A stretch of 36,432 nucleotides of DNA. Origin: a virus. The stretch's first letter is position 1. Every line of letters starts with the position of its first letter. The notes below the pieces were generated by a model that was given only the letters and a program-made list of their open reading frames with translations, was not told the origin of the DNA and did not search any database. The translations under genes were made by a program, and so were the position numbers. Location of the stretch: the IMG/VR virus record IMGVR_UViG_3300009285_002066, positions 1-36,432 of that record. One strand, given 5' to 3'. Of this stretch, positions 1 through 36,432 are shown piece by piece.

Positions 1-100
1 TTTCTACCAGTTCGGGGTCCACTATCATCCTGTGACCCTTCCTTCCTGTTACCAGCATGATCGGCTTACCGCAAAAACGGCAGTTTGATTTTAGGCTCAT
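1..100 (-). CDS. Partial zinc-ribbon-like small protein, runs off the left edge
   Basis: The reading frame starts with ATG at 100 and is still open at base 1, so only the first 33 residues are visible. It begins MSLKSNCRFCGKPIML, a CxxC-G-K-P knuckle typical of small phage zinc-binding proteins; the second cysteine pair would lie outside the window. Its ATG overlaps the stop of the preceding membrane protein (ATGA), so it is the last visible gene of the recombination operon. No function can be given. Confidence 0.6.
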   Translation of the reverse strand, partial: MSLKSNCRFCGKPIMLVTGRKGHRMIVDPELVE

Positions 101-210
101 TTATCAATACCGATCAGATCGAAAACAAAAAAACAAAATTTTACAAATAGAGCAAACAAAAAAGGAAAAATAAGAATCGCCATAATAGTCGCCATAGCGT
201 CTTCTATCAT
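97..210 (-). CDS. Small single-pass membrane protein (37 aa)
   Basis: This short frame starts in an ATGA overlap with the end of the upstream 115-residue gene and ends in an ATGA overlap with the next one. After the start MIEDAMATIM it is almost entirely hydrophobic (AILIFPFLFALFVKFCFFVF), which predicts one transmembrane helix with a short polar tail ending LIGIDK. An in-frame ATG six codons in (MATIM) is an alternative start. The double overlap and clean hydrophobic profile argue that it is a real gene. Its function is not recognised. Confidence 0.55.
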   Translation of the reverse strand: MIEDAMATIMAILIFPFLFALFVKFCFFVFDLIGIDK

Positions 211-554
211 ATCTTCCTTTCCGACCGCAGGTTGAACGATATTTCCCTGTACACTTCAATCTTTGCCTTCAAAACTTCAATCGCGTTTTTTAGTGATCTG
301 TAGGAACTTTCCTTAACAACAAGTGGTAAGCGGTAATTGTCGTAAGTCGCCATTTTCGCCATGGAATCTATGTCCTTAACGGTCGCCTCGCTGTACTCCA
401 ATTTAAGCATTTGGAAATTTTTGGCCAGTTCATTCTCGTACATCGCCTCAGCCTTTAGGTGCTCAAAAATGGCGGCATCGAACTCGAACATCTTCAGCTC
501 GTAGCTCTTTACCGCCTCTTTCAATTCTTCGTTGACTTCGAGGAACCCTGACAT
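207..554 (-). CDS. Helical hypothetical protein (115 aa) of the recombination operon
   Basis: The protein is charged and predicted fully helical, with heptad-like stretches around residues 5-55 (ELKEAVKSYELKMFEFDAAI) and 85-110 (LKNAIEVLKAKIEVYREI). No cysteine pairs, signal peptide or membrane segment is visible. Its ATG shares a base with the stop of the upstream coiled-coil gene (TAATG), so translation is probably coupled. Its place downstream of recT and the exonuclease suggests an accessory role in phage recombination or replication, but that is inference from position only. Confidence 0.75.
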   Translation of the reverse strand: MSGFLEVNEELKEAVKSYELKMFEFDAAIFEHLKAEAMYENELAKNFQMLKLEYSEATVKDIDSMAKMATYDNYRLPLVVKESSYRSLKNAIEVLKAKIEVYREISFNLRSERKI

Positions 555-1273
555 TAAGAAACAACGTCCTTTGATACCGCCTTGACACCCGGTACGCTCA
601 TCCCTTCTTTCAGCGCCCTGGCCATGCCGTTCAGCGCCACCATGTTAGGATCCAGCAGTTCCAGTGGGTACAGCCCACCAGCAACAGCCCTAATCAGCTC
701 TATCTTGTTTGAGACCTCAGCGGACCATGCCTTCTTGTAGCTGATACCTGCCGGTTTTTCCACTTTCGGCAGGACTACCGATACCGGAACTACCGGAGCG
801 CTAAAAATGGCCTCTGCCTGCTCAATTTCGCCATCCTGGACAGCTCGTTCAGCCGCCTGGGCCCTGGCTTCCTCATCCTGGCGCCTCTGCTCGGCCCGGA
901 CCCTGTCCTGCTCTTCCTGCCTGAGCCTTTGTTGCTCCCTATCCCACTTAACCAGCGCCGGGTTGATTATCAGCTCCGCCTTTTCTATGGGAGCTATTAC
1001 CTCTTTTTCCCTGTCCCTGATCTCTTGTACCACGGCGTTGGCCTTGTCTTTCATTGGCTTGAAGAAAGCAATTGCCTTCTGCCTGATGCCCCTAAGCGAC
1101 AGCTTGTAGTCTGCGCATCGGAGATAACTGGCCTGATCCTTGATGTCGGCGGCCAGATCTTGGGCCTTAACAAGGCAGGAGCGGCTCTCCATCTTGATCG
1201 TTGCTTCCTGGTGCGGAACCATGTCAATCGTCGGCTCTTCTTCCAGATTTTCCAGCGATACGGGACTCTTCAT
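554..1273 (-). CDS. Coiled-coil protein associated with the RecT recombinase (239 aa)
   Basis: The start at 1273 (MKSPVSLENL) is chosen because AGGAGGACC lies just upstream and the ATG overlaps the stop of the exonuclease gene (ATGA); a longer frame to 1333 would run into that gene. Residues 30-110 resemble the phage proteins that begin VKAQ.L...IKD..SY and continue LRGIRQKAIAFFKPMKDKAN; then come a long charged coiled coil (about 100-150, REQQRLRQEEQDRVRAEQRR) and a conserved C-terminal part with GISYKKAWSAEV and LDPNMVALNGMARALKEGM. In my knowledge such proteins usually sit beside recT/erf genes in phages, but their biochemical role is not established. Order here: RecT, HNH, nuclease, this gene. 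Confidence 0.75.
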   Translation of the reverse strand: MKSPVSLENLEEEPTIDMVPHQEATIKMESRSCLVKAQDLAADIKDQASYLRCADYKLSLRGIRQKAIAFFKPMKDKANAVVQEIRDREKEVIAPIEKAELIINPALVKWDREQQRLRQEEQDRVRAEQRRQDEEARAQAAERAVQDGEIEQAEAIFSAPVVPVSVVLPKVEKPAGISYKKAWSAEVSNKIELIRAVAGGLYPLELLDPNMVALNGMARALKEGMSVPGVKAVSKDVVS

Positions 1274-1854
1274 GATGGTCCTCCTATGTTGTGATTTCTT
1301 TTCCAGTAAAAAACGGAGACTGCCGATAACCATGCCATCCTGTCTTCCAATTCCCCAAACTTAGTCAAAACATATTTCCCAGTTGCTTTCAGTTGCAGTA
1401 CGTATTGGTCTTTAATAAATAAGGAGCCCCCAAGGCACATGGCGTAAGCCCACAGCTGGCAACCTGCCCATGTTGGCGCAGTCCCGCTCTTTAAATCAAT
1501 CAGAACTTCTCGTCCATTCATAATTCCTGTCCTGTCCAGCGTTCCACAATAGAGATGGTCCTTATTGAAAACCATTTCCTCAATTAAAATCGGTTTGAAC
1601 CCTGTATCTTTTCTGAACTTCTCATAAGCCCGGACCCTGCCGCTAACCCTGGGATCCAAATGCGAAACAGCGAATGATATGCCTCTATCTAAATACTCGC
1701 AGGCGGCGTGGACAGCTTCACCAATCTGTCTCCCTTCGTCCGTGTAAAAGGCGGTAGAGATAAATCCCGTGTCGCGAAGGATTGTGGTTACTGAAGGATA
1801 TTCTTTCCCATCAACAAGATACACATGATCATTTTTTCTTAGCGTTATTTCCAC
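1270..1854 (-). CDS. PD-(D/E)XK nuclease, probable exonuclease partner of RecT (194 aa)
   Basis: The sequence shows the motif order of the RecB/Cas4-like PD-(D/E)XK superfamily: a helix with GEAVHAACEYLDRG (about 45-60), an acidic residue in LIEEMVFN, the metal-binding aspartate in CGTLDRTG (about 107-114), DLKSG carrying the D-x-K pair (about 123-127), and the QLWAYA motif (about 136-141). Such enzymes resect duplex ends to give single strands for a RecT-family annealing protein. I chose the GTG at 1854 (GTG GAA ATA), which overlaps the HNH stop by 10 bases; a GTG at 1866 is possible. Separated from recT only by an inserted HNH gene, so the two were probably adjacent once. It ends in an ATGA overlap with the coiled-coil gene. 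Confidence 0.8.
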   Translation of the reverse strand: MEITLRKNDHVYLVDGKEYPSVTTILRDTGFISTAFYTDEGRQIGEAVHAACEYLDRGISFAVSHLDPRVSGRVRAYEKFRKDTGFKPILIEEMVFNKDHLYCGTLDRTGIMNGREVLIDLKSGTAPTWAGCQLWAYAMCLGGSLFIKDQYVLQLKATGKYVLTKFGELEDRMAWLSAVSVFYWKRNHNIGGPS

Positions 1855-2381
1855 GTAGCACCGCACAGAACATTTCTTATTGATGTCTTGCTTACCATGA
1901 ATTTTTCTGACAATGCCTTTTTTTTAACACCAGATTTATATAAAACTCTAATTTCATTTGCATTGATTGCGTTTAATTTAAGCCCAACTCCTCTATGTCT
2001 ATTCTCAGTATGAGTTACAGCTTCAAGGTGGTCAGGATTAACACAGAAGCGATTGCGGCATAAGTGATCTAACTGCATTCCTTTTGGAATTTCTCCTTTT
2101 GATCTCATGAAATAAACCCTATGAGCTGAAATATTACGTATTCCTTTATAGTAACATGGCCCGGAGTACCCATTTGACCGTATATGACCATTCCAACGCC
2201 AGCATCCATTTTCAAGAACAGTGTGTCCTGGATTGTATCTGGAGTTATGACTAACAACAAAACGCATTGGCTTTCCTTTAAATTTGTTTTTATATCTGTC
2301 CGTAACCTTTGCGATTGTGGTTTTTTTCCCACAACCGCAAAGACAACATCCCTCTTCAATTTTTTTAACAACTTCAGACAT
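1845..2381 (-). CDS. Free-standing HNH homing-type endonuclease with C-terminal HTH (178 aa)
   Basis: An N-terminal zinc knuckle (CCLCGCGKKT, about 11-20) is followed by CWRWNGHIRSNGYSGP, the conserved entry to many phage HNH_3 endonucleases. The HNH core reads MQLDHLCRNRFCVNPDHLE (about 107-125), with the DH metal site, CRNRxC and NPDHLE, then THTENRHRG. The C-terminus (about 140-178, ANEIRVLYKSG...KTSIRNVL) looks like a helix-turn-helix, as in many homing endonucleases. It lies between recT and the exonuclease, overlaps recT by 8 bases, and is visibly more AT-rich than its neighbours, which suggests a mobile insertion. The start at 2381 (MSEVVKK) is preferred; a TTG at 2393 would add four residues. 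Confidence 0.85.
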   Translation of the reverse strand: MSEVVKKIEEGCCLCGCGKKTTIAKVTDRYKNKFKGKPMRFVVSHNSRYNPGHTVLENGCWRWNGHIRSNGYSGPCYYKGIRNISAHRVYFMRSKGEIPKGMQLDHLCRNRFCVNPDHLEAVTHTENRHRGVGLKLNAINANEIRVLYKSGVKKKALSEKFMVSKTSIRNVLCGATWK

Positions 2382-3357
2382 GTAAGGCTTCAACCTCTTT
2401 TTCTGTTAGGTCTCCAGCTTCTTTAATCTCCATTATCGTAAGCCCGCCATCGTACGTCTCAAACGATATTTCAATGTTCGTTCCTTCCTGCTTTGCCGCC
2501 ACCGCCATGGTTGCCAATTTTGAGTCCATGGTATGGTATGCCTGCCCGTTGTCGCCGTGGACAATGTAGAGCAGGTCAACCTTTCCTTTCGGGTCCTTTA
2601 TGGCTTTCTTCATCACCTTTGAGACGCCGATATAGACGGTCCCGGCCTTGGGAGCATCAGGAACAATTGCCAGAATTGCGGGAGGGGGAGGCGGCACTTT
2701 ATCCCTATCTCCGTTGCCGTTTGTTGGCGCCGGTTGCGATTGCTCTGGATGCACCACCTGCGTGTCAACGATCTTTTCAGGCATGAATGGATTCTTCGCT
2801 GTCGTCACTTCTTCCAGCCCTTCCATTTCCTCTTTTATCCCGAAGCCTTTAAGGAAGTCCGCCCAACCGTCGCGCAGAACCCATGACTTGCATCTCCATC
2901 CGCACATCCTCTTCGGATATGATTTGTGCGTGTTTTTTCCAGCCAGTCCGGCAGTTTCCGCATCCTTCATAGAGAAGGTTCTTACAATCTCTTCCTTCTC
3001 TCCCTTTCTCTTTCCGCGACAAGTGGCAGTTTGGGTTTTTTCATCCCAAGTTTCATTAAGATATTCGCAGGTTCCCGACGCCCGAACAATCGCAACCACT
3101 GCGTCACCGTAAAGGACTGGCTTTCCGCTGATCACGGCGATATTTTGTAGTGCCTGAAGCGGCTTTAAGCCAACTTCAAGCCCCATCTGAATGGCGATAA
3201 GTACGTCTCCTGCCTTTCCCTTGAAACAATCCGGGATCATGCTGGACTTTGCTATCAGTTCAGCATACCTGACGGCCTCTTCGAGCGTTTTAGGCTCTAA
3301 AGAGAATCCGGGACTGACTATTGCTATAGACTTAATTTTATCTTCATCTTTGCTCAT
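2374..3357 (-). CDS. recT: RecT-family single-strand annealing recombinase (327 aa)
   Basis: Residues about 20-185 match the RecT family: a helical part LEEAVRYAELIAKSSMIPDC, the conserved GKAGDVLIAIQMGLEVGLKP, then LQNIAVISGKPVLYGDAV (about 70-88) and later YPKRMCGWRCKSWVLRDGW (about 147-165). RecT proteins coat and anneal single-stranded DNA during phage recombination and replication. From about residue 205 a Pro-rich linker (PPPPPAILAIVP) leads to an extra 90-residue C-terminal domain (TVYIGVSKVMKKAIKDPKGK...ISFETYDGGLTIMEI) that looks all-beta, possibly OB-like; this is not part of the usual RecT core. AAAGGAGGACCAAA precedes the start, and the ATG overlaps the upstream small gene by ATGA. 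The adjacent nuclease is its likely partner. Confidence 0.85.
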   Translation of the reverse strand: MSKDEDKIKSIAIVSPGFSLEPKTLEEAVRYAELIAKSSMIPDCFKGKAGDVLIAIQMGLEVGLKPLQALQNIAVISGKPVLYGDAVVAIVRASGTCEYLNETWDEKTQTATCRGKRKGEKEEIVRTFSMKDAETAGLAGKNTHKSYPKRMCGWRCKSWVLRDGWADFLKGFGIKEEMEGLEEVTTAKNPFMPEKIVDTQVVHPEQSQPAPTNGNGDRDKVPPPPPAILAIVPDAPKAGTVYIGVSKVMKKAIKDPKGKVDLLYIVHGDNGQAYHTMDSKLATMAVAAKQEGTNIEISFETYDGGLTIMEIKEAGDLTEKEVEALHV

Positions 3358-3509
3358 TTTGGTCCTCCTTTTTGGACTCTTTTTTTATTCTTGTGATGAA
3401 ACGGCGGAATAATAGTCCTGCTCCTTGCATCAATTCTTTGGTTGTAAAGCCGATCAAGTTCTAATTGATTTTTCTCTGTTTCCTTGACTAATGAAACCCT
3501 CGAATCCAT
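3354..3509 (-). CDS. Small basic protein upstream of recT (51 aa)
   Basis: This short frame begins MDSRVSLVKETEKNQ and ends KNKKRVQKGGPK. It is basic and without cysteines or hydrophobic segments; the first half looks helical. Its last codons contain the strong ribosome binding site of recT (GGAGG within the KGGP codons), and its stop overlaps the recT ATG by ATGA, so it may mainly couple translation into recT. Function unknown. Confidence 0.5.
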   Translation of the reverse strand: MDSRVSLVKETEKNQLELDRLYNQRIDARSRTIIPPFHHKNKKRVQKGGPK

Positions 3510-3513
3510 AAAT

Positions 3514-3663
3514 CTATTTCCCATGTTTCACCACCACGCTCCCCTTGTTCTCAAACGCCCTCTGCGCCACGCGGTCAATCCCCGCCACTATGTGCGCGCC
3601 CAGGTACAGCACGGACACTATCAGGATTAGCGTCCAGTAGGTACTGCGGCGCTCTTGTCTCAT
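3514..3663 (-). CDS. Small single-pass membrane protein (49 aa)
   Basis: The frame starts MRQERRSTYW, a positively charged N-terminus, followed by one hydrophobic helix (TLILIVSVLYLGAHIVAGI, about 11-29) and a polar C-terminus, which predicts an inner-membrane protein with N-in orientation. The ATG overlaps the stop of the zinc-ribbon gene (ATGA). It lies in the recombination operon directly behind the leader; no family is recognised. Confidence 0.55.
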   Translation of the reverse strand: MRQERRSTYWTLILIVSVLYLGAHIVAGIDRVAQRAFENKGSVVVKHGK

Positions 3664-3836
3664 ATCGCCATCACCTCGTCAATTTCAGTTTTTACGTAAC
3701 AGGAAATACAGTAAGCAAGGCTTTTCCCTACTATTAAATTAAAGAAAACCATGCTCTTAAAGTTGCCGTGGCAAATATCACAATGGTTGGAAAATGTCGT
3801 AGTGTACTCCCTGGATAATAGAGAGTTACTCTTCAT
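3660..3836 (-). CDS. Small zinc-ribbon protein, first gene after the attenuator-like leader (58 aa)
   Basis: The protein has CDICH (about 20-24) and CISC (about 44-47), two CxxC-type knuckles 20 residues apart, consistent with a treble-clef or zinc ribbon. I prefer ATG at 3836 (MKSNSLLSRE) because it follows a G-rich stretch (GGTGGGGGT) and a T run; a GTG at 3860 would add eight hydrophobic residues with no ribosome binding site. Its ribosome binding site and start lie at the foot of the second terminator-like hairpin, so its expression is probably controlled by RNA structure. It is followed by an ATGA overlap with the membrane protein gene. Confidence 0.6.
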   Translation of the reverse strand: MKSNSLLSREYTTTFSNHCDICHGNFKSMVFFNLIVGKSLAYCISCYVKTEIDEVMAI

Positions 3837-3893
3837 AAAAAAGACCCCCACCGCCAACACGCAGGGATAAGGTGAGCGTCAGCAAGCAGGGGT
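3837..3893 (-). terminator. Second terminator-like hairpin, overlapping the start of the zinc-ribbon gene
   Basis: Read on the minus strand, ACCCC (3893-3889) pairs with GGGGT (3848-3844), and GCTGACGC (3883-3876) can pair with GTGTTGGC around 3860-3853 if wobble pairs are allowed. A run of six T (3842-3837) follows directly, and the ATG of the next gene comes immediately after. The pairing is imperfect, so it may act as a translational sequester of the G-rich ribosome binding site rather than as a terminator. Confidence 0.4.
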
Positions 3894-3962
3894 TTAAATA
3901 AAAAAGCAAACTGCCTCAAGACAGTTTGCCTGTGAAATTTATTTTTTACTCTATCCCTGCGT
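3859..3962 (-). repeat. 11-bp inverted repeat enclosing the leader hairpin
   Basis: ACGCAGGGATA at 3859-3869 is the exact reverse complement of TATCCCTGCGT at 3952-3962. The first arm in the RNA lies within about ten bases of the predicted transcription start; the second lies past the first terminator. The two arms can close a long stem around the perfect 8-bp terminator hairpin. A terminated transcript would lack the second arm, so the stem exists only in read-through RNA. Confidence 0.6.
3900..3929 (-). terminator. Intrinsic terminator in the leader of the recombination operon
   Basis: Minus-strand RNA forms GCAAACTG (3929-3922), an 8-base loop, and CAGTTTGC (3913-3906), a perfect 8-bp stem followed by TTTTTT (3905-3900). 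It is a standard Rho-independent terminator. It lies only about 40-70 bases downstream of the predicted start of the promoter at 3975-4003, so it would stop that transcript before the recombination genes unless it is read through. It could also terminate transcripts from the lysis/DUF1353 genes. Confidence 0.8.
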
Positions 3963-3974
3963 TTCATTAAGAAC

Positions 3975-4003
3975 AGTATAGATTATATACCTTTTTTTGT
4001 CAA
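3975..4003 (-). promoter_or_regulatory. Sigma70-type promoter of the recombination operon
   Basis: On the minus strand TTGACA (4003-3998), a 17-base spacer and TATACT (3980-3975) give a near-perfect housekeeping promoter. Transcription would start near 3968 and run left into the leader and then the zinc-ribbon, membrane, 51-residue, recT, HNH and exonuclease genes. It lies in the 201-base gene-free gap between the DUF1353 gene and the zinc-ribbon gene. Confidence 0.85.
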
Positions 4004-4037
4004 GCCATTTTTTAAAAAACTTTTTACCGTCTGAAAA

Positions 4038-4439
4038 TTACCTCCATGATCTGAAACCGCCAACCCGAACGGCAGCATACATCAGCTCGCGCCGCCATAA
4101 TGGAACCCCCTCAACTTTCATGGCTTCCAAAAAAACAAGGTCGGCTTGCCGCCTGGTGCAGATATGGGGAACGGTTCGGTATAGGTGATCGTGAATTGCG
4201 GCGCTCGCATGGGCTGTGTTGCCAGCCAGAAGATAGGAAAGAGGAAGTCGAGGGACGGAGGCAAAATCTGTTTGGCTCCCTGCCTGAGCCGTTACCGTTC
4301 GCTGCAGTATCGCACTGTAGAAAACAAGATCAGCGCCAAGCTCCCAGCGGGACCTACCATGCTTCTCATCGCCAAGGTCTCGGAGCTTGGTTACTTCAAG
4401 GGAAGTTAGAAATTCAGCTTTTCCGCTTGTTGCGTTCAT
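4038..4439 (-). CDS. DUF1353 family protein (133 aa)
   Basis: The conserved signature of the DUF1353 family is present: TDFASVPRLPLSYLL (about 58-72), AIHDHLYRT (about 80-88) and RRQADLVFLEAMKVEGVP (about 95-112). DUF1353 proteins are common in tailed phages, often close to tail or lysis genes; their function is not established. The start at 4439 (MNATSGKAEF) is preferred because GCGAGGCGCACC gives a ribosome binding site; an upstream start at 4460 is possible. It is the last gene before the leader terminator. Confidence 0.8.
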   Translation of the reverse strand: MNATSGKAEFLTSLEVTKLRDLGDEKHGRSRWELGADLVFYSAILQRTVTAQAGSQTDFASVPRLPLSYLLAGNTAHASAAIHDHLYRTVPHICTRRQADLVFLEAMKVEGVPLWRRELMYAAVRVGGFRSWR

Positions 4440-4533
4440 GGTGCGCCTCGCTTGCGTCAAGCAGTTGGTTCCTATACTCGGTTTTGATTACCTTTCCACA
4501 AATGCAAGTGCCGTGCGTGTCGCCCTGCACCAC
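4414..4533 (-). CDS. Possible small CxC protein (39 aa), start uncertain
   Basis: The frame ending at 4414 reads VVQGDTHGTCICGK, then VIKTEYRNQLLDASEAHHER, a plausible small protein with a CxC-G-K knuckle and a helical charged tail. No ATG is available; a GTG at 4533 behind AGGGTCAC is one choice and a TTG at 4593 would give 59 residues. The frame stays open upstream through KDEARFDRHR, so a frameshift or sequencing error relative to the ATG at 4565 is also possible. It overlaps the start of the DUF1353 gene by 26 bases. Confidence 0.35.
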   Translation of the reverse strand: MVQGDTHGTCICGKVIKTEYRNQLLDASEAHHERNKRKS

Positions 4534-4561
4534 CGTGACCCTGTGCCGGTCAAACCTTGCT

Positions 4562-4774
4562 TCATCCTTGCGGAGGATTCGGTTTCGGTTCAATGTAGAG
4601 CCCCTGGTTCATGCAGCTTGTCTCTCCGTTCTGCATGGCCTCCTGTTCAGCCCAGATGCGGCGCTGCTCCTTGTCCTTCTCGCGCTGGCTCTTCTCGAAC
4701 AGTTCCGATCCATTTAACCGGAAATACCAGGTCTTGCTGAATATCGTTGGAATCTTGCTGCTCAACCAGCTCAT
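4562..4774 (-). CDS. Small hypothetical protein of the lysis cassette (70 aa)
   Basis: The start MSWLSSKIPT is set by an ATGA overlap with the end of the lipoprotein gene; the longer frame upstream is out-of-frame lipoprotein coding sequence. The middle is a charged helix (ELFEKSQREKDKEQRRIWAE, about 24-43) and the end is Pro-rich (EPKPNPPQG). No family is recognised. Its place behind the holin-like protein and the lipoprotein suggests a role in lysis or virion accessory function, by position only. Confidence 0.6.
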   Translation of the reverse strand: MSWLSSKIPTIFSKTWYFRLNGSELFEKSQREKDKEQRRIWAEQEAMQNGETSCMNQGLYIEPKPNPPQG

Positions 4775-5031
4775 TTTTTGAAGTAGCCATCCAAGAGCTG
4801 TTTGTTCCTCTCCGCGCGGGCATTCTCCAGCTTGTGGTACTCCCAGGCGCGCATGTAGTTGTACCCGTAGGACCCCATGGGCGACGTTTTGAATGTGCAG
4901 TCCGTTGTGTCGTACCTCTGCGCGTCCTTGTACCCTCTCTTTGCCCCCATAGAGGCACAACCTGGCAGAAAAAACAGCCCTAAGGCCACTACCGGTAGTA
5001 TTCCAACCCAATCCGGCATTCTCTGTATCAT
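4771..5031 (-). CDS. Exported lipoprotein, candidate outer-membrane spanin or other lysis lipoprotein (86 aa)
   Basis: After MIQRMPDWVG a hydrophobic stretch (ILPVVALGLFFLPGC) ends in a lipobox LPGC, with lipidated Cys about residue 26, followed by a polar mature part of about 60 residues (ASMGAKRGYKDAQRYDTT...). This predicts a signal-peptidase-II lipoprotein. Its ATG overlaps the stop of the holin-like gene (ATGA). Small lipoproteins beside a holin are often o-spanins, but no proline-rich Rz1 pattern or i-spanin partner is evident, so that is a guess. It supports a Gram-negative host. Confidence 0.7.
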   Translation of the reverse strand: MIQRMPDWVGILPVVALGLFFLPGCASMGAKRGYKDAQRYDTTDCTFKTSPMGSYGYNYMRAWEYHKLENARAERNKQLLDGYFKK

Positions 5032-5324
5032 TTCTTTCCTCCCTTGTCCCTGTCTATTATACCCCAAATCAGCCGCCCGAACCCTATAAGGAAGGCCGCC
5101 GAAGAGGCAAACTTGTCCACATTGGCAGTGATCTGAGCCAGCATGTCCGGGGTCAGCTCTACGCCGTAGTGGGCTGCCATGAACCCGCCGGCAAGAGCAA
5201 CAGCGCAGCCCTGGACCCTCCTGGACAGCATCCAACCGCCTTCCTTACCTGTGTCCTCACGATAAGCCTTTCGGAGATTTTTACCGAGAATTATTAAACG
5301 ACCATATTTAAGCAATTTACCCAT
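5028..5324 (-). CDS. Holin-like small membrane protein (98 aa)
   Basis: A strong ribosome binding site (AAGGAGGAAG) precedes ATG. The N-terminus is basic (MGKLLKYGRLIILGKNLRKA), followed by two moderately hydrophobic segments at about 38-56 (VQGCAVALAGGFMAAHYG) and about 73-90 (SAAFLIGFGRLIWGII), and a charged C-terminus RDKGGKK. Size, two membrane segments and place in the lysis cassette suggest a holin, which would release the endolysin through the inner membrane. No specific holin family was recognised. Confidence 0.55.
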   Translation of the reverse strand: MGKLLKYGRLIILGKNLRKAYREDTGKEGGWMLSRRVQGCAVALAGGFMAAHYGVELTPDMLAQITANVDKFASSAAFLIGFGRLIWGIIDRDKGGKK

Positions 5325-5342
5325 TTTCTTCCTCCTTGCCTA

Positions 5343-5372
5343 TTGACATTTAGGCGTATGTTTTCCTATAAT
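5343..5372 (+). promoter_or_regulatory. Consensus sigma70 promoter for the plus-strand HNH gene
   Basis: TTGACA (5343-5348), an 18-base spacer and TATAAT (5367-5372) are exact consensus hexamers on the plus strand. It fires against the direction of the surrounding lysis genes. Only seven bases separate the -10 box from the ATG at 5380, so transcription would begin about there; translation then is either leaderless from 5380 or, more likely, begins at 5434. Confidence 0.85.
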
Positions 5373-5433
5373 AACGAACATGATAAGGGAAAAAGGGCTT
5401 GAAACAGCCATAGAATTTATTTGTAGGCACGAA

Positions 5434-6006
5434 ATGAAAGCAAATATAAAAACAGGTCTTTGCCATGCCTGCAAAAATATATTTTTTACTTACAATTTCA
5501 GCCCCTCTTGTTGCAGCAATAAATGCGCCCGATCCCTCGTCAGAAAAGGTGGCTTTATTAGTTGCAAAACGTGTGGAAAAAAAAGGTATTGCTCTCCGAG
5601 TCAGATGGGCGTTTTTTGTTCCATTAAATGTTGCCAAATAGCATGGAAAATAAAACACCCTCTTTTTAAGGGGCAGTGGACAACCATGAAATCCGGATAC
5701 AGAGGTAAAACAATAAGAGATCCCATATCTAATAAAAGCATAAGACTTCTTGAGCATAGAGAGACAATGGAAAAACATCTCAACCGCAAACTCAGACGGT
5801 TTGAGAGTGTTCACCATAAAAATGGAATACGATCTGACAATAGAATAGAAAACCTTGAACTCTGGAGTGTTCCAGGCCAAACTATCGGTCAAAGAGTTAC
5901 TGATATTATAAGTTTTTGTGTTAATCATTACCGTAAAGAAACAATTTCTATGCTAAATCCGGATGGCTCCGCCAGCCACCAAAATTCTCGAACTTTTCCC
6001 AGTTGA
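5434..6006 (+). CDS. Plus-strand HNH endonuclease inserted in the lysis cassette (190 aa)
   Basis: The only convincing plus-strand gene. Several zinc knuckles come first (CHACKN, CCSNKC, CKTCGKKRYC, CSIKCC, about residues 9-73), then a typical phage HNH core: RLLEHRETMEKHLNRKL (about 104-120) and ESVHHKNGIRSDNRIENLEL (about 124-143), ending near GQRV. The start at 5434 has AGG upstream; an in-frame ATG at 5380 sits at the predicted transcription start and would need leaderless translation. The 3' end overlaps the opposite-strand endolysin gene by 59 bases, and the last 20 or so residues are probably adventitious. AT-rich composition, opposite strand and own promoter mark it as a mobile homing-type insertion. 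Confidence 0.85.
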   Translation: MKANIKTGLCHACKNIFFTYNFSPSCCSNKCARSLVRKGGFISCKTCGKKRYCSPSQMGVFCSIKCCQIAWKIKHPLFKGQWTTMKSGYRGKTIRDPISNKSIRLLEHRETMEKHLNRKLRRFESVHHKNGIRSDNRIENLELWSVPGQTIGQRVTDIISFCVNHYRKETISMLNPDGSASHQNSRTFPS

Positions 6007-6409
6007 TCCGAGGTCGTAAAATAACCTTCCCAGTAGCGAACTTACATTTTAGGTCCAGAGCCCGCGCTTCCGCAACGAAGAAACTATCAACGATCATCCC
6101 GGTATGATAAGCGTCGCCTTTCTTGCGGTCAGGATGAGTGTCAGTAGATTCAATGAAAAAGCCAATATCACCCACTTTTGGTAAAAGGGCAGGAACAAAG
6201 AAAGCGAACTGATTGGCGCATCCATCCGGGCAGGACAACCCGTTCTTCCTGAACACGAACTCATTTTTTTCTGAGCAGTCAAGATACTCCGGTTGCTTCC
6301 CCATGTCCGTAACTTCGGCCCCCCACTTATAGGGTATTCCAAGACAGCCCCTCGCCGTCTCCGCCAGGGCTTTCCTGATGACCTCTTTCTGGTGCGCGTC
6401 CAAGCTCAC
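5948..6409 (-). CDS. NlpC/P60-family endolysin (153 aa)
   Basis: The protein has the NlpC/P60 pattern: LGIPYKWGAE (about 23-32), the nucleophile in YLDCSE (Cys about 45), and the histidine in AYHTGMIVDS (about 101). This fold cleaves peptide cross-links in peptidoglycan; a phage copy beside holin-like and lipoprotein genes is most likely the lysis enzyme, though a virion-associated hydrolase cannot be excluded. It starts at GTG in a GTGA overlap with the stop of the coiled-coil membrane protein. Its last 59 bases overlap the plus-strand HNH gene. No signal peptide is seen, so release by a holin is expected. Confidence 0.8.
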   Translation of the reverse strand: MSLDAHQKEVIRKALAETARGCLGIPYKWGAEVTDMGKQPEYLDCSEKNEFVFRKNGLSCPDGCANQFAFFVPALLPKVGDIGFFIESTDTHPDRKKGDAYHTGMIVDSFFVAEARALDLKCKFATGKVILRPRINWEKFENFGGWRSHPDLA

Positions 6410-6759
6410 TTTACACCATTCCTTATCAAGAGAGTCTTGATCTCGCTGGTAACATCCCTCACCTCGCGCACGTCGTCCTTTACTTCTGATATTTCTGAAC
6501 GGAGCTGAGTAATGTTGTCGTCAATTTTCAAATTGATCTGCTCCTGCCGGGCCTTGAAACTTTCGAGAGTTATTACGTCGCCGGTTGAGTCGGAAAGATG
6601 GGCGTCCAGCTTCCTTTTTATGTCCCTGATCTCTGTATAGCTGACGTAATCTCCGTTTCTCTTTTTGAGGAACATTGGTATCTCCTTGTAGGCGACGTAA
6701 ACGATTAGTCCGCCCACCAACCCAAATTTGTCCAGCATTTTCAAAAACAGTTCTTCCAT
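6406..6759 (-). CDS. Membrane-anchored coiled-coil protein (117 aa)
   Basis: An N-terminal hydrophobic segment (MLDKFGLVGGLIVYVAYKEI, about 8-27) is followed by a basic stretch and a long coiled coil (about 70-112: FKARQEQINLKIDDNITQLR, then EISEVKDDVREVRDVTSEIK). AGGGGTGC gives a ribosome binding site. It overlaps the endolysin start by GTGA, so the two are likely coupled. Architecture (helix plus coiled coil) resembles phage haemolysin XhlA-like or spanin-type accessory proteins, but identity is not certain. Confidence 0.7.
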   Translation of the reverse strand: MEELFLKMLDKFGLVGGLIVYVAYKEIPMFLKKRNGDYVSYTEIRDIKRKLDAHLSDSTGDVITLESFKARQEQINLKIDDNITQLRSEISEVKDDVREVRDVTSEIKTLLIRNGVK

Positions 6760-6768
6760 ATAGCACCC

Positions 6769-7356
6769 CTATCGCGGTTTTCCTGGCACAAAACAGGTAA
6801 AGTTCTTGGCGTTTGCTGGGTCCGCATTGAATACCGTAAAACTTCCCGGCAGACCGCCCAAAGACCGGATTCTCACCGACATCGTGGAAGTGTCCGCATC
6901 GTACGCCTCCGAACAGACTGGGATCCCCAGCTCCCTGGCATTGAAACTAACGGTTGACAGGGTTACGGTCTCCTGCGCCGCAATGGCGCCGCTGGCGAAA
7001 TAGAGGACGTAGCCCTGGTAGATGCTGATATTGGCAGAAGAAACGAAGATATTTGAGCCGTTGACAGTGACAGTGCTGGCGTTTACCTGCTCTATCGTGG
7101 CGCTGTCAACGTGGACCTCGGCCCACTTGGTAGTGGCTGAACCCAGACTGTAGGTCAGGCCGGAGGAGGGTATCAGGTCGAAAGGGCGTGAGCTGTCGTC
7201 CTCTGCGTGGCGATGGATGTCCATCGTTTGATAAATTTCCCTGAAGTTCTCTGAAACGGCCGGGTCCGGGACTTCGTAGGGAGGTTGCTCCGATCCATCT
7301 ATCCGGCAAGGGACAAGAAGCAAGAAAAACATGATATTCAAAAAATAAATCCTCAT
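6769..7356 (-). CDS. Exported fibre-like protein (195 aa)
   Basis: A Sec signal peptide is evident (MRIYFLNIMFFLLLVPCRIDG, cleavage near residue 21-22). The mature part has SGLTYSLGSATTKWAEVHVD (about 65-84), a motif seen in phage tail-fibre and receptor-binding proteins, then Ser/Thr/Val-rich beta sequence (TVTVNGSNIFVSSANISIYQ). The C-terminal part has two cysteines (PVCSEAY, FTCFVPG) that could bond outside the cytoplasm. A GTG at 7362 overlapping the giant gene's stop is an alternative start. It matches in style the exported proteins at 16-22 kb, suggesting a shared role in tail fibres or host surface. Confidence 0.7.
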   Translation of the reverse strand: MRIYFLNIMFFLLLVPCRIDGSEQPPYEVPDPAVSENFREIYQTMDIHRHAEDDSSRPFDLIPSSGLTYSLGSATTKWAEVHVDSATIEQVNASTVTVNGSNIFVSSANISIYQGYVLYFASGAIAAQETVTLSTVSFNARELGIPVCSEAYDADTSTMSVRIRSLGGLPGSFTVFNADPANAKNFTCFVPGKPR

Positions 7357-7358
7357 TG

Positions 7359-10300
7359 TCACCTTAAATCTCCTATCCCATCTAAAATTATTGTCCTCAA
7401 TTCCGGCATACCTTCCGCTTCTTTTGGCTTGGATCGCTTTTCCATCTCCCGGTACCTGTCAATCTGCCTTTCAATGCGTGTGATCGCCCCATGTCGAGAA
7501 TGAACCTTTTCCTTCTCAGCCGTGGAAAGTTTGCTTGTTTTTTCCTTTATAGCTTTCAATGACTGTCTGGTCTCGTCCCTCATCTCGTAGTAGTCCTGCA
7601 AGTTCCTTCCTGCGGAAAAATACCAGTCCCTGATGAACGGGTTGGAAATTGGCTTCCCAGTCACAAACCGCGTCACCCTGCCCAGATACCCCTCAATGAG
7701 ATAGTCAATCTTTATGGGGGAAAGATTAAGCTTATCTCCCATGAATTTGGCAAATTTAGATGTGTTGTCATTGAATCTCTGTCTCGGCTCCATCCCTTCA
7801 AACCATTTGCCTTCCAGCGGCCTTACCTTTGGGTAGTCCCTGGTGTTCGTGGCCACCCCAATTAGCGGCTTTATCAACTGCGGCAACCATGAAAAGAAAA
7901 CCCTTGTGGGATCAGTTACGTTGAACTGGTCAGGAAGAAATGCCGTCGCCCCTGCCGCATAGTCGCCCGCCGAGTATTTGGCATCCATTGCAATATCTGC
8001 CAATGCCATGTTGATGATATGTCCAATAATACCCATCTGTTCGGGAATCCTCAGCTTGACCAGTCTCTTTCCGTCAGAATGGGGCAGCCACAGATAGTTG
8101 GCCAGCTCGTTCGGTTCCAGGTCTTTGTATGCCTGCTTCTGTTCCTTTGAAGCCCGTTTCATCATGTAGGCGAACGATCCTATAATGGATGCGGTGATGG
8201 CCGCCACCACAAACAGCGCCCGGTTCTTCGTATCTTTCTGTCCCAACGTTCTGCCGAACTGAGCCAACACCTGGATGCCGGGATTGAAAAATGGGATGGA
8301 CTTGATCAGTGATGATCCGCCCCACCATCTGCCCGTGTGATGGAACGGCACAGATACCCGCCCGGCATCTTCCATGGCCACAACCTGGCTGTGCCCACTC
8401 ATCCTGGACTTGATATACTCCGTTCCTCTTGTGGCAAATTCGCTTACCTTTACTGGCCAGGAAAGAAAGTCAAGGCCGTCTTCTATTGCCTTGGCGATTA
8501 AATCCAACCCCTTTTTCTCTTTCGCCAAAATCTTGAAAAGTTCCTCTGGCGGGGTGTCTTGGTGCCGGACGAATGTCTGCCTTTCTCCACCCATGACCAT
8601 GTACTCCTCAAAAAATTCAGCTTCTTTGCTCCCATGCTTCCACAGAGCTTTTGAAATGTTCTTTAAAGCATCGTAAATTGGGATCATCTTGTTCCTGGTC
8701 TGAGATGCGGCGCTGATCTGGTCAATTAGGAAGTTCGTCGGCGCAAACAGGGGATAGGTGCCAGTTGTCCCCTTGGTGAACCACCGGGAAGAAGTCTTCA
8801 TCAGTTTCTCGAAGATACCAACGTCTTGATAGCTCATCAACTCGTCAACCACCTTCTTTATTTCCTTGGAAACCAGTATCGGAACCCTTTTCCCGTTCCT
8901 GTCCCTGGCCATGATGATATTGGTGTCCTTTTCCTGGGGATATGTTATCCTTCCGTTCCTGGTGTCATAGGACGGCTCCAACGGTAACTTTTGAAACAGT
9001 TCAGGGAACTGGTCGGCAAGTCCCCCGATCTTATTGTAAACCATCTGCCTGAGACTTTTGCGCATGATCTCCGCGCTGTCAGTGATGAGGGAATAGAGGG
9101 GATTGATGATTGACAGCTTCGATCCCTTTCTTCCCAGCAGAGAAGATACCTTGGTCTTGCCAACCCGCACGCCCGGCAGTGCCTCTCCGGTGCCTATGAT
9201 GTCATCGTAAACGTCACGCTTAAACGAAGCGTACCCTTCGATGGATGAATACCGAGACACCTGCCCGCTTGTTATCAGTCCCACGTCACCATCTGCCATC
9301 ATTTCAAGGTTGGACTGGTTGTAGAGATCGTAGGTCTTGGCGAACTCTGTAAATGTGGCCTTGCCTTCTTCGTAGGCGCTATCAATAACGGCTTTATCGA
9401 AACCGTCTCTTTTCAGTATTTCTTTCGCCTGTCTGTAAATTTCAATCTTTTTCTTTAGTTCGGCTATGTCTTTCATTGCCATTATAGATGGAGATTTCAT
9501 TAGATCGTCAATTCTTTCCCTGGCCGCAATCGCTACCGCCTCCAGCTTGTCCAATTCCTGGTAGAGAAAATGTTGCCTCCGCGCAATGAGCCAATGAGAA
9601 AAATTGTCAACCAGTCCTTTCTTTTGCAACTCATTCACAAAGTCAGAGATACTTTTGTCCGTGTCCTTGCTGAAAGATCCATTCTTATACGTCCAGTACC
9701 CCCTCTTTCCGTTAATATTGTTGAGTATGAAATGGTTTACGTTATTGTATTGCCTCGCCCACAGTGACGGATCTGATGCCGTGCGCTGGACCCCGGCCTC
9801 GCGGGCCAGCTTTTCTATGGCGTAGAGATTGTCTGCAATTTCGCTTTTAATCTTGTCCCAGAAATTGAGGTAGGAGTCTTTAATCTCATCCTGTTGAAAC
9901 TTGTTTGTCATCCTGGCCCCAACCTTGTCAAGGTTGCTCAGGTTTTGGTACTCCCCAAGAACTTTCCTAAAATCAGCCAGCATGTCCGTGTATATCGGCC
10001 TGTAGAAAGAACCACCGCCCTTCAGGTACATATTGACCAGCTCTGGGTACTTGCTGTAAAGCTCAGATGGTGATTCCACTGACTTCTGAAACAGAATGGC
10101 CAAACCTTCCTCCATGCGCGTTTCGAGTTTGTGCGTCTTAACCCCGCCGGGGTAGTATTCGACGTACAGCTCTGTTAGCTTTTTTCTGACCTTCGCGTAA
10201 ACCGTGTTGTAGATTGGCGTTCCGGTCTTGGATGATCCTATTTTCCTCATCAGAGGTTCAGCCGTGGAATACTTCTTGCTCATGGCATGAAAGGTCTCAT

Positions 10301-13300
10301 GCACCGCCACGCCAATGTCGTTCAATGCGTTCAGATAGACGTTGCCTGTCTTGGGGAAAAATACGCCTTCTGTTCCCCTGGGGTTGTAGGTCTCGCCTAT
10401 CCTGTCAGCGTACTTCTTGGCCACGTTCTTTATCTTTTCGGACAGCTTGAAATCTTCTTTAGCTGTGGCTCCTTCCGCTGTCACCTTCTCGATCTTGTCA
10501 ATCTGAGTGGAACCCTTAGCCGCTGATACGCCTTTGCCGCCTGCCTTTTTAGGCGCGCCTTTTATGGCTTTCGCTCCAACCACTGATTGATCGTTACCTG
10601 AAAAATGATGAGGACTTGCCTCGCTTTCCGGCCTGGACCAAAACACAACATCGCCATCAATGACAGATAGGGAGTCCTTCAGGTACGCAGGATTTATTCC
10701 GGTCACAGGGATGGCCTTAGTTTTGTCAAGCATTGGCATAACAATGTTGCCAGAAGTAGGCTTAAATGCGGGCACTGTTTTTGTCTTAACTGGGATGCTA
10801 ACGCTTTTTCCTCCAGACTTCGGGTCTCCAACCGTAAATTCTACGCTCTCTTTTGAAAACTTTGTTGCCATAATTACGCCGCGCCCTGCTTGTTTGATGT
10901 ATGGCGCAAGTTCTTTTAATGCGGCAAGCGCCTGATCTTTGCTGAGAATAACCTGATACTTCATGTCCGAAGGGATAACTCCAGCTGTCTTGGGGTATTC
11001 ACCATCAATGAGACGGACGGACAATGTCGTGTCTCCATCGGAAAACGAAAGCGAATTTTCTCCTAAACTAAGCTGAATGCTTCCCTCTTTCATGGCCTTC
11101 ATTCCTGCAATTACCTTTCCCCCAACAACTGGAAGAATGTATTTCCCATCCTTCAATCCCTTAGCATTGATAGGCTCAAAATACATGCGCCGCCCATCAG
11201 TACCAACGATTTGCCCTTTTCCTCCCTTAACCTCAATGTAGGTGCCTCGAAGTGTGTGGCGCGTTTCGTCTTCGCTTGAAAATTTGCTGGCCTTCTCTAA
11301 AGAGTCAAGCAATGCGGAACGTTCAATGGTGCCGCCGTCTTTGGTGGTTTCTGGTAAGGCTGGGAAATCTGCGGGGTCCAGACTTGTCTTGTCCATGTTC
11401 TTTCCCATAATCTTGTATGCTCCAGGGGCAAGGTTTGACTTCGTTGTTAAAGCAACTTCAAGATCGGTTGCCATCATGTTTCCCTTGCTGTCAACTACAA
11501 CATGCTGAAGGATAGGAAGTTTCGAGCCTTTATGGATTATTGACTTCATGGCGGATACTGCGTCGGTTGTCTTGGATGGTTTTTTTGTAGAGATTATTGG
11601 GTCATCAGCCACCGTCGCCGCTGCTGGCTTTTCGGCCAGAGGCACTTCAGGCGGCCTTTCGCTGATGGGCTTAGATGTGAGTGTTGGAGTAGCTTCAGCC
11701 GGCACGCTGGGGATGTGCTTGACCTCAATGGAGCCGCCGCCGGGCAGGGGGATGATGGTTGACGCTGGGGGATTTGATGGGCCGTATCCTTTAGGGGTGA
11801 CATCCGTAATTGTAGATTGTATTTTCTTTCCAGCCAACCTACTCTCTCCAATGCTGGCCTGATCTTTTTCAACCTGGCGCCTGACTGATAAAAGCTCATC
11901 AGGGGATAATTTCCTTCCGTTAAATTCACCAGTCCTGAGCGTTAGCTGTCCCTCTGCAATAGAGTTGCGAACCTCCTGTACCTGTCTGGGGTCGGTTATG
12001 GTTGGTTTCTGTGGTTCGGGGGAGGGAGGGGTTACTTCTGCGGCTGACTGGCTGGGGCTGACGGTTTGTTGAACTTCACTTGTCGCCCGTCCGGGTACAA
12101 TATCCCCGTCAGCTTTCCCGCCTTGTACAGAAGAAGCGGTTCTGCTAACCGTTGGGGATACTTCTTTCGAAGTTCTTGCGTAGAGTGTATCTTGCCCTTG
12201 GGGGAATTCATTTTTTGTTCCTTCCAGTTCATTATAACCCCGAACATACTCACTTGTCAAGGGGACGATATTCTTTATACCTTTCACCTCGTCGGAAATC
12301 CTGCCCTGAACATCTTTCCAGTTAAACCCAAACACGCCACTGATGGTTATGCCCTTGTGAGTCTTCCCCGTTTTTTTACCAACAGTTTCCAATTCAGCTA
12401 TCATGTCCTGAACCTTTTGTATGTCTTGATGCACCTTGACTGGATTTAGCGGGTTCTTCCCTGTCAAGTTTAACGGCAGGACAAGCTCGTCACCTCCCCA
12501 AATTATAGGGGTATACCCAAGATCGGAAAACATCTGAACCAATTCCCTTATAAAATAGTTCGATCCCTCCATTGTCAGCCGCAGGTTCAAATCATGCAGG
12601 TTGTCAATGTCCAGCAACACCATAGAAGAGTCTTTTACAAGTTTGTCGTCAAACTTCCTGCGCATAAACATAAACCTTTTAGCAAGCCCGCCAAACCTGG
12701 TATCAGAAAACTCTGCTTTTGCGATTTCGTTTATGTCTGCAACATTCTTGGGTTCGCCCAGCTTTTCGATGGCCTTCCCTAAACCGCTCTTCCTGGGAAC
12801 GTAGAAATTATCGGCAAAGTTCTCTGTCTTCACAATATTGTCAAAGGCGTACTTCTCTATGGGAGCCCTGCGTTCCACCGGCTCGACCTTGACGATTCTT
12901 TCCTTTGTTGGTGGGATTATGTTGGCCTCACTTTCAGCTTCAACCGTGTATTTCTTACCTGTTTCTGTGATCAATGTGAATTTTTGCAATACCTCAGCAG
13001 ATTCCTCCGCTTCCTGTCCACTAAAAAATAGACCTTTTTTGCCTGAAATAGGCGGTTTTCCAGCTTCAGGGGGGGTAAGAGGCGCGGTGGGCGGTTTGGG
13101 ACCAACTGGCGCCATCCCTGGGGCTGCTGGCGGCTCTGTGGGGGGCTTTTCTGCCACCATTCCCTCTCTTGGCGCCTGTTCTGCCGGCACAACGTCCTGC
13201 CTGGGACCTAAAGGGTAAAGCCTTTTGATCTTTGGACCGGAAGGAAAGCCCAGTTTCTTGCTTAAATTTGCGTACCAGTCTTCAGGATAAAGCAACTCTA

Positions 13301-14183
13301 CTGCCCTGTCTGGAACGGTTACAGTTGTAGCCTTACCTGTCCTCGCGGTATGGTCGGCCAGGTCCTTAAAGCCGGGAGCCATGGTGTCCATTTTGTTCAT
13401 GGCCGCTTCGCCGCCGTTCTTGTAGATGGCCTCAACCTTTTCAGTCGTCAATTCAACTGTGAAAGCTGGCAATTTTGCCTCTTTTACGGCTTTCCTGTAG
13501 GCAAATTTGTCGAATCCAGCTCCAGACAACTGCGCGGCTGCCGAAAACAGCGTAAATCCAGCCATGTTTCGCGCCATGCGCCCAGGAAGCGTCTCGTCGT
13601 CCTCGCCTTTTGTGAAGGCAGTAAAGGGAACCGATTCAACCGCGGAGTTGACTACATTGAAAATTCGAGGGTTTTTGGCTATCCATGTGGCAATAGCTGG
13701 CAGTTGCTTTGCCGGGGCTGTTATCAGTTTTGTCGCGTAATTTGAAGGAATGGCCTGGGCCAGAAACATGGCGCCATTCAACTGTTCCCTTCTGGAACTG
13801 GCCCGCATACCAAGAACTGTCGGATCGAGGCCGGGATCCCGTTTTAGAAGTGTCTCTTTTAAAAGCTCGTTTGATCCAGTTTCAATCTCTTTGTTTACAG
13901 CGTCTTCCCATAGCTGTAGCTCTTTCGGCTTCTCCCATGGAGTAGGCGGTATGACTTCCGGTGCGCGAATTTCAGGATCAATCCCTGTCCTTACCTTTGG
14001 TATGTTTATTTCCCCTGTAAGAGCGTCAAAACGGGGAACGCTTGGGGAGAGTTTAACTTCTGGCGGAATGTCCTGTTCTTGTTCCCATGGAGGCGGAGGG
14101 ATAGAGCTTTCTGTCTCCCATGGAGGTGGCGGAATGTCTTCTTCAGTTTCCCATGGTGCAGGTGGAACTATTCTTGAACCCAT
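7359..14183 (-). CDS. Giant multidomain virion-type protein: PPxPWE repeats, GGDEF-like, DnaN-like clamp, zincin, LPD38-like (2274 aa)
   Basis: Domains in order: three 11-residue PPxPWExExxI repeats (about 7-39); helical region (90-310); Pro-rich linker (325-390); a GGDEF-like domain (about 450-670) with VLLDIDNLHDLN and WGGDELVLPL; a linker to 870; a three-part DnaN-type sliding clamp (about 872-1185) with LPILQHVVVD, ATDLEVAL, VGTDGRRMYF, LIDGEYPKTAGVIPSD and NPAYLKDSL; an HExxH zincin (VAVHETFHAM, His about 1295, plus downstream EEGLAILF); long helices; and a C-terminal region (about 1690-2170) resembling LPD38 of large polyvalent proteins, with KSIPFFNPGIQVLAQFG and one likely membrane helix (VVAAITASIIGSFAYMM). 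The ATG at 14183 is preferred over GTG at 14210. Such giants are injected or internal virion proteins in related phages; the individual roles are inferred. Confidence 0.85.
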   Translation of the reverse strand: MGSRIVPPAPWETEEDIPPPPWETESSIPPPPWEQEQDIPPEVKLSPSVPRFDALTGEINIPKVRTGIDPEIRAPEVIPPTPWEKPKELQLWEDAVNKEIETGSNELLKETLLKRDPGLDPTVLGMRASSRREQLNGAMFLAQAIPSNYATKLITAPAKQLPAIATWIAKNPRIFNVVNSAVESVPFTAFTKGEDDETLPGRMARNMAGFTLFSAAAQLSGAGFDKFAYRKAVKEAKLPAFTVELTTEKVEAIYKNGGEAAMNKMDTMAPGFKDLADHTARTGKATTVTVPDRAVELLYPEDWYANLSKKLGFPSGPKIKRLYPLGPRQDVVPAEQAPREGMVAEKPPTEPPAAPGMAPVGPKPPTAPLTPPEAGKPPISGKKGLFFSGQEAEESAEVLQKFTLITETGKKYTVEAESEANIIPPTKERIVKVEPVERRAPIEKYAFDNIVKTENFADNFYVPRKSGLGKAIEKLGEPKNVADINEIAKAEFSDTRFGGLAKRFMFMRRKFDDKLVKDSSMVLLDIDNLHDLNLRLTMEGSNYFIRELVQMFSDLGYTPIIWGGDELVLPLNLTGKNPLNPVKVHQDIQKVQDMIAELETVGKKTGKTHKGITISGVFGFNWKDVQGRISDEVKGIKNIVPLTSEYVRGYNELEGTKNEFPQGQDTLYARTSKEVSPTVSRTASSVQGGKADGDIVPGRATSEVQQTVSPSQSAAEVTPPSPEPQKPTITDPRQVQEVRNSIAEGQLTLRTGEFNGRKLSPDELLSVRRQVEKDQASIGESRLAGKKIQSTITDVTPKGYGPSNPPASTIIPLPGGGSIEVKHIPSVPAEATPTLTSKPISERPPEVPLAEKPAAATVADDPIISTKKPSKTTDAVSAMKSIIHKGSKLPILQHVVVDSKGNMMATDLEVALTTKSNLAPGAYKIMGKNMDKTSLDPADFPALPETTKDGGTIERSALLDSLEKASKFSSEDETRHTLRGTYIEVKGGKGQIVGTDGRRMYFEPINAKGLKDGKYILPVVGGKVIAGMKAMKEGSIQLSLGENSLSFSDGDTTLSVRLIDGEYPKTAGVIPSDMKYQVILSKDQALAALKELAPYIKQAGRGVIMATKFSKESVEFTVGDPKSGGKSVSIPVKTKTVPAFKPTSGNIVMPMLDKTKAIPVTGINPAYLKDSLSVIDGDVVFWSRPESEASPHHFSGNDQSVVGAKAIKGAPKKAGGKGVSAAKGSTQIDKIEKVTAEGATAKEDFKLSEKIKNVAKKYADRIGETYNPRGTEGVFFPKTGNVYLNALNDIGVAVHETFHAMSKKYSTAEPLMRKIGSSKTGTPIYNTVYAKVRKKLTELYVEYYPGGVKTHKLETRMEEGLAILFQKSVESPSELYSKYPELVNMYLKGGGSFYRPIYTDMLADFRKVLGEYQNLSNLDKVGARMTNKFQQDEIKDSYLNFWDKIKSEIADNLYAIEKLAREAGVQRTASDPSLWARQYNNVNHFILNNINGKRGYWTYKNGSFSKDTDKSISDFVNELQKKGLVDNFSHWLIARRQHFLYQELDKLEAVAIAARERIDDLMKSPSIMAMKDIAELKKKIEIYRQAKEILKRDGFDKAVIDSAYEEGKATFTEFAKTYDLYNQSNLEMMADGDVGLITSGQVSRYSSIEGYASFKRDVYDDIIGTGEALPGVRVGKTKVSSLLGRKGSKLSIINPLYSLITDSAEIMRKSLRQMVYNKIGGLADQFPELFQKLPLEPSYDTRNGRITYPQEKDTNIIMARDRNGKRVPILVSKEIKKVVDELMSYQDVGIFEKLMKTSSRWFTKGTTGTYPLFAPTNFLIDQISAASQTRNKMIPIYDALKNISKALWKHGSKEAEFFEEYMVMGGERQTFVRHQDTPPEELFKILAKEKKGLDLIAKAIEDGLDFLSWPVKVSEFATRGTEYIKSRMSGHSQVVAMEDAGRVSVPFHHTGRWWGGSSLIKSIPFFNPGIQVLAQFGRTLGQKDTKNRALFVVAAITASIIGSFAYMMKRASKEQKQAYKDLEPNELANYLWLPHSDGKRLVKLRIPEQMGIIGHIINMALADIAMDAKYSAGDYAAGATAFLPDQFNVTDPTRVFFSWLPQLIKPLIGVATNTRDYPKVRPLEGKWFEGMEPRQRFNDNTSKFAKFMGDKLNLSPIKIDYLIEGYLGRVTRFVTGKPISNPFIRDWYFSAGRNLQDYYEMRDETRQSLKAIKEKTSKLSTAEKEKVHSRHGAITRIERQIDRYREMEKRSKPKEAEGMPELRTIILDGIGDLR
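14067..14165 (-). repeat. Three tandem 33-base units coding PPxPWExExxI
   Basis: At the N-terminus of the giant protein the units PPAPWETEEDI, PPPPWETESSI and PPPPWEQEQDI follow each other without a gap; the DNA shows the recurring TCCCATGG on the plus strand. A fourth, isolated copy (IPPTPWEKPKEL) lies about 40 residues later. Such proline-tryptophan motifs could serve as binding tags for a partner protein. Confidence 0.85.
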
Positions 14184-15001
14184 CCGCCGGCCTTGGTGTA
14201 GCGCCACCACTTCTTTGTCTTGGGGTCCTGCCTTCTTGTGGCTGTTTCTGATCCGGTTGCTCCTGCCCCAGCGCCGCCCGATCCGTTAGAACCTCCTTCC
14301 TTCTTCTTGAAATAGTTGGCAAGCGCATCGCCCATCTCTCCTGCCTTCTTAACTCCCTTCCTGGCCATAGCCTTACCTTCCTGAATCAGGCTTGGGGTTT
14401 CTGGTTCTGCCCTTTCCTCTACCTTTTTTGCAAATGGTGAGGGGTCTGCACCGATATAGACAGACGCTTCGTAGGCTAATTGCCGTGTAGCTTCGTTCAA
14501 TGGCCCAAGTTTTAATTCTTTAAGAGCATTTAAACGGATAGCCCTTGCGTCTTTTGACCTGGGCGACTCAGCGGAAGATCCTCTGGGTGGAGCGGACCGT
14601 CTTTGTTCGTCAGGTGGTCTTTCCCATTGATTTGTTTCATCGTTAAATAAAAACCCGCTCTTTGGCGACGGACTCATAGTCACATCTTCAAAAACAGAAT
14701 TACGTATTGGGGATGCAACAGGATCAGCCATTCTTGTTTCAATGTAAGGGTAATCTTGGCCAAACCGTTCATCTCTTTTCATGTATTCTTTCCTGAATGA
14801 AGGTGTTCCTGGTTGACTTATATTATAACCAACAGTCTCTTCGCCTGTCTGTCGTTGCTCTGGAATTTTTCCTGTTTCTAAAACTGCATTGTATTCAGCA
14901 GCAGTTTTAATTGCACCAGAAACTATTCCCATTTTCGCAATTTGTAATCTTAATTCGTCGTCTTTTCTTTGCTGTTCCCTACGCCTTGTCATCATTCCCA
15001 T
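14168..15001 (-). CDS. Probable internal virion protein (277 aa)
   Basis: A strong ribosome binding site (AACAGGAGGGAACC) precedes MGMMTRRREQ. The N-terminus is helical (QQRKDDELRLQIAKMGIVSG), the middle is low-complexity and charged (RPPDEQRRSAPPRGSSAESP), residues about 165-230 are helical, and the end is Gly-rich followed by PKTKKWWRYTKAGGWVQE. No enzyme motif is visible. Its location between the 363-residue protein and the giant protein suggests an ejection-type component. It overlaps the giant gene's start by 16 bases. Confidence 0.7.
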   Translation of the reverse strand: MGMMTRRREQQRKDDELRLQIAKMGIVSGAIKTAAEYNAVLETGKIPEQRQTGEETVGYNISQPGTPSFRKEYMKRDERFGQDYPYIETRMADPVASPIRNSVFEDVTMSPSPKSGFLFNDETNQWERPPDEQRRSAPPRGSSAESPRSKDARAIRLNALKELKLGPLNEATRQLAYEASVYIGADPSPFAKKVEERAEPETPSLIQEGKAMARKGVKKAGEMGDALANYFKKKEGGSNGSGGAGAGATGSETATRRQDPKTKKWWRYTKAGGWVQE

Positions 15002-15028
15002 GACGGTTCCCTCCTGTTATTTTCAAAT

Positions 15029-16120
15029 TCAACCAAATATATCCATGCCGCTTCTAACAAGGTCAAGTCCCCCCTTAGCAATTCCCATAACATTCCCTAT
15101 GGCATCAAAGCTATTGCCTCCGGTTCGTGTCTTCATGAATGTTTGATACTGATCGCTGGCCAACTGCTTATCCAGAGAATTTGTTTTAAATGTCAATTCG
15201 TCGTAGAACCGCTTTTCCGCACTGGTAAGCTCTTCTTTTTGTAGTAGTTTTTTGAAGAGGTTGTTGATAGTGTTGATCCTTTCGTTGCTGGATAATTCAG
15301 CAAATGTCTTCTGTCCAGATAGTCCAAGCTCAGCGCCAGTCAACTGTCGCTTCAGACCTCTTTCTGCCTCGCCCTGCTCAGCGCCAACGTCAAGCCCTAA
15401 AAGTTTATACCGAAGGTCTTTTTCGGCTTGATCCTGAGCCGTACCAGCGGCATACCTTTGTCCGTATGCTCCCCTCAACGCTTCTTCTCTGGCCTTCTGT
15501 CTGCCGATCTCCGCCATTCCAAGCTGAGTCCTGGCCCCAGCCTTTGTCTTAGCTCCGCCAGACCTTATCTGGGCCAATGCATTGGCCTCAATATCTGATA
15601 TTTGCCCAGGCCCACCAAGCCCCCTGTCCAGATAGTCCATCTTTGACGATCCTATGTCTTGCGCCGTCTGTTCGTCAATGCCCTGCAAGGTCTGATTTAG
15701 CAGATCTGTTTCCAAACTCTTCTGAACCTGATCAACGGAAGACGGCGCACCTATAGTTTTAAGGTAGTCCTGAAAATACTGATCGCCAACTCCTGATGGA
15801 GCATTGTATCGGCTTGAAGGCGCAACTGGTCCACCCACATTTCCAGGCATGAATGAACCGCCACCAATTCCGCCACCCTGACCGGGATTTAGCAAAAAAT
15901 CGTAATTGGACGAACCGCCAAGCATGCTTTGCAACAATGCGTCATAACTGAAGCCGGTATCACTGGCCGGAGGAGCTACTGGAAGTAATGCTCCGTTGTC
16001 CCCTGGACTTAAAGCATCCAGCTTTCGTCTGGTTAAATGTTGCGGTGACATTGCCGTAAAATTGAATGGAAGCATATTGGGATTTTTTGATTCCTGATAT
16101 GGAAGATATTCTATAGCCAT
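15029..16120 (-). CDS. Probable internal virion or ejection protein, Gly-rich then helical (363 aa)
   Basis: After MAIEYLPYQESKNPNMLPFN the first 125 residues are Gly/Pro/Ser-rich (LLNPGQGGGIGGGSFMPGNV). From about 125 on the protein is helical and Gln/Ala-rich (QKSLETDLLNQTLQGIDEQT; AGARTQLGMAEIGRQKAREE; AAGTAQDQAEKDLRYKLLGL), ending in a small hydrophobic-glycine segment (IGNVMGIAKGGLDLVRSGM). This composition and its place between the stabilisation-like tail gene and the giant protein fit a podovirus internal/ejection protein. AAAAGGAGAATACC gives the ribosome binding site. No signal peptide, in contrast to the genes just upstream. Confidence 0.7.
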   Translation of the reverse strand: MAIEYLPYQESKNPNMLPFNFTAMSPQHLTRRKLDALSPGDNGALLPVAPPASDTGFSYDALLQSMLGGSSNYDFLLNPGQGGGIGGGSFMPGNVGGPVAPSSRYNAPSGVGDQYFQDYLKTIGAPSSVDQVQKSLETDLLNQTLQGIDEQTAQDIGSSKMDYLDRGLGGPGQISDIEANALAQIRSGGAKTKAGARTQLGMAEIGRQKAREEALRGAYGQRYAAGTAQDQAEKDLRYKLLGLDVGAEQGEAERGLKRQLTGAELGLSGQKTFAELSSNERINTINNLFKKLLQKEELTSAEKRFYDELTFKTNSLDKQLASDQYQTFMKTRTGGNSFDAIGNVMGIAKGGLDLVRSGMDIFG

Positions 16121-16132
16121 GGTATTCTCCTT

Positions 16133-18622
16133 TTAATCGTCGTCTTCGGGATCAGTGTCATAGTAAACAGCCGAATTGAGTAACGCCCAGTCGGTTGCGC
16201 TATTCACCGTCCATTTCAGACTCAAAAACTTGCCCTGCTGGGCCTGGTTAAACGGAACCGGCAACTTGAAGTCTTGTATCCCGCTTTCTCCGTTCATCTG
16301 GTAACTTGCAAAGTCATGGGCCGTATTCACACCGTCAAGATAATACTCGGTCTGAAGCGTAGCATCGCTCCTGTTCGTTGTCATGTAAATATAGTCAAAC
16401 GTCTTCCTGTTGTTAAGTGATCCGAAGATGTGGCTTTTTGACTTGAAGTAGGCGTTTATGTTTGCCCCGTTGTCTGAGTTTCCTGTTTCTGCCTGCCAGA
16501 TTCCTCCCTGGTTCCCAAATAGAATGTTCCCGTTGTAAACGTTAATGTTGTCTGCGTTTATTCCGGAATATAAATGGAAGTCATAATTTCTGTCACAGAC
16601 GAAGATACTATTGTTGGCTGAAGATGAAATGGCAACCGACAGCCAGTACTGTTTTCTATTTGTAAAAACGGATGCCGTCCTCAATAGTGCGCCCTCATTC
16701 CAATTGAAAGTTACCGCGTTTAATGTGGGCGATTGGGTTGAGTCTGTCTTTGTGAAATAAACAACTGCGGAAGCATACGGCCCTGTGGCGATAGTTGGAA
16801 TAGCCCCAGAGGTTATTGCTTGCTTGGAAGTGTAGGTAGTAGCATCCGTCGGATTAATAATGGCATCTGTGTCGGAAAAAATATCAAAAGTCATTGTGCC
16901 GTCATTTAATGCGTTGGTAACATTGAACGTCCCCCAGGAGGTGATGTTTGTTCCTATGTTAATTGGCTGAGTCGTAAAACTTGAAGACAAGATTCCTGGA
17001 CCAAAAATAGATATTTCGCCAAGAGATAACTCGTTGTACGGAAAGCCTGTTGATGCTGGGTTGCTTGGATTATAGTGAATATTGAAATATCCAGAGCCAA
17101 CGTAAGTGTTATCGGTAACACTTGCTATCAAGATTTTTTGGGGGTTGAGAGGGTCGGTGTGCTTGACGTTTCTATAAATTGAAAATATGTTATCCGTTGA
17201 TCTAAAAACCATAACGTCGGCATGTCCGGAAACGCCTTGCGCCACCATAGAAGATGCAAGGACCGTAAGTGATCCGATAGAATTTGTAATGCCAAATCTA
17301 AACAGATAATTTGTCCCTGATGTTGACAGCTCAAGACGGTACCCGTTTGCTCCTTCAAAATCAATTATAGAATTTGACATTATGTCATAGTTCTGAATGC
17401 CAAGCAACGAACTGAATTGTATGTTTATCAACCAGTATCCATAGGAAACGCCAGATAGCGTCCATATCGAAGATTGGCACTGCAATGGACTGCCTGGTAA
17501 CCCACAATCGGAGATGCTGGAAGTTTTTAGCCTTCCGCTTTCAATAGAAAAGCTGCCATTCATTACCGTCCATGTGTGGTTATTTGTATAATCACCATCT
17601 TCAAAATCGTCGTCTGCTGACGGCGTGCTAATAAAAACAACATCTCCCGGATAGGCAACGGAAGACAACCCCGCAGTAAAACTTCCAGCCCCCCAGTCAG
17701 CAGCGGTCGTTTGCGTCCATACCCTTTGATTTAGATCTCCTTGGACAAACGACGCCATAAGCGTGTCGTTGTCTTCTGTGATTTTCTTGTAAGTGCTCCC
17801 ATCAAATTCATATATAGACCTGTCCGAAGTTAACCATCTCAGCACCCCATCGCAATCCTGTACGCTTTCCGGATAAGAAGACCCTATATCTTGGCTGTAT
17901 GCTATAGATCCAAAATTGGTCCTTCGGCTTCCAGTTATGGCACCAAAAGAATGGGGCTTAAACCACATCAGCTTATCTTTAAAAGATGCAAAAAAAACAG
18001 ACAAGTTTTCGTCAAGTTTACCCTGGACCTGTATCCTGGTTGGGGAATCCTCAGTGGGGTTTACTTCCAGGTTAAAGGCACTCCCGTCCAGATACTTGGA
18101 CCCGTAAATTTCGCGCCTGTTATTTACATTGTTTACCCACAACCTTCCCTTGTGGGCTACCATCAGACTCATTTTAAGGCCAGGGCTTGAGATAGTGACA
18201 GAGTTCCCATCCCAGTACTTCAGCCCATCCGTTTGGTTCCCATAATAGAAACGATCACCAAAGGCAACTCCTACCGTCAGAACATTTACGTCAACTGTTC
18301 CAACAAATACGGTGAAATTTGTGATTCCAGCAGTCGCCTTCAATGTGCCGCTGCTTTGGTTTATAAGGTAACGGGTTCCGTTGGAAAGAGGGAATACCCA
18401 TTTGGATATGGAAGTTTCTGTACTAAAAGCAACAAACCCTTTTCGCGGTTTAATGCCGTTTATAACGTCAGTAACCACGTTCAGAGCATCTGGGCTCTGC
18501 CCGTCTTGCATTGTGATCTCTGAGTCGTCGGTGTTAAGTCCGCGTGGACGTGGAAGATTGAAAACTTCAGCGCAAAGCGAAGAAACTAAAAAAAAAAGAG
18601 GCAGGATCAGGAGTTTTTTCAT
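16133..18622 (-). CDS. Stabilisation/tail-hub-like virion protein with a Sec signal peptide (829 aa)
   Basis: Right after a signal peptide (MKKLLILPLFFLVSSLCA, cleavage near 18) the mature protein opens with NLPRPRGLNTDDSEITMQDG and QSPDALNVVTDVINGIKPRK, the hallmark start of phage stabilisation or tail-tubular-B-type proteins, which normally lacks a leader. Then follow beta-rich repeats resembling propeller or jelly-roll modules (WVNNVNNRREIYGS, IYEFDGSTYKKITED), and the C-terminal region has TYIYMTTNRSD-like sequence and NQAQQGKFLSLKW. It overlaps the adaptor gene by ATGA. The leader is in frame with no plausible later start before NLPRPRG, so export seems intended. Confidence 0.75.
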   Translation of the reverse strand: MKKLLILPLFFLVSSLCAEVFNLPRPRGLNTDDSEITMQDGQSPDALNVVTDVINGIKPRKGFVAFSTETSISKWVFPLSNGTRYLINQSSGTLKATAGITNFTVFVGTVDVNVLTVGVAFGDRFYYGNQTDGLKYWDGNSVTISSPGLKMSLMVAHKGRLWVNNVNNRREIYGSKYLDGSAFNLEVNPTEDSPTRIQVQGKLDENLSVFFASFKDKLMWFKPHSFGAITGSRRTNFGSIAYSQDIGSSYPESVQDCDGVLRWLTSDRSIYEFDGSTYKKITEDNDTLMASFVQGDLNQRVWTQTTAADWGAGSFTAGLSSVAYPGDVVFISTPSADDDFEDGDYTNNHTWTVMNGSFSIESGRLKTSSISDCGLPGSPLQCQSSIWTLSGVSYGYWLINIQFSSLLGIQNYDIMSNSIIDFEGANGYRLELSTSGTNYLFRFGITNSIGSLTVLASSMVAQGVSGHADVMVFRSTDNIFSIYRNVKHTDPLNPQKILIASVTDNTYVGSGYFNIHYNPSNPASTGFPYNELSLGEISIFGPGILSSSFTTQPINIGTNITSWGTFNVTNALNDGTMTFDIFSDTDAIINPTDATTYTSKQAITSGAIPTIATGPYASAVVYFTKTDSTQSPTLNAVTFNWNEGALLRTASVFTNRKQYWLSVAISSSANNSIFVCDRNYDFHLYSGINADNINVYNGNILFGNQGGIWQAETGNSDNGANINAYFKSKSHIFGSLNNRKTFDYIYMTTNRSDATLQTEYYLDGVNTAHDFASYQMNGESGIQDFKLPVPFNQAQQGKFLSLKWTVNSATDWALLNSAVYYDTDPEDDD

Positions 18623-19347
18623 TTGCCGCTGCCCGCGCTGATAGATGGGGAATAGTTGTACATGGTGCTGATCCTGTTCCGCATCAGCCCCAGCCCGTTC
18701 GTGTACATGGCCAGGTAGGCGTTCGCTTCGTCCACCTTGCGCTCGATCATCTTGATCCTGTACGTGGCATGATAGACAAGCGTCTGATGGTAGGTGTAAA
18801 ATGCCCTCTTGCCGTCAAATGGTACGTCACTGGCGGCGCTCAGGTCAGGAGCCTGGTAATAGAAGCGGACAGTCACAGTCCCGGTACTGGTAACAGTGGG
18901 GATAGGGATATAGGAGATGGTCTGTTGCGCTGAGGTTGTGGCCTGGTCCACCCAATACTCCAGCGGTTCCCCGTTACTCTTGCGCCAGTCCTGGTTGCCA
19001 TTGTCCAATCCCTTTAAAGTCTTCTCCTCCAACGGTTGGATGTTGCCTTGTGGGTTTTTGAAGTCAACGTGGGTTATGACCAGCAGGTCTGTGGGCAGCA
19101 GGTAGTAGGTGGTCAGAGGAGAAAGGGAATAGCTGGAGCTTCGTTCAATTAGCCAAGTGGCGTTCACCACCTCGCGTTGCGCTTCATTGATGAAGTCGAG
19201 CAAAACGGCGTCAGTATAGCGTTGCCTGGTTGCGTCAGTGTCCCTGATGTTGCGCCGGACCTGTGTCCGAATGTCCGCAAGGGTCAGGCCGAAACAGTTT
19301 ACTGAAAACAGGAATAAGGGAAGAACCGCTAAGCAGAATTTTTTCAT
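18619..19347 (-). CDS. Head-to-tail adaptor-like protein with a Sec signal peptide (242 aa)
   Basis: A leader (MKKFCLAVLPLFLFSVNCFG, cleavage near 20) precedes LTLADIRTQVRRNIRDTDAT and LLDFINEAQREVVN, the helical start of phage adaptor/gatekeeper proteins that attach below the portal; further on are YLLPTDLLVITHVDF and LEYWVDQ, a beta part, and a C-terminal helical segment with YHQTLVYHATYRIKMIERKV. Such adaptors act in the cytoplasm on filled heads, so the signal peptide is anomalous. The ATG overlaps the upstream gene (ATGA) and the stop overlaps the next gene (ATGA). Family assignment is from pattern memory. Confidence 0.7.
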   Translation of the reverse strand: MKKFCLAVLPLFLFSVNCFGLTLADIRTQVRRNIRDTDATRQRYTDAVLLDFINEAQREVVNATWLIERSSSYSLSPLTTYYLLPTDLLVITHVDFKNPQGNIQPLEEKTLKGLDNGNQDWRKSNGEPLEYWVDQATTSAQQTISYIPIPTVTSTGTVTVRFYYQAPDLSAASDVPFDGKRAFYTYHQTLVYHATYRIKMIERKVDEANAYLAMYTNGLGLMRNRISTMYNYSPSISAGSGK

Positions 19348-19724
19348 GAGCTCTTTTTAACCTCGTAAGGTTTCATGGCTTCTTCAAGCAGGCCTCTGTT
19401 GTAATAGGTGGGCACGGCACTTACCCTGCCTCTGTCATCAACCACCAGCTCTCGAGACATCACTTTAACGGCCGATCCGGCCGCCACCTCTGCGGCCATG
19501 TCCACGTCTGTGTTAAGTATCATCTGACTGGTGTTTCCTCCCTGCAATAAGGAAGTAATTTTAAACGGCTGTTTGTGCTCCAGAGTTCCCTTCAGTTTCA
19601 AATTGTCGTAGTCAGAAAATTTACTGAAGGACGCCTTGTACAGAACATAGGTATCCTGCGCCGCCGCCATGGTTAAGCAGGCGAAAACGATACTACTGAC
19701 TGTGAGCGCCCTTGCCATCCTCAT
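19344..19724 (-). CDS. Exported small virion-module protein (126 aa)
   Basis: The leader MRMARALTVSSIVFACLTMA ends in AAAQD, an AxA signal-peptidase-I site near residue 22. The mature 104 residues are mixed alpha/beta (DTYVLYKASFSKFSDYDNLK; DVDMAAEVAAGSAVKVMSRE; RVSAVPTYYNRGLLEEAMKP) without cysteines or recognised domains. GAGGAAATTGT gives a ribosome binding site inside the end of the lectin-like gene, which it overlaps by 32 bases. Its position directly upstream of the adaptor suggests a neck or tail component. Confidence 0.7.
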   Translation of the reverse strand: MRMARALTVSSIVFACLTMAAAQDTYVLYKASFSKFSDYDNLKLKGTLEHKQPFKITSLLQGGNTSQMILNTDVDMAAEVAAGSAVKVMSRELVVDDRGRVSAVPTYYNRGLLEEAMKPYEVKKSS

Positions 19725-20523
19725 ACAATTTCCTCATTACGCCGTCAGTAAACTGCATAGGTTGAGTTGCAGCGTTGTCTATCCTCATAATAACAATATC
19801 GTCTATGGATACATTCGTTGCCTGGTTCTCGTTTACGTTAAAAAACCTATCACCAACAAACGGCTCCCGTCCGTTAGCTGTCATTTCCCCGCCTATGGTT
19901 TCGCTGTTTGTGCAATTCTTCCCGGCATATTTTCCATTATAAAAAAGTCTTACGGAATCTGAACCAGCAGAACCATTACCATTATAAGTAAATCCAATAT
20001 GGTACCATTCCATCTTACTGAATGCTGAAGTTGAAAACGTTGAGGATGACTGAACATTCATTCCGGTATTGGTTGTCCAGTAAAGTATGCAACTAACCAT
20101 CCTACCGGCAAACCCTGTGCAGTTGGTTAAATCTGTAAGGATACTCAACTCCCATCCCCTGTACCCGCTGGCCAATTTAAGTTTAGAAATTACTGTAGTG
20201 TTCGCAGTTATCGGCCCTTTAATCCACCCCGAAACAAGCATCTGATCGTATTGAGTTAGCTCGTAGCTCGCTGTTTGACCACCGATTCGGACGTTATCGT
20301 TGGTCCCATCGAAAGACAGCGATTTCCCGAACTTTCCAGTCACCCAGGCTGCGCCAGTAATTACCGCCTGAGTGCTCTTGCCAAGAGATCCGGACGCGAG
20401 AGACCCCTCGCCTTCATTTAAATGATAGATCTCAATGATGTTGGCCTTCTGCCGATTACCAGACTGGCCGGCAGAACAGAACGATGCCAGTAAAAGAACG
20501 GTAAGTACCGCTCTAATTGCCAT
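19693..20523 (-). CDS. Exported LamG/concanavalin-like protein (276 aa)
   Basis: A signal peptide (MAIRAVLTVLLLASFCSA, cleavage near 18) is followed by a LamG-type jelly-roll: IIEIYHLNEGEGSLASGSLG (about 29-48), WVTGKFGKSLSFDGTNDNVR (about 58-77), VSGWIKG, then WYHIGFTYNGN and VRLFYNGKYAG, and IDDIVIMRIDNA. Such folds bind carbohydrate or form trimer-forming fibre domains, so host-surface binding is likely. AAGGAGGCGG precedes the ATG. It lies inside the run of exported proteins and overlaps both neighbours. Confidence 0.75.
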   Translation of the reverse strand: MAIRAVLTVLLLASFCSAGQSGNRQKANIIEIYHLNEGEGSLASGSLGKSTQAVITGAAWVTGKFGKSLSFDGTNDNVRIGGQTASYELTQYDQMLVSGWIKGPITANTTVISKLKLASGYRGWELSILTDLTNCTGFAGRMVSCILYWTTNTGMNVQSSSTFSTSAFSKMEWYHIGFTYNGNGSAGSDSVRLFYNGKYAGKNCTNSETIGGEMTANGREPFVGDRFFNVNENQATNVSIDDIVIMRIDNAATQPMQFTDGVMRKLYEDGKGAHSQ

Positions 20524-21082
20524 CGAACCGCCTCCTTACCTTCAGCCACCACCCGAAACCGGTGGGTCCCATTCCCCCCTGAGTTGTCCATGGTGCGCTC
20601 GTAATTGCCAGCGCAATCGCTTCTCCTGAATTTATGGTCACAACAGAAGGCAGGATAGTGACGCTTCTCGTGCTCCCGGTGGTCACATGTATCCCTGCGG
20701 TAATAAAGCTCCACGTTGATCTGTCCAGGTTCACCACTGTCGAATGGGCGATATTGAACTCCGTAAAAGCAACGGAAGACGAACGGATCAGGTACGCTCC
20801 GGCTGCCAAAATGGTTAACGTGCTGTCAGGTACAACGTAGTGCGCTCCAAACGGATCAAAAGTGTCCGATCCCACATATACGTCAGACGCAGGAACCTCC
20901 AGATATATGTAGTCGGTAACGTGCGTTGACAGCGGTCCAGCGGCACCGGCCGCGCCTGCCGCTCCGTCAGCTCCAGCGGAACCATTTTTAACGAATTTGG
21001 ACCGCTTTAGCCCTGCCGCGTTGGCGTTCAGGGCTGAAATGAAAATAAGTAAGGCCGCGATGGCCAGGACGTGCTTTTTCAT
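20513..21082 (-). CDS. Exported protein with a short collagen-like stretch (189 aa)
   Basis: I chose ATG at 21082 (MKKHVLAIAALLIFISALNA), which gives a textbook signal peptide with an AxA site near 22 and has AGGGGTGACACT upstream; the longer frame to 21157 lies inside the preceding gene. A short Gly-rich GXX stretch (GSAGADGAAGAAGAAGPLST, about 34-53) resembles the collagen-like linkers of phage fibres, followed by a beta-rich domain (YIYLEVPASDVYVGSDTFDP; AIALAITSAPWTTQGGMGPT). Probably a fibre or head/tail decoration protein; the export signal is unusual for such. Confidence 0.7.
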   Translation of the reverse strand: MKKHVLAIAALLIFISALNANAAGLKRSKFVKNGSAGADGAAGAAGAAGPLSTHVTDYIYLEVPASDVYVGSDTFDPFGAHYVVPDSTLTILAAGAYLIRSSSVAFTEFNIAHSTVVNLDRSTWSFITAGIHVTTGSTRSVTILPSVVTINSGEAIALAITSAPWTTQGGMGPTGFGWWLKVRRRFDGN

Positions 21083-21093
21083 AGTGTCACCCC

Positions 21094-21564
21094 TCAGTCC
21101 TTCTTGAACCAGTGTTCCGATCCGCTGGCTCCACCCTTGGTCGTTGAGCTGGACCACAGGCCAAAGACGTTGCCTTGACCAGGAACCACCCAGCTATCAC
21201 CAGCAGCTATGTTAAGGGGATTGGTCGAAGATGACAAGACAATCCCAAACGTGCTGGTAATGACCGTGTATGTAGAATATGACGGATAAAGGGAAAGCAT
21301 GCCGTCCGAAGTGTTGACAATCTCCCTGAACCGCCAATACGTTACCCCTGCCAATCCAGAATTTTCCGGAGCGCTGGATATGAGGATAAAGCTATTCGTG
21401 CTTTTCCTCGCATCTATCAACCTGAAATGGTTGCCGTAGTCTTCAACCACGGGATCCACCGTTACCGCCCTCTCCGGCCCTGACGCGGCTGACCATCCTT
21501 GCGAGGAGATCAGCAGCGTTGTCAGGACAGACAGGGTAAGTAGAACTGCTTTAAATGTATTCAT
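21094..21564 (-). CDS. Exported virion-module protein (156 aa)
   Basis: A leader (MNTFKAVLLTLSVLTTLLIS, cleavage near SQGWSA) starts a protein with beta-rich mature sequence (VEDYGNHFRLIDARKSTNSF; WRFREIVNTSDGMLSLYPSY; NPLNIAAGDSWVVPGQGNVF) ending ASGSEHWFKKD. AAGGGGGACTT precedes the ATG. No known domain is recognised. The pattern NPLNI..GD.W.VPGQGNVFGLWSS suggests a cupin-like or beta-sandwich decoration fold, but this is weak. Confidence 0.65.
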   Translation of the reverse strand: MNTFKAVLLTLSVLTTLLISSQGWSAASGPERAVTVDPVVEDYGNHFRLIDARKSTNSFILISSAPENSGLAGVTYWRFREIVNTSDGMLSLYPSYSTYTVITSTFGIVLSSSTNPLNIAAGDSWVVPGQGNVFGLWSSSTTKGGASGSEHWFKKD

Positions 21565-21588
21565 AAGTCCCCCTTGCCTGTCTGTTTT

Positions 21589-22458
21589 TTATGGAAATGT
21601 CCTTTTTCCTCTGTGCATGAAGATATAGTCAAGGAACTGGTTCGGAACATTTTTTGGAGTAATGGTCCCGAACGTAGGGCTGATGGTGACTTGTGGATCA
21701 GTTGCCCTCACCGTTGTTGACCCCTCAATTATTTTGTAAATATCGTCTGCCCTGTCAAAATAATTGCCCAGTCCTATCTTGTTCCCAATTCCAACCTGAA
21801 TTTTAACGTCTTCAATCGTGCAGCAAACAGAAGACGCCGAAATTGCCACGGAGGATATGAAGGTCCAGGCATTGTTGCTTCTACCGATAGTCGTAGAAAA
21901 AGCAACCGTCTCCTGCCTTGCGAATCCGCGCGAGTCAGTTCCATAGACAATGGCTGACAGTGTTATGGTCTGTGTGGCAGGATTAACTCCGACATACGCC
22001 TGCAATATCACATCTCTCGGAGCGCCTGTGGAGAATGCGAAAGACTCAGTGAAATCAAAGTCGGAATAGTTAGTTCCGCTCCTGATCAGTGTGTTGGTGG
22101 AAACAGTGAGCCCGTTTACACGATAGGCGTCAGAGCTTGACGTGGCCAGGTTGTTCCATGTCTCTTGCCATGACCCTATCCCTGAAGAGACAATGAGGTT
22201 CCCAAAATATACGTTCCTCCACTGCCCACTCGATTGACCAATGTCAGAGGCCAAATTTCTCCCGTTCTGAATGTTCCCGTCATAGTCAATCCTAAACAGA
22301 GTAGTTGAAACCCCGTTCCTGAACTGACCTTGCGTGAAGAAGTCGGGAGACTCCCTCTTGTTTTCAACTCCGTACACCTGTTTTGTCCCACCCAAAAGAA
22401 CAGCAAGCAGGATAAAGATACTCAGCGCTCTCGCGCCGTATTCAAAAAACTTCTTCAT
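21589..22458 (-). CDS. Exported fibre-like protein (289 aa), first of the signal-peptide gene run
   Basis: The N-terminus MKKFFEYGARALSIFILLAV and LLGGTKQVYG form a long signal peptide (cleavage near 30). The mature part contains FRIDYDGNIQNGRNLASDIG and SGQWRNVYFGNLIVSSG (about 55-95), the DIG..W.NVY motif of phage fibre proteins, then Ser/Thr-rich beta sequence (RVNGLTVSTNTLIRSGTNYS). Two adjacent cysteines (SSVCCTIED) occur near 213. AAAGGGAGGTAGC precedes the ATG. Similar in motif to the 6769-7356 protein, suggesting a fibre family. Confidence 0.7.
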   Translation of the reverse strand: MKKFFEYGARALSIFILLAVLLGGTKQVYGVENKRESPDFFTQGQFRNGVSTTLFRIDYDGNIQNGRNLASDIGQSSGQWRNVYFGNLIVSSGIGSWQETWNNLATSSSDAYRVNGLTVSTNTLIRSGTNYSDFDFTESFAFSTGAPRDVILQAYVGVNPATQTITLSAIVYGTDSRGFARQETVAFSTTIGRSNNAWTFISSVAISASSVCCTIEDVKIQVGIGNKIGLGNYFDRADDIYKIIEGSTTVRATDPQVTISPTFGTITPKNVPNQFLDYIFMHRGKRTFP

Positions 22459-22472
22459 TGCGCTACCTCCCT

Positions 22473-22949
22473 TTATCTGCTCGATGGCCTGATAGTTTCG
22501 AGATTGGCGTCCTCAAACCTGCCCAGCTGACGCATCCCATTTTTGAACCGTTCCGCGACCTTCTGAAATTCAGGAGAGTTTTCTCTCCTTGCCATTTCGT
22601 TTACTGCCTTCCTGTACTGCGGGTCCATTGGGTTTGGCCTCAACATCACATGGCTTTTTGGGACCATGTTCTTTTGTAGCCATTCCTTATCCTGTTTGTT
22701 CCTGTTTTCCAGGGAAGCTCTTTCGTGCTTGTTTATGGAATCCGGCTGACCCTGCGCCAGCACCCTTTTCTGTCTCTCTATCGTCTCCCTTTCTGCGGGA
22801 GTGTTGACCCTGTCCGGGTTGTACAGGTTCCTGTGATTGATAACAGCCGTGTCGTCGGCGTTATCTTTGATGCTTGTCGTCAGGCTCTGCGTCTCTGCGG
22901 GCGTCAATATGCGCCTCACCCCTGGCCTCGATACTGTTTTGGTACTCAT
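22473..22949 (-). CDS. Helical hypothetical protein downstream of the major capsid gene (158 aa)
   Basis: ATG at 22949 (MSTKTVSRPGVRRILTPAET) is chosen because GGAAAGGAGGAGTACC lies upstream; the longer frame runs into the capsid gene. The protein is polar and charged with helical stretches (ETIERQKRVLAQGQPDSINK; QYRKAVNEMARRENSPEFQK) and ends LGRFEDANLETIRPSSR. No signal peptide, no cysteines. A virion or capsid accessory role is suggested only by position. Confidence 0.7.
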   Translation of the reverse strand: MSTKTVSRPGVRRILTPAETQSLTTSIKDNADDTAVINHRNLYNPDRVNTPAERETIERQKRVLAQGQPDSINKHERASLENRNKQDKEWLQKNMVPKSHVMLRPNPMDPQYRKAVNEMARRENSPEFQKVAERFKNGMRQLGRFEDANLETIRPSSR

Positions 22950-22974
22950 AATGGTACTCCTCCTTTCCAGTTTT

Positions 22975-23862
22975 TCAGCTGACTTCTGCGCCAAAAACAA
23001 AGCGCCAGTCAGAGAATCCGAATCCGTAGAACATGTAGGCCAGGTACTTGGCCACAAGTCCATCGAAGTCTTCGGCCTGCTTGAACTCCATGGGGTCAAT
23101 CTCGTTCCAGATCGCAAACTCTTTTAAGAGCTCGGAATCAATGAGGAACCAGTTGTTGGTATCGGTAAGCCGTTTCAGGCTCAGCGATTTGTACTTGCCA
23201 ACATGGAAGTTGCGGTTGTTGTTTGCGGTGTCAACCTTACCGTTGGACTTGATAACTTCATAAACCGCCTCATCCAGGTCCGGTGGATGAACGATCAGGT
23301 CAGGCTCCACGTCAAACACGTTCCCCCTGTTCGTGAGGAACTTGATCATGCTCAGCCGGTTGGCTTCCAGCGATACAGCGTTGAAAGCAGCTGTTCCACG
23401 GTTGCTCTGGCTCGGCCCGCCCTGGTTGCTCGTATGCGCAGCGCTGCACAGCTGCAGGGTGTCGTTGGTGGTGATGGATGTGTTGAAGGCGTTGTTGTAC
23501 CCAAAAACCACATCGTTTGCGATGCGTCGGCGCCCAGCCAGCCCCAGCAACTTCGAGAACCCCTTGACCACGTTCAACTGATCGGTCCTCGCCAATTTCT
23601 TCTGGATTTTAATCCCCTTGGCGTATTCCTTGGCAGTGATGGTCATTTTGTAACCTTGTGCCACGTCGTCGTAGTCCACAGATCCCGTGAACTCGTCCAT
23701 CAGACCCACGTCACCCATTTCGAGATAGGTTTCGGTGTCTTTGTTCGATTTACGCACGTCGAACAGCATGTCCCTTTCGGCCGGCACTTCCTTGTAGCCA
23801 ACAGCGAAACTCTTATGCGCTATCGGTTCAAGAGCGTCAGCCCAATTTCCAGTGGTAATCAT
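22975..23862 (-). CDS. Major capsid protein, HK97 fold, Mu gpT-like (295 aa)
   Basis: The opening MITTGNWADALEPIAHKSFA and YKEVPAERDMLFDVRKSNKD, the central VSLEANRLSMIKFLTNRGNV, DLIVHPPDLDEAVYEVIKSN (about 183-202) and the C-terminal LAYMFYGFGFSDWRFVFGAE match the HK97-fold capsid proteins often annotated as Mu F/gpT-like major head subunits in environmental phages. It would form the icosahedral shell on the scaffold. GAAGGAGGAGACAAG precedes the ATG. Order portal, scaffold, decoration-like, capsid is conserved. No signal peptide. Confidence 0.85.
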   Translation of the reverse strand: MITTGNWADALEPIAHKSFAVGYKEVPAERDMLFDVRKSNKDTETYLEMGDVGLMDEFTGSVDYDDVAQGYKMTITAKEYAKGIKIQKKLARTDQLNVVKGFSKLLGLAGRRRIANDVVFGYNNAFNTSITTNDTLQLCSAAHTSNQGGPSQSNRGTAAFNAVSLEANRLSMIKFLTNRGNVFDVEPDLIVHPPDLDEAVYEVIKSNGKVDTANNNRNFHVGKYKSLSLKRLTDTNNWFLIDSELLKEFAIWNEIDPMEFKQAEDFDGLVAKYLAYMFYGFGFSDWRFVFGAEVS

Positions 23863-23895
23863 CTTGTCTCCTCCTTCATTCCCTCTCTCTACGGG

Positions 23896-24633
23896 TTAGT
23901 CAATAGAGTATGGGATTGCGTTTCTGAACATGATGTCCGCTTCAAAGCGAACAGTGGCCAGACTGTTTAGTCCCACCAAAGCAGAATCCGTCACCGGATT
24001 TAACTGCTTGATTCCGTCGTTCCTGATGATGTGAGAGTCAATGACAATGATGGGCGTCAATCCTGCCCCAGCCTGACTCCTCAACGACGTTCCGTCTGCG
24101 CTCAAAGCTCCGAACTGATGGAACCTGGGCAGAATCTTGATCAACCGTGAGGTCGTATCAAGGTTCGTTCCGAACGCAGCCTTCAGCGTTGCCGCTCCGG
24201 ATGCTGATGCGGTAAGGAAGTTGGTCTGTCCGGCGCCAGTTCCAGAAACCACATACAGAAACCCTGCGTCAATGTCGTCTTCCAAGGCTGCCAGGGTGAT
24301 GGTGGTCGTGCTCACTGCCTGCGTGACGGTGATGATGTCTGCCGTCAGCACTGAATAGGAAATCCTCACGATACGCCCAGGGTTCAAAATATCCACAGGG
24401 TGAGTCTTGAAGATTGTTCCAGGAACGTCAGTGTCGTCCGCTACCGCGTGGGCCTCACGCAAAATCCCAAATGTGTCAGGATGCGCGGCGCTGGCGGTTG
24501 CAGCTATCAACATTCCGTTCTCGGTTGCCGGCGTTGCTCCACGTTTAAGAAGCGCTCCTGCCACCAAAGCAGTTCCCAGTCCGCTTACCGGACAGTTTAT
24601 TGCGTTTTCTTGGCTGTAACGTCCAATTCTCAT
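23896..24633 (-). CDS. Probable head decoration or capsid accessory protein (245 aa)
   Basis: The sequence is Ala/Thr/Gly-rich and beta-like: NCPVSGLGTALVAGALLKRG (about 13-32), a middle module ISYSVLTADIITVTQAVSTT, then GFLYVVSGTGAGQTNFLTAS and LKAAFGTNLDTTSRLIKILP, ending IMFRNAIPYSID. Such proteins immediately before the major capsid gene are usually decoration or capsid-stabilising proteins. AAAGGAGGGAC precedes the ATG. The exact family is not recognised. Confidence 0.65.
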   Translation of the reverse strand: MRIGRYSQENAINCPVSGLGTALVAGALLKRGATPATENGMLIAATASAAHPDTFGILREAHAVADDTDVPGTIFKTHPVDILNPGRIVRISYSVLTADIITVTQAVSTTTITLAALEDDIDAGFLYVVSGTGAGQTNFLTASASGAATLKAAFGTNLDTTSRLIKILPRFHQFGALSADGTSLRSQAGAGLTPIIVIDSHIIRNDGIKQLNPVTDSALVGLNSLATVRFEADIMFRNAIPYSID

Positions 24634-24671
24634 TTTGTAGTCCCTCCTTTAAGGGTGTGCTCTTGCCTCGT

Positions 24672-24884
24672 TTACTTCTTTTTTCCTGAAGACTTCACTT
24701 TCGGCGTGAAAAACACCGTAACGAAAGCCTTCCCGAACCCGCCTGCCTGAAGGTCAGCTTGAATCTGCAAACTTTCAAGCGTACCACCGTTATCTGAACT
24801 CAGAAAAGAGTTGACAGACTTGTCAACAATCGATCCAAGGTCACGGTTTGCAGCATCTCCCACAACAACGTATGACTTAAACAT
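24672..24884 (-). CDS. Small hypothetical structural-region protein (70 aa)
   Basis: The frame starts MFKSYVVVGDAANRDLGSIV and ends TVFFTPKVKSSGKKK. It has a mixed beta-helix pattern, no cysteines and a basic tail. GGAGGTAAGGGAG directly precedes the ATG, a strong ribosome binding site. It sits between a zinc-ribbon protein and the decoration-like protein; function unknown. Confidence 0.65.
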   Translation of the reverse strand: MFKSYVVVGDAANRDLGSIVDKSVNSFLSSDNGGTLESLQIQADLQAGGFGKAFVTVFFTPKVKSSGKKK

Positions 24885-24889
24885 CTCCC

Positions 24890-25192
24890 TTACCTCCTTC
24901 GCCTGTTCTCGCTGGACGGCAGGTTTCTGCTGTCCGGCAACTTCACGGGCTTATGTCTCAACCATCTCTTACTGCCACAAAACCTGCATCCAGAAGTAAC
25001 CACCTGTTCCCCAGCATCACCGCCCGGTCGAAAGCTCAGTCCGTCCCCGTCGCCCCATGCTGTATTCCTGGTGTCGTTCGGCAATCCGCACTGGATGCAC
25101 CTTCGAAATGGCGTCTTTCCAAGCCTTTCCCCCCGGCCAGCGGTCGGACTGGGGTATACTCTGATTCCGAACGGTACATGCCATCGGCTCAT
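24890..25192 (-). CDS. Zinc-ribbon structural-region protein (100 aa)
   Basis: CIQCGLPND (about 32-40) and GCRFCGSKRW (about 68-77) form two CxxCG knuckles of a zinc ribbon; NTAWGDGDGLSF between them is a conserved phage pattern I have seen in proteins next to capsid genes. The ATG at 25192 overlaps the scaffold stop (ATGA); a start at 25204 is also in frame. The C-terminus is very basic (SSENRRRR). Its role is unknown, possibly nucleic acid contact during head assembly. Confidence 0.7.
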   Translation of the reverse strand: MSRWHVPFGIRVYPSPTAGRGERLGKTPFRRCIQCGLPNDTRNTAWGDGDGLSFRPGGDAGEQVVTSGCRFCGSKRWLRHKPVKLPDSRNLPSSENRRRR

Positions 25193-25968
25193 TTCCTCAT
25201 CCACTTAATGTATTCTGCCTCGTCCATGCCAGCCGCCTTGGCCGCTGACTTTTGGGCTGGGCTGAGAACCACAGATTTACTTTTCCCACCAGTGTTGGAA
25301 GCGCTGCTCCTGATCTTCCCGGCGATCACCCTGTTCCTCTCCTGCGACCGGATCACTTTCTTAATGGCGCCGTTGGAGTTCTTTCCACGCGCAAAGTAGT
25401 ATGCTTTTTCCAACAAGTTCTGATCGCTGTGGAACTTGGGGTTATAGTCTTTAAGGAAGTCACCAATGTCTTTCTGGTACTTCATGGTGTCTTCAAACCC
25501 CTTTCTCTTTGACATCGTTTCCAGCGCTTTGTTTCCCTCCATGGCCGCGAACCGGTCGTCAATCATCTTGGTTATATGCTGGACAACCATCATGCTCTGA
25601 TTGGTGACGCGCTGAATGGCCTTCCGATCCATTCCCCAGTCTTCTTCGTTCTTGGCCCACTGTTCATCAGTGAGTTCAAACGGCTTCTCTTCTCTTGCCG
25701 GGACCTTCTCAATCTTTTCGAGGCGAGCCTTGAGCTCCGCAATCTGCGCGTCCCTGGGGTCAGTTTCTTCCTCTAATTCTCCCCCAGCATCTTCTTCAGC
25801 TTCGCCAGCTGCTTTCTCATCATTTCCATCCTCTGCTTCTTCGTCAACAACGGGGTTTCCCTCCGCGTCAAGTTCAGCTTCGTCAGGTTCCTTAATGGTC
25901 TCATCCGCAACGGCATCTTCTTTTTCCTCCACAACCTCTTCTTCCAGTGCTCCAGCTCTATTTCCCAT
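25189..25968 (-). CDS. Capsid scaffolding protein-like (259 aa)
   Basis: The first 85 residues are extremely acidic (ALEEEVVEEKEDAVADETIK; DEEAEDGNDEKAAGEAEEDA), followed by a coiled coil (DAQIAELKARLEKIEKV, about 93-109), a helical middle (RKAIQRVTNQSMMVVQHITK) and a basic C-terminus (SAAKAAGMDEAEYIKWMRK). This polarity, length and position between portal and major capsid genes are typical of phage scaffolding proteins, which template head assembly and leave the shell. AAGGAG lies eight bases before the ATG, immediately after an intrinsic terminator. Confidence 0.75.
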   Translation of the reverse strand: MGNRAGALEEEVVEEKEDAVADETIKEPDEAELDAEGNPVVDEEAEDGNDEKAAGEAEEDAGGELEEETDPRDAQIAELKARLEKIEKVPAREEKPFELTDEQWAKNEEDWGMDRKAIQRVTNQSMMVVQHITKMIDDRFAAMEGNKALETMSKRKGFEDTMKYQKDIGDFLKDYNPKFHSDQNLLEKAYYFARGKNSNGAIKKVIRSQERNRVIAGKIRSSASNTGGKSKSVVLSPAQKSAAKAAGMDEAEYIKWMRK

Positions 25969-25988
25969 CTCATTTCTCCTTCGGCATT

Positions 25989-26035
25989 AAAAAACCCACG
26001 GAAAGAAGCGCCAGCTAAGGCGCTCTCTTCGTGGG
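25989..26035 (-). terminator. Intrinsic terminator directly upstream of the scaffold gene
   Basis: On the minus strand CCCAC (26035-26031) pairs with GTGGG (25999-25995) and GGCGCT-type arms AGCGCC/GGCGCT (26024-26019 with 26012-26007) pair around a six-base loop; the connecting part is imperfect. TTTTTT (25994-25989) follows. Only about 20 bases separate the T run from the scaffold ATG, so no promoter fits downstream and the scaffold-capsid genes must depend on read-through or RNA processing. Confidence 0.75.
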
Positions 26036-26100
26036 CTCAATGGCCTCTTTTTATTTTGGGCTCAGACTACACTATTCAATGTTTTCAATCTTGCTCCTTT

Positions 26101-26334
26101 TTACACAACAAAAACCTTATTGTCCATTTGCTTGCAGCCTCGGCATTTTGTCTCCAATCCGACCTTGACCTCTAAATTTTTTATCAGCTCCGAAATCGTG
26201 TTATTTTCAAATTCATTTAGAGTGTGCGCCGACTCATCAGTACCATCAAAACTTACCGTGAAAATAACCCTGGTAAATAGCTTATTGCAGTTGAAGCATC
26301 GAACCTCACGCTCGATCCTCTTAGTTCCTTCCAC
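26101..26334 (-). CDS. Small zinc-finger protein, Com-like (77 aa)
   Basis: VRCFNCNKLFTRVIF (about 11-25) and ETKCRGCKQMDNKV (about 61-74) give two CxxC pairs about 50 residues apart; the first part resembles the Mu Com-type zinc-finger proteins (RCxxCxKL). The insert between the knuckles (HTLNEFENNTISELIKNLEV) is longer than in Com. It starts at GTG 26334, inside the end of the 118-residue gene. Com binds mRNA in Mu; whether this one does is unknown. It is the last gene before the terminator. Confidence 0.55.
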   Translation of the reverse strand: MEGTKRIEREVRCFNCNKLFTRVIFTVSFDGTDESAHTLNEFENNTISELIKNLEVKVGLETKCRGCKQMDNKVFVV

Positions 26335-26677
26335 TTAGTCGCCCCCGATACTCGTCTATTTTAACCCTCACGTCCTCCAGCTGCCTGTTCATTCGTTCCA
26401 GGTCAGCGGCGAAATCTTCCGGGATGTTCAGGAATATCGCAATGGTCTTCTTCTGCGCCAGCAATATCGTCCTCTGGTCCTGCGTCAGTGACTCAAAACC
26501 GTTCAGCTGAGCTTCAATGCTGTCCCTCTTGTCCTTAACCTTATCCTTAAACGTCTTCCAAAACTTGGTGTCTGCACCTTCCCCTATTATCTTGGCGTCT
26601 TCAATCTGGTTTTTCAGCACAAGCTGGCGACGCATCAATTTCTTTAGAACTATGTCTGACGGCTTTCTGTGTTTCAT
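26321..26677 (-). CDS. Helical coiled-coil protein behind the portal gene (118 aa)
   Basis: The protein is basic and helical: MKHRKPSDIVLKKLMRRQLV, FWKTFKDKVKDKRDSIEAQL (about 44-63), and EDFAADLERMNRQLEDVRVK (about 87-106). No domain is recognised. Its ATG follows the portal stop with no spacing (TAAATG), suggesting coupled translation. Possible head-assembly accessory. Confidence 0.65.
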   Translation of the reverse strand: MKHRKPSDIVLKKLMRRQLVLKNQIEDAKIIGEGADTKFWKTFKDKVKDKRDSIEAQLNGFESLTQDQRTILLAQKKTIAIFLNIPEDFAADLERMNRQLEDVRVKIDEYRGRLSGRN

Positions 26678-28819
26678 TTATCCACCATTCCCTTGCGCTC
26701 CAGGCGCTACCCGCTCATGTATCTGTTCTTTCAATCTTGACACCAAAGCGTTCGTCCTGACCCTGTTTGCCAGGTTCTTAATGCCGGCTGCCTTGGCCTG
26801 TTCCATGGCCTTCTGCTGCTGAATTGCGGCCTGTTGCTGGACTTGCTGCTGTTGCATGGCCATCTGCTGTTGCTGGGCCTGCTGGACCTTCATCCGCATC
26901 TGAATCTCTTCCTGCTCAATCTCTTGAATGGAAGGCAAAATCTTGTCCCGGCCTGGGATCCTCCCGCCCCTCAGCGCACGCCTCAGTATCTCAACCCTCC
27001 GCTTGGCGCTCTGGCCTATCACCGGCTCCTTGACCAGTGCCAGGTAATAGTTGTACCACTTCTGAAACTCTGAATCGGGGTTCATGGCCACCGTTACCCC
27101 GTGCATCTTGACCTTGATCCCCTTCCTCAATATCCTCTTGGGAATTGACTGCCTCTGCCGCTTGCCACCTTCTTCGCTGGCAAAATACTCCAGCTGCGCA
27201 GGTCCAAACTGGTAGAGATGAGACAGGCATATCTCTCCGGCGGTCTCAACACCGCTCCTGAGCTCGTTTATTGGGTCGTCCATCCTCAAATTGCTCTGGT
27301 TTATCAGCGCCACTGTCTTGTTGCCGGGCGCGTTGGGGTCTGAGCTCTGCGCGTTGCCTGAGAAAAGGAAGGCATCAACACCAACCGTCAGGGAACAAAT
27401 CTGGATGTCGTTCTTCTCTTCGTTCATTGACTCGCCCATGTCCGTGGGCTGAACCTTGAACTGCTCAAAACCTTCCGGGTCATCCATAAGGAAAAGGACG
27501 CCAGGGTGAAACCTGTTCTCTTCCGCTTCCAGATCAAAATCTTTGCCAAACGCGCTTTTCTTGCCCTTGAATGACGGGACCGTGGCAATCTCCCGCGACT
27601 GGATGCGCTGGTTGTGCTGAGTGTCAATTTCTTTGTTCATTTCCATCAACTGCCCGGGAACTGATGCACCGATGAGCCGGTTCGGTTTCTTCTCTATCCT
27701 GAACAGCGCGTAAAAGTCGATGCGGTACGGGTAGTCAATGAACGCCGTCAGCGCGTCTTCTTCGTAGGAATAGGTGAGCAGCAACTTCTCCTCACCATCA
27801 CCTTTCTTCAATTCAATGTAATAAACCAGCTCGAAAAATTCGTAATCGTCAGATTTACCGTCTCTTCCCAGCCCCTCTGCCCGGTCTTTAGATTGAACAT
27901 AGCTGCTGGCCTGAGTGCCGCTCCTGGTCTCGGATAGGAGTTTGGTTGTCTCTTCCTTATCCCATACGCCCTCATCTCGCTTCTTCTTGATCTCTCCGCG
28001 CCTCATGGTGAACCGTTTACCATATCCACGACAATTCTGCCGGGTAATGTTCCTGGCTGTGGCTGGAAACGTGACGAAATCTACCAGCTCTACCACTTCG
28101 GCCTTGGGACCGACATAGACCGGCTTGTCGTAGGTTATGGGGATCTCAACGGGGAAATCTTCATTCGCGTTGTCCGCAATGTATTGGCCTGTAATTTCCC
28201 ATTCTTCCTGGCTCAGCCCCGAACTTTCAGCGTCAGGAAATTCCTGCATGAACTCGTCAACATTTGAGATGAACAGTACGTCCTTGGTTTTTTCATAGTC
28301 TTCCACATAGGGAATCTGCAGAACGCCCAGTCCGTCCCGGTTGGTGGTCTGGAACACTTCGCTCAGTCCTTCCACTATGTTCCACTCGCTCTTGGCAAAA
28401 TAGTTCAATGAGTCGTCTATCCGGGATGTGTAGTCTTCCAGCGCATCTTCGTTGGTCTCCGTGTACCAGATAATGTCGCCGCCCAGGATTGACCGCCGCT
28501 CGATGCTGTGGTAAACTTTACAGTAGATGGCCGTGATGGGGATGTGCAGGCAGGACGCGCCGACCCACGGATAGTCAGTCTCTTCAACCACGCCTTCCAG
28601 CAGGTCATTGATCTCTTCCAGGTTCTTATGTAGATCGCCGGTGTTTTGTTTCCATTCAGAAATTTCACGCTTCAGGCGTTTCTTGATTTTGTCTTTCTGC
28701 GCTTTGGATAATTCCAGCAAACTGCCAAACTTGCTCCGGTACTCTTCCGTTAGGAATTCGGGGAGCTTGCTCTTGGCTGGACTTTTTTCGATTTCTTTTA
28801 ATTGTATTTCTGCGTCCAT
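26678..28819 (-). CDS. Portal protein (713 aa)
   Basis: The length and conserved blocks match large podovirus-type portals: ETDYPWVGASCLHIPITAIY (about 77-96), YHSIERRSILGGDIIWY, a long central part with LLTYSYEEDALTAFIDYPYR, the conserved IGASVPGQLMEMNKEIDTQH (about 378-397), and the motif AFLFSGNAQSSDPNAPGNKT. The last 90 residues are Gln-rich (QQAQQQQMAMQQQQVQQQAA) and helical, possibly a coiled barrel. Portals form the dodecameric DNA gate at one capsid vertex, contacted by terminase, adaptor and scaffold. Translation probably couples to the upstream gene. Confidence 0.85.
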   Translation of the reverse strand: MDAEIQLKEIEKSPAKSKLPEFLTEEYRSKFGSLLELSKAQKDKIKKRLKREISEWKQNTGDLHKNLEEINDLLEGVVEETDYPWVGASCLHIPITAIYCKVYHSIERRSILGGDIIWYTETNEDALEDYTSRIDDSLNYFAKSEWNIVEGLSEVFQTTNRDGLGVLQIPYVEDYEKTKDVLFISNVDEFMQEFPDAESSGLSQEEWEITGQYIADNANEDFPVEIPITYDKPVYVGPKAEVVELVDFVTFPATARNITRQNCRGYGKRFTMRRGEIKKKRDEGVWDKEETTKLLSETRSGTQASSYVQSKDRAEGLGRDGKSDDYEFFELVYYIELKKGDGEEKLLLTYSYEEDALTAFIDYPYRIDFYALFRIEKKPNRLIGASVPGQLMEMNKEIDTQHNQRIQSREIATVPSFKGKKSAFGKDFDLEAEENRFHPGVLFLMDDPEGFEQFKVQPTDMGESMNEEKNDIQICSLTVGVDAFLFSGNAQSSDPNAPGNKTVALINQSNLRMDDPINELRSGVETAGEICLSHLYQFGPAQLEYFASEEGGKRQRQSIPKRILRKGIKVKMHGVTVAMNPDSEFQKWYNYYLALVKEPVIGQSAKRRVEILRRALRGGRIPGRDKILPSIQEIEQEEIQMRMKVQQAQQQQMAMQQQQVQQQAAIQQQKAMEQAKAAGIKNLANRVRTNALVSRLKEQIHERVAPGAQGNGG

Positions 28820-28824
28820 TTTAA

Positions 28825-29160
28825 TCAGTAGGCGTCCCCGTCGTCTTCTTCTGTTGCTGGCTTGGACTTCTCGCCCTTCAGCGTGGAAAGTGCCTGGTCT
28901 GCCGCGTTCTCGGTTTCGATCTCGAGCTCTGAATAGTCAATCGTCACCTGGCCATCAGAAACGTCAGAAACCTTACCGGACCAGCTTCCCTTAACCTCAG
29001 CTCCTACCTCGATGCCTTCCAGCTCAGGGTATTTTTCCACCGAAAGAACAGTCTGATGGTCCCCTTCTTCGCCCTCCATTACCCGATCCACCTTCTCTCC
29101 CTTCCCGGCAACACCGCTGATCATCTTTTTTTTCAACATCCCCATGCTTTCGTGTGGCAT
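28825..29160 (-). CDS. Small acidic hypothetical protein before the portal (111 aa)
   Basis: A helical basic start (MPHESMGMLKKKMISGVAGK) is followed by a beta-like segment with an SH3/OB-like rhythm (GAEVKGSWSGKVSDVSDGQV, TIDYSELEIETENAAD) and a strongly acidic end (EEDDGDAY). TAAGGAGGTTTT precedes the ATG. No family is recognised; a head-assembly accessory role is inferred from position. Confidence 0.65.
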   Translation of the reverse strand: MPHESMGMLKKKMISGVAGKGEKVDRVMEGEEGDHQTVLSVEKYPELEGIEVGAEVKGSWSGKVSDVSDGQVTIDYSELEIETENAADQALSTLKGEKSKPATEEDDGDAY

Positions 29161-29169
29161 AAAACCTCC

Positions 29170-29475
29170 TTAAACTACCGCTAACCCCGGACCTTTGCCG
29201 TGAACTGGCTGCCCGTTCCTTTTAGGAACAATCACTCCACTCTGTGCCTTCTTCAAAATCTTATTGCGAATGTGGAACAGGGCTTCCCCCTTAATCACCT
29301 CCTCCAGGTACCCCCGGAGAAATACTGACCCGAATTTGTTCTCTGCCAGCTGGGCCAGAGGGATTGAGACAAACAGCATGTCGGGGTCTGTCTTGCGGTC
29401 GTACCAGACGCAGATGCCTGACTTCTGTTCTTCTGCCGTAGGAGGCGTTATCAAATCTTCGTTGGGTTCGTTCAT
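29170..29475 (-). CDS. Small hypothetical protein between GroES-like and portal genes (101 aa)
   Basis: The sequence shows SGICVWYDRKTDPDMLFVSI (about 19-38), then FGSVFLRGYLEEVIKGEALF (about 48-67) and IRNKILKKAQSGVIVPKRNG. It looks like a compact alpha/beta protein without cysteine pairs or leader. The ATG is one base after the stop of the GroES-like gene, so the two are probably translated together. Not recognised. Confidence 0.65.
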   Translation of the reverse strand: MNEPNEDLITPPTAEEQKSGICVWYDRKTDPDMLFVSIPLAQLAENKFGSVFLRGYLEEVIKGEALFHIRNKILKKAQSGVIVPKRNGQPVHGKGPGLAVV

Positions 29476-29476
29476 T

Positions 29477-29821
29477 TCAGTTTACCCCCAGACGTTCAGG
29501 GATCACAGCGTGGATCCACCGCTCGCTGACGAATGTGTAACGTTTTCCGTCTTCCTGCCACTTGTTGCTGATACTGTGATCTTCGGGGAACATGTCGAAC
29601 AGTACCCGATCTCCAACCTGAACATCCCAGGCGTCGGGGCCAACCGCGATCACGGTGCCGGTATAGTGCATTCCACGGTGCGCATCGGGGCGGACCAGCC
29701 CGGACTTGCCGTATGTCGTTGGCGCCTCTTCCCATTCAAGGAACACCAGGTCAGCCATTGGTTTCACATTTTTAACTTCTTCCATCGTCTCTCCTGCAAC
29801 CTTCGCTTCACTGTAGCTCAT
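29477..29821 (-). CDS. GroES-like co-chaperonin (Cpn10 fold) (114 aa)
   Basis: Residues about 18-112 follow the Cpn10 pattern: VKPMADLVFLEWEEAPTTYG with the mobile-loop region to KSGLVRPDAHRGMHYTG, then TVIAVGPDAWDVQVGDRVLF (about 56-75), the signature GxVxAVGPxxxxVxVGDRVLF, and VSERWIHAVIPE at the end. Phage GroES homologues such as T4 gp31 replace host GroES to fold capsid proteins; a place beside head genes fits that. A strong ribosome binding site GGACGGAGGTGATAGCC lies upstream, inside the end of the preceding tiny gene. Whether it pairs with host GroEL is inference. Confidence 0.85.
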   Translation of the reverse strand: MSYSEAKVAGETMEEVKNVKPMADLVFLEWEEAPTTYGKSGLVRPDAHRGMHYTGTVIAVGPDAWDVQVGDRVLFDMFPEDHSISNKWQEDGKRYTFVSERWIHAVIPERLGVN

Positions 29822-29827
29822 TGGCTA

Positions 29828-29965
29828 TCACCTCCGTCCTTGTCTGACCAAATCTTTTCTGCCATCAATCGCAAAACAAAAAAATATAATCCTGTCTGTG
29901 TATTTTTTCTTTTTTTTAACCAGAGACATAGACACATCGCTGTAATCAGATCGTTGCAAGATCAT
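29828..29965 (-). CDS. Tiny hypothetical protein (45 aa)
   Basis: The frame starts in an ATGA overlap with the previous gene, reads MILQRSDYSDVSMSLVKKKK and ends DLVRQGRR, giving a basic peptide with a hydrophobic patch (RIIFFCFAI). Its last codons hold the ribosome binding site of the GroES-like gene. It may be real or a translational bridge; function unknown. Confidence 0.45.
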   Translation of the reverse strand: MILQRSDYSDVSMSLVKKKKKYTDRIIFFCFAIDGRKDLVRQGRR

Positions 29966-30102
29966 TTGCTCATCCTCTCAGCCGTCCCCTCAATTCTTAG
30001 GTTGACTTCGTTGGCTTTAAAAAATTCCTTTATGTCATCCAACATAATTCCAGCAATAATCTCTCTTGCCTTATCGTACAACTGTAATTCTGTTAATTTC
30101 AT
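29962..30102 (-). CDS. Tiny hypothetical protein (46 aa)
   Basis: MKLTELQLYDKAREIIAGIM and LDDIKEFFKANEVNLRIEGT make a clean amphipathic helical peptide with no cysteines. Both ends overlap neighbours by ATGA, which supports coding. No family is recognised. Confidence 0.5.
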   Translation of the reverse strand: MKLTELQLYDKAREIIAGIMLDDIKEFFKANEVNLRIEGTAERMSK

Positions 30103-30191
30103 CTCTTCATCCTCTCCGCCATCCGCTCCAACTCTTTAGTGGTCCAAACTCTGAACAGCTCGCAGGGCCAGGGATGACAGAAGGGGCACAT
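30099..30191 (-). CDS. Tiny zinc-knuckle peptide (30 aa)
   Basis: MCPFCHPWPCELFRVWTTKE then LERMAERMKR: a CPFCHPWPC cluster at the N-terminus and a helical tail. The start shares a base with the stop before it (TAATG) and the stop overlaps the next ATG (ATGA), so it fits the coupled gene chain. The peptide may bind zinc. Confidence 0.45.
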   Translation of the reverse strand: MCPFCHPWPCELFRVWTTKELERMAERMKR

Positions 30192-30337
30192 TACTTCCAA
30201 CGCCTCTTACTGTTGACCGGCCAATAAACCGGACGGATAGACTCACAGTTTCCGATCTTCTCTATCCTTGCGCGGATGCCGCCAAACCAACCGTACCTAA
30301 CAGTTTTGCGCGGAACGTGACAATATGGACAGCTCAT
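30191..30337 (-). CDS. Tiny CxxC protein (48 aa)
   Basis: MSCPYCHVPRKTVRYGWFGG opens with a CPYC knuckle; the rest is basic and aromatic (IRARIEKIGNC, SIRPVYWPVNSKRRWK). A half zinc ribbon in isolation, one base after the preceding stop. Probably a small nucleic-acid-binding protein, but this is inferred from charge and the knuckle only. Confidence 0.45.
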   Translation of the reverse strand: MSCPYCHVPRKTVRYGWFGGIRARIEKIGNCESIRPVYWPVNSKRRWK

Positions 30338-30338
30338 T

Positions 30339-30506
30339 CTAATGGCACGGAGGCGCAGGCTGAACGCGACACCAGAGATTGCTCAAACTTATAGAGTCTT
30401 CATGGGCAGCCATCTGCGCAAACCAGGTCCGCTCCTGTCTTGTTAAATGCTTGTAGGATAGGTGCATCCTTGACCGCGGCCGCTTTGTCTTCGCTTTCTT
30501 TGCCAT
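30339..30506 (-). CDS. Small basic protein directly behind TerL (55 aa)
   Basis: MAKKAKTKRPRSRMHLSYKH, then LTRQERTWFAQMAAHEDSIS: basic N-terminus and a helical middle. The ATG overlaps the TerL stop (TGATG), so translation is probably coupled. I recognise the style (RP.SRMHLSYK.LT..ER.WF) as a recurring phage small protein but not its function. Confidence 0.55.
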   Translation of the reverse strand: MAKKAKTKRPRSRMHLSYKHLTRQERTWFAQMAAHEDSISLSNLWCRVQPAPPCH

Positions 30507-32056
30507 CAGCGGCCTCTGCCCTTCCGCGACCCAACCAGAGAATACACCCCGGCCTGCTGGGACTCACCTTCCCTGTAGGTACCGCTCAGCTCTAAAAATT
30601 TGAGGCAGTAGAGGCCGATGGCCAGAGCCATCACCGTGTCGTTAAAGTACCCTTCCTGCGCCACAACCTTTCCATTGTCATCGTAAACGCATGATTTGAT
30701 TTCATTAAGAGTGACCGCATCATTTATGAAAACTGTCAATTCTTCGAGAGAGTTGCGCAGAGCGCTGATAATAAGACCGCGCGTTTTTTCGTTGGTGGGA
30801 AACCCGTCCTTTTTCTGCTCTTTTTCACCCCAGATTTCCTGCGTGTTCAGGAGGTGGGGATAATCTTCAGCCCTGATCCTCTCAATTACGGCCCAACCGT
30901 GGTTGTTAAGCTCTGGGATCAGTACGGCGTTGTGGTACCAATACCCGATGTCGCACATCTTCTTTCCAAACTCGCCAGGGTCCAGGTGCCCGCGCCAGAC
31001 CGCAACCTGCTCCCAGGATGATCTATCAATAACCTGAGTCACGCTGTACGCCCCACCCTTCACGCCCTCAGCCACATCTGCCGAGACCAGGTATCTGTGC
31101 CCCTGCCGGGGCGCTTTCCAAACTTTCAGGAGTCCACCAGGTGACAAATTTATGTCAACGGTTCTTCCATCATCAACAACCTCACCAACCCATTTAGGGT
31201 CAGATATTTTTTTATCGTAAATCTGCAACTTTAAAGGATTGAACGCCGGGCGGCCGCTGTAAAGAAAACTCTCGTCAACTGTTTCTGGAAACTCCTGTGG
31301 TATGAGAGACTTATCGCTGAACCCGGCCTTGATCTTCTCGAACTGGTCCGGCGTATAGAACTCACGCCAGCCAAAGAAGCGGGGCCGGTAGTCAACCTCA
31401 CCAGCAACAGCCTGATCCCACGTTTTTTTCTCGTGGTTCCATCCGTTCGATGTGGTCTCGCGGACCACGATCCCTGACCCTACTGCCACCTGGCTCTTGG
31501 TGCCCTCGATAATCTCGCTCGCCTTCAGAACTCCCGTGTCTGGGTAATGGGCAGACTCTGTAAACAGGGCACCCCGGACAGTCCCGCCCCTCTCTCCGGT
31601 TCGGCTTGTGGCTGTTCCGGTATAGATTGACGCCTTATTGTGTCGCAAAACCAATTCTGAACCCTCTGCGGCCACCGCAAACAGCTTCCTGTCCAGCGTC
31701 TCGTCCCATTCTTTCGGGTTGCGCGTGACGGATGATAGGAAAAAACCCTTCACTCTGCGGTAGTGCTGCTTAGTAGCGTCGGCACGGTACGATATTTCGA
31801 GGAACCTGCTGGCCTCTTTGTAGAACATCATCACCGATGCAAAAATACCAAGCCAAAACGACGTGAACCCCTCTTTGCGAGCCTTGATTATCTGTTCGCG
31901 GACGCAGGAATTTACCCAAAATTCTGAACCGTAGTCATTTAAAAGCATTTGGTAGTATTTGTTTTGGACTTGATTGAATTTGAAGGGAACGTAGGCGCCG
32001 GTCTCGGCGTGATCTATGAGGAAATTTTCTTCGATGTATTGGCGGGCATCCATCAT
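30506..32056 (-). CDS. terL: Terminase large subunit (516 aa)
   Basis: The ATPase part shows the terminase Walker A-like KARKEGFTSFW (about 58-68) and the acidic motif ALFTESAHYPD (about 163-173). The nuclease domain carries its three acidic residues in LVSADVAEG (Asp about 327), LIPELNNHG (Glu about 382) and GYFNDTVMALAIG (Asp about 473). TerL packages DNA through the portal and cuts it. It overlaps the TerS-like gene by ATGA. The C-terminus is basic (SRKGRGR). Motif order and length are standard, so I call it intact. Confidence 0.9.
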   Translation of the reverse strand: MMDARQYIEENFLIDHAETGAYVPFKFNQVQNKYYQMLLNDYGSEFWVNSCVREQIIKARKEGFTSFWLGIFASVMMFYKEASRFLEISYRADATKQHYRRVKGFFLSSVTRNPKEWDETLDRKLFAVAAEGSELVLRHNKASIYTGTATSRTGERGGTVRGALFTESAHYPDTGVLKASEIIEGTKSQVAVGSGIVVRETTSNGWNHEKKTWDQAVAGEVDYRPRFFGWREFYTPDQFEKIKAGFSDKSLIPQEFPETVDESFLYSGRPAFNPLKLQIYDKKISDPKWVGEVVDDGRTVDINLSPGGLLKVWKAPRQGHRYLVSADVAEGVKGGAYSVTQVIDRSSWEQVAVWRGHLDPGEFGKKMCDIGYWYHNAVLIPELNNHGWAVIERIRAEDYPHLLNTQEIWGEKEQKKDGFPTNEKTRGLIISALRNSLEELTVFINDAVTLNEIKSCVYDDNGKVVAQEGYFNDTVMALAIGLYCLKFLELSGTYREGESQQAGVYSLVGSRKGRGR

Positions 32057-32361
32057 TTGTACCTACTATTGAGCGCTTCTATGAACTTATCCATCGAATC
32101 GGACTCTATTTGTTGCGTAGGCTTGCCCCATCCGCGATCTGACAATTCCTTGGCGGCTGCAATTCTTGCCCCTTCGCTGGCATTTTTGTCACGCATAATG
32201 CCTAATAAAAAATCTGCAATCTCTTGCGCTACCCCATCCTGACTGCGAATGTATTCTCCGATCTCGTTTTTTGGACGGCCGGACGGGTTCCCGGACTGAC
32301 CTTTCTTGAATGGCCTTCCTGGTCCCCTCTTCTTGGCTGATACAGTGCTGTTAGTAGCCAT
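32053..32361 (-). CDS. Terminase small subunit-like, DUF5681-type (102 aa)
   Basis: The N-terminus holds KKRGPGRPFKKGQSGNPSGR, the basic GRPFKKGQSGNPxGRP signature of DUF5681, and the rest is helical (VAQEIADFLLGIMRDKNASE; ARIAAAKELSDRGWGKP). Its place just ahead of terL suggests the DNA-recognition subunit of terminase. The ATG at 32361 overlaps the HNH stop by 11 bases and has GTGAGG upstream; a TTG at 32394 is the alternative start. Confidence 0.75.
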   Translation of the reverse strand: MATNSTVSAKKRGPGRPFKKGQSGNPSGRPKNEIGEYIRSQDGVAQEIADFLLGIMRDKNASEGARIAAAKELSDRGWGKPTQQIESDSMDKFIEALNSRYK

Positions 32362-32833
32362 GGACCTCACGCTGTTTTTCGCTGAATTTTTCAATATATT
32401 CTGAAAATTTATGCAACAATCCCGGAGTGTTTTCTATTAAACCAAGAAAAACATTGCACATTCTACATAGAAGCCCACGAATTCTTCCAGTATTGTGATC
32501 ATGATCAACTGCCAGCCTACGACCATCAACATTAAATTTTCCGCAAATAGCACACACTCCGTTTTGGTTGCGGAACATTCGCTCATAAGCATCTATCGTT
32601 ATGTTGAATTTAATTCTTAACTGCTGGGCTCTAAGTCTCTCTTTGTGACGGGACCTATATCTATCACTGCGGGCTTTTACTAAATGAGGATTCTTTTCGT
32701 TGTATTTTTTAATTCTTTTATACCTGCAGTCCTTACAGGTTCCTCTTAAATTTTGCGATTCCTTTCTATATTGAAAGCGATTAAGCGCTTTAAACTCTTT
32801 GCAATTTCCACATATTTTTGTTTCATCACTCAT
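32351..32833 (-). CDS. Endonuclease VII-type HNH nuclease (160 aa)
   Basis: An N-terminal zinc pair (CGNCKEF, CKDCRYKRIKKYNEKN) and basic region precede the recombination endonuclease VII core: GVCAICGKFNVDGRRLAVDH (about 92-111) with DHDHNTGRIRGLLCRMCNVF (about 110-129) and LGLIENTPGLLHKFSEYIEK. Such proteins cut branched or specific DNA, and beside terminase they often assist packaging or act as homing enzymes. ATG at 32833 (MSDETKICGN) is chosen because AGAGGACC lies upstream; the longer frame is leader sequence. It is more AT-rich than terL. Confidence 0.85.
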   Translation of the reverse strand: MSDETKICGNCKEFKALNRFQYRKESQNLRGTCKDCRYKRIKKYNEKNPHLVKARSDRYRSRHKERLRAQQLRIKFNITIDAYERMFRNQNGVCAICGKFNVDGRRLAVDHDHNTGRIRGLLCRMCNVFLGLIENTPGLLHKFSEYIEKFSEKQREVHGY

Positions 32834-32988
32834 AAGGTCCTCTGTTACCGCAAAAAGAAAACCGCTAAACGCTACCTTATACGGCAGCAATTAACGGCTC
32901 TCTAAGAAGCTCGCGGCGCCTGTTTAGATCAGGCTCATCCCGACGGATCAGGTCGAGGAAATTTCAAAAACTAATTTAAACCAGTTTA
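32834..32988 (-). other. Structured 5' leader of the terminase/head operon
   Basis: About 155 bases lie between the candidate promoter and the HNH start. In the minus-strand RNA GCCTG/CAGGC closes a seven-base loop (near 32921-32937), and CGAC/GTCG, extendable to TCC/GGA with one bulge, forms another hairpin (near 32940-32961). On the plus strand GATCAGG occurs twice, at 32927-32933 and 32946-32952, 19 bases apart. No open frame of note is visible here. Confidence 0.4.
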
Positions 32989-33017
32989 ATTATAATACAA
33001 ACGGTAAAAAAAATCTA
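32989..33017 (-). promoter_or_regulatory. Candidate promoter of the terminase/head operon
   Basis: The minus strand carries a perfect TATAAT (32994-32989) in an AT-rich stretch; the best -35 at 17 bases is TAGATT (33017-33012), a weak match, so an activator or alternative sigma factor may be needed. It lies in the 232-base gap between the HTH gene (ends 33066) and the HNH gene, the only sizeable gene-free stretch on this side. Confidence 0.55.
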
Positions 33018-33065
33018 ACATTATCTACTGACATTTTAAACTACCCCGAACCGTAGATCACCCGG

Positions 33066-33263
33066 CTACACTGTATCAGTTTTTCTATTTTCAATTAACT
33101 CCTCCTTTTTTAATCTATCAATCCATCTCCATACCGTCCTCTGCGTAACACCAGTTGCAACCGACATCTCCCAAACCATCAGTTTTACGAATCCCCAGCC
33201 ACGCCGGCGGGCGCTTCCATAGGATATGCACACAATCTTTTCGAGATCGGGAGTTATAACCAT
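33066..33263 (-). CDS. Helix-turn-helix protein, candidate regulator (65 aa)
   Basis: The C-terminal half (about 34-60) reads MSVATGVTQRTVWRWIDRLK then KEELIENR, a typical winged or homeodomain-like helix-turn-helix with VTQRTVWRWI as recognition helix. It starts in a TAATG overlap with the preceding gene and is the last gene before the candidate promoter near 32990, so it may regulate the terminase/head operon. That regulatory role is inferred from position. Confidence 0.7.
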   Translation of the reverse strand: MVITPDLEKIVCISYGSARRRGWGFVKLMVWEMSVATGVTQRTVWRWIDRLKKEELIENRKTDTV

Positions 33264-33445
33264 TACTTAACCCATGAAAAATAGTTGGGACTGTCGTGAT
33301 CGTACCTGCCATAGCCTAACTCAATTGCCTGTGCTTGCCATCGATCTCTTTCAGATTGCCAAACACCCCGAGCGGCAACTGTGGCCAGGAAAGCACCTGC
33401 AAAAAGGCCGATCATAAATACTTTAAACTCTTCGTTAACGTTCAC
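33263..33445 (-). CDS. Small membrane protein with a conserved phage C-terminus (60 aa)
   Basis: A GTG at 33445 overlaps the stop of the upstream membrane protein (GTGA), which sets the start; a longer frame to 33598 is out-of-frame sequence. One hydrophobic helix (FKVFMIGLFAGAFLATVAAR, about 7-26) is followed by DRWQAQAIELGYGRYDHDSP and NYFSWVK, the WxxxAIExGxxxY pattern widely seen at the ends of small phage membrane proteins. Function unknown. Confidence 0.65.
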   Translation of the reverse strand: MNVNEEFKVFMIGLFAGAFLATVAARGVWQSERDRWQAQAIELGYGRYDHDSPNYFSWVK

Positions 33446-33582
33446 CCGTATCCAGACCCCCTTTCTCCGCTGTATCCGCTCTGTACCAAAAGCCAGACAA
33501 AAAACCCGGCTGATGCAACCAAAAACAGGACCCCTGCCAGGAGGAACCAAAATATCTTGGAAAGAATAACTAAAATACTCAC
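33442..33582 (-). CDS. Small single-pass membrane protein (46 aa)
   Basis: Starting at GTG 33582 the peptide reads VSILVILSKIFWFLLAGVLF then LVASAGFFVWLLVQSGYSGE, almost entirely hydrophobic with a polar, Gly-rich tail. The GTG overlaps the stop of a 14-codon micro-ORF (GTGA), and the stop overlaps the next GTG (GTGA). A TTG at 33645 would extend it, but that region codes the nuclease C-terminus in another frame. Confidence 0.5.
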   Translation of the reverse strand: MSILVILSKIFWFLLAGVLFLVASAGFFVWLLVQSGYSGERGSGYG

Positions 33583-33623
33583 TGGTTTTTCTCGGCATCG
33601 AGGCGCGTAACCTGATTTTTCAT
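33579..33623 (-). CDS. 14-codon micro-ORF bridging nuclease and membrane protein genes
   Basis: ATG at 33623 overlaps the nuclease stop (ATGA); the peptide is MKNQVTRLDAEKNQ, and its TGA overlaps the GTG of the membrane protein (GTGA). It may serve only to carry ribosomes across the gap, or it may be the 5' end of the membrane protein separated by a frameshift. No own ribosome binding site is seen. Confidence 0.35.
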   Translation of the reverse strand: MKNQVTRLDAEKNQ

Positions 33624-34087
33624 AAATAAAATTTAATTGCTTCAACGGCTGCGGCGTAACCTCTGCAAATCACTGCCTGGTATCCCCGCGCCAGTAATTT
33701 CGAAATCCACTCTTTCTGGCTGGCGCTAACCGTGCCGCCCTGAGTACGTTTCATCTCCACCCACAAACCGTGAAATTTTCCGCGTGGCTCCGCGATTATC
33801 AGGTCCGGGCAGCCGGAGGTGTAGCCAGATTTTTTCATTTTTTTAGCCACCCCGATTGACGTGCGCATCCCCCCGCAGGAGGCCGTAAACAGACAATCGG
33901 GGTAGGCCTCGCGCAGCCAGTTAACCACGGCCACCTGCTCATCATGCTCAGACCTCACCAGACCTCCGCACCTGGCTCTGGCCACCATGCCCCGGTTCAC
34001 CCTGTTCCGATACCGCTCATAGCGGCGCTGGGGATCCCGGTTGCTGTTTGGGGTCCAGCCCAGTCTCAGCCTGCCAAAACGCCTCAC
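33620..34087 (-). CDS. VRR-NUC domain nuclease (155 aa)
   Basis: From about residue 46 the sequence follows the VRR-NUC fold: SEHDEQVAVVNWLREAYP with the first acidic residue, then TSGCPDLIIAEPRG (GxPD, Asp about 95), LWVEMKRTQGG (ExK, about 111-113) and SASQKEWISKLLARGYQAVI (Gln about 124). Stand-alone VRR-NUC enzymes in phages are thought to resolve or trim branched DNA. The start is GTG at 34087, overlapping the preceding stop by GTGA. The 40-residue N-terminus is very basic (RRYERYRNRVNRGMVARARC). Confidence 0.85.
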   Translation of the reverse strand: MRRFGRLRLGWTPNSNRDPQRRYERYRNRVNRGMVARARCGGLVRSEHDEQVAVVNWLREAYPDCLFTASCGGMRTSIGVAKKMKKSGYTSGCPDLIIAEPRGKFHGLWVEMKRTQGGTVSASQKEWISKLLARGYQAVICRGYAAAVEAIKFYL

Positions 34088-34356
34088 TTAAACGCCCCCG
34101 ATGGCAAAACTTCCAGCTCTTTCCGCGCCTTCTCGTACCGCCCGCAGGCAGGATAGCCAGCTTTGTGATCCGTTGCGCTCGAATAAGTCCGTTTCCGTAG
34201 CGCACATTTCAAAAAATTTCTGAACCTTTGTAGGTGGATGCATTCCTTGCACGTCTTACCAGCCGGCCCCGGGCCGTAGAGAGAAAGGCAAGGATTGAAC
34301 CCTCTCTTTATTTTTGGAGGCAGGTCTGCGATTTCGTGGTTGAATAGGTCTTTCAT
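34084..34356 (-). CDS. Cysteine-containing phage protein (90 aa)
   Basis: The pattern LYGPGPAGKTCKECIHL (about 26-42), then KCALRKRTYSSATDHKAGYP and ACGRYEKA, with four conserved cysteines (TCKEC, KC, AC), is one I have often seen in phage proteins annotated only as hypothetical; the cysteines probably bind zinc. A strong AGGAGG lies upstream of the ATG in the end of the methyltransferase gene. Overlaps the nuclease start by GTGA. Confidence 0.7.
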   Translation of the reverse strand: MKDLFNHEIADLPPKIKRGFNPCLSLYGPGPAGKTCKECIHLQRFRNFLKCALRKRTYSSATDHKAGYPACGRYEKARKELEVLPSGAFK

Positions 34357-34362
34357 CGGCAG

Positions 34363-34857
34363 TTAAAAACCTCCTGCTGTAGGCGCAGGTATCTTCATAA
34401 AAGTAAACCAATGTGTCTTGTTTTTGCTTCCAACCGGATGGCCAAATAACGGTTGAACAGGAAAAAGAGATAATACTTTCTTGCGCGAAATTTCTTCTTC
34501 ATTCCACTTGAAAACAAGAACTCCGTAATCCTGTAAAACTCTCCAACATTCCGAAAAACCGTCCCTCAATGTTTCCTCCCAACCAGAGATAAGGCAACCA
34601 TATTTTTTACGAAGCACAGAAGTTTCTCCAAGGGAAAGCAAATGGGGGGGGTCCCATACGATTAGTCTAAACTGTTTGTCTGGAAAGTTTAAATCAGAAA
34701 AATCCATAATAATATCAGGTTCGACTGAATGACCTGGACGCTGGTGTACATGCCCCTTCTCTGCCCGTCTTTGGTCAATGTAAATAGTATTGGGATGCGT
34801 CTTGTTAACCCAGAAACAACGGCCGCCGCAACAGGCATCGAGAATGAATTTATCCAT
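34363..34857 (-). CDS. Class I SAM-dependent methyltransferase, DPPH type (164 aa)
   Basis: FILDACCGGRCFWVN (about 4-18) is the SAM-binding motif I, DIIMDFSDLNFPD is the second acidic strand, and LIVWDPPHLLSLG (about 65-77) is the DPPH motif IV of amino-methyltransferases. The C-terminus has YGVLVFKWNEEEIS and THWFTFMKI. At 164 residues it is short, like many phage versions, with no target-recognition domain. Probably modifies phage or host DNA. Its ATG shares a base with the stop of the upstream micro-ORF (TAATG). Confidence 0.8.
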   Translation of the reverse strand: MDKFILDACCGGRCFWVNKTHPNTIYIDQRRAEKGHVHQRPGHSVEPDIIMDFSDLNFPDKQFRLIVWDPPHLLSLGETSVLRKKYGCLISGWEETLRDGFSECWRVLQDYGVLVFKWNEEEISRKKVLSLFPVQPLFGHPVGSKNKTHWFTFMKIPAPTAGGF

Positions 34858-34892
34858 TACCTACCCCCCGAACTTCCAGCAGAGTTGCTCAT
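34857..34892 (-). CDS. 11-codon micro-ORF between exported and methyltransferase genes
   Basis: ATG at 34892 overlaps the stop of the exported zinc-ribbon gene (ATGA); MSNSAGSSGGR follows and its TAA overlaps the methyltransferase ATG (TAATG). Its final codons GGG GGT AGG also provide a G-rich ribosome binding site for the methyltransferase. It may be only a coupling device. Confidence 0.35.
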   Translation of the reverse strand: MSNSAGSSGGR

Positions 34893-35188
34893 GGCTTCGC
34901 CTCTATGATTTCTTCAATTCTACTGCTACGAATAGTTTTCTTTGCGCCGCAATGAGCGCATGTATACGTTCCAATTTCCCTGCACCCAATAACGAGACAC
35001 CCATAATGTGGGCGCACCTCCCCCCAACAATGGCCATACCTTCTGCAAAATTCTTTCCAATCGTTGACTATGACGGTGGAGGAAGAAATATTTACATTTC
35101 TAACTGCACGTTCAGCCGCATCATCAAATCGGCCAGCCCACACCATTCCAGCGGACATCATAAATACCAAAGTAACTAAAATTTTCAT
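34889..35188 (-). CDS. Exported zinc-ribbon protein (99 aa)
   Basis: MKILVTLVFMMSAGMVWAG is a Sec signal peptide with cleavage after VWA (about 18). The mature part (RFDDAAERAVRNVNISSSTV) ends with GCLVIGCREIGTYTCAHCGA (about 63-82), four cysteines spaced for a zinc ribbon or disulfides. The ATG at 35188 overlaps the C5-methyltransferase stop (ATGA), preferred to a start at 35200. A zinc ribbon outside the cytoplasm is odd; disulfide bonding is an alternative. Function unknown. Confidence 0.65.
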   Translation of the reverse strand: MKILVTLVFMMSAGMVWAGRFDDAAERAVRNVNISSSTVIVNDWKEFCRRYGHCWGEVRPHYGCLVIGCREIGTYTCAHCGAKKTIRSSRIEEIIEAKP

Positions 35189-35787
35189 AAATTCCCCCAT
35201 TGAGATGCCATTGCTTTTGCGATGCCTGAAAATGTCTTACTTCTTTTTTTTTGTCTTTCCTTTTTAGGCAAACCATATAAATCCGCATACCATTTTGGCA
35301 TTGACTTGCCACTTTTAAATACAACTCTACAACCACTATCAACAATATTGGTTGGTAAAAGTTTAGGAAGTCCTTTTAACCATAAACAAGTTTTTTTTGA
35401 AAACGGCTCGCCAAATTCATACGGGTTAATTATTTGATCTGGTTTCCTGTAAAGAGAGGACATAATCCCGACGGGATTTTCAATGGCAACTTTATTGCAA
35501 TTTAAATAAGTAAACAGTTTAAAAAAATCTATTCCCTCCTGTTGCCTTCCGTCTTTTCTTTTTACTGCAAACCATGCAGCACCACTCACCGCTAAATGCG
35601 TACATGGTGGAAATGCAATAATCATATCCCATTTTTTATGCAATAACTGGACAACATCCTGCTGCATATGCCATTCAGGGTATCCACCGGAACACGGTTC
35701 AATATCACAAGAATAAGCCTCGTGTCCTCTTTTTCTGAATTCTATAGTTACCGCCTGACTTTCCTCGCACGCAATCAATATTTTCAT
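35185..35787 (-). CDS. DNA cytosine-C5 methyltransferase-like protein (200 aa)
   Basis: MKILIACEESQAVTIEFRKR then GHEAYSCDIEPCSGGYPEW opens a Rossmann-type fold seen in phage proteins annotated as cytosine methyltransferases. MIIAFPPCTHLAVSG (about 57-71) holds the PPC catalytic motif IV, and KVAIENPVGIMSSLY (about 97-111) the ENP-type motif VI. At 200 residues it is shorter than host Dcm enzymes and has no clear target domain. The ATG at 35787 is chosen because it overlaps the micro-ORF stop (ATGA) and the family begins MK.L.ACEESQ; a longer frame to 35847 lacks support. Confidence 0.75.
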   Translation of the reverse strand: MKILIACEESQAVTIEFRKRGHEAYSCDIEPCSGGYPEWHMQQDVVQLLHKKWDMIIAFPPCTHLAVSGAAWFAVKRKDGRQQEGIDFFKLFTYLNCNKVAIENPVGIMSSLYRKPDQIINPYEFGEPFSKKTCLWLKGLPKLLPTNIVDSGCRVVFKSGKSMPKWYADLYGLPKKERQKKRSKTFSGIAKAMASQWGNL

Positions 35788-35825
35788 ACAGACATCAGCA
35801 CGATCAGGAGGGTTAGGGGTTTCAT
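35784..35825 (-). CDS. 13-codon hydrophobic micro-ORF, remnant signal peptide or coupling ORF
   Basis: ATG at 35825 overlaps the HAD gene stop (ATGA) and has GGAAGGA upstream; it codes MKPLTLLIVLMSV and stops in an ATGA overlap with the methyltransferase start. It resembles the leader of the exported protein (MKILVTLVFMMSA), so it could be a decayed copy; alternatively it relays ribosomes into the methyltransferase gene. Confidence 0.4.
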   Translation of the reverse strand: MKPLTLLIVLMSV

Positions 35826-36049
35826 GGCAATTTTTCCTTCCAAGCATAGCATTGCAAGCAGACTAATCCGTTCTTGCGCCACATATCAACAACTCGTTGG
35901 CGGTCATCTACCACAAATAGTATGTTTTCTTTATCTGAAAAATTATCAAGCCATTTCTGTTTAAGGTCAGAGTCGGGTGTATAATTATCAATTTCTCGCA
36001 AAAGAATAGACTCTACCGGAAAATTTAAATGCTTATTAATCCAGAGCAT
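35822..36049 (-). CDS. C-terminal half of a Pnkp-type HAD phosphatase, truncated (75 aa)
   Basis: The protein reads MLWINKHLNFPVESILLREI, YTPDSDLKQKWLDNFSDKEN and ILFVVDDRQRVVDMWRKNGL then VCLQC, which fits the second half of the 3'-phosphatase domain of T4 Pnkp-like proteins, with VVDDRxxVVDMWR as the acidic motif. The first half, which would carry the DxDGT nucleophile, is missing and is not found in any frame upstream. As seen it should be catalytically dead. It begins inside the end of a 38-residue gene, at what looks like a deletion junction. It overlaps the next ORF by ATGA. Confidence 0.65.
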   Translation of the reverse strand: MLWINKHLNFPVESILLREIDNYTPDSDLKQKWLDNFSDKENILFVVDDRQRVVDMWRKNGLVCLQCYAWKEKLP

Positions 36050-36152
36050 AGTATTGGCGCAAGGTCATGCCTGAACTGCATGGCATAGGGCCACCTAAAC
36101 TATTCTTGTTAAAGTTTATTTGCGGAAACGCTGGCTGTTCAAGGTTTGTCAT
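36036..36152 (-). CDS. Small phage protein, probably C-terminally truncated (38 aa)
   Basis: MTNLEQPAFPQINFNKNSLG then GPMPCSSGMTLRQYYALD: the GMTLRxYxA ending motif recurs in small phage proteins, which usually go on with a further helix. Here the stop follows ALD immediately, where the HAD gene begins in another frame. The ATG overlaps the previous stop region by 14 bases. Probably a truncated member. Confidence 0.55.
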   Translation of the reverse strand: MTNLEQPAFPQINFNKNSLGGPMPCSSGMTLRQYYALD

Positions 36153-36351
36153 TGGGTTTCTCCTTTTTACAATCTTGCCAACTAAGGCCACCTGCTTTTT
36201 TATATTCTCTATAATATCTCCTTCGGTCTGCCCGATTCATTCCCATCAACTTTTCGTGCTGACTTTTTGACAGGGGAATAAACTGCCTTTGTTCTTTCTT
36301 TGACATTTTTTCTACTTCTTCCATAGAAACAATACTTCCATCAGGTCCCAT
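36139..36351 (-). CDS. Small basic helical protein (70 aa)
   Basis: MGPDGSIVSMEEVEKMSKKE and QRQFIPLSKSQHEKLMGMNR then ADRRRYYREYKKAGGLSW: a charged, basic, largely helical protein. AATAGGAGGGGAAATA gives a strong ribosome binding site. No domain is recognised. It is the first complete gene read from the right edge. Confidence 0.65.
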   Translation of the reverse strand: MGPDGSIVSMEEVEKMSKKEQRQFIPLSKSQHEKLMGMNRADRRRYYREYKKAGGLSWQDCKKEKPNDKP

Positions 36352-36362
36352 TATTTCCCCTC

Positions 36363-36432
36363 CTATTTTATTATTTTTATATTTTTAGGCAGCGTAACCC
36401 CTTTAAGGTCACATCCGCCAACATCCAGGGAC
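36363..36432 (-). CDS. C-terminal end of a gene entering from the right edge
   Basis: The frame ending at 36363 is open to the window edge and codes SLDVGGCDLKGVTLPKNIKI ending IK. The LDVxGCDLKGVTLP phrase resembles repeat-type phage proteins of the LDL.GC.L..V.LP kind. Only 22 residues are visible. Confidence 0.5.
   Translation of the reverse strand, partial: SLDVGGCDLKGVTLPKNIKIIK

Follow-up and report, generated by a model that had tools for sequence, protein, structure and literature searches.

We analysed a viral DNA stretch of 36,432 nucleotides (the window; IMG/VR record IMGVR_UViG_3300009285_002066) and found that the adaptor, nozzle and fibres of its tail begin with Sec-type leaders, which its portal, capsid and scaffold proteins and its probable ejection proteins lack. 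At the sequence level, leaders on this block of genes were confirmed as a conserved trait of an uncultured podovirus group. The best-supported reading is that part of the virion would be built at or beyond the inner membrane. The protein families are already known; the export-tag trait and the assembly route it implies were not found in the open-licence papers searched, nor was any paper on signal-peptide-bearing neck or tail modules.

Leaders were scored with a three-region scorer that combines n-region charge, h-region hydrophobicity and a cleavage matrix from 37 E. coli signal peptides. On these same training peptides, it gave a leave-one-out median of 11.0 and a minimum of 6.2. All seven open reading frames that the sequence-only reading had listed in 16133-22458 are present there on the minus strand. 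The gene order on this strand is terminase, GroES, portal, scaffold-like protein, capsid, a 160-aa gene and the block, which runs from 21589-22458 to 16133-18622. Downstream of the block come three genes without leader (363, 277 and 2283 aa), then a further leadered gene and the lysis region. The features are as follows:

30506-32056, minus strand: terminase large subunit (phrog_24361/phrog_2), no leader
29477-29821, minus strand: GroES-like co-chaperonin (phrog_3188, E 4.5e-8), no leader
26678-28819, minus strand: portal protein, from a weak phrog_332 connector match (E 7e-5) and position, no leader
22975-23862, minus strand: major capsid protein (PF25209, E 6e-12; phrog_371), no leader
22473-22955, minus strand: 160-aa leaderless gene between capsid and block, from position
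21589-22458, minus strand: 289-aa leadered protein, first gene of the block (score 7.0)
21094-21564, minus strand: 156-aa leadered protein (score 6.8)
20513-21082, minus strand: 189-aa leadered protein (score 12.0) with a collagen-like GAAGAAGAAG stretch
19693-20523, minus strand: 276-aa leadered protein (score 7.5) with a LamG/ConA-like lectin match
19344-19724, minus strand: 126-aa leadered protein, leader MRMARALTVSSIVFACLTMAAA (score 10.6), putative tail/neck accessory
18619-19347, minus strand: 242-aa head-to-tail adaptor, 20-residue leader MKKFCLAVLPLFLFSVNCFG, domain from L21
16133-18622, minus strand: 829-aa tail nozzle protein, Sec leader MKKLLILPLFFLVSSLCA (score 10.5)
7359-16120, minus strand: three post-nozzle genes of 363, 277 and 2283 aa, from position; no leader by the scorer
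6769-7356, minus strand: 195-aa fibre-like protein with a weaker leader (score 4.5, weak c-region), between the giant putative internal protein and the lysis genes
4771-6759, minus strand: lysis region with a lipobox spanin-like protein, holin-like proteins and an NlpC/P60-like endolysin, from sequence

With the E. coli-trained scorer, the seven block genes reached 6.8-12.0 and every head and packaging gene of the window stayed below 5. The sequence-only reading that all seven genes start with Sec-type leaders therefore stood, here as Sec/SPase I-type, and the low scores it had named as an objection did not appear with our own scorer. Its companion claim, that capsid, portal, scaffold and internal proteins have no leader, agreed with the head and packaging scores and with the leaderless post-nozzle genes. 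The eighth leader it had placed at 6769-7356 held in part: the positive end and hydrophobic core are there, but the cleavage site is weak. Further leaders outside the block were found at 34889-35188 (score 6.8) and in the lipobox protein at 4771-5034 (6.2).

The adaptor gene product matched SU10_adaptor (Pfam PF24175, E 4.9e-24, residues 22-225) and also phrog_399. The Pfam match was above the curated cut-off (86 bits vs. 27) and covered profile positions 2-184 of 194. Its AlphaFold model had a pLDDT near 93 across the domain and near 52 over the leader, and Foldseek retrieved the portal-tail adaptors of A4, GP4, VP1, KHP30 and SU10 (E 1e-9 to 1e-7). The Pfam match and the adaptor fold confirmed the earlier assignment of this gene as the head-to-tail adaptor. 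It departs from the usual start at the domain, which is not a defining feature of PF24175, by the 20-residue leader ahead of it, kept in the clade. The predicted cut of most leadered adaptors falls on or close to the start of the domain, and a protein cut there would begin at about the same N-terminus as the leaderless homologues; in those of the window, L237 and L246, the site that scores best is a few residues off.

The 829-aa product, described earlier as a stabilisation-like protein, can be named a tail nozzle from its Foldseek matches to the podovirus nozzles of Pa223, Pan3, P-SCSP1u, T7 (gp12), Pam1, SU10 and P22 (gp10). The first 13 matches were all podovirus tails, with the beta-propeller nozzle fold. 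Overall pLDDT of the predicted model was only 53, with about 83 for residues 70-280. Leadered nozzle homologues were present in L231, L232, L236, L237, L244 and L321.

For the rest of the block, the 276-aa protein is a probable fibre or decoration; it presented a weak Laminin_G_3 match (E 3.5e-4, under the curated cut-off), and the L244 block also has a leadered LamG gene (E 8e-23). The 189-aa protein is, from its sequence, a probable fibre. The 289-aa protein is a probable fibre or decoration, and its gene has the position of the leadered tail-fibre genes of G015 (T4 gp36-like) and G249 (phrog_892 tail fibre). The 126-aa protein presented no match to Pfam or PHROG families. Among relatives, block genes matched tail fibre (phrog_892, E 1e-16; T4 gp36, E 3e-4), LamG (the L244 gene above) and YadA-head repeats. 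Taken with the adaptor and nozzle matches, the fibre matches identify the leadered set as the tail machine and its fibres.

Regarding the leaderless genes, most group members have a gene of about 145-195 aa at the place of 22473-22955; Pfam/PHROG-type profile comparison gave no family match for the 160-aa gene or its equivalents. The products of the 363-, 277- and 2283-aa post-nozzle genes are probably internal or ejection proteins. The longest contains an LPD38 polyvalent-protein domain, and relatives have these genes at the same place, also leaderless. At the place equivalent to 6769-7356, G015 has leadered genes of 740 and 165 aa. Within the lysis region, 5948-6409 had a weak phrog_329 match, and a Pfam search of 4771-6759 gave no supporting match. 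As far as they can be read from sequence, the lysis-type genes, a lipobox protein among them, favour lytic release from a diderm host.

Start calls and chance were considered as sources of the pattern. The adaptor gene has no ATG, GTG or TTG between codon 1 and codon 49, although the domain starts as early as residue 22. In the 276-aa gene the first 60 codons offer no second start, and in the 829-aa gene the next candidate is codon 38. Ahead of six of the seven block starts there is a Shine-Dalgarno-like match of 4-8 bases; the seventh, that of the nozzle gene, overlaps the stop of the adaptor gene (ATGA). Among 2,392 same-strand genes from related phages and prophages, 35 had leader-like starts (1.5%), which puts a chance run of seven leaders at the order of 1e-13, in line with the earlier view that such a run is not expected by chance. 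The objection that the proteins start after the leader failed as well, since the adaptor lacks any start there and leaderless relatives occur only outside the clade.

Mis-called starts were thus ruled out by the adaptor gene and by leaders kept in relatives, and a chance origin by the background together with this conservation: leaders of relatives are conserved while sequences have diverged and distant adaptors are leaderless, which excludes both. An artefact, whether from wrongly called starts, N-termini that are hydrophobic by chance or secreted genes of non-viral origin, has nothing in its favour among our results and is exceedingly improbable, given an adaptor without alternative start, a trait shared by many phages, and recognised adaptor and nozzle folds.

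The leaders have the Sec/SPase I features of a positive n-region, a hydrophobic core, and A or S at -3 and -1. Their n-charge is mostly +2 and the core has a median of 15 residues, with A or S at -1 in 32 of 39 leaders and at -3 in 26 of 39. An SPase II signal was sought in the ten-phage list described below, and none of the leadered block proteins had Cys at the predicted +1. The mature parts of leadered proteins showed no further membrane segment. Only 98 of 7,800 within-leader shuffles reached the observed scores, so the order of residues matters. The leaders align poorly between phages and the n-h-c pattern persists; a pattern kept while the sequence diverges points to selection on function. 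Cysteines were only mildly higher in leadered than in head proteins (9.3 vs. 6.0 per kb), and even cysteine counts or enrichment as a sign of periplasmic folding were weak or absent; thus, there was no clear sign of an oxidising compartment.

These features bear on whether the leaders could instead anchor the neck and tail parts, uncleaved or slowly cleaved, with heads docking at the inner membrane and receiving their tails there instead of meeting them free in the periplasm. In favour of this, their charge gives an N-in/C-out orientation, and docking of heads at the membrane has a precedent in T4 prohead assembly. However, the A or S residues at -3 and -1, together with a cut that falls on or close to the start of the domain, speak for removal and not for anchoring, the cores are shorter than typical anchors, and an N-in topology would still leave the mature domain outside, away from the portal. 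We consider tethering unlikely. The membrane-anchor role, which the sequence-only reading had kept as its second option, is thus disfavoured by cleavage residues, signal-peptide-like core length and a cut near the adaptor domain start.

Signal peptides also slow the folding of preproteins, so the leaders could mainly delay folding or steer cytoplasmic chaperones, preventing assembly before packaging ends with little or no export. This would avoid the topology problem. It would, however, need a cytoplasmic protease for leader removal, it leaves A or S at -3 and -1 and the classic n-h-c order unexplained, and a Sec-competent leader would normally be exported; we judge it rather improbable.

Single searches with the adaptor, nozzle, TerL and capsid alignment A1 retrieved a near-identical contig or relatives with leaderless adaptors. 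A TerL alignment scan led to L148, L217 and L152, whose contigs carry leadered genes; in two of these three contigs (G015 and G019) adaptor and nozzle are both leadered, the G015 nozzle having a long n-region and a low score. Adaptor scans added L236, L237, L239, L243, L244, L245 and L246, and a genome search added the MAG contig G249. In ten hand-annotated phages, the window included, none of 58 head genes and none of 15 post-nozzle genes had a leader, against 38 of 44 block genes, the block being taken to run from directly behind the capsid genes to the nozzle. Some block genes of L243 and L244 have no leader.

A capsid-alignment scan, with a query built from group members that does not select for leaders, gave 80 contigs. 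In the 20 distinct phages with this adaptor type on the contig, leaders were found on 1 of 164 head, 59 of 79 block and 6 of 38 post-nozzle genes (Fisher 8e-38, kinship ignored); this set and the ten-phage set share some phages, and their counts are not independent. Among 23 adaptors on the capsid-scan contigs, 20 were leadered with start choice allowed, two by eye and one was a truncated call. Nozzles on these contigs passed the scorer in 9 of 15 cases, and several more were leadered by eye only. When 12 leadered adaptors were compared in full, the leader lay directly before the domain in every one. Near-identical contig pairs were at least 99.98% identical. The capsid of the window has from 60% down to about 23% identity to other members, and the trait is kept across many phages of differing GC content. 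The homologue check proposed by the earlier reading thus found the leader on adaptor and nozzle relatives within the clade, and more distant adaptors leaderless.

Outside this clade, about 80 more distantly related adaptors lack a leader and begin directly with the domain, as do those of Vibrio phage VPMS1 and ctXG1253. In the adaptor tree the leadered adaptors cluster and three changes are needed; the adaptor leaders may have a single origin. Capsid relatives with another adaptor type have leaderless nozzles (L343, L349, L363, L375, L389 and L392), which ties the trait to the tail module and not to the head.

In the more distant L036, L019, L039 and ctQWt234 only fibre-like genes are leadered; some sibling phages likewise have leadered fibre-like genes but a leaderless adaptor and nozzle, so fibre export may have a reason of its own. 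Such relatives favour true export of fibres and decorations only, as receptor decoys or for surface masking, with adaptor and nozzle leaders spread by recombination and of little function. Nevertheless, these leaders are kept in diverged lineages while sequences drift, including the leadered duplicated adaptors of L236 and L244, and functionless leaders would decay; this explanation is very unlikely.

Among known systems, the short tail of SU10 (Kuravirus) has portal gp6, adaptor gp11, nozzle gp17 and fibres (PMC9509320). The window shares with it the adaptor family PF24175, the nozzle fold and the set of parts outside the portal. It differs in that the matched SU10 adaptor chains have 222-228 residues and the window's adaptor, nozzle and fibres are each leadered; the passages of PMC9509320 that we consulted describe no export of tail parts. 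Adaptor and nozzle line the ejection path of solved podovirus tails (PMC9509320), which, with the hydrophobicity of the leaders, would suit leaders that stay on virion proteins, insert into the host membrane at entry and aid DNA ejection. Yet fibres and accessory proteins are leadered too, cleavage motifs are present, and leaderless homologues occur in other phages, which makes a role at entry very unlikely indeed.

Among the Pam1-like and Manatee Spring podoviruses, the window also shares the order TerL-portal-capsid-adaptor-nozzle with the Manatee Spring phages ctQWt234, ct2G2228 and ct2os315, related capsid genes and GroES with the last two, and a related adaptor with VPMS1. Unlike that of the window, the adaptors of the Manatee Spring phages and VPMS1 begin at the domain and are leaderless; ctQWt234 has one leadered fibre-like gene (27247-28632). 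In the filamentous phage M13, pVIII is made with a Sec signal peptide and is in the inner membrane before assembly. G3p (pIII) of M13 likewise has a Sec signal peptide and is placed in the inner membrane before assembly (PMC8310372). Filamentous phages differ from the window in being untailed, lacking capsid and portal, and being extruded without lysis, and they present no homology.

Coming back to export of the tail parts, the assembly order of solved podoviruses is that parts are added on the portal after packaging (PMC6702177). The leadered parts are those that join the portal at that stage (PMC6702177 for the order, PMC9509320 for the make-up of the SU10 tail), which supports split assembly. 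An export tag on post-packaging parts and not on head parts points to heads being made on one side of the inner membrane and tails on the other, with a late joining of the two.

The steps that we infer are export, cleavage, periplasmic assembly and joining at lysis. The head would be built and filled with DNA in the cytoplasm. The adaptor ring, nozzle, fibres and decorations would be made as Sec preproteins, the leader would carry them across the inner membrane, signal peptidase I would cut it off, and the tail machine would assemble in the periplasm. Filled heads would remain in the cytoplasm until holin rupture of the inner membrane, after which they would meet and join the tails, and endolysin and spanin would release the virions. 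We give an even chance to Sec export, cleavage, periplasmic tail assembly and joining to filled heads at holin rupture. That virion assembly is split across the inner membrane, with the whole tail machine Sec-exported and holin rupture as the joining step, seems possible at a little short of even.

Joining of phage heads to tails is known to occur in lysates in vitro. In P22-like phages, filled heads without adaptor leak DNA, so something else would have to hold the DNA until lysis. By position only, a candidate for this DNA-holding factor is the leaderless gene (about 145-195 aa) that directly follows the capsid gene in most members.

Tailed-phage adaptors and nozzles are taken to act in the cytoplasm on freshly filled heads, and the general view, to our knowledge, otherwise places the whole of tailed-phage assembly there. 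If split assembly is true, virion assembly would be divisible between compartments with lysis as the joining step, and the timing of lysis would be tied to virion maturation. It would also raise the question of what holds DNA in heads without adaptor, and the leader pattern would be a gene-level signature for finding such phages.

Finally, a host was sought in about 1,570 genomes, taken phylum by phylum or by class. There was no match in 399 genomes of the Bradyrhizobium phylum or in 396 of the phylum of a Bacteroidetes genome, and 294 genomes of the Planctomycetaceae phylum gave only a leaderless-range match. The one match was a MAG contig from the phylum of a Verrucomicrobia genome.

At the protein level, the probable internal or ejection proteins encoded beyond the nozzle gene that we compared are devoid of cysteine after their N-terminal 25 residues. 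Across 15 such proteins, from window 7359-16120 and from relatives, we counted none in the 6,522 residues beyond residue 25, against 6.0 cysteines per kb for the head proteins and 9.3 for those of the leadered neck/tail block. A possible reason is the passage of ejected proteins through the periplasm. A 2283-aa protein (window 7359-14210) is a probable internal protein, and it contains an LPD38 polyvalent-protein domain together with a second domain, that of the DNA polymerase III beta sliding clamp.

In four more distant phages, L036, L019, L039 and ctQWt234 (L004), the Sec-type leader is found on fibre-like genes, and the adaptor lacks it wherever an adaptor was seen:

L036 15143-18191, leadered fibre-like genes
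L019 10994-14116, leadered fibre-like genes
L039 13239-16322, leadered fibre-like genes
L004 27247-28632, leadered fibre-like gene

Besides, two contigs carry two adaptor paralogues in tandem, all leadered (L236 7285-8747 and L244 7294-8702), which perhaps form two stacked rings.

Most group members present a leaderless gene of approximately 145-195 aa between the capsid gene and the leadered block (window 22473-22955). Neither the window gene nor its counterparts retrieved any family match; its product is a candidate head-completion protein.

Next to the lysis genes, we found one gene that is probably a homing insertion:

window 5380-6006, strand opposite to the adjoining lysis genes, HNH endonuclease gene

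Distant from the block, a 99-aa gene (window 34889-35188) displays a good leader, MKILVTLVFMMSAGMVWA. Finally, the last 45 bases (window 36388-36432) occur twice within contig L003, once at L003 30-74, and this contig extends approximately 330 bases beyond the window end.
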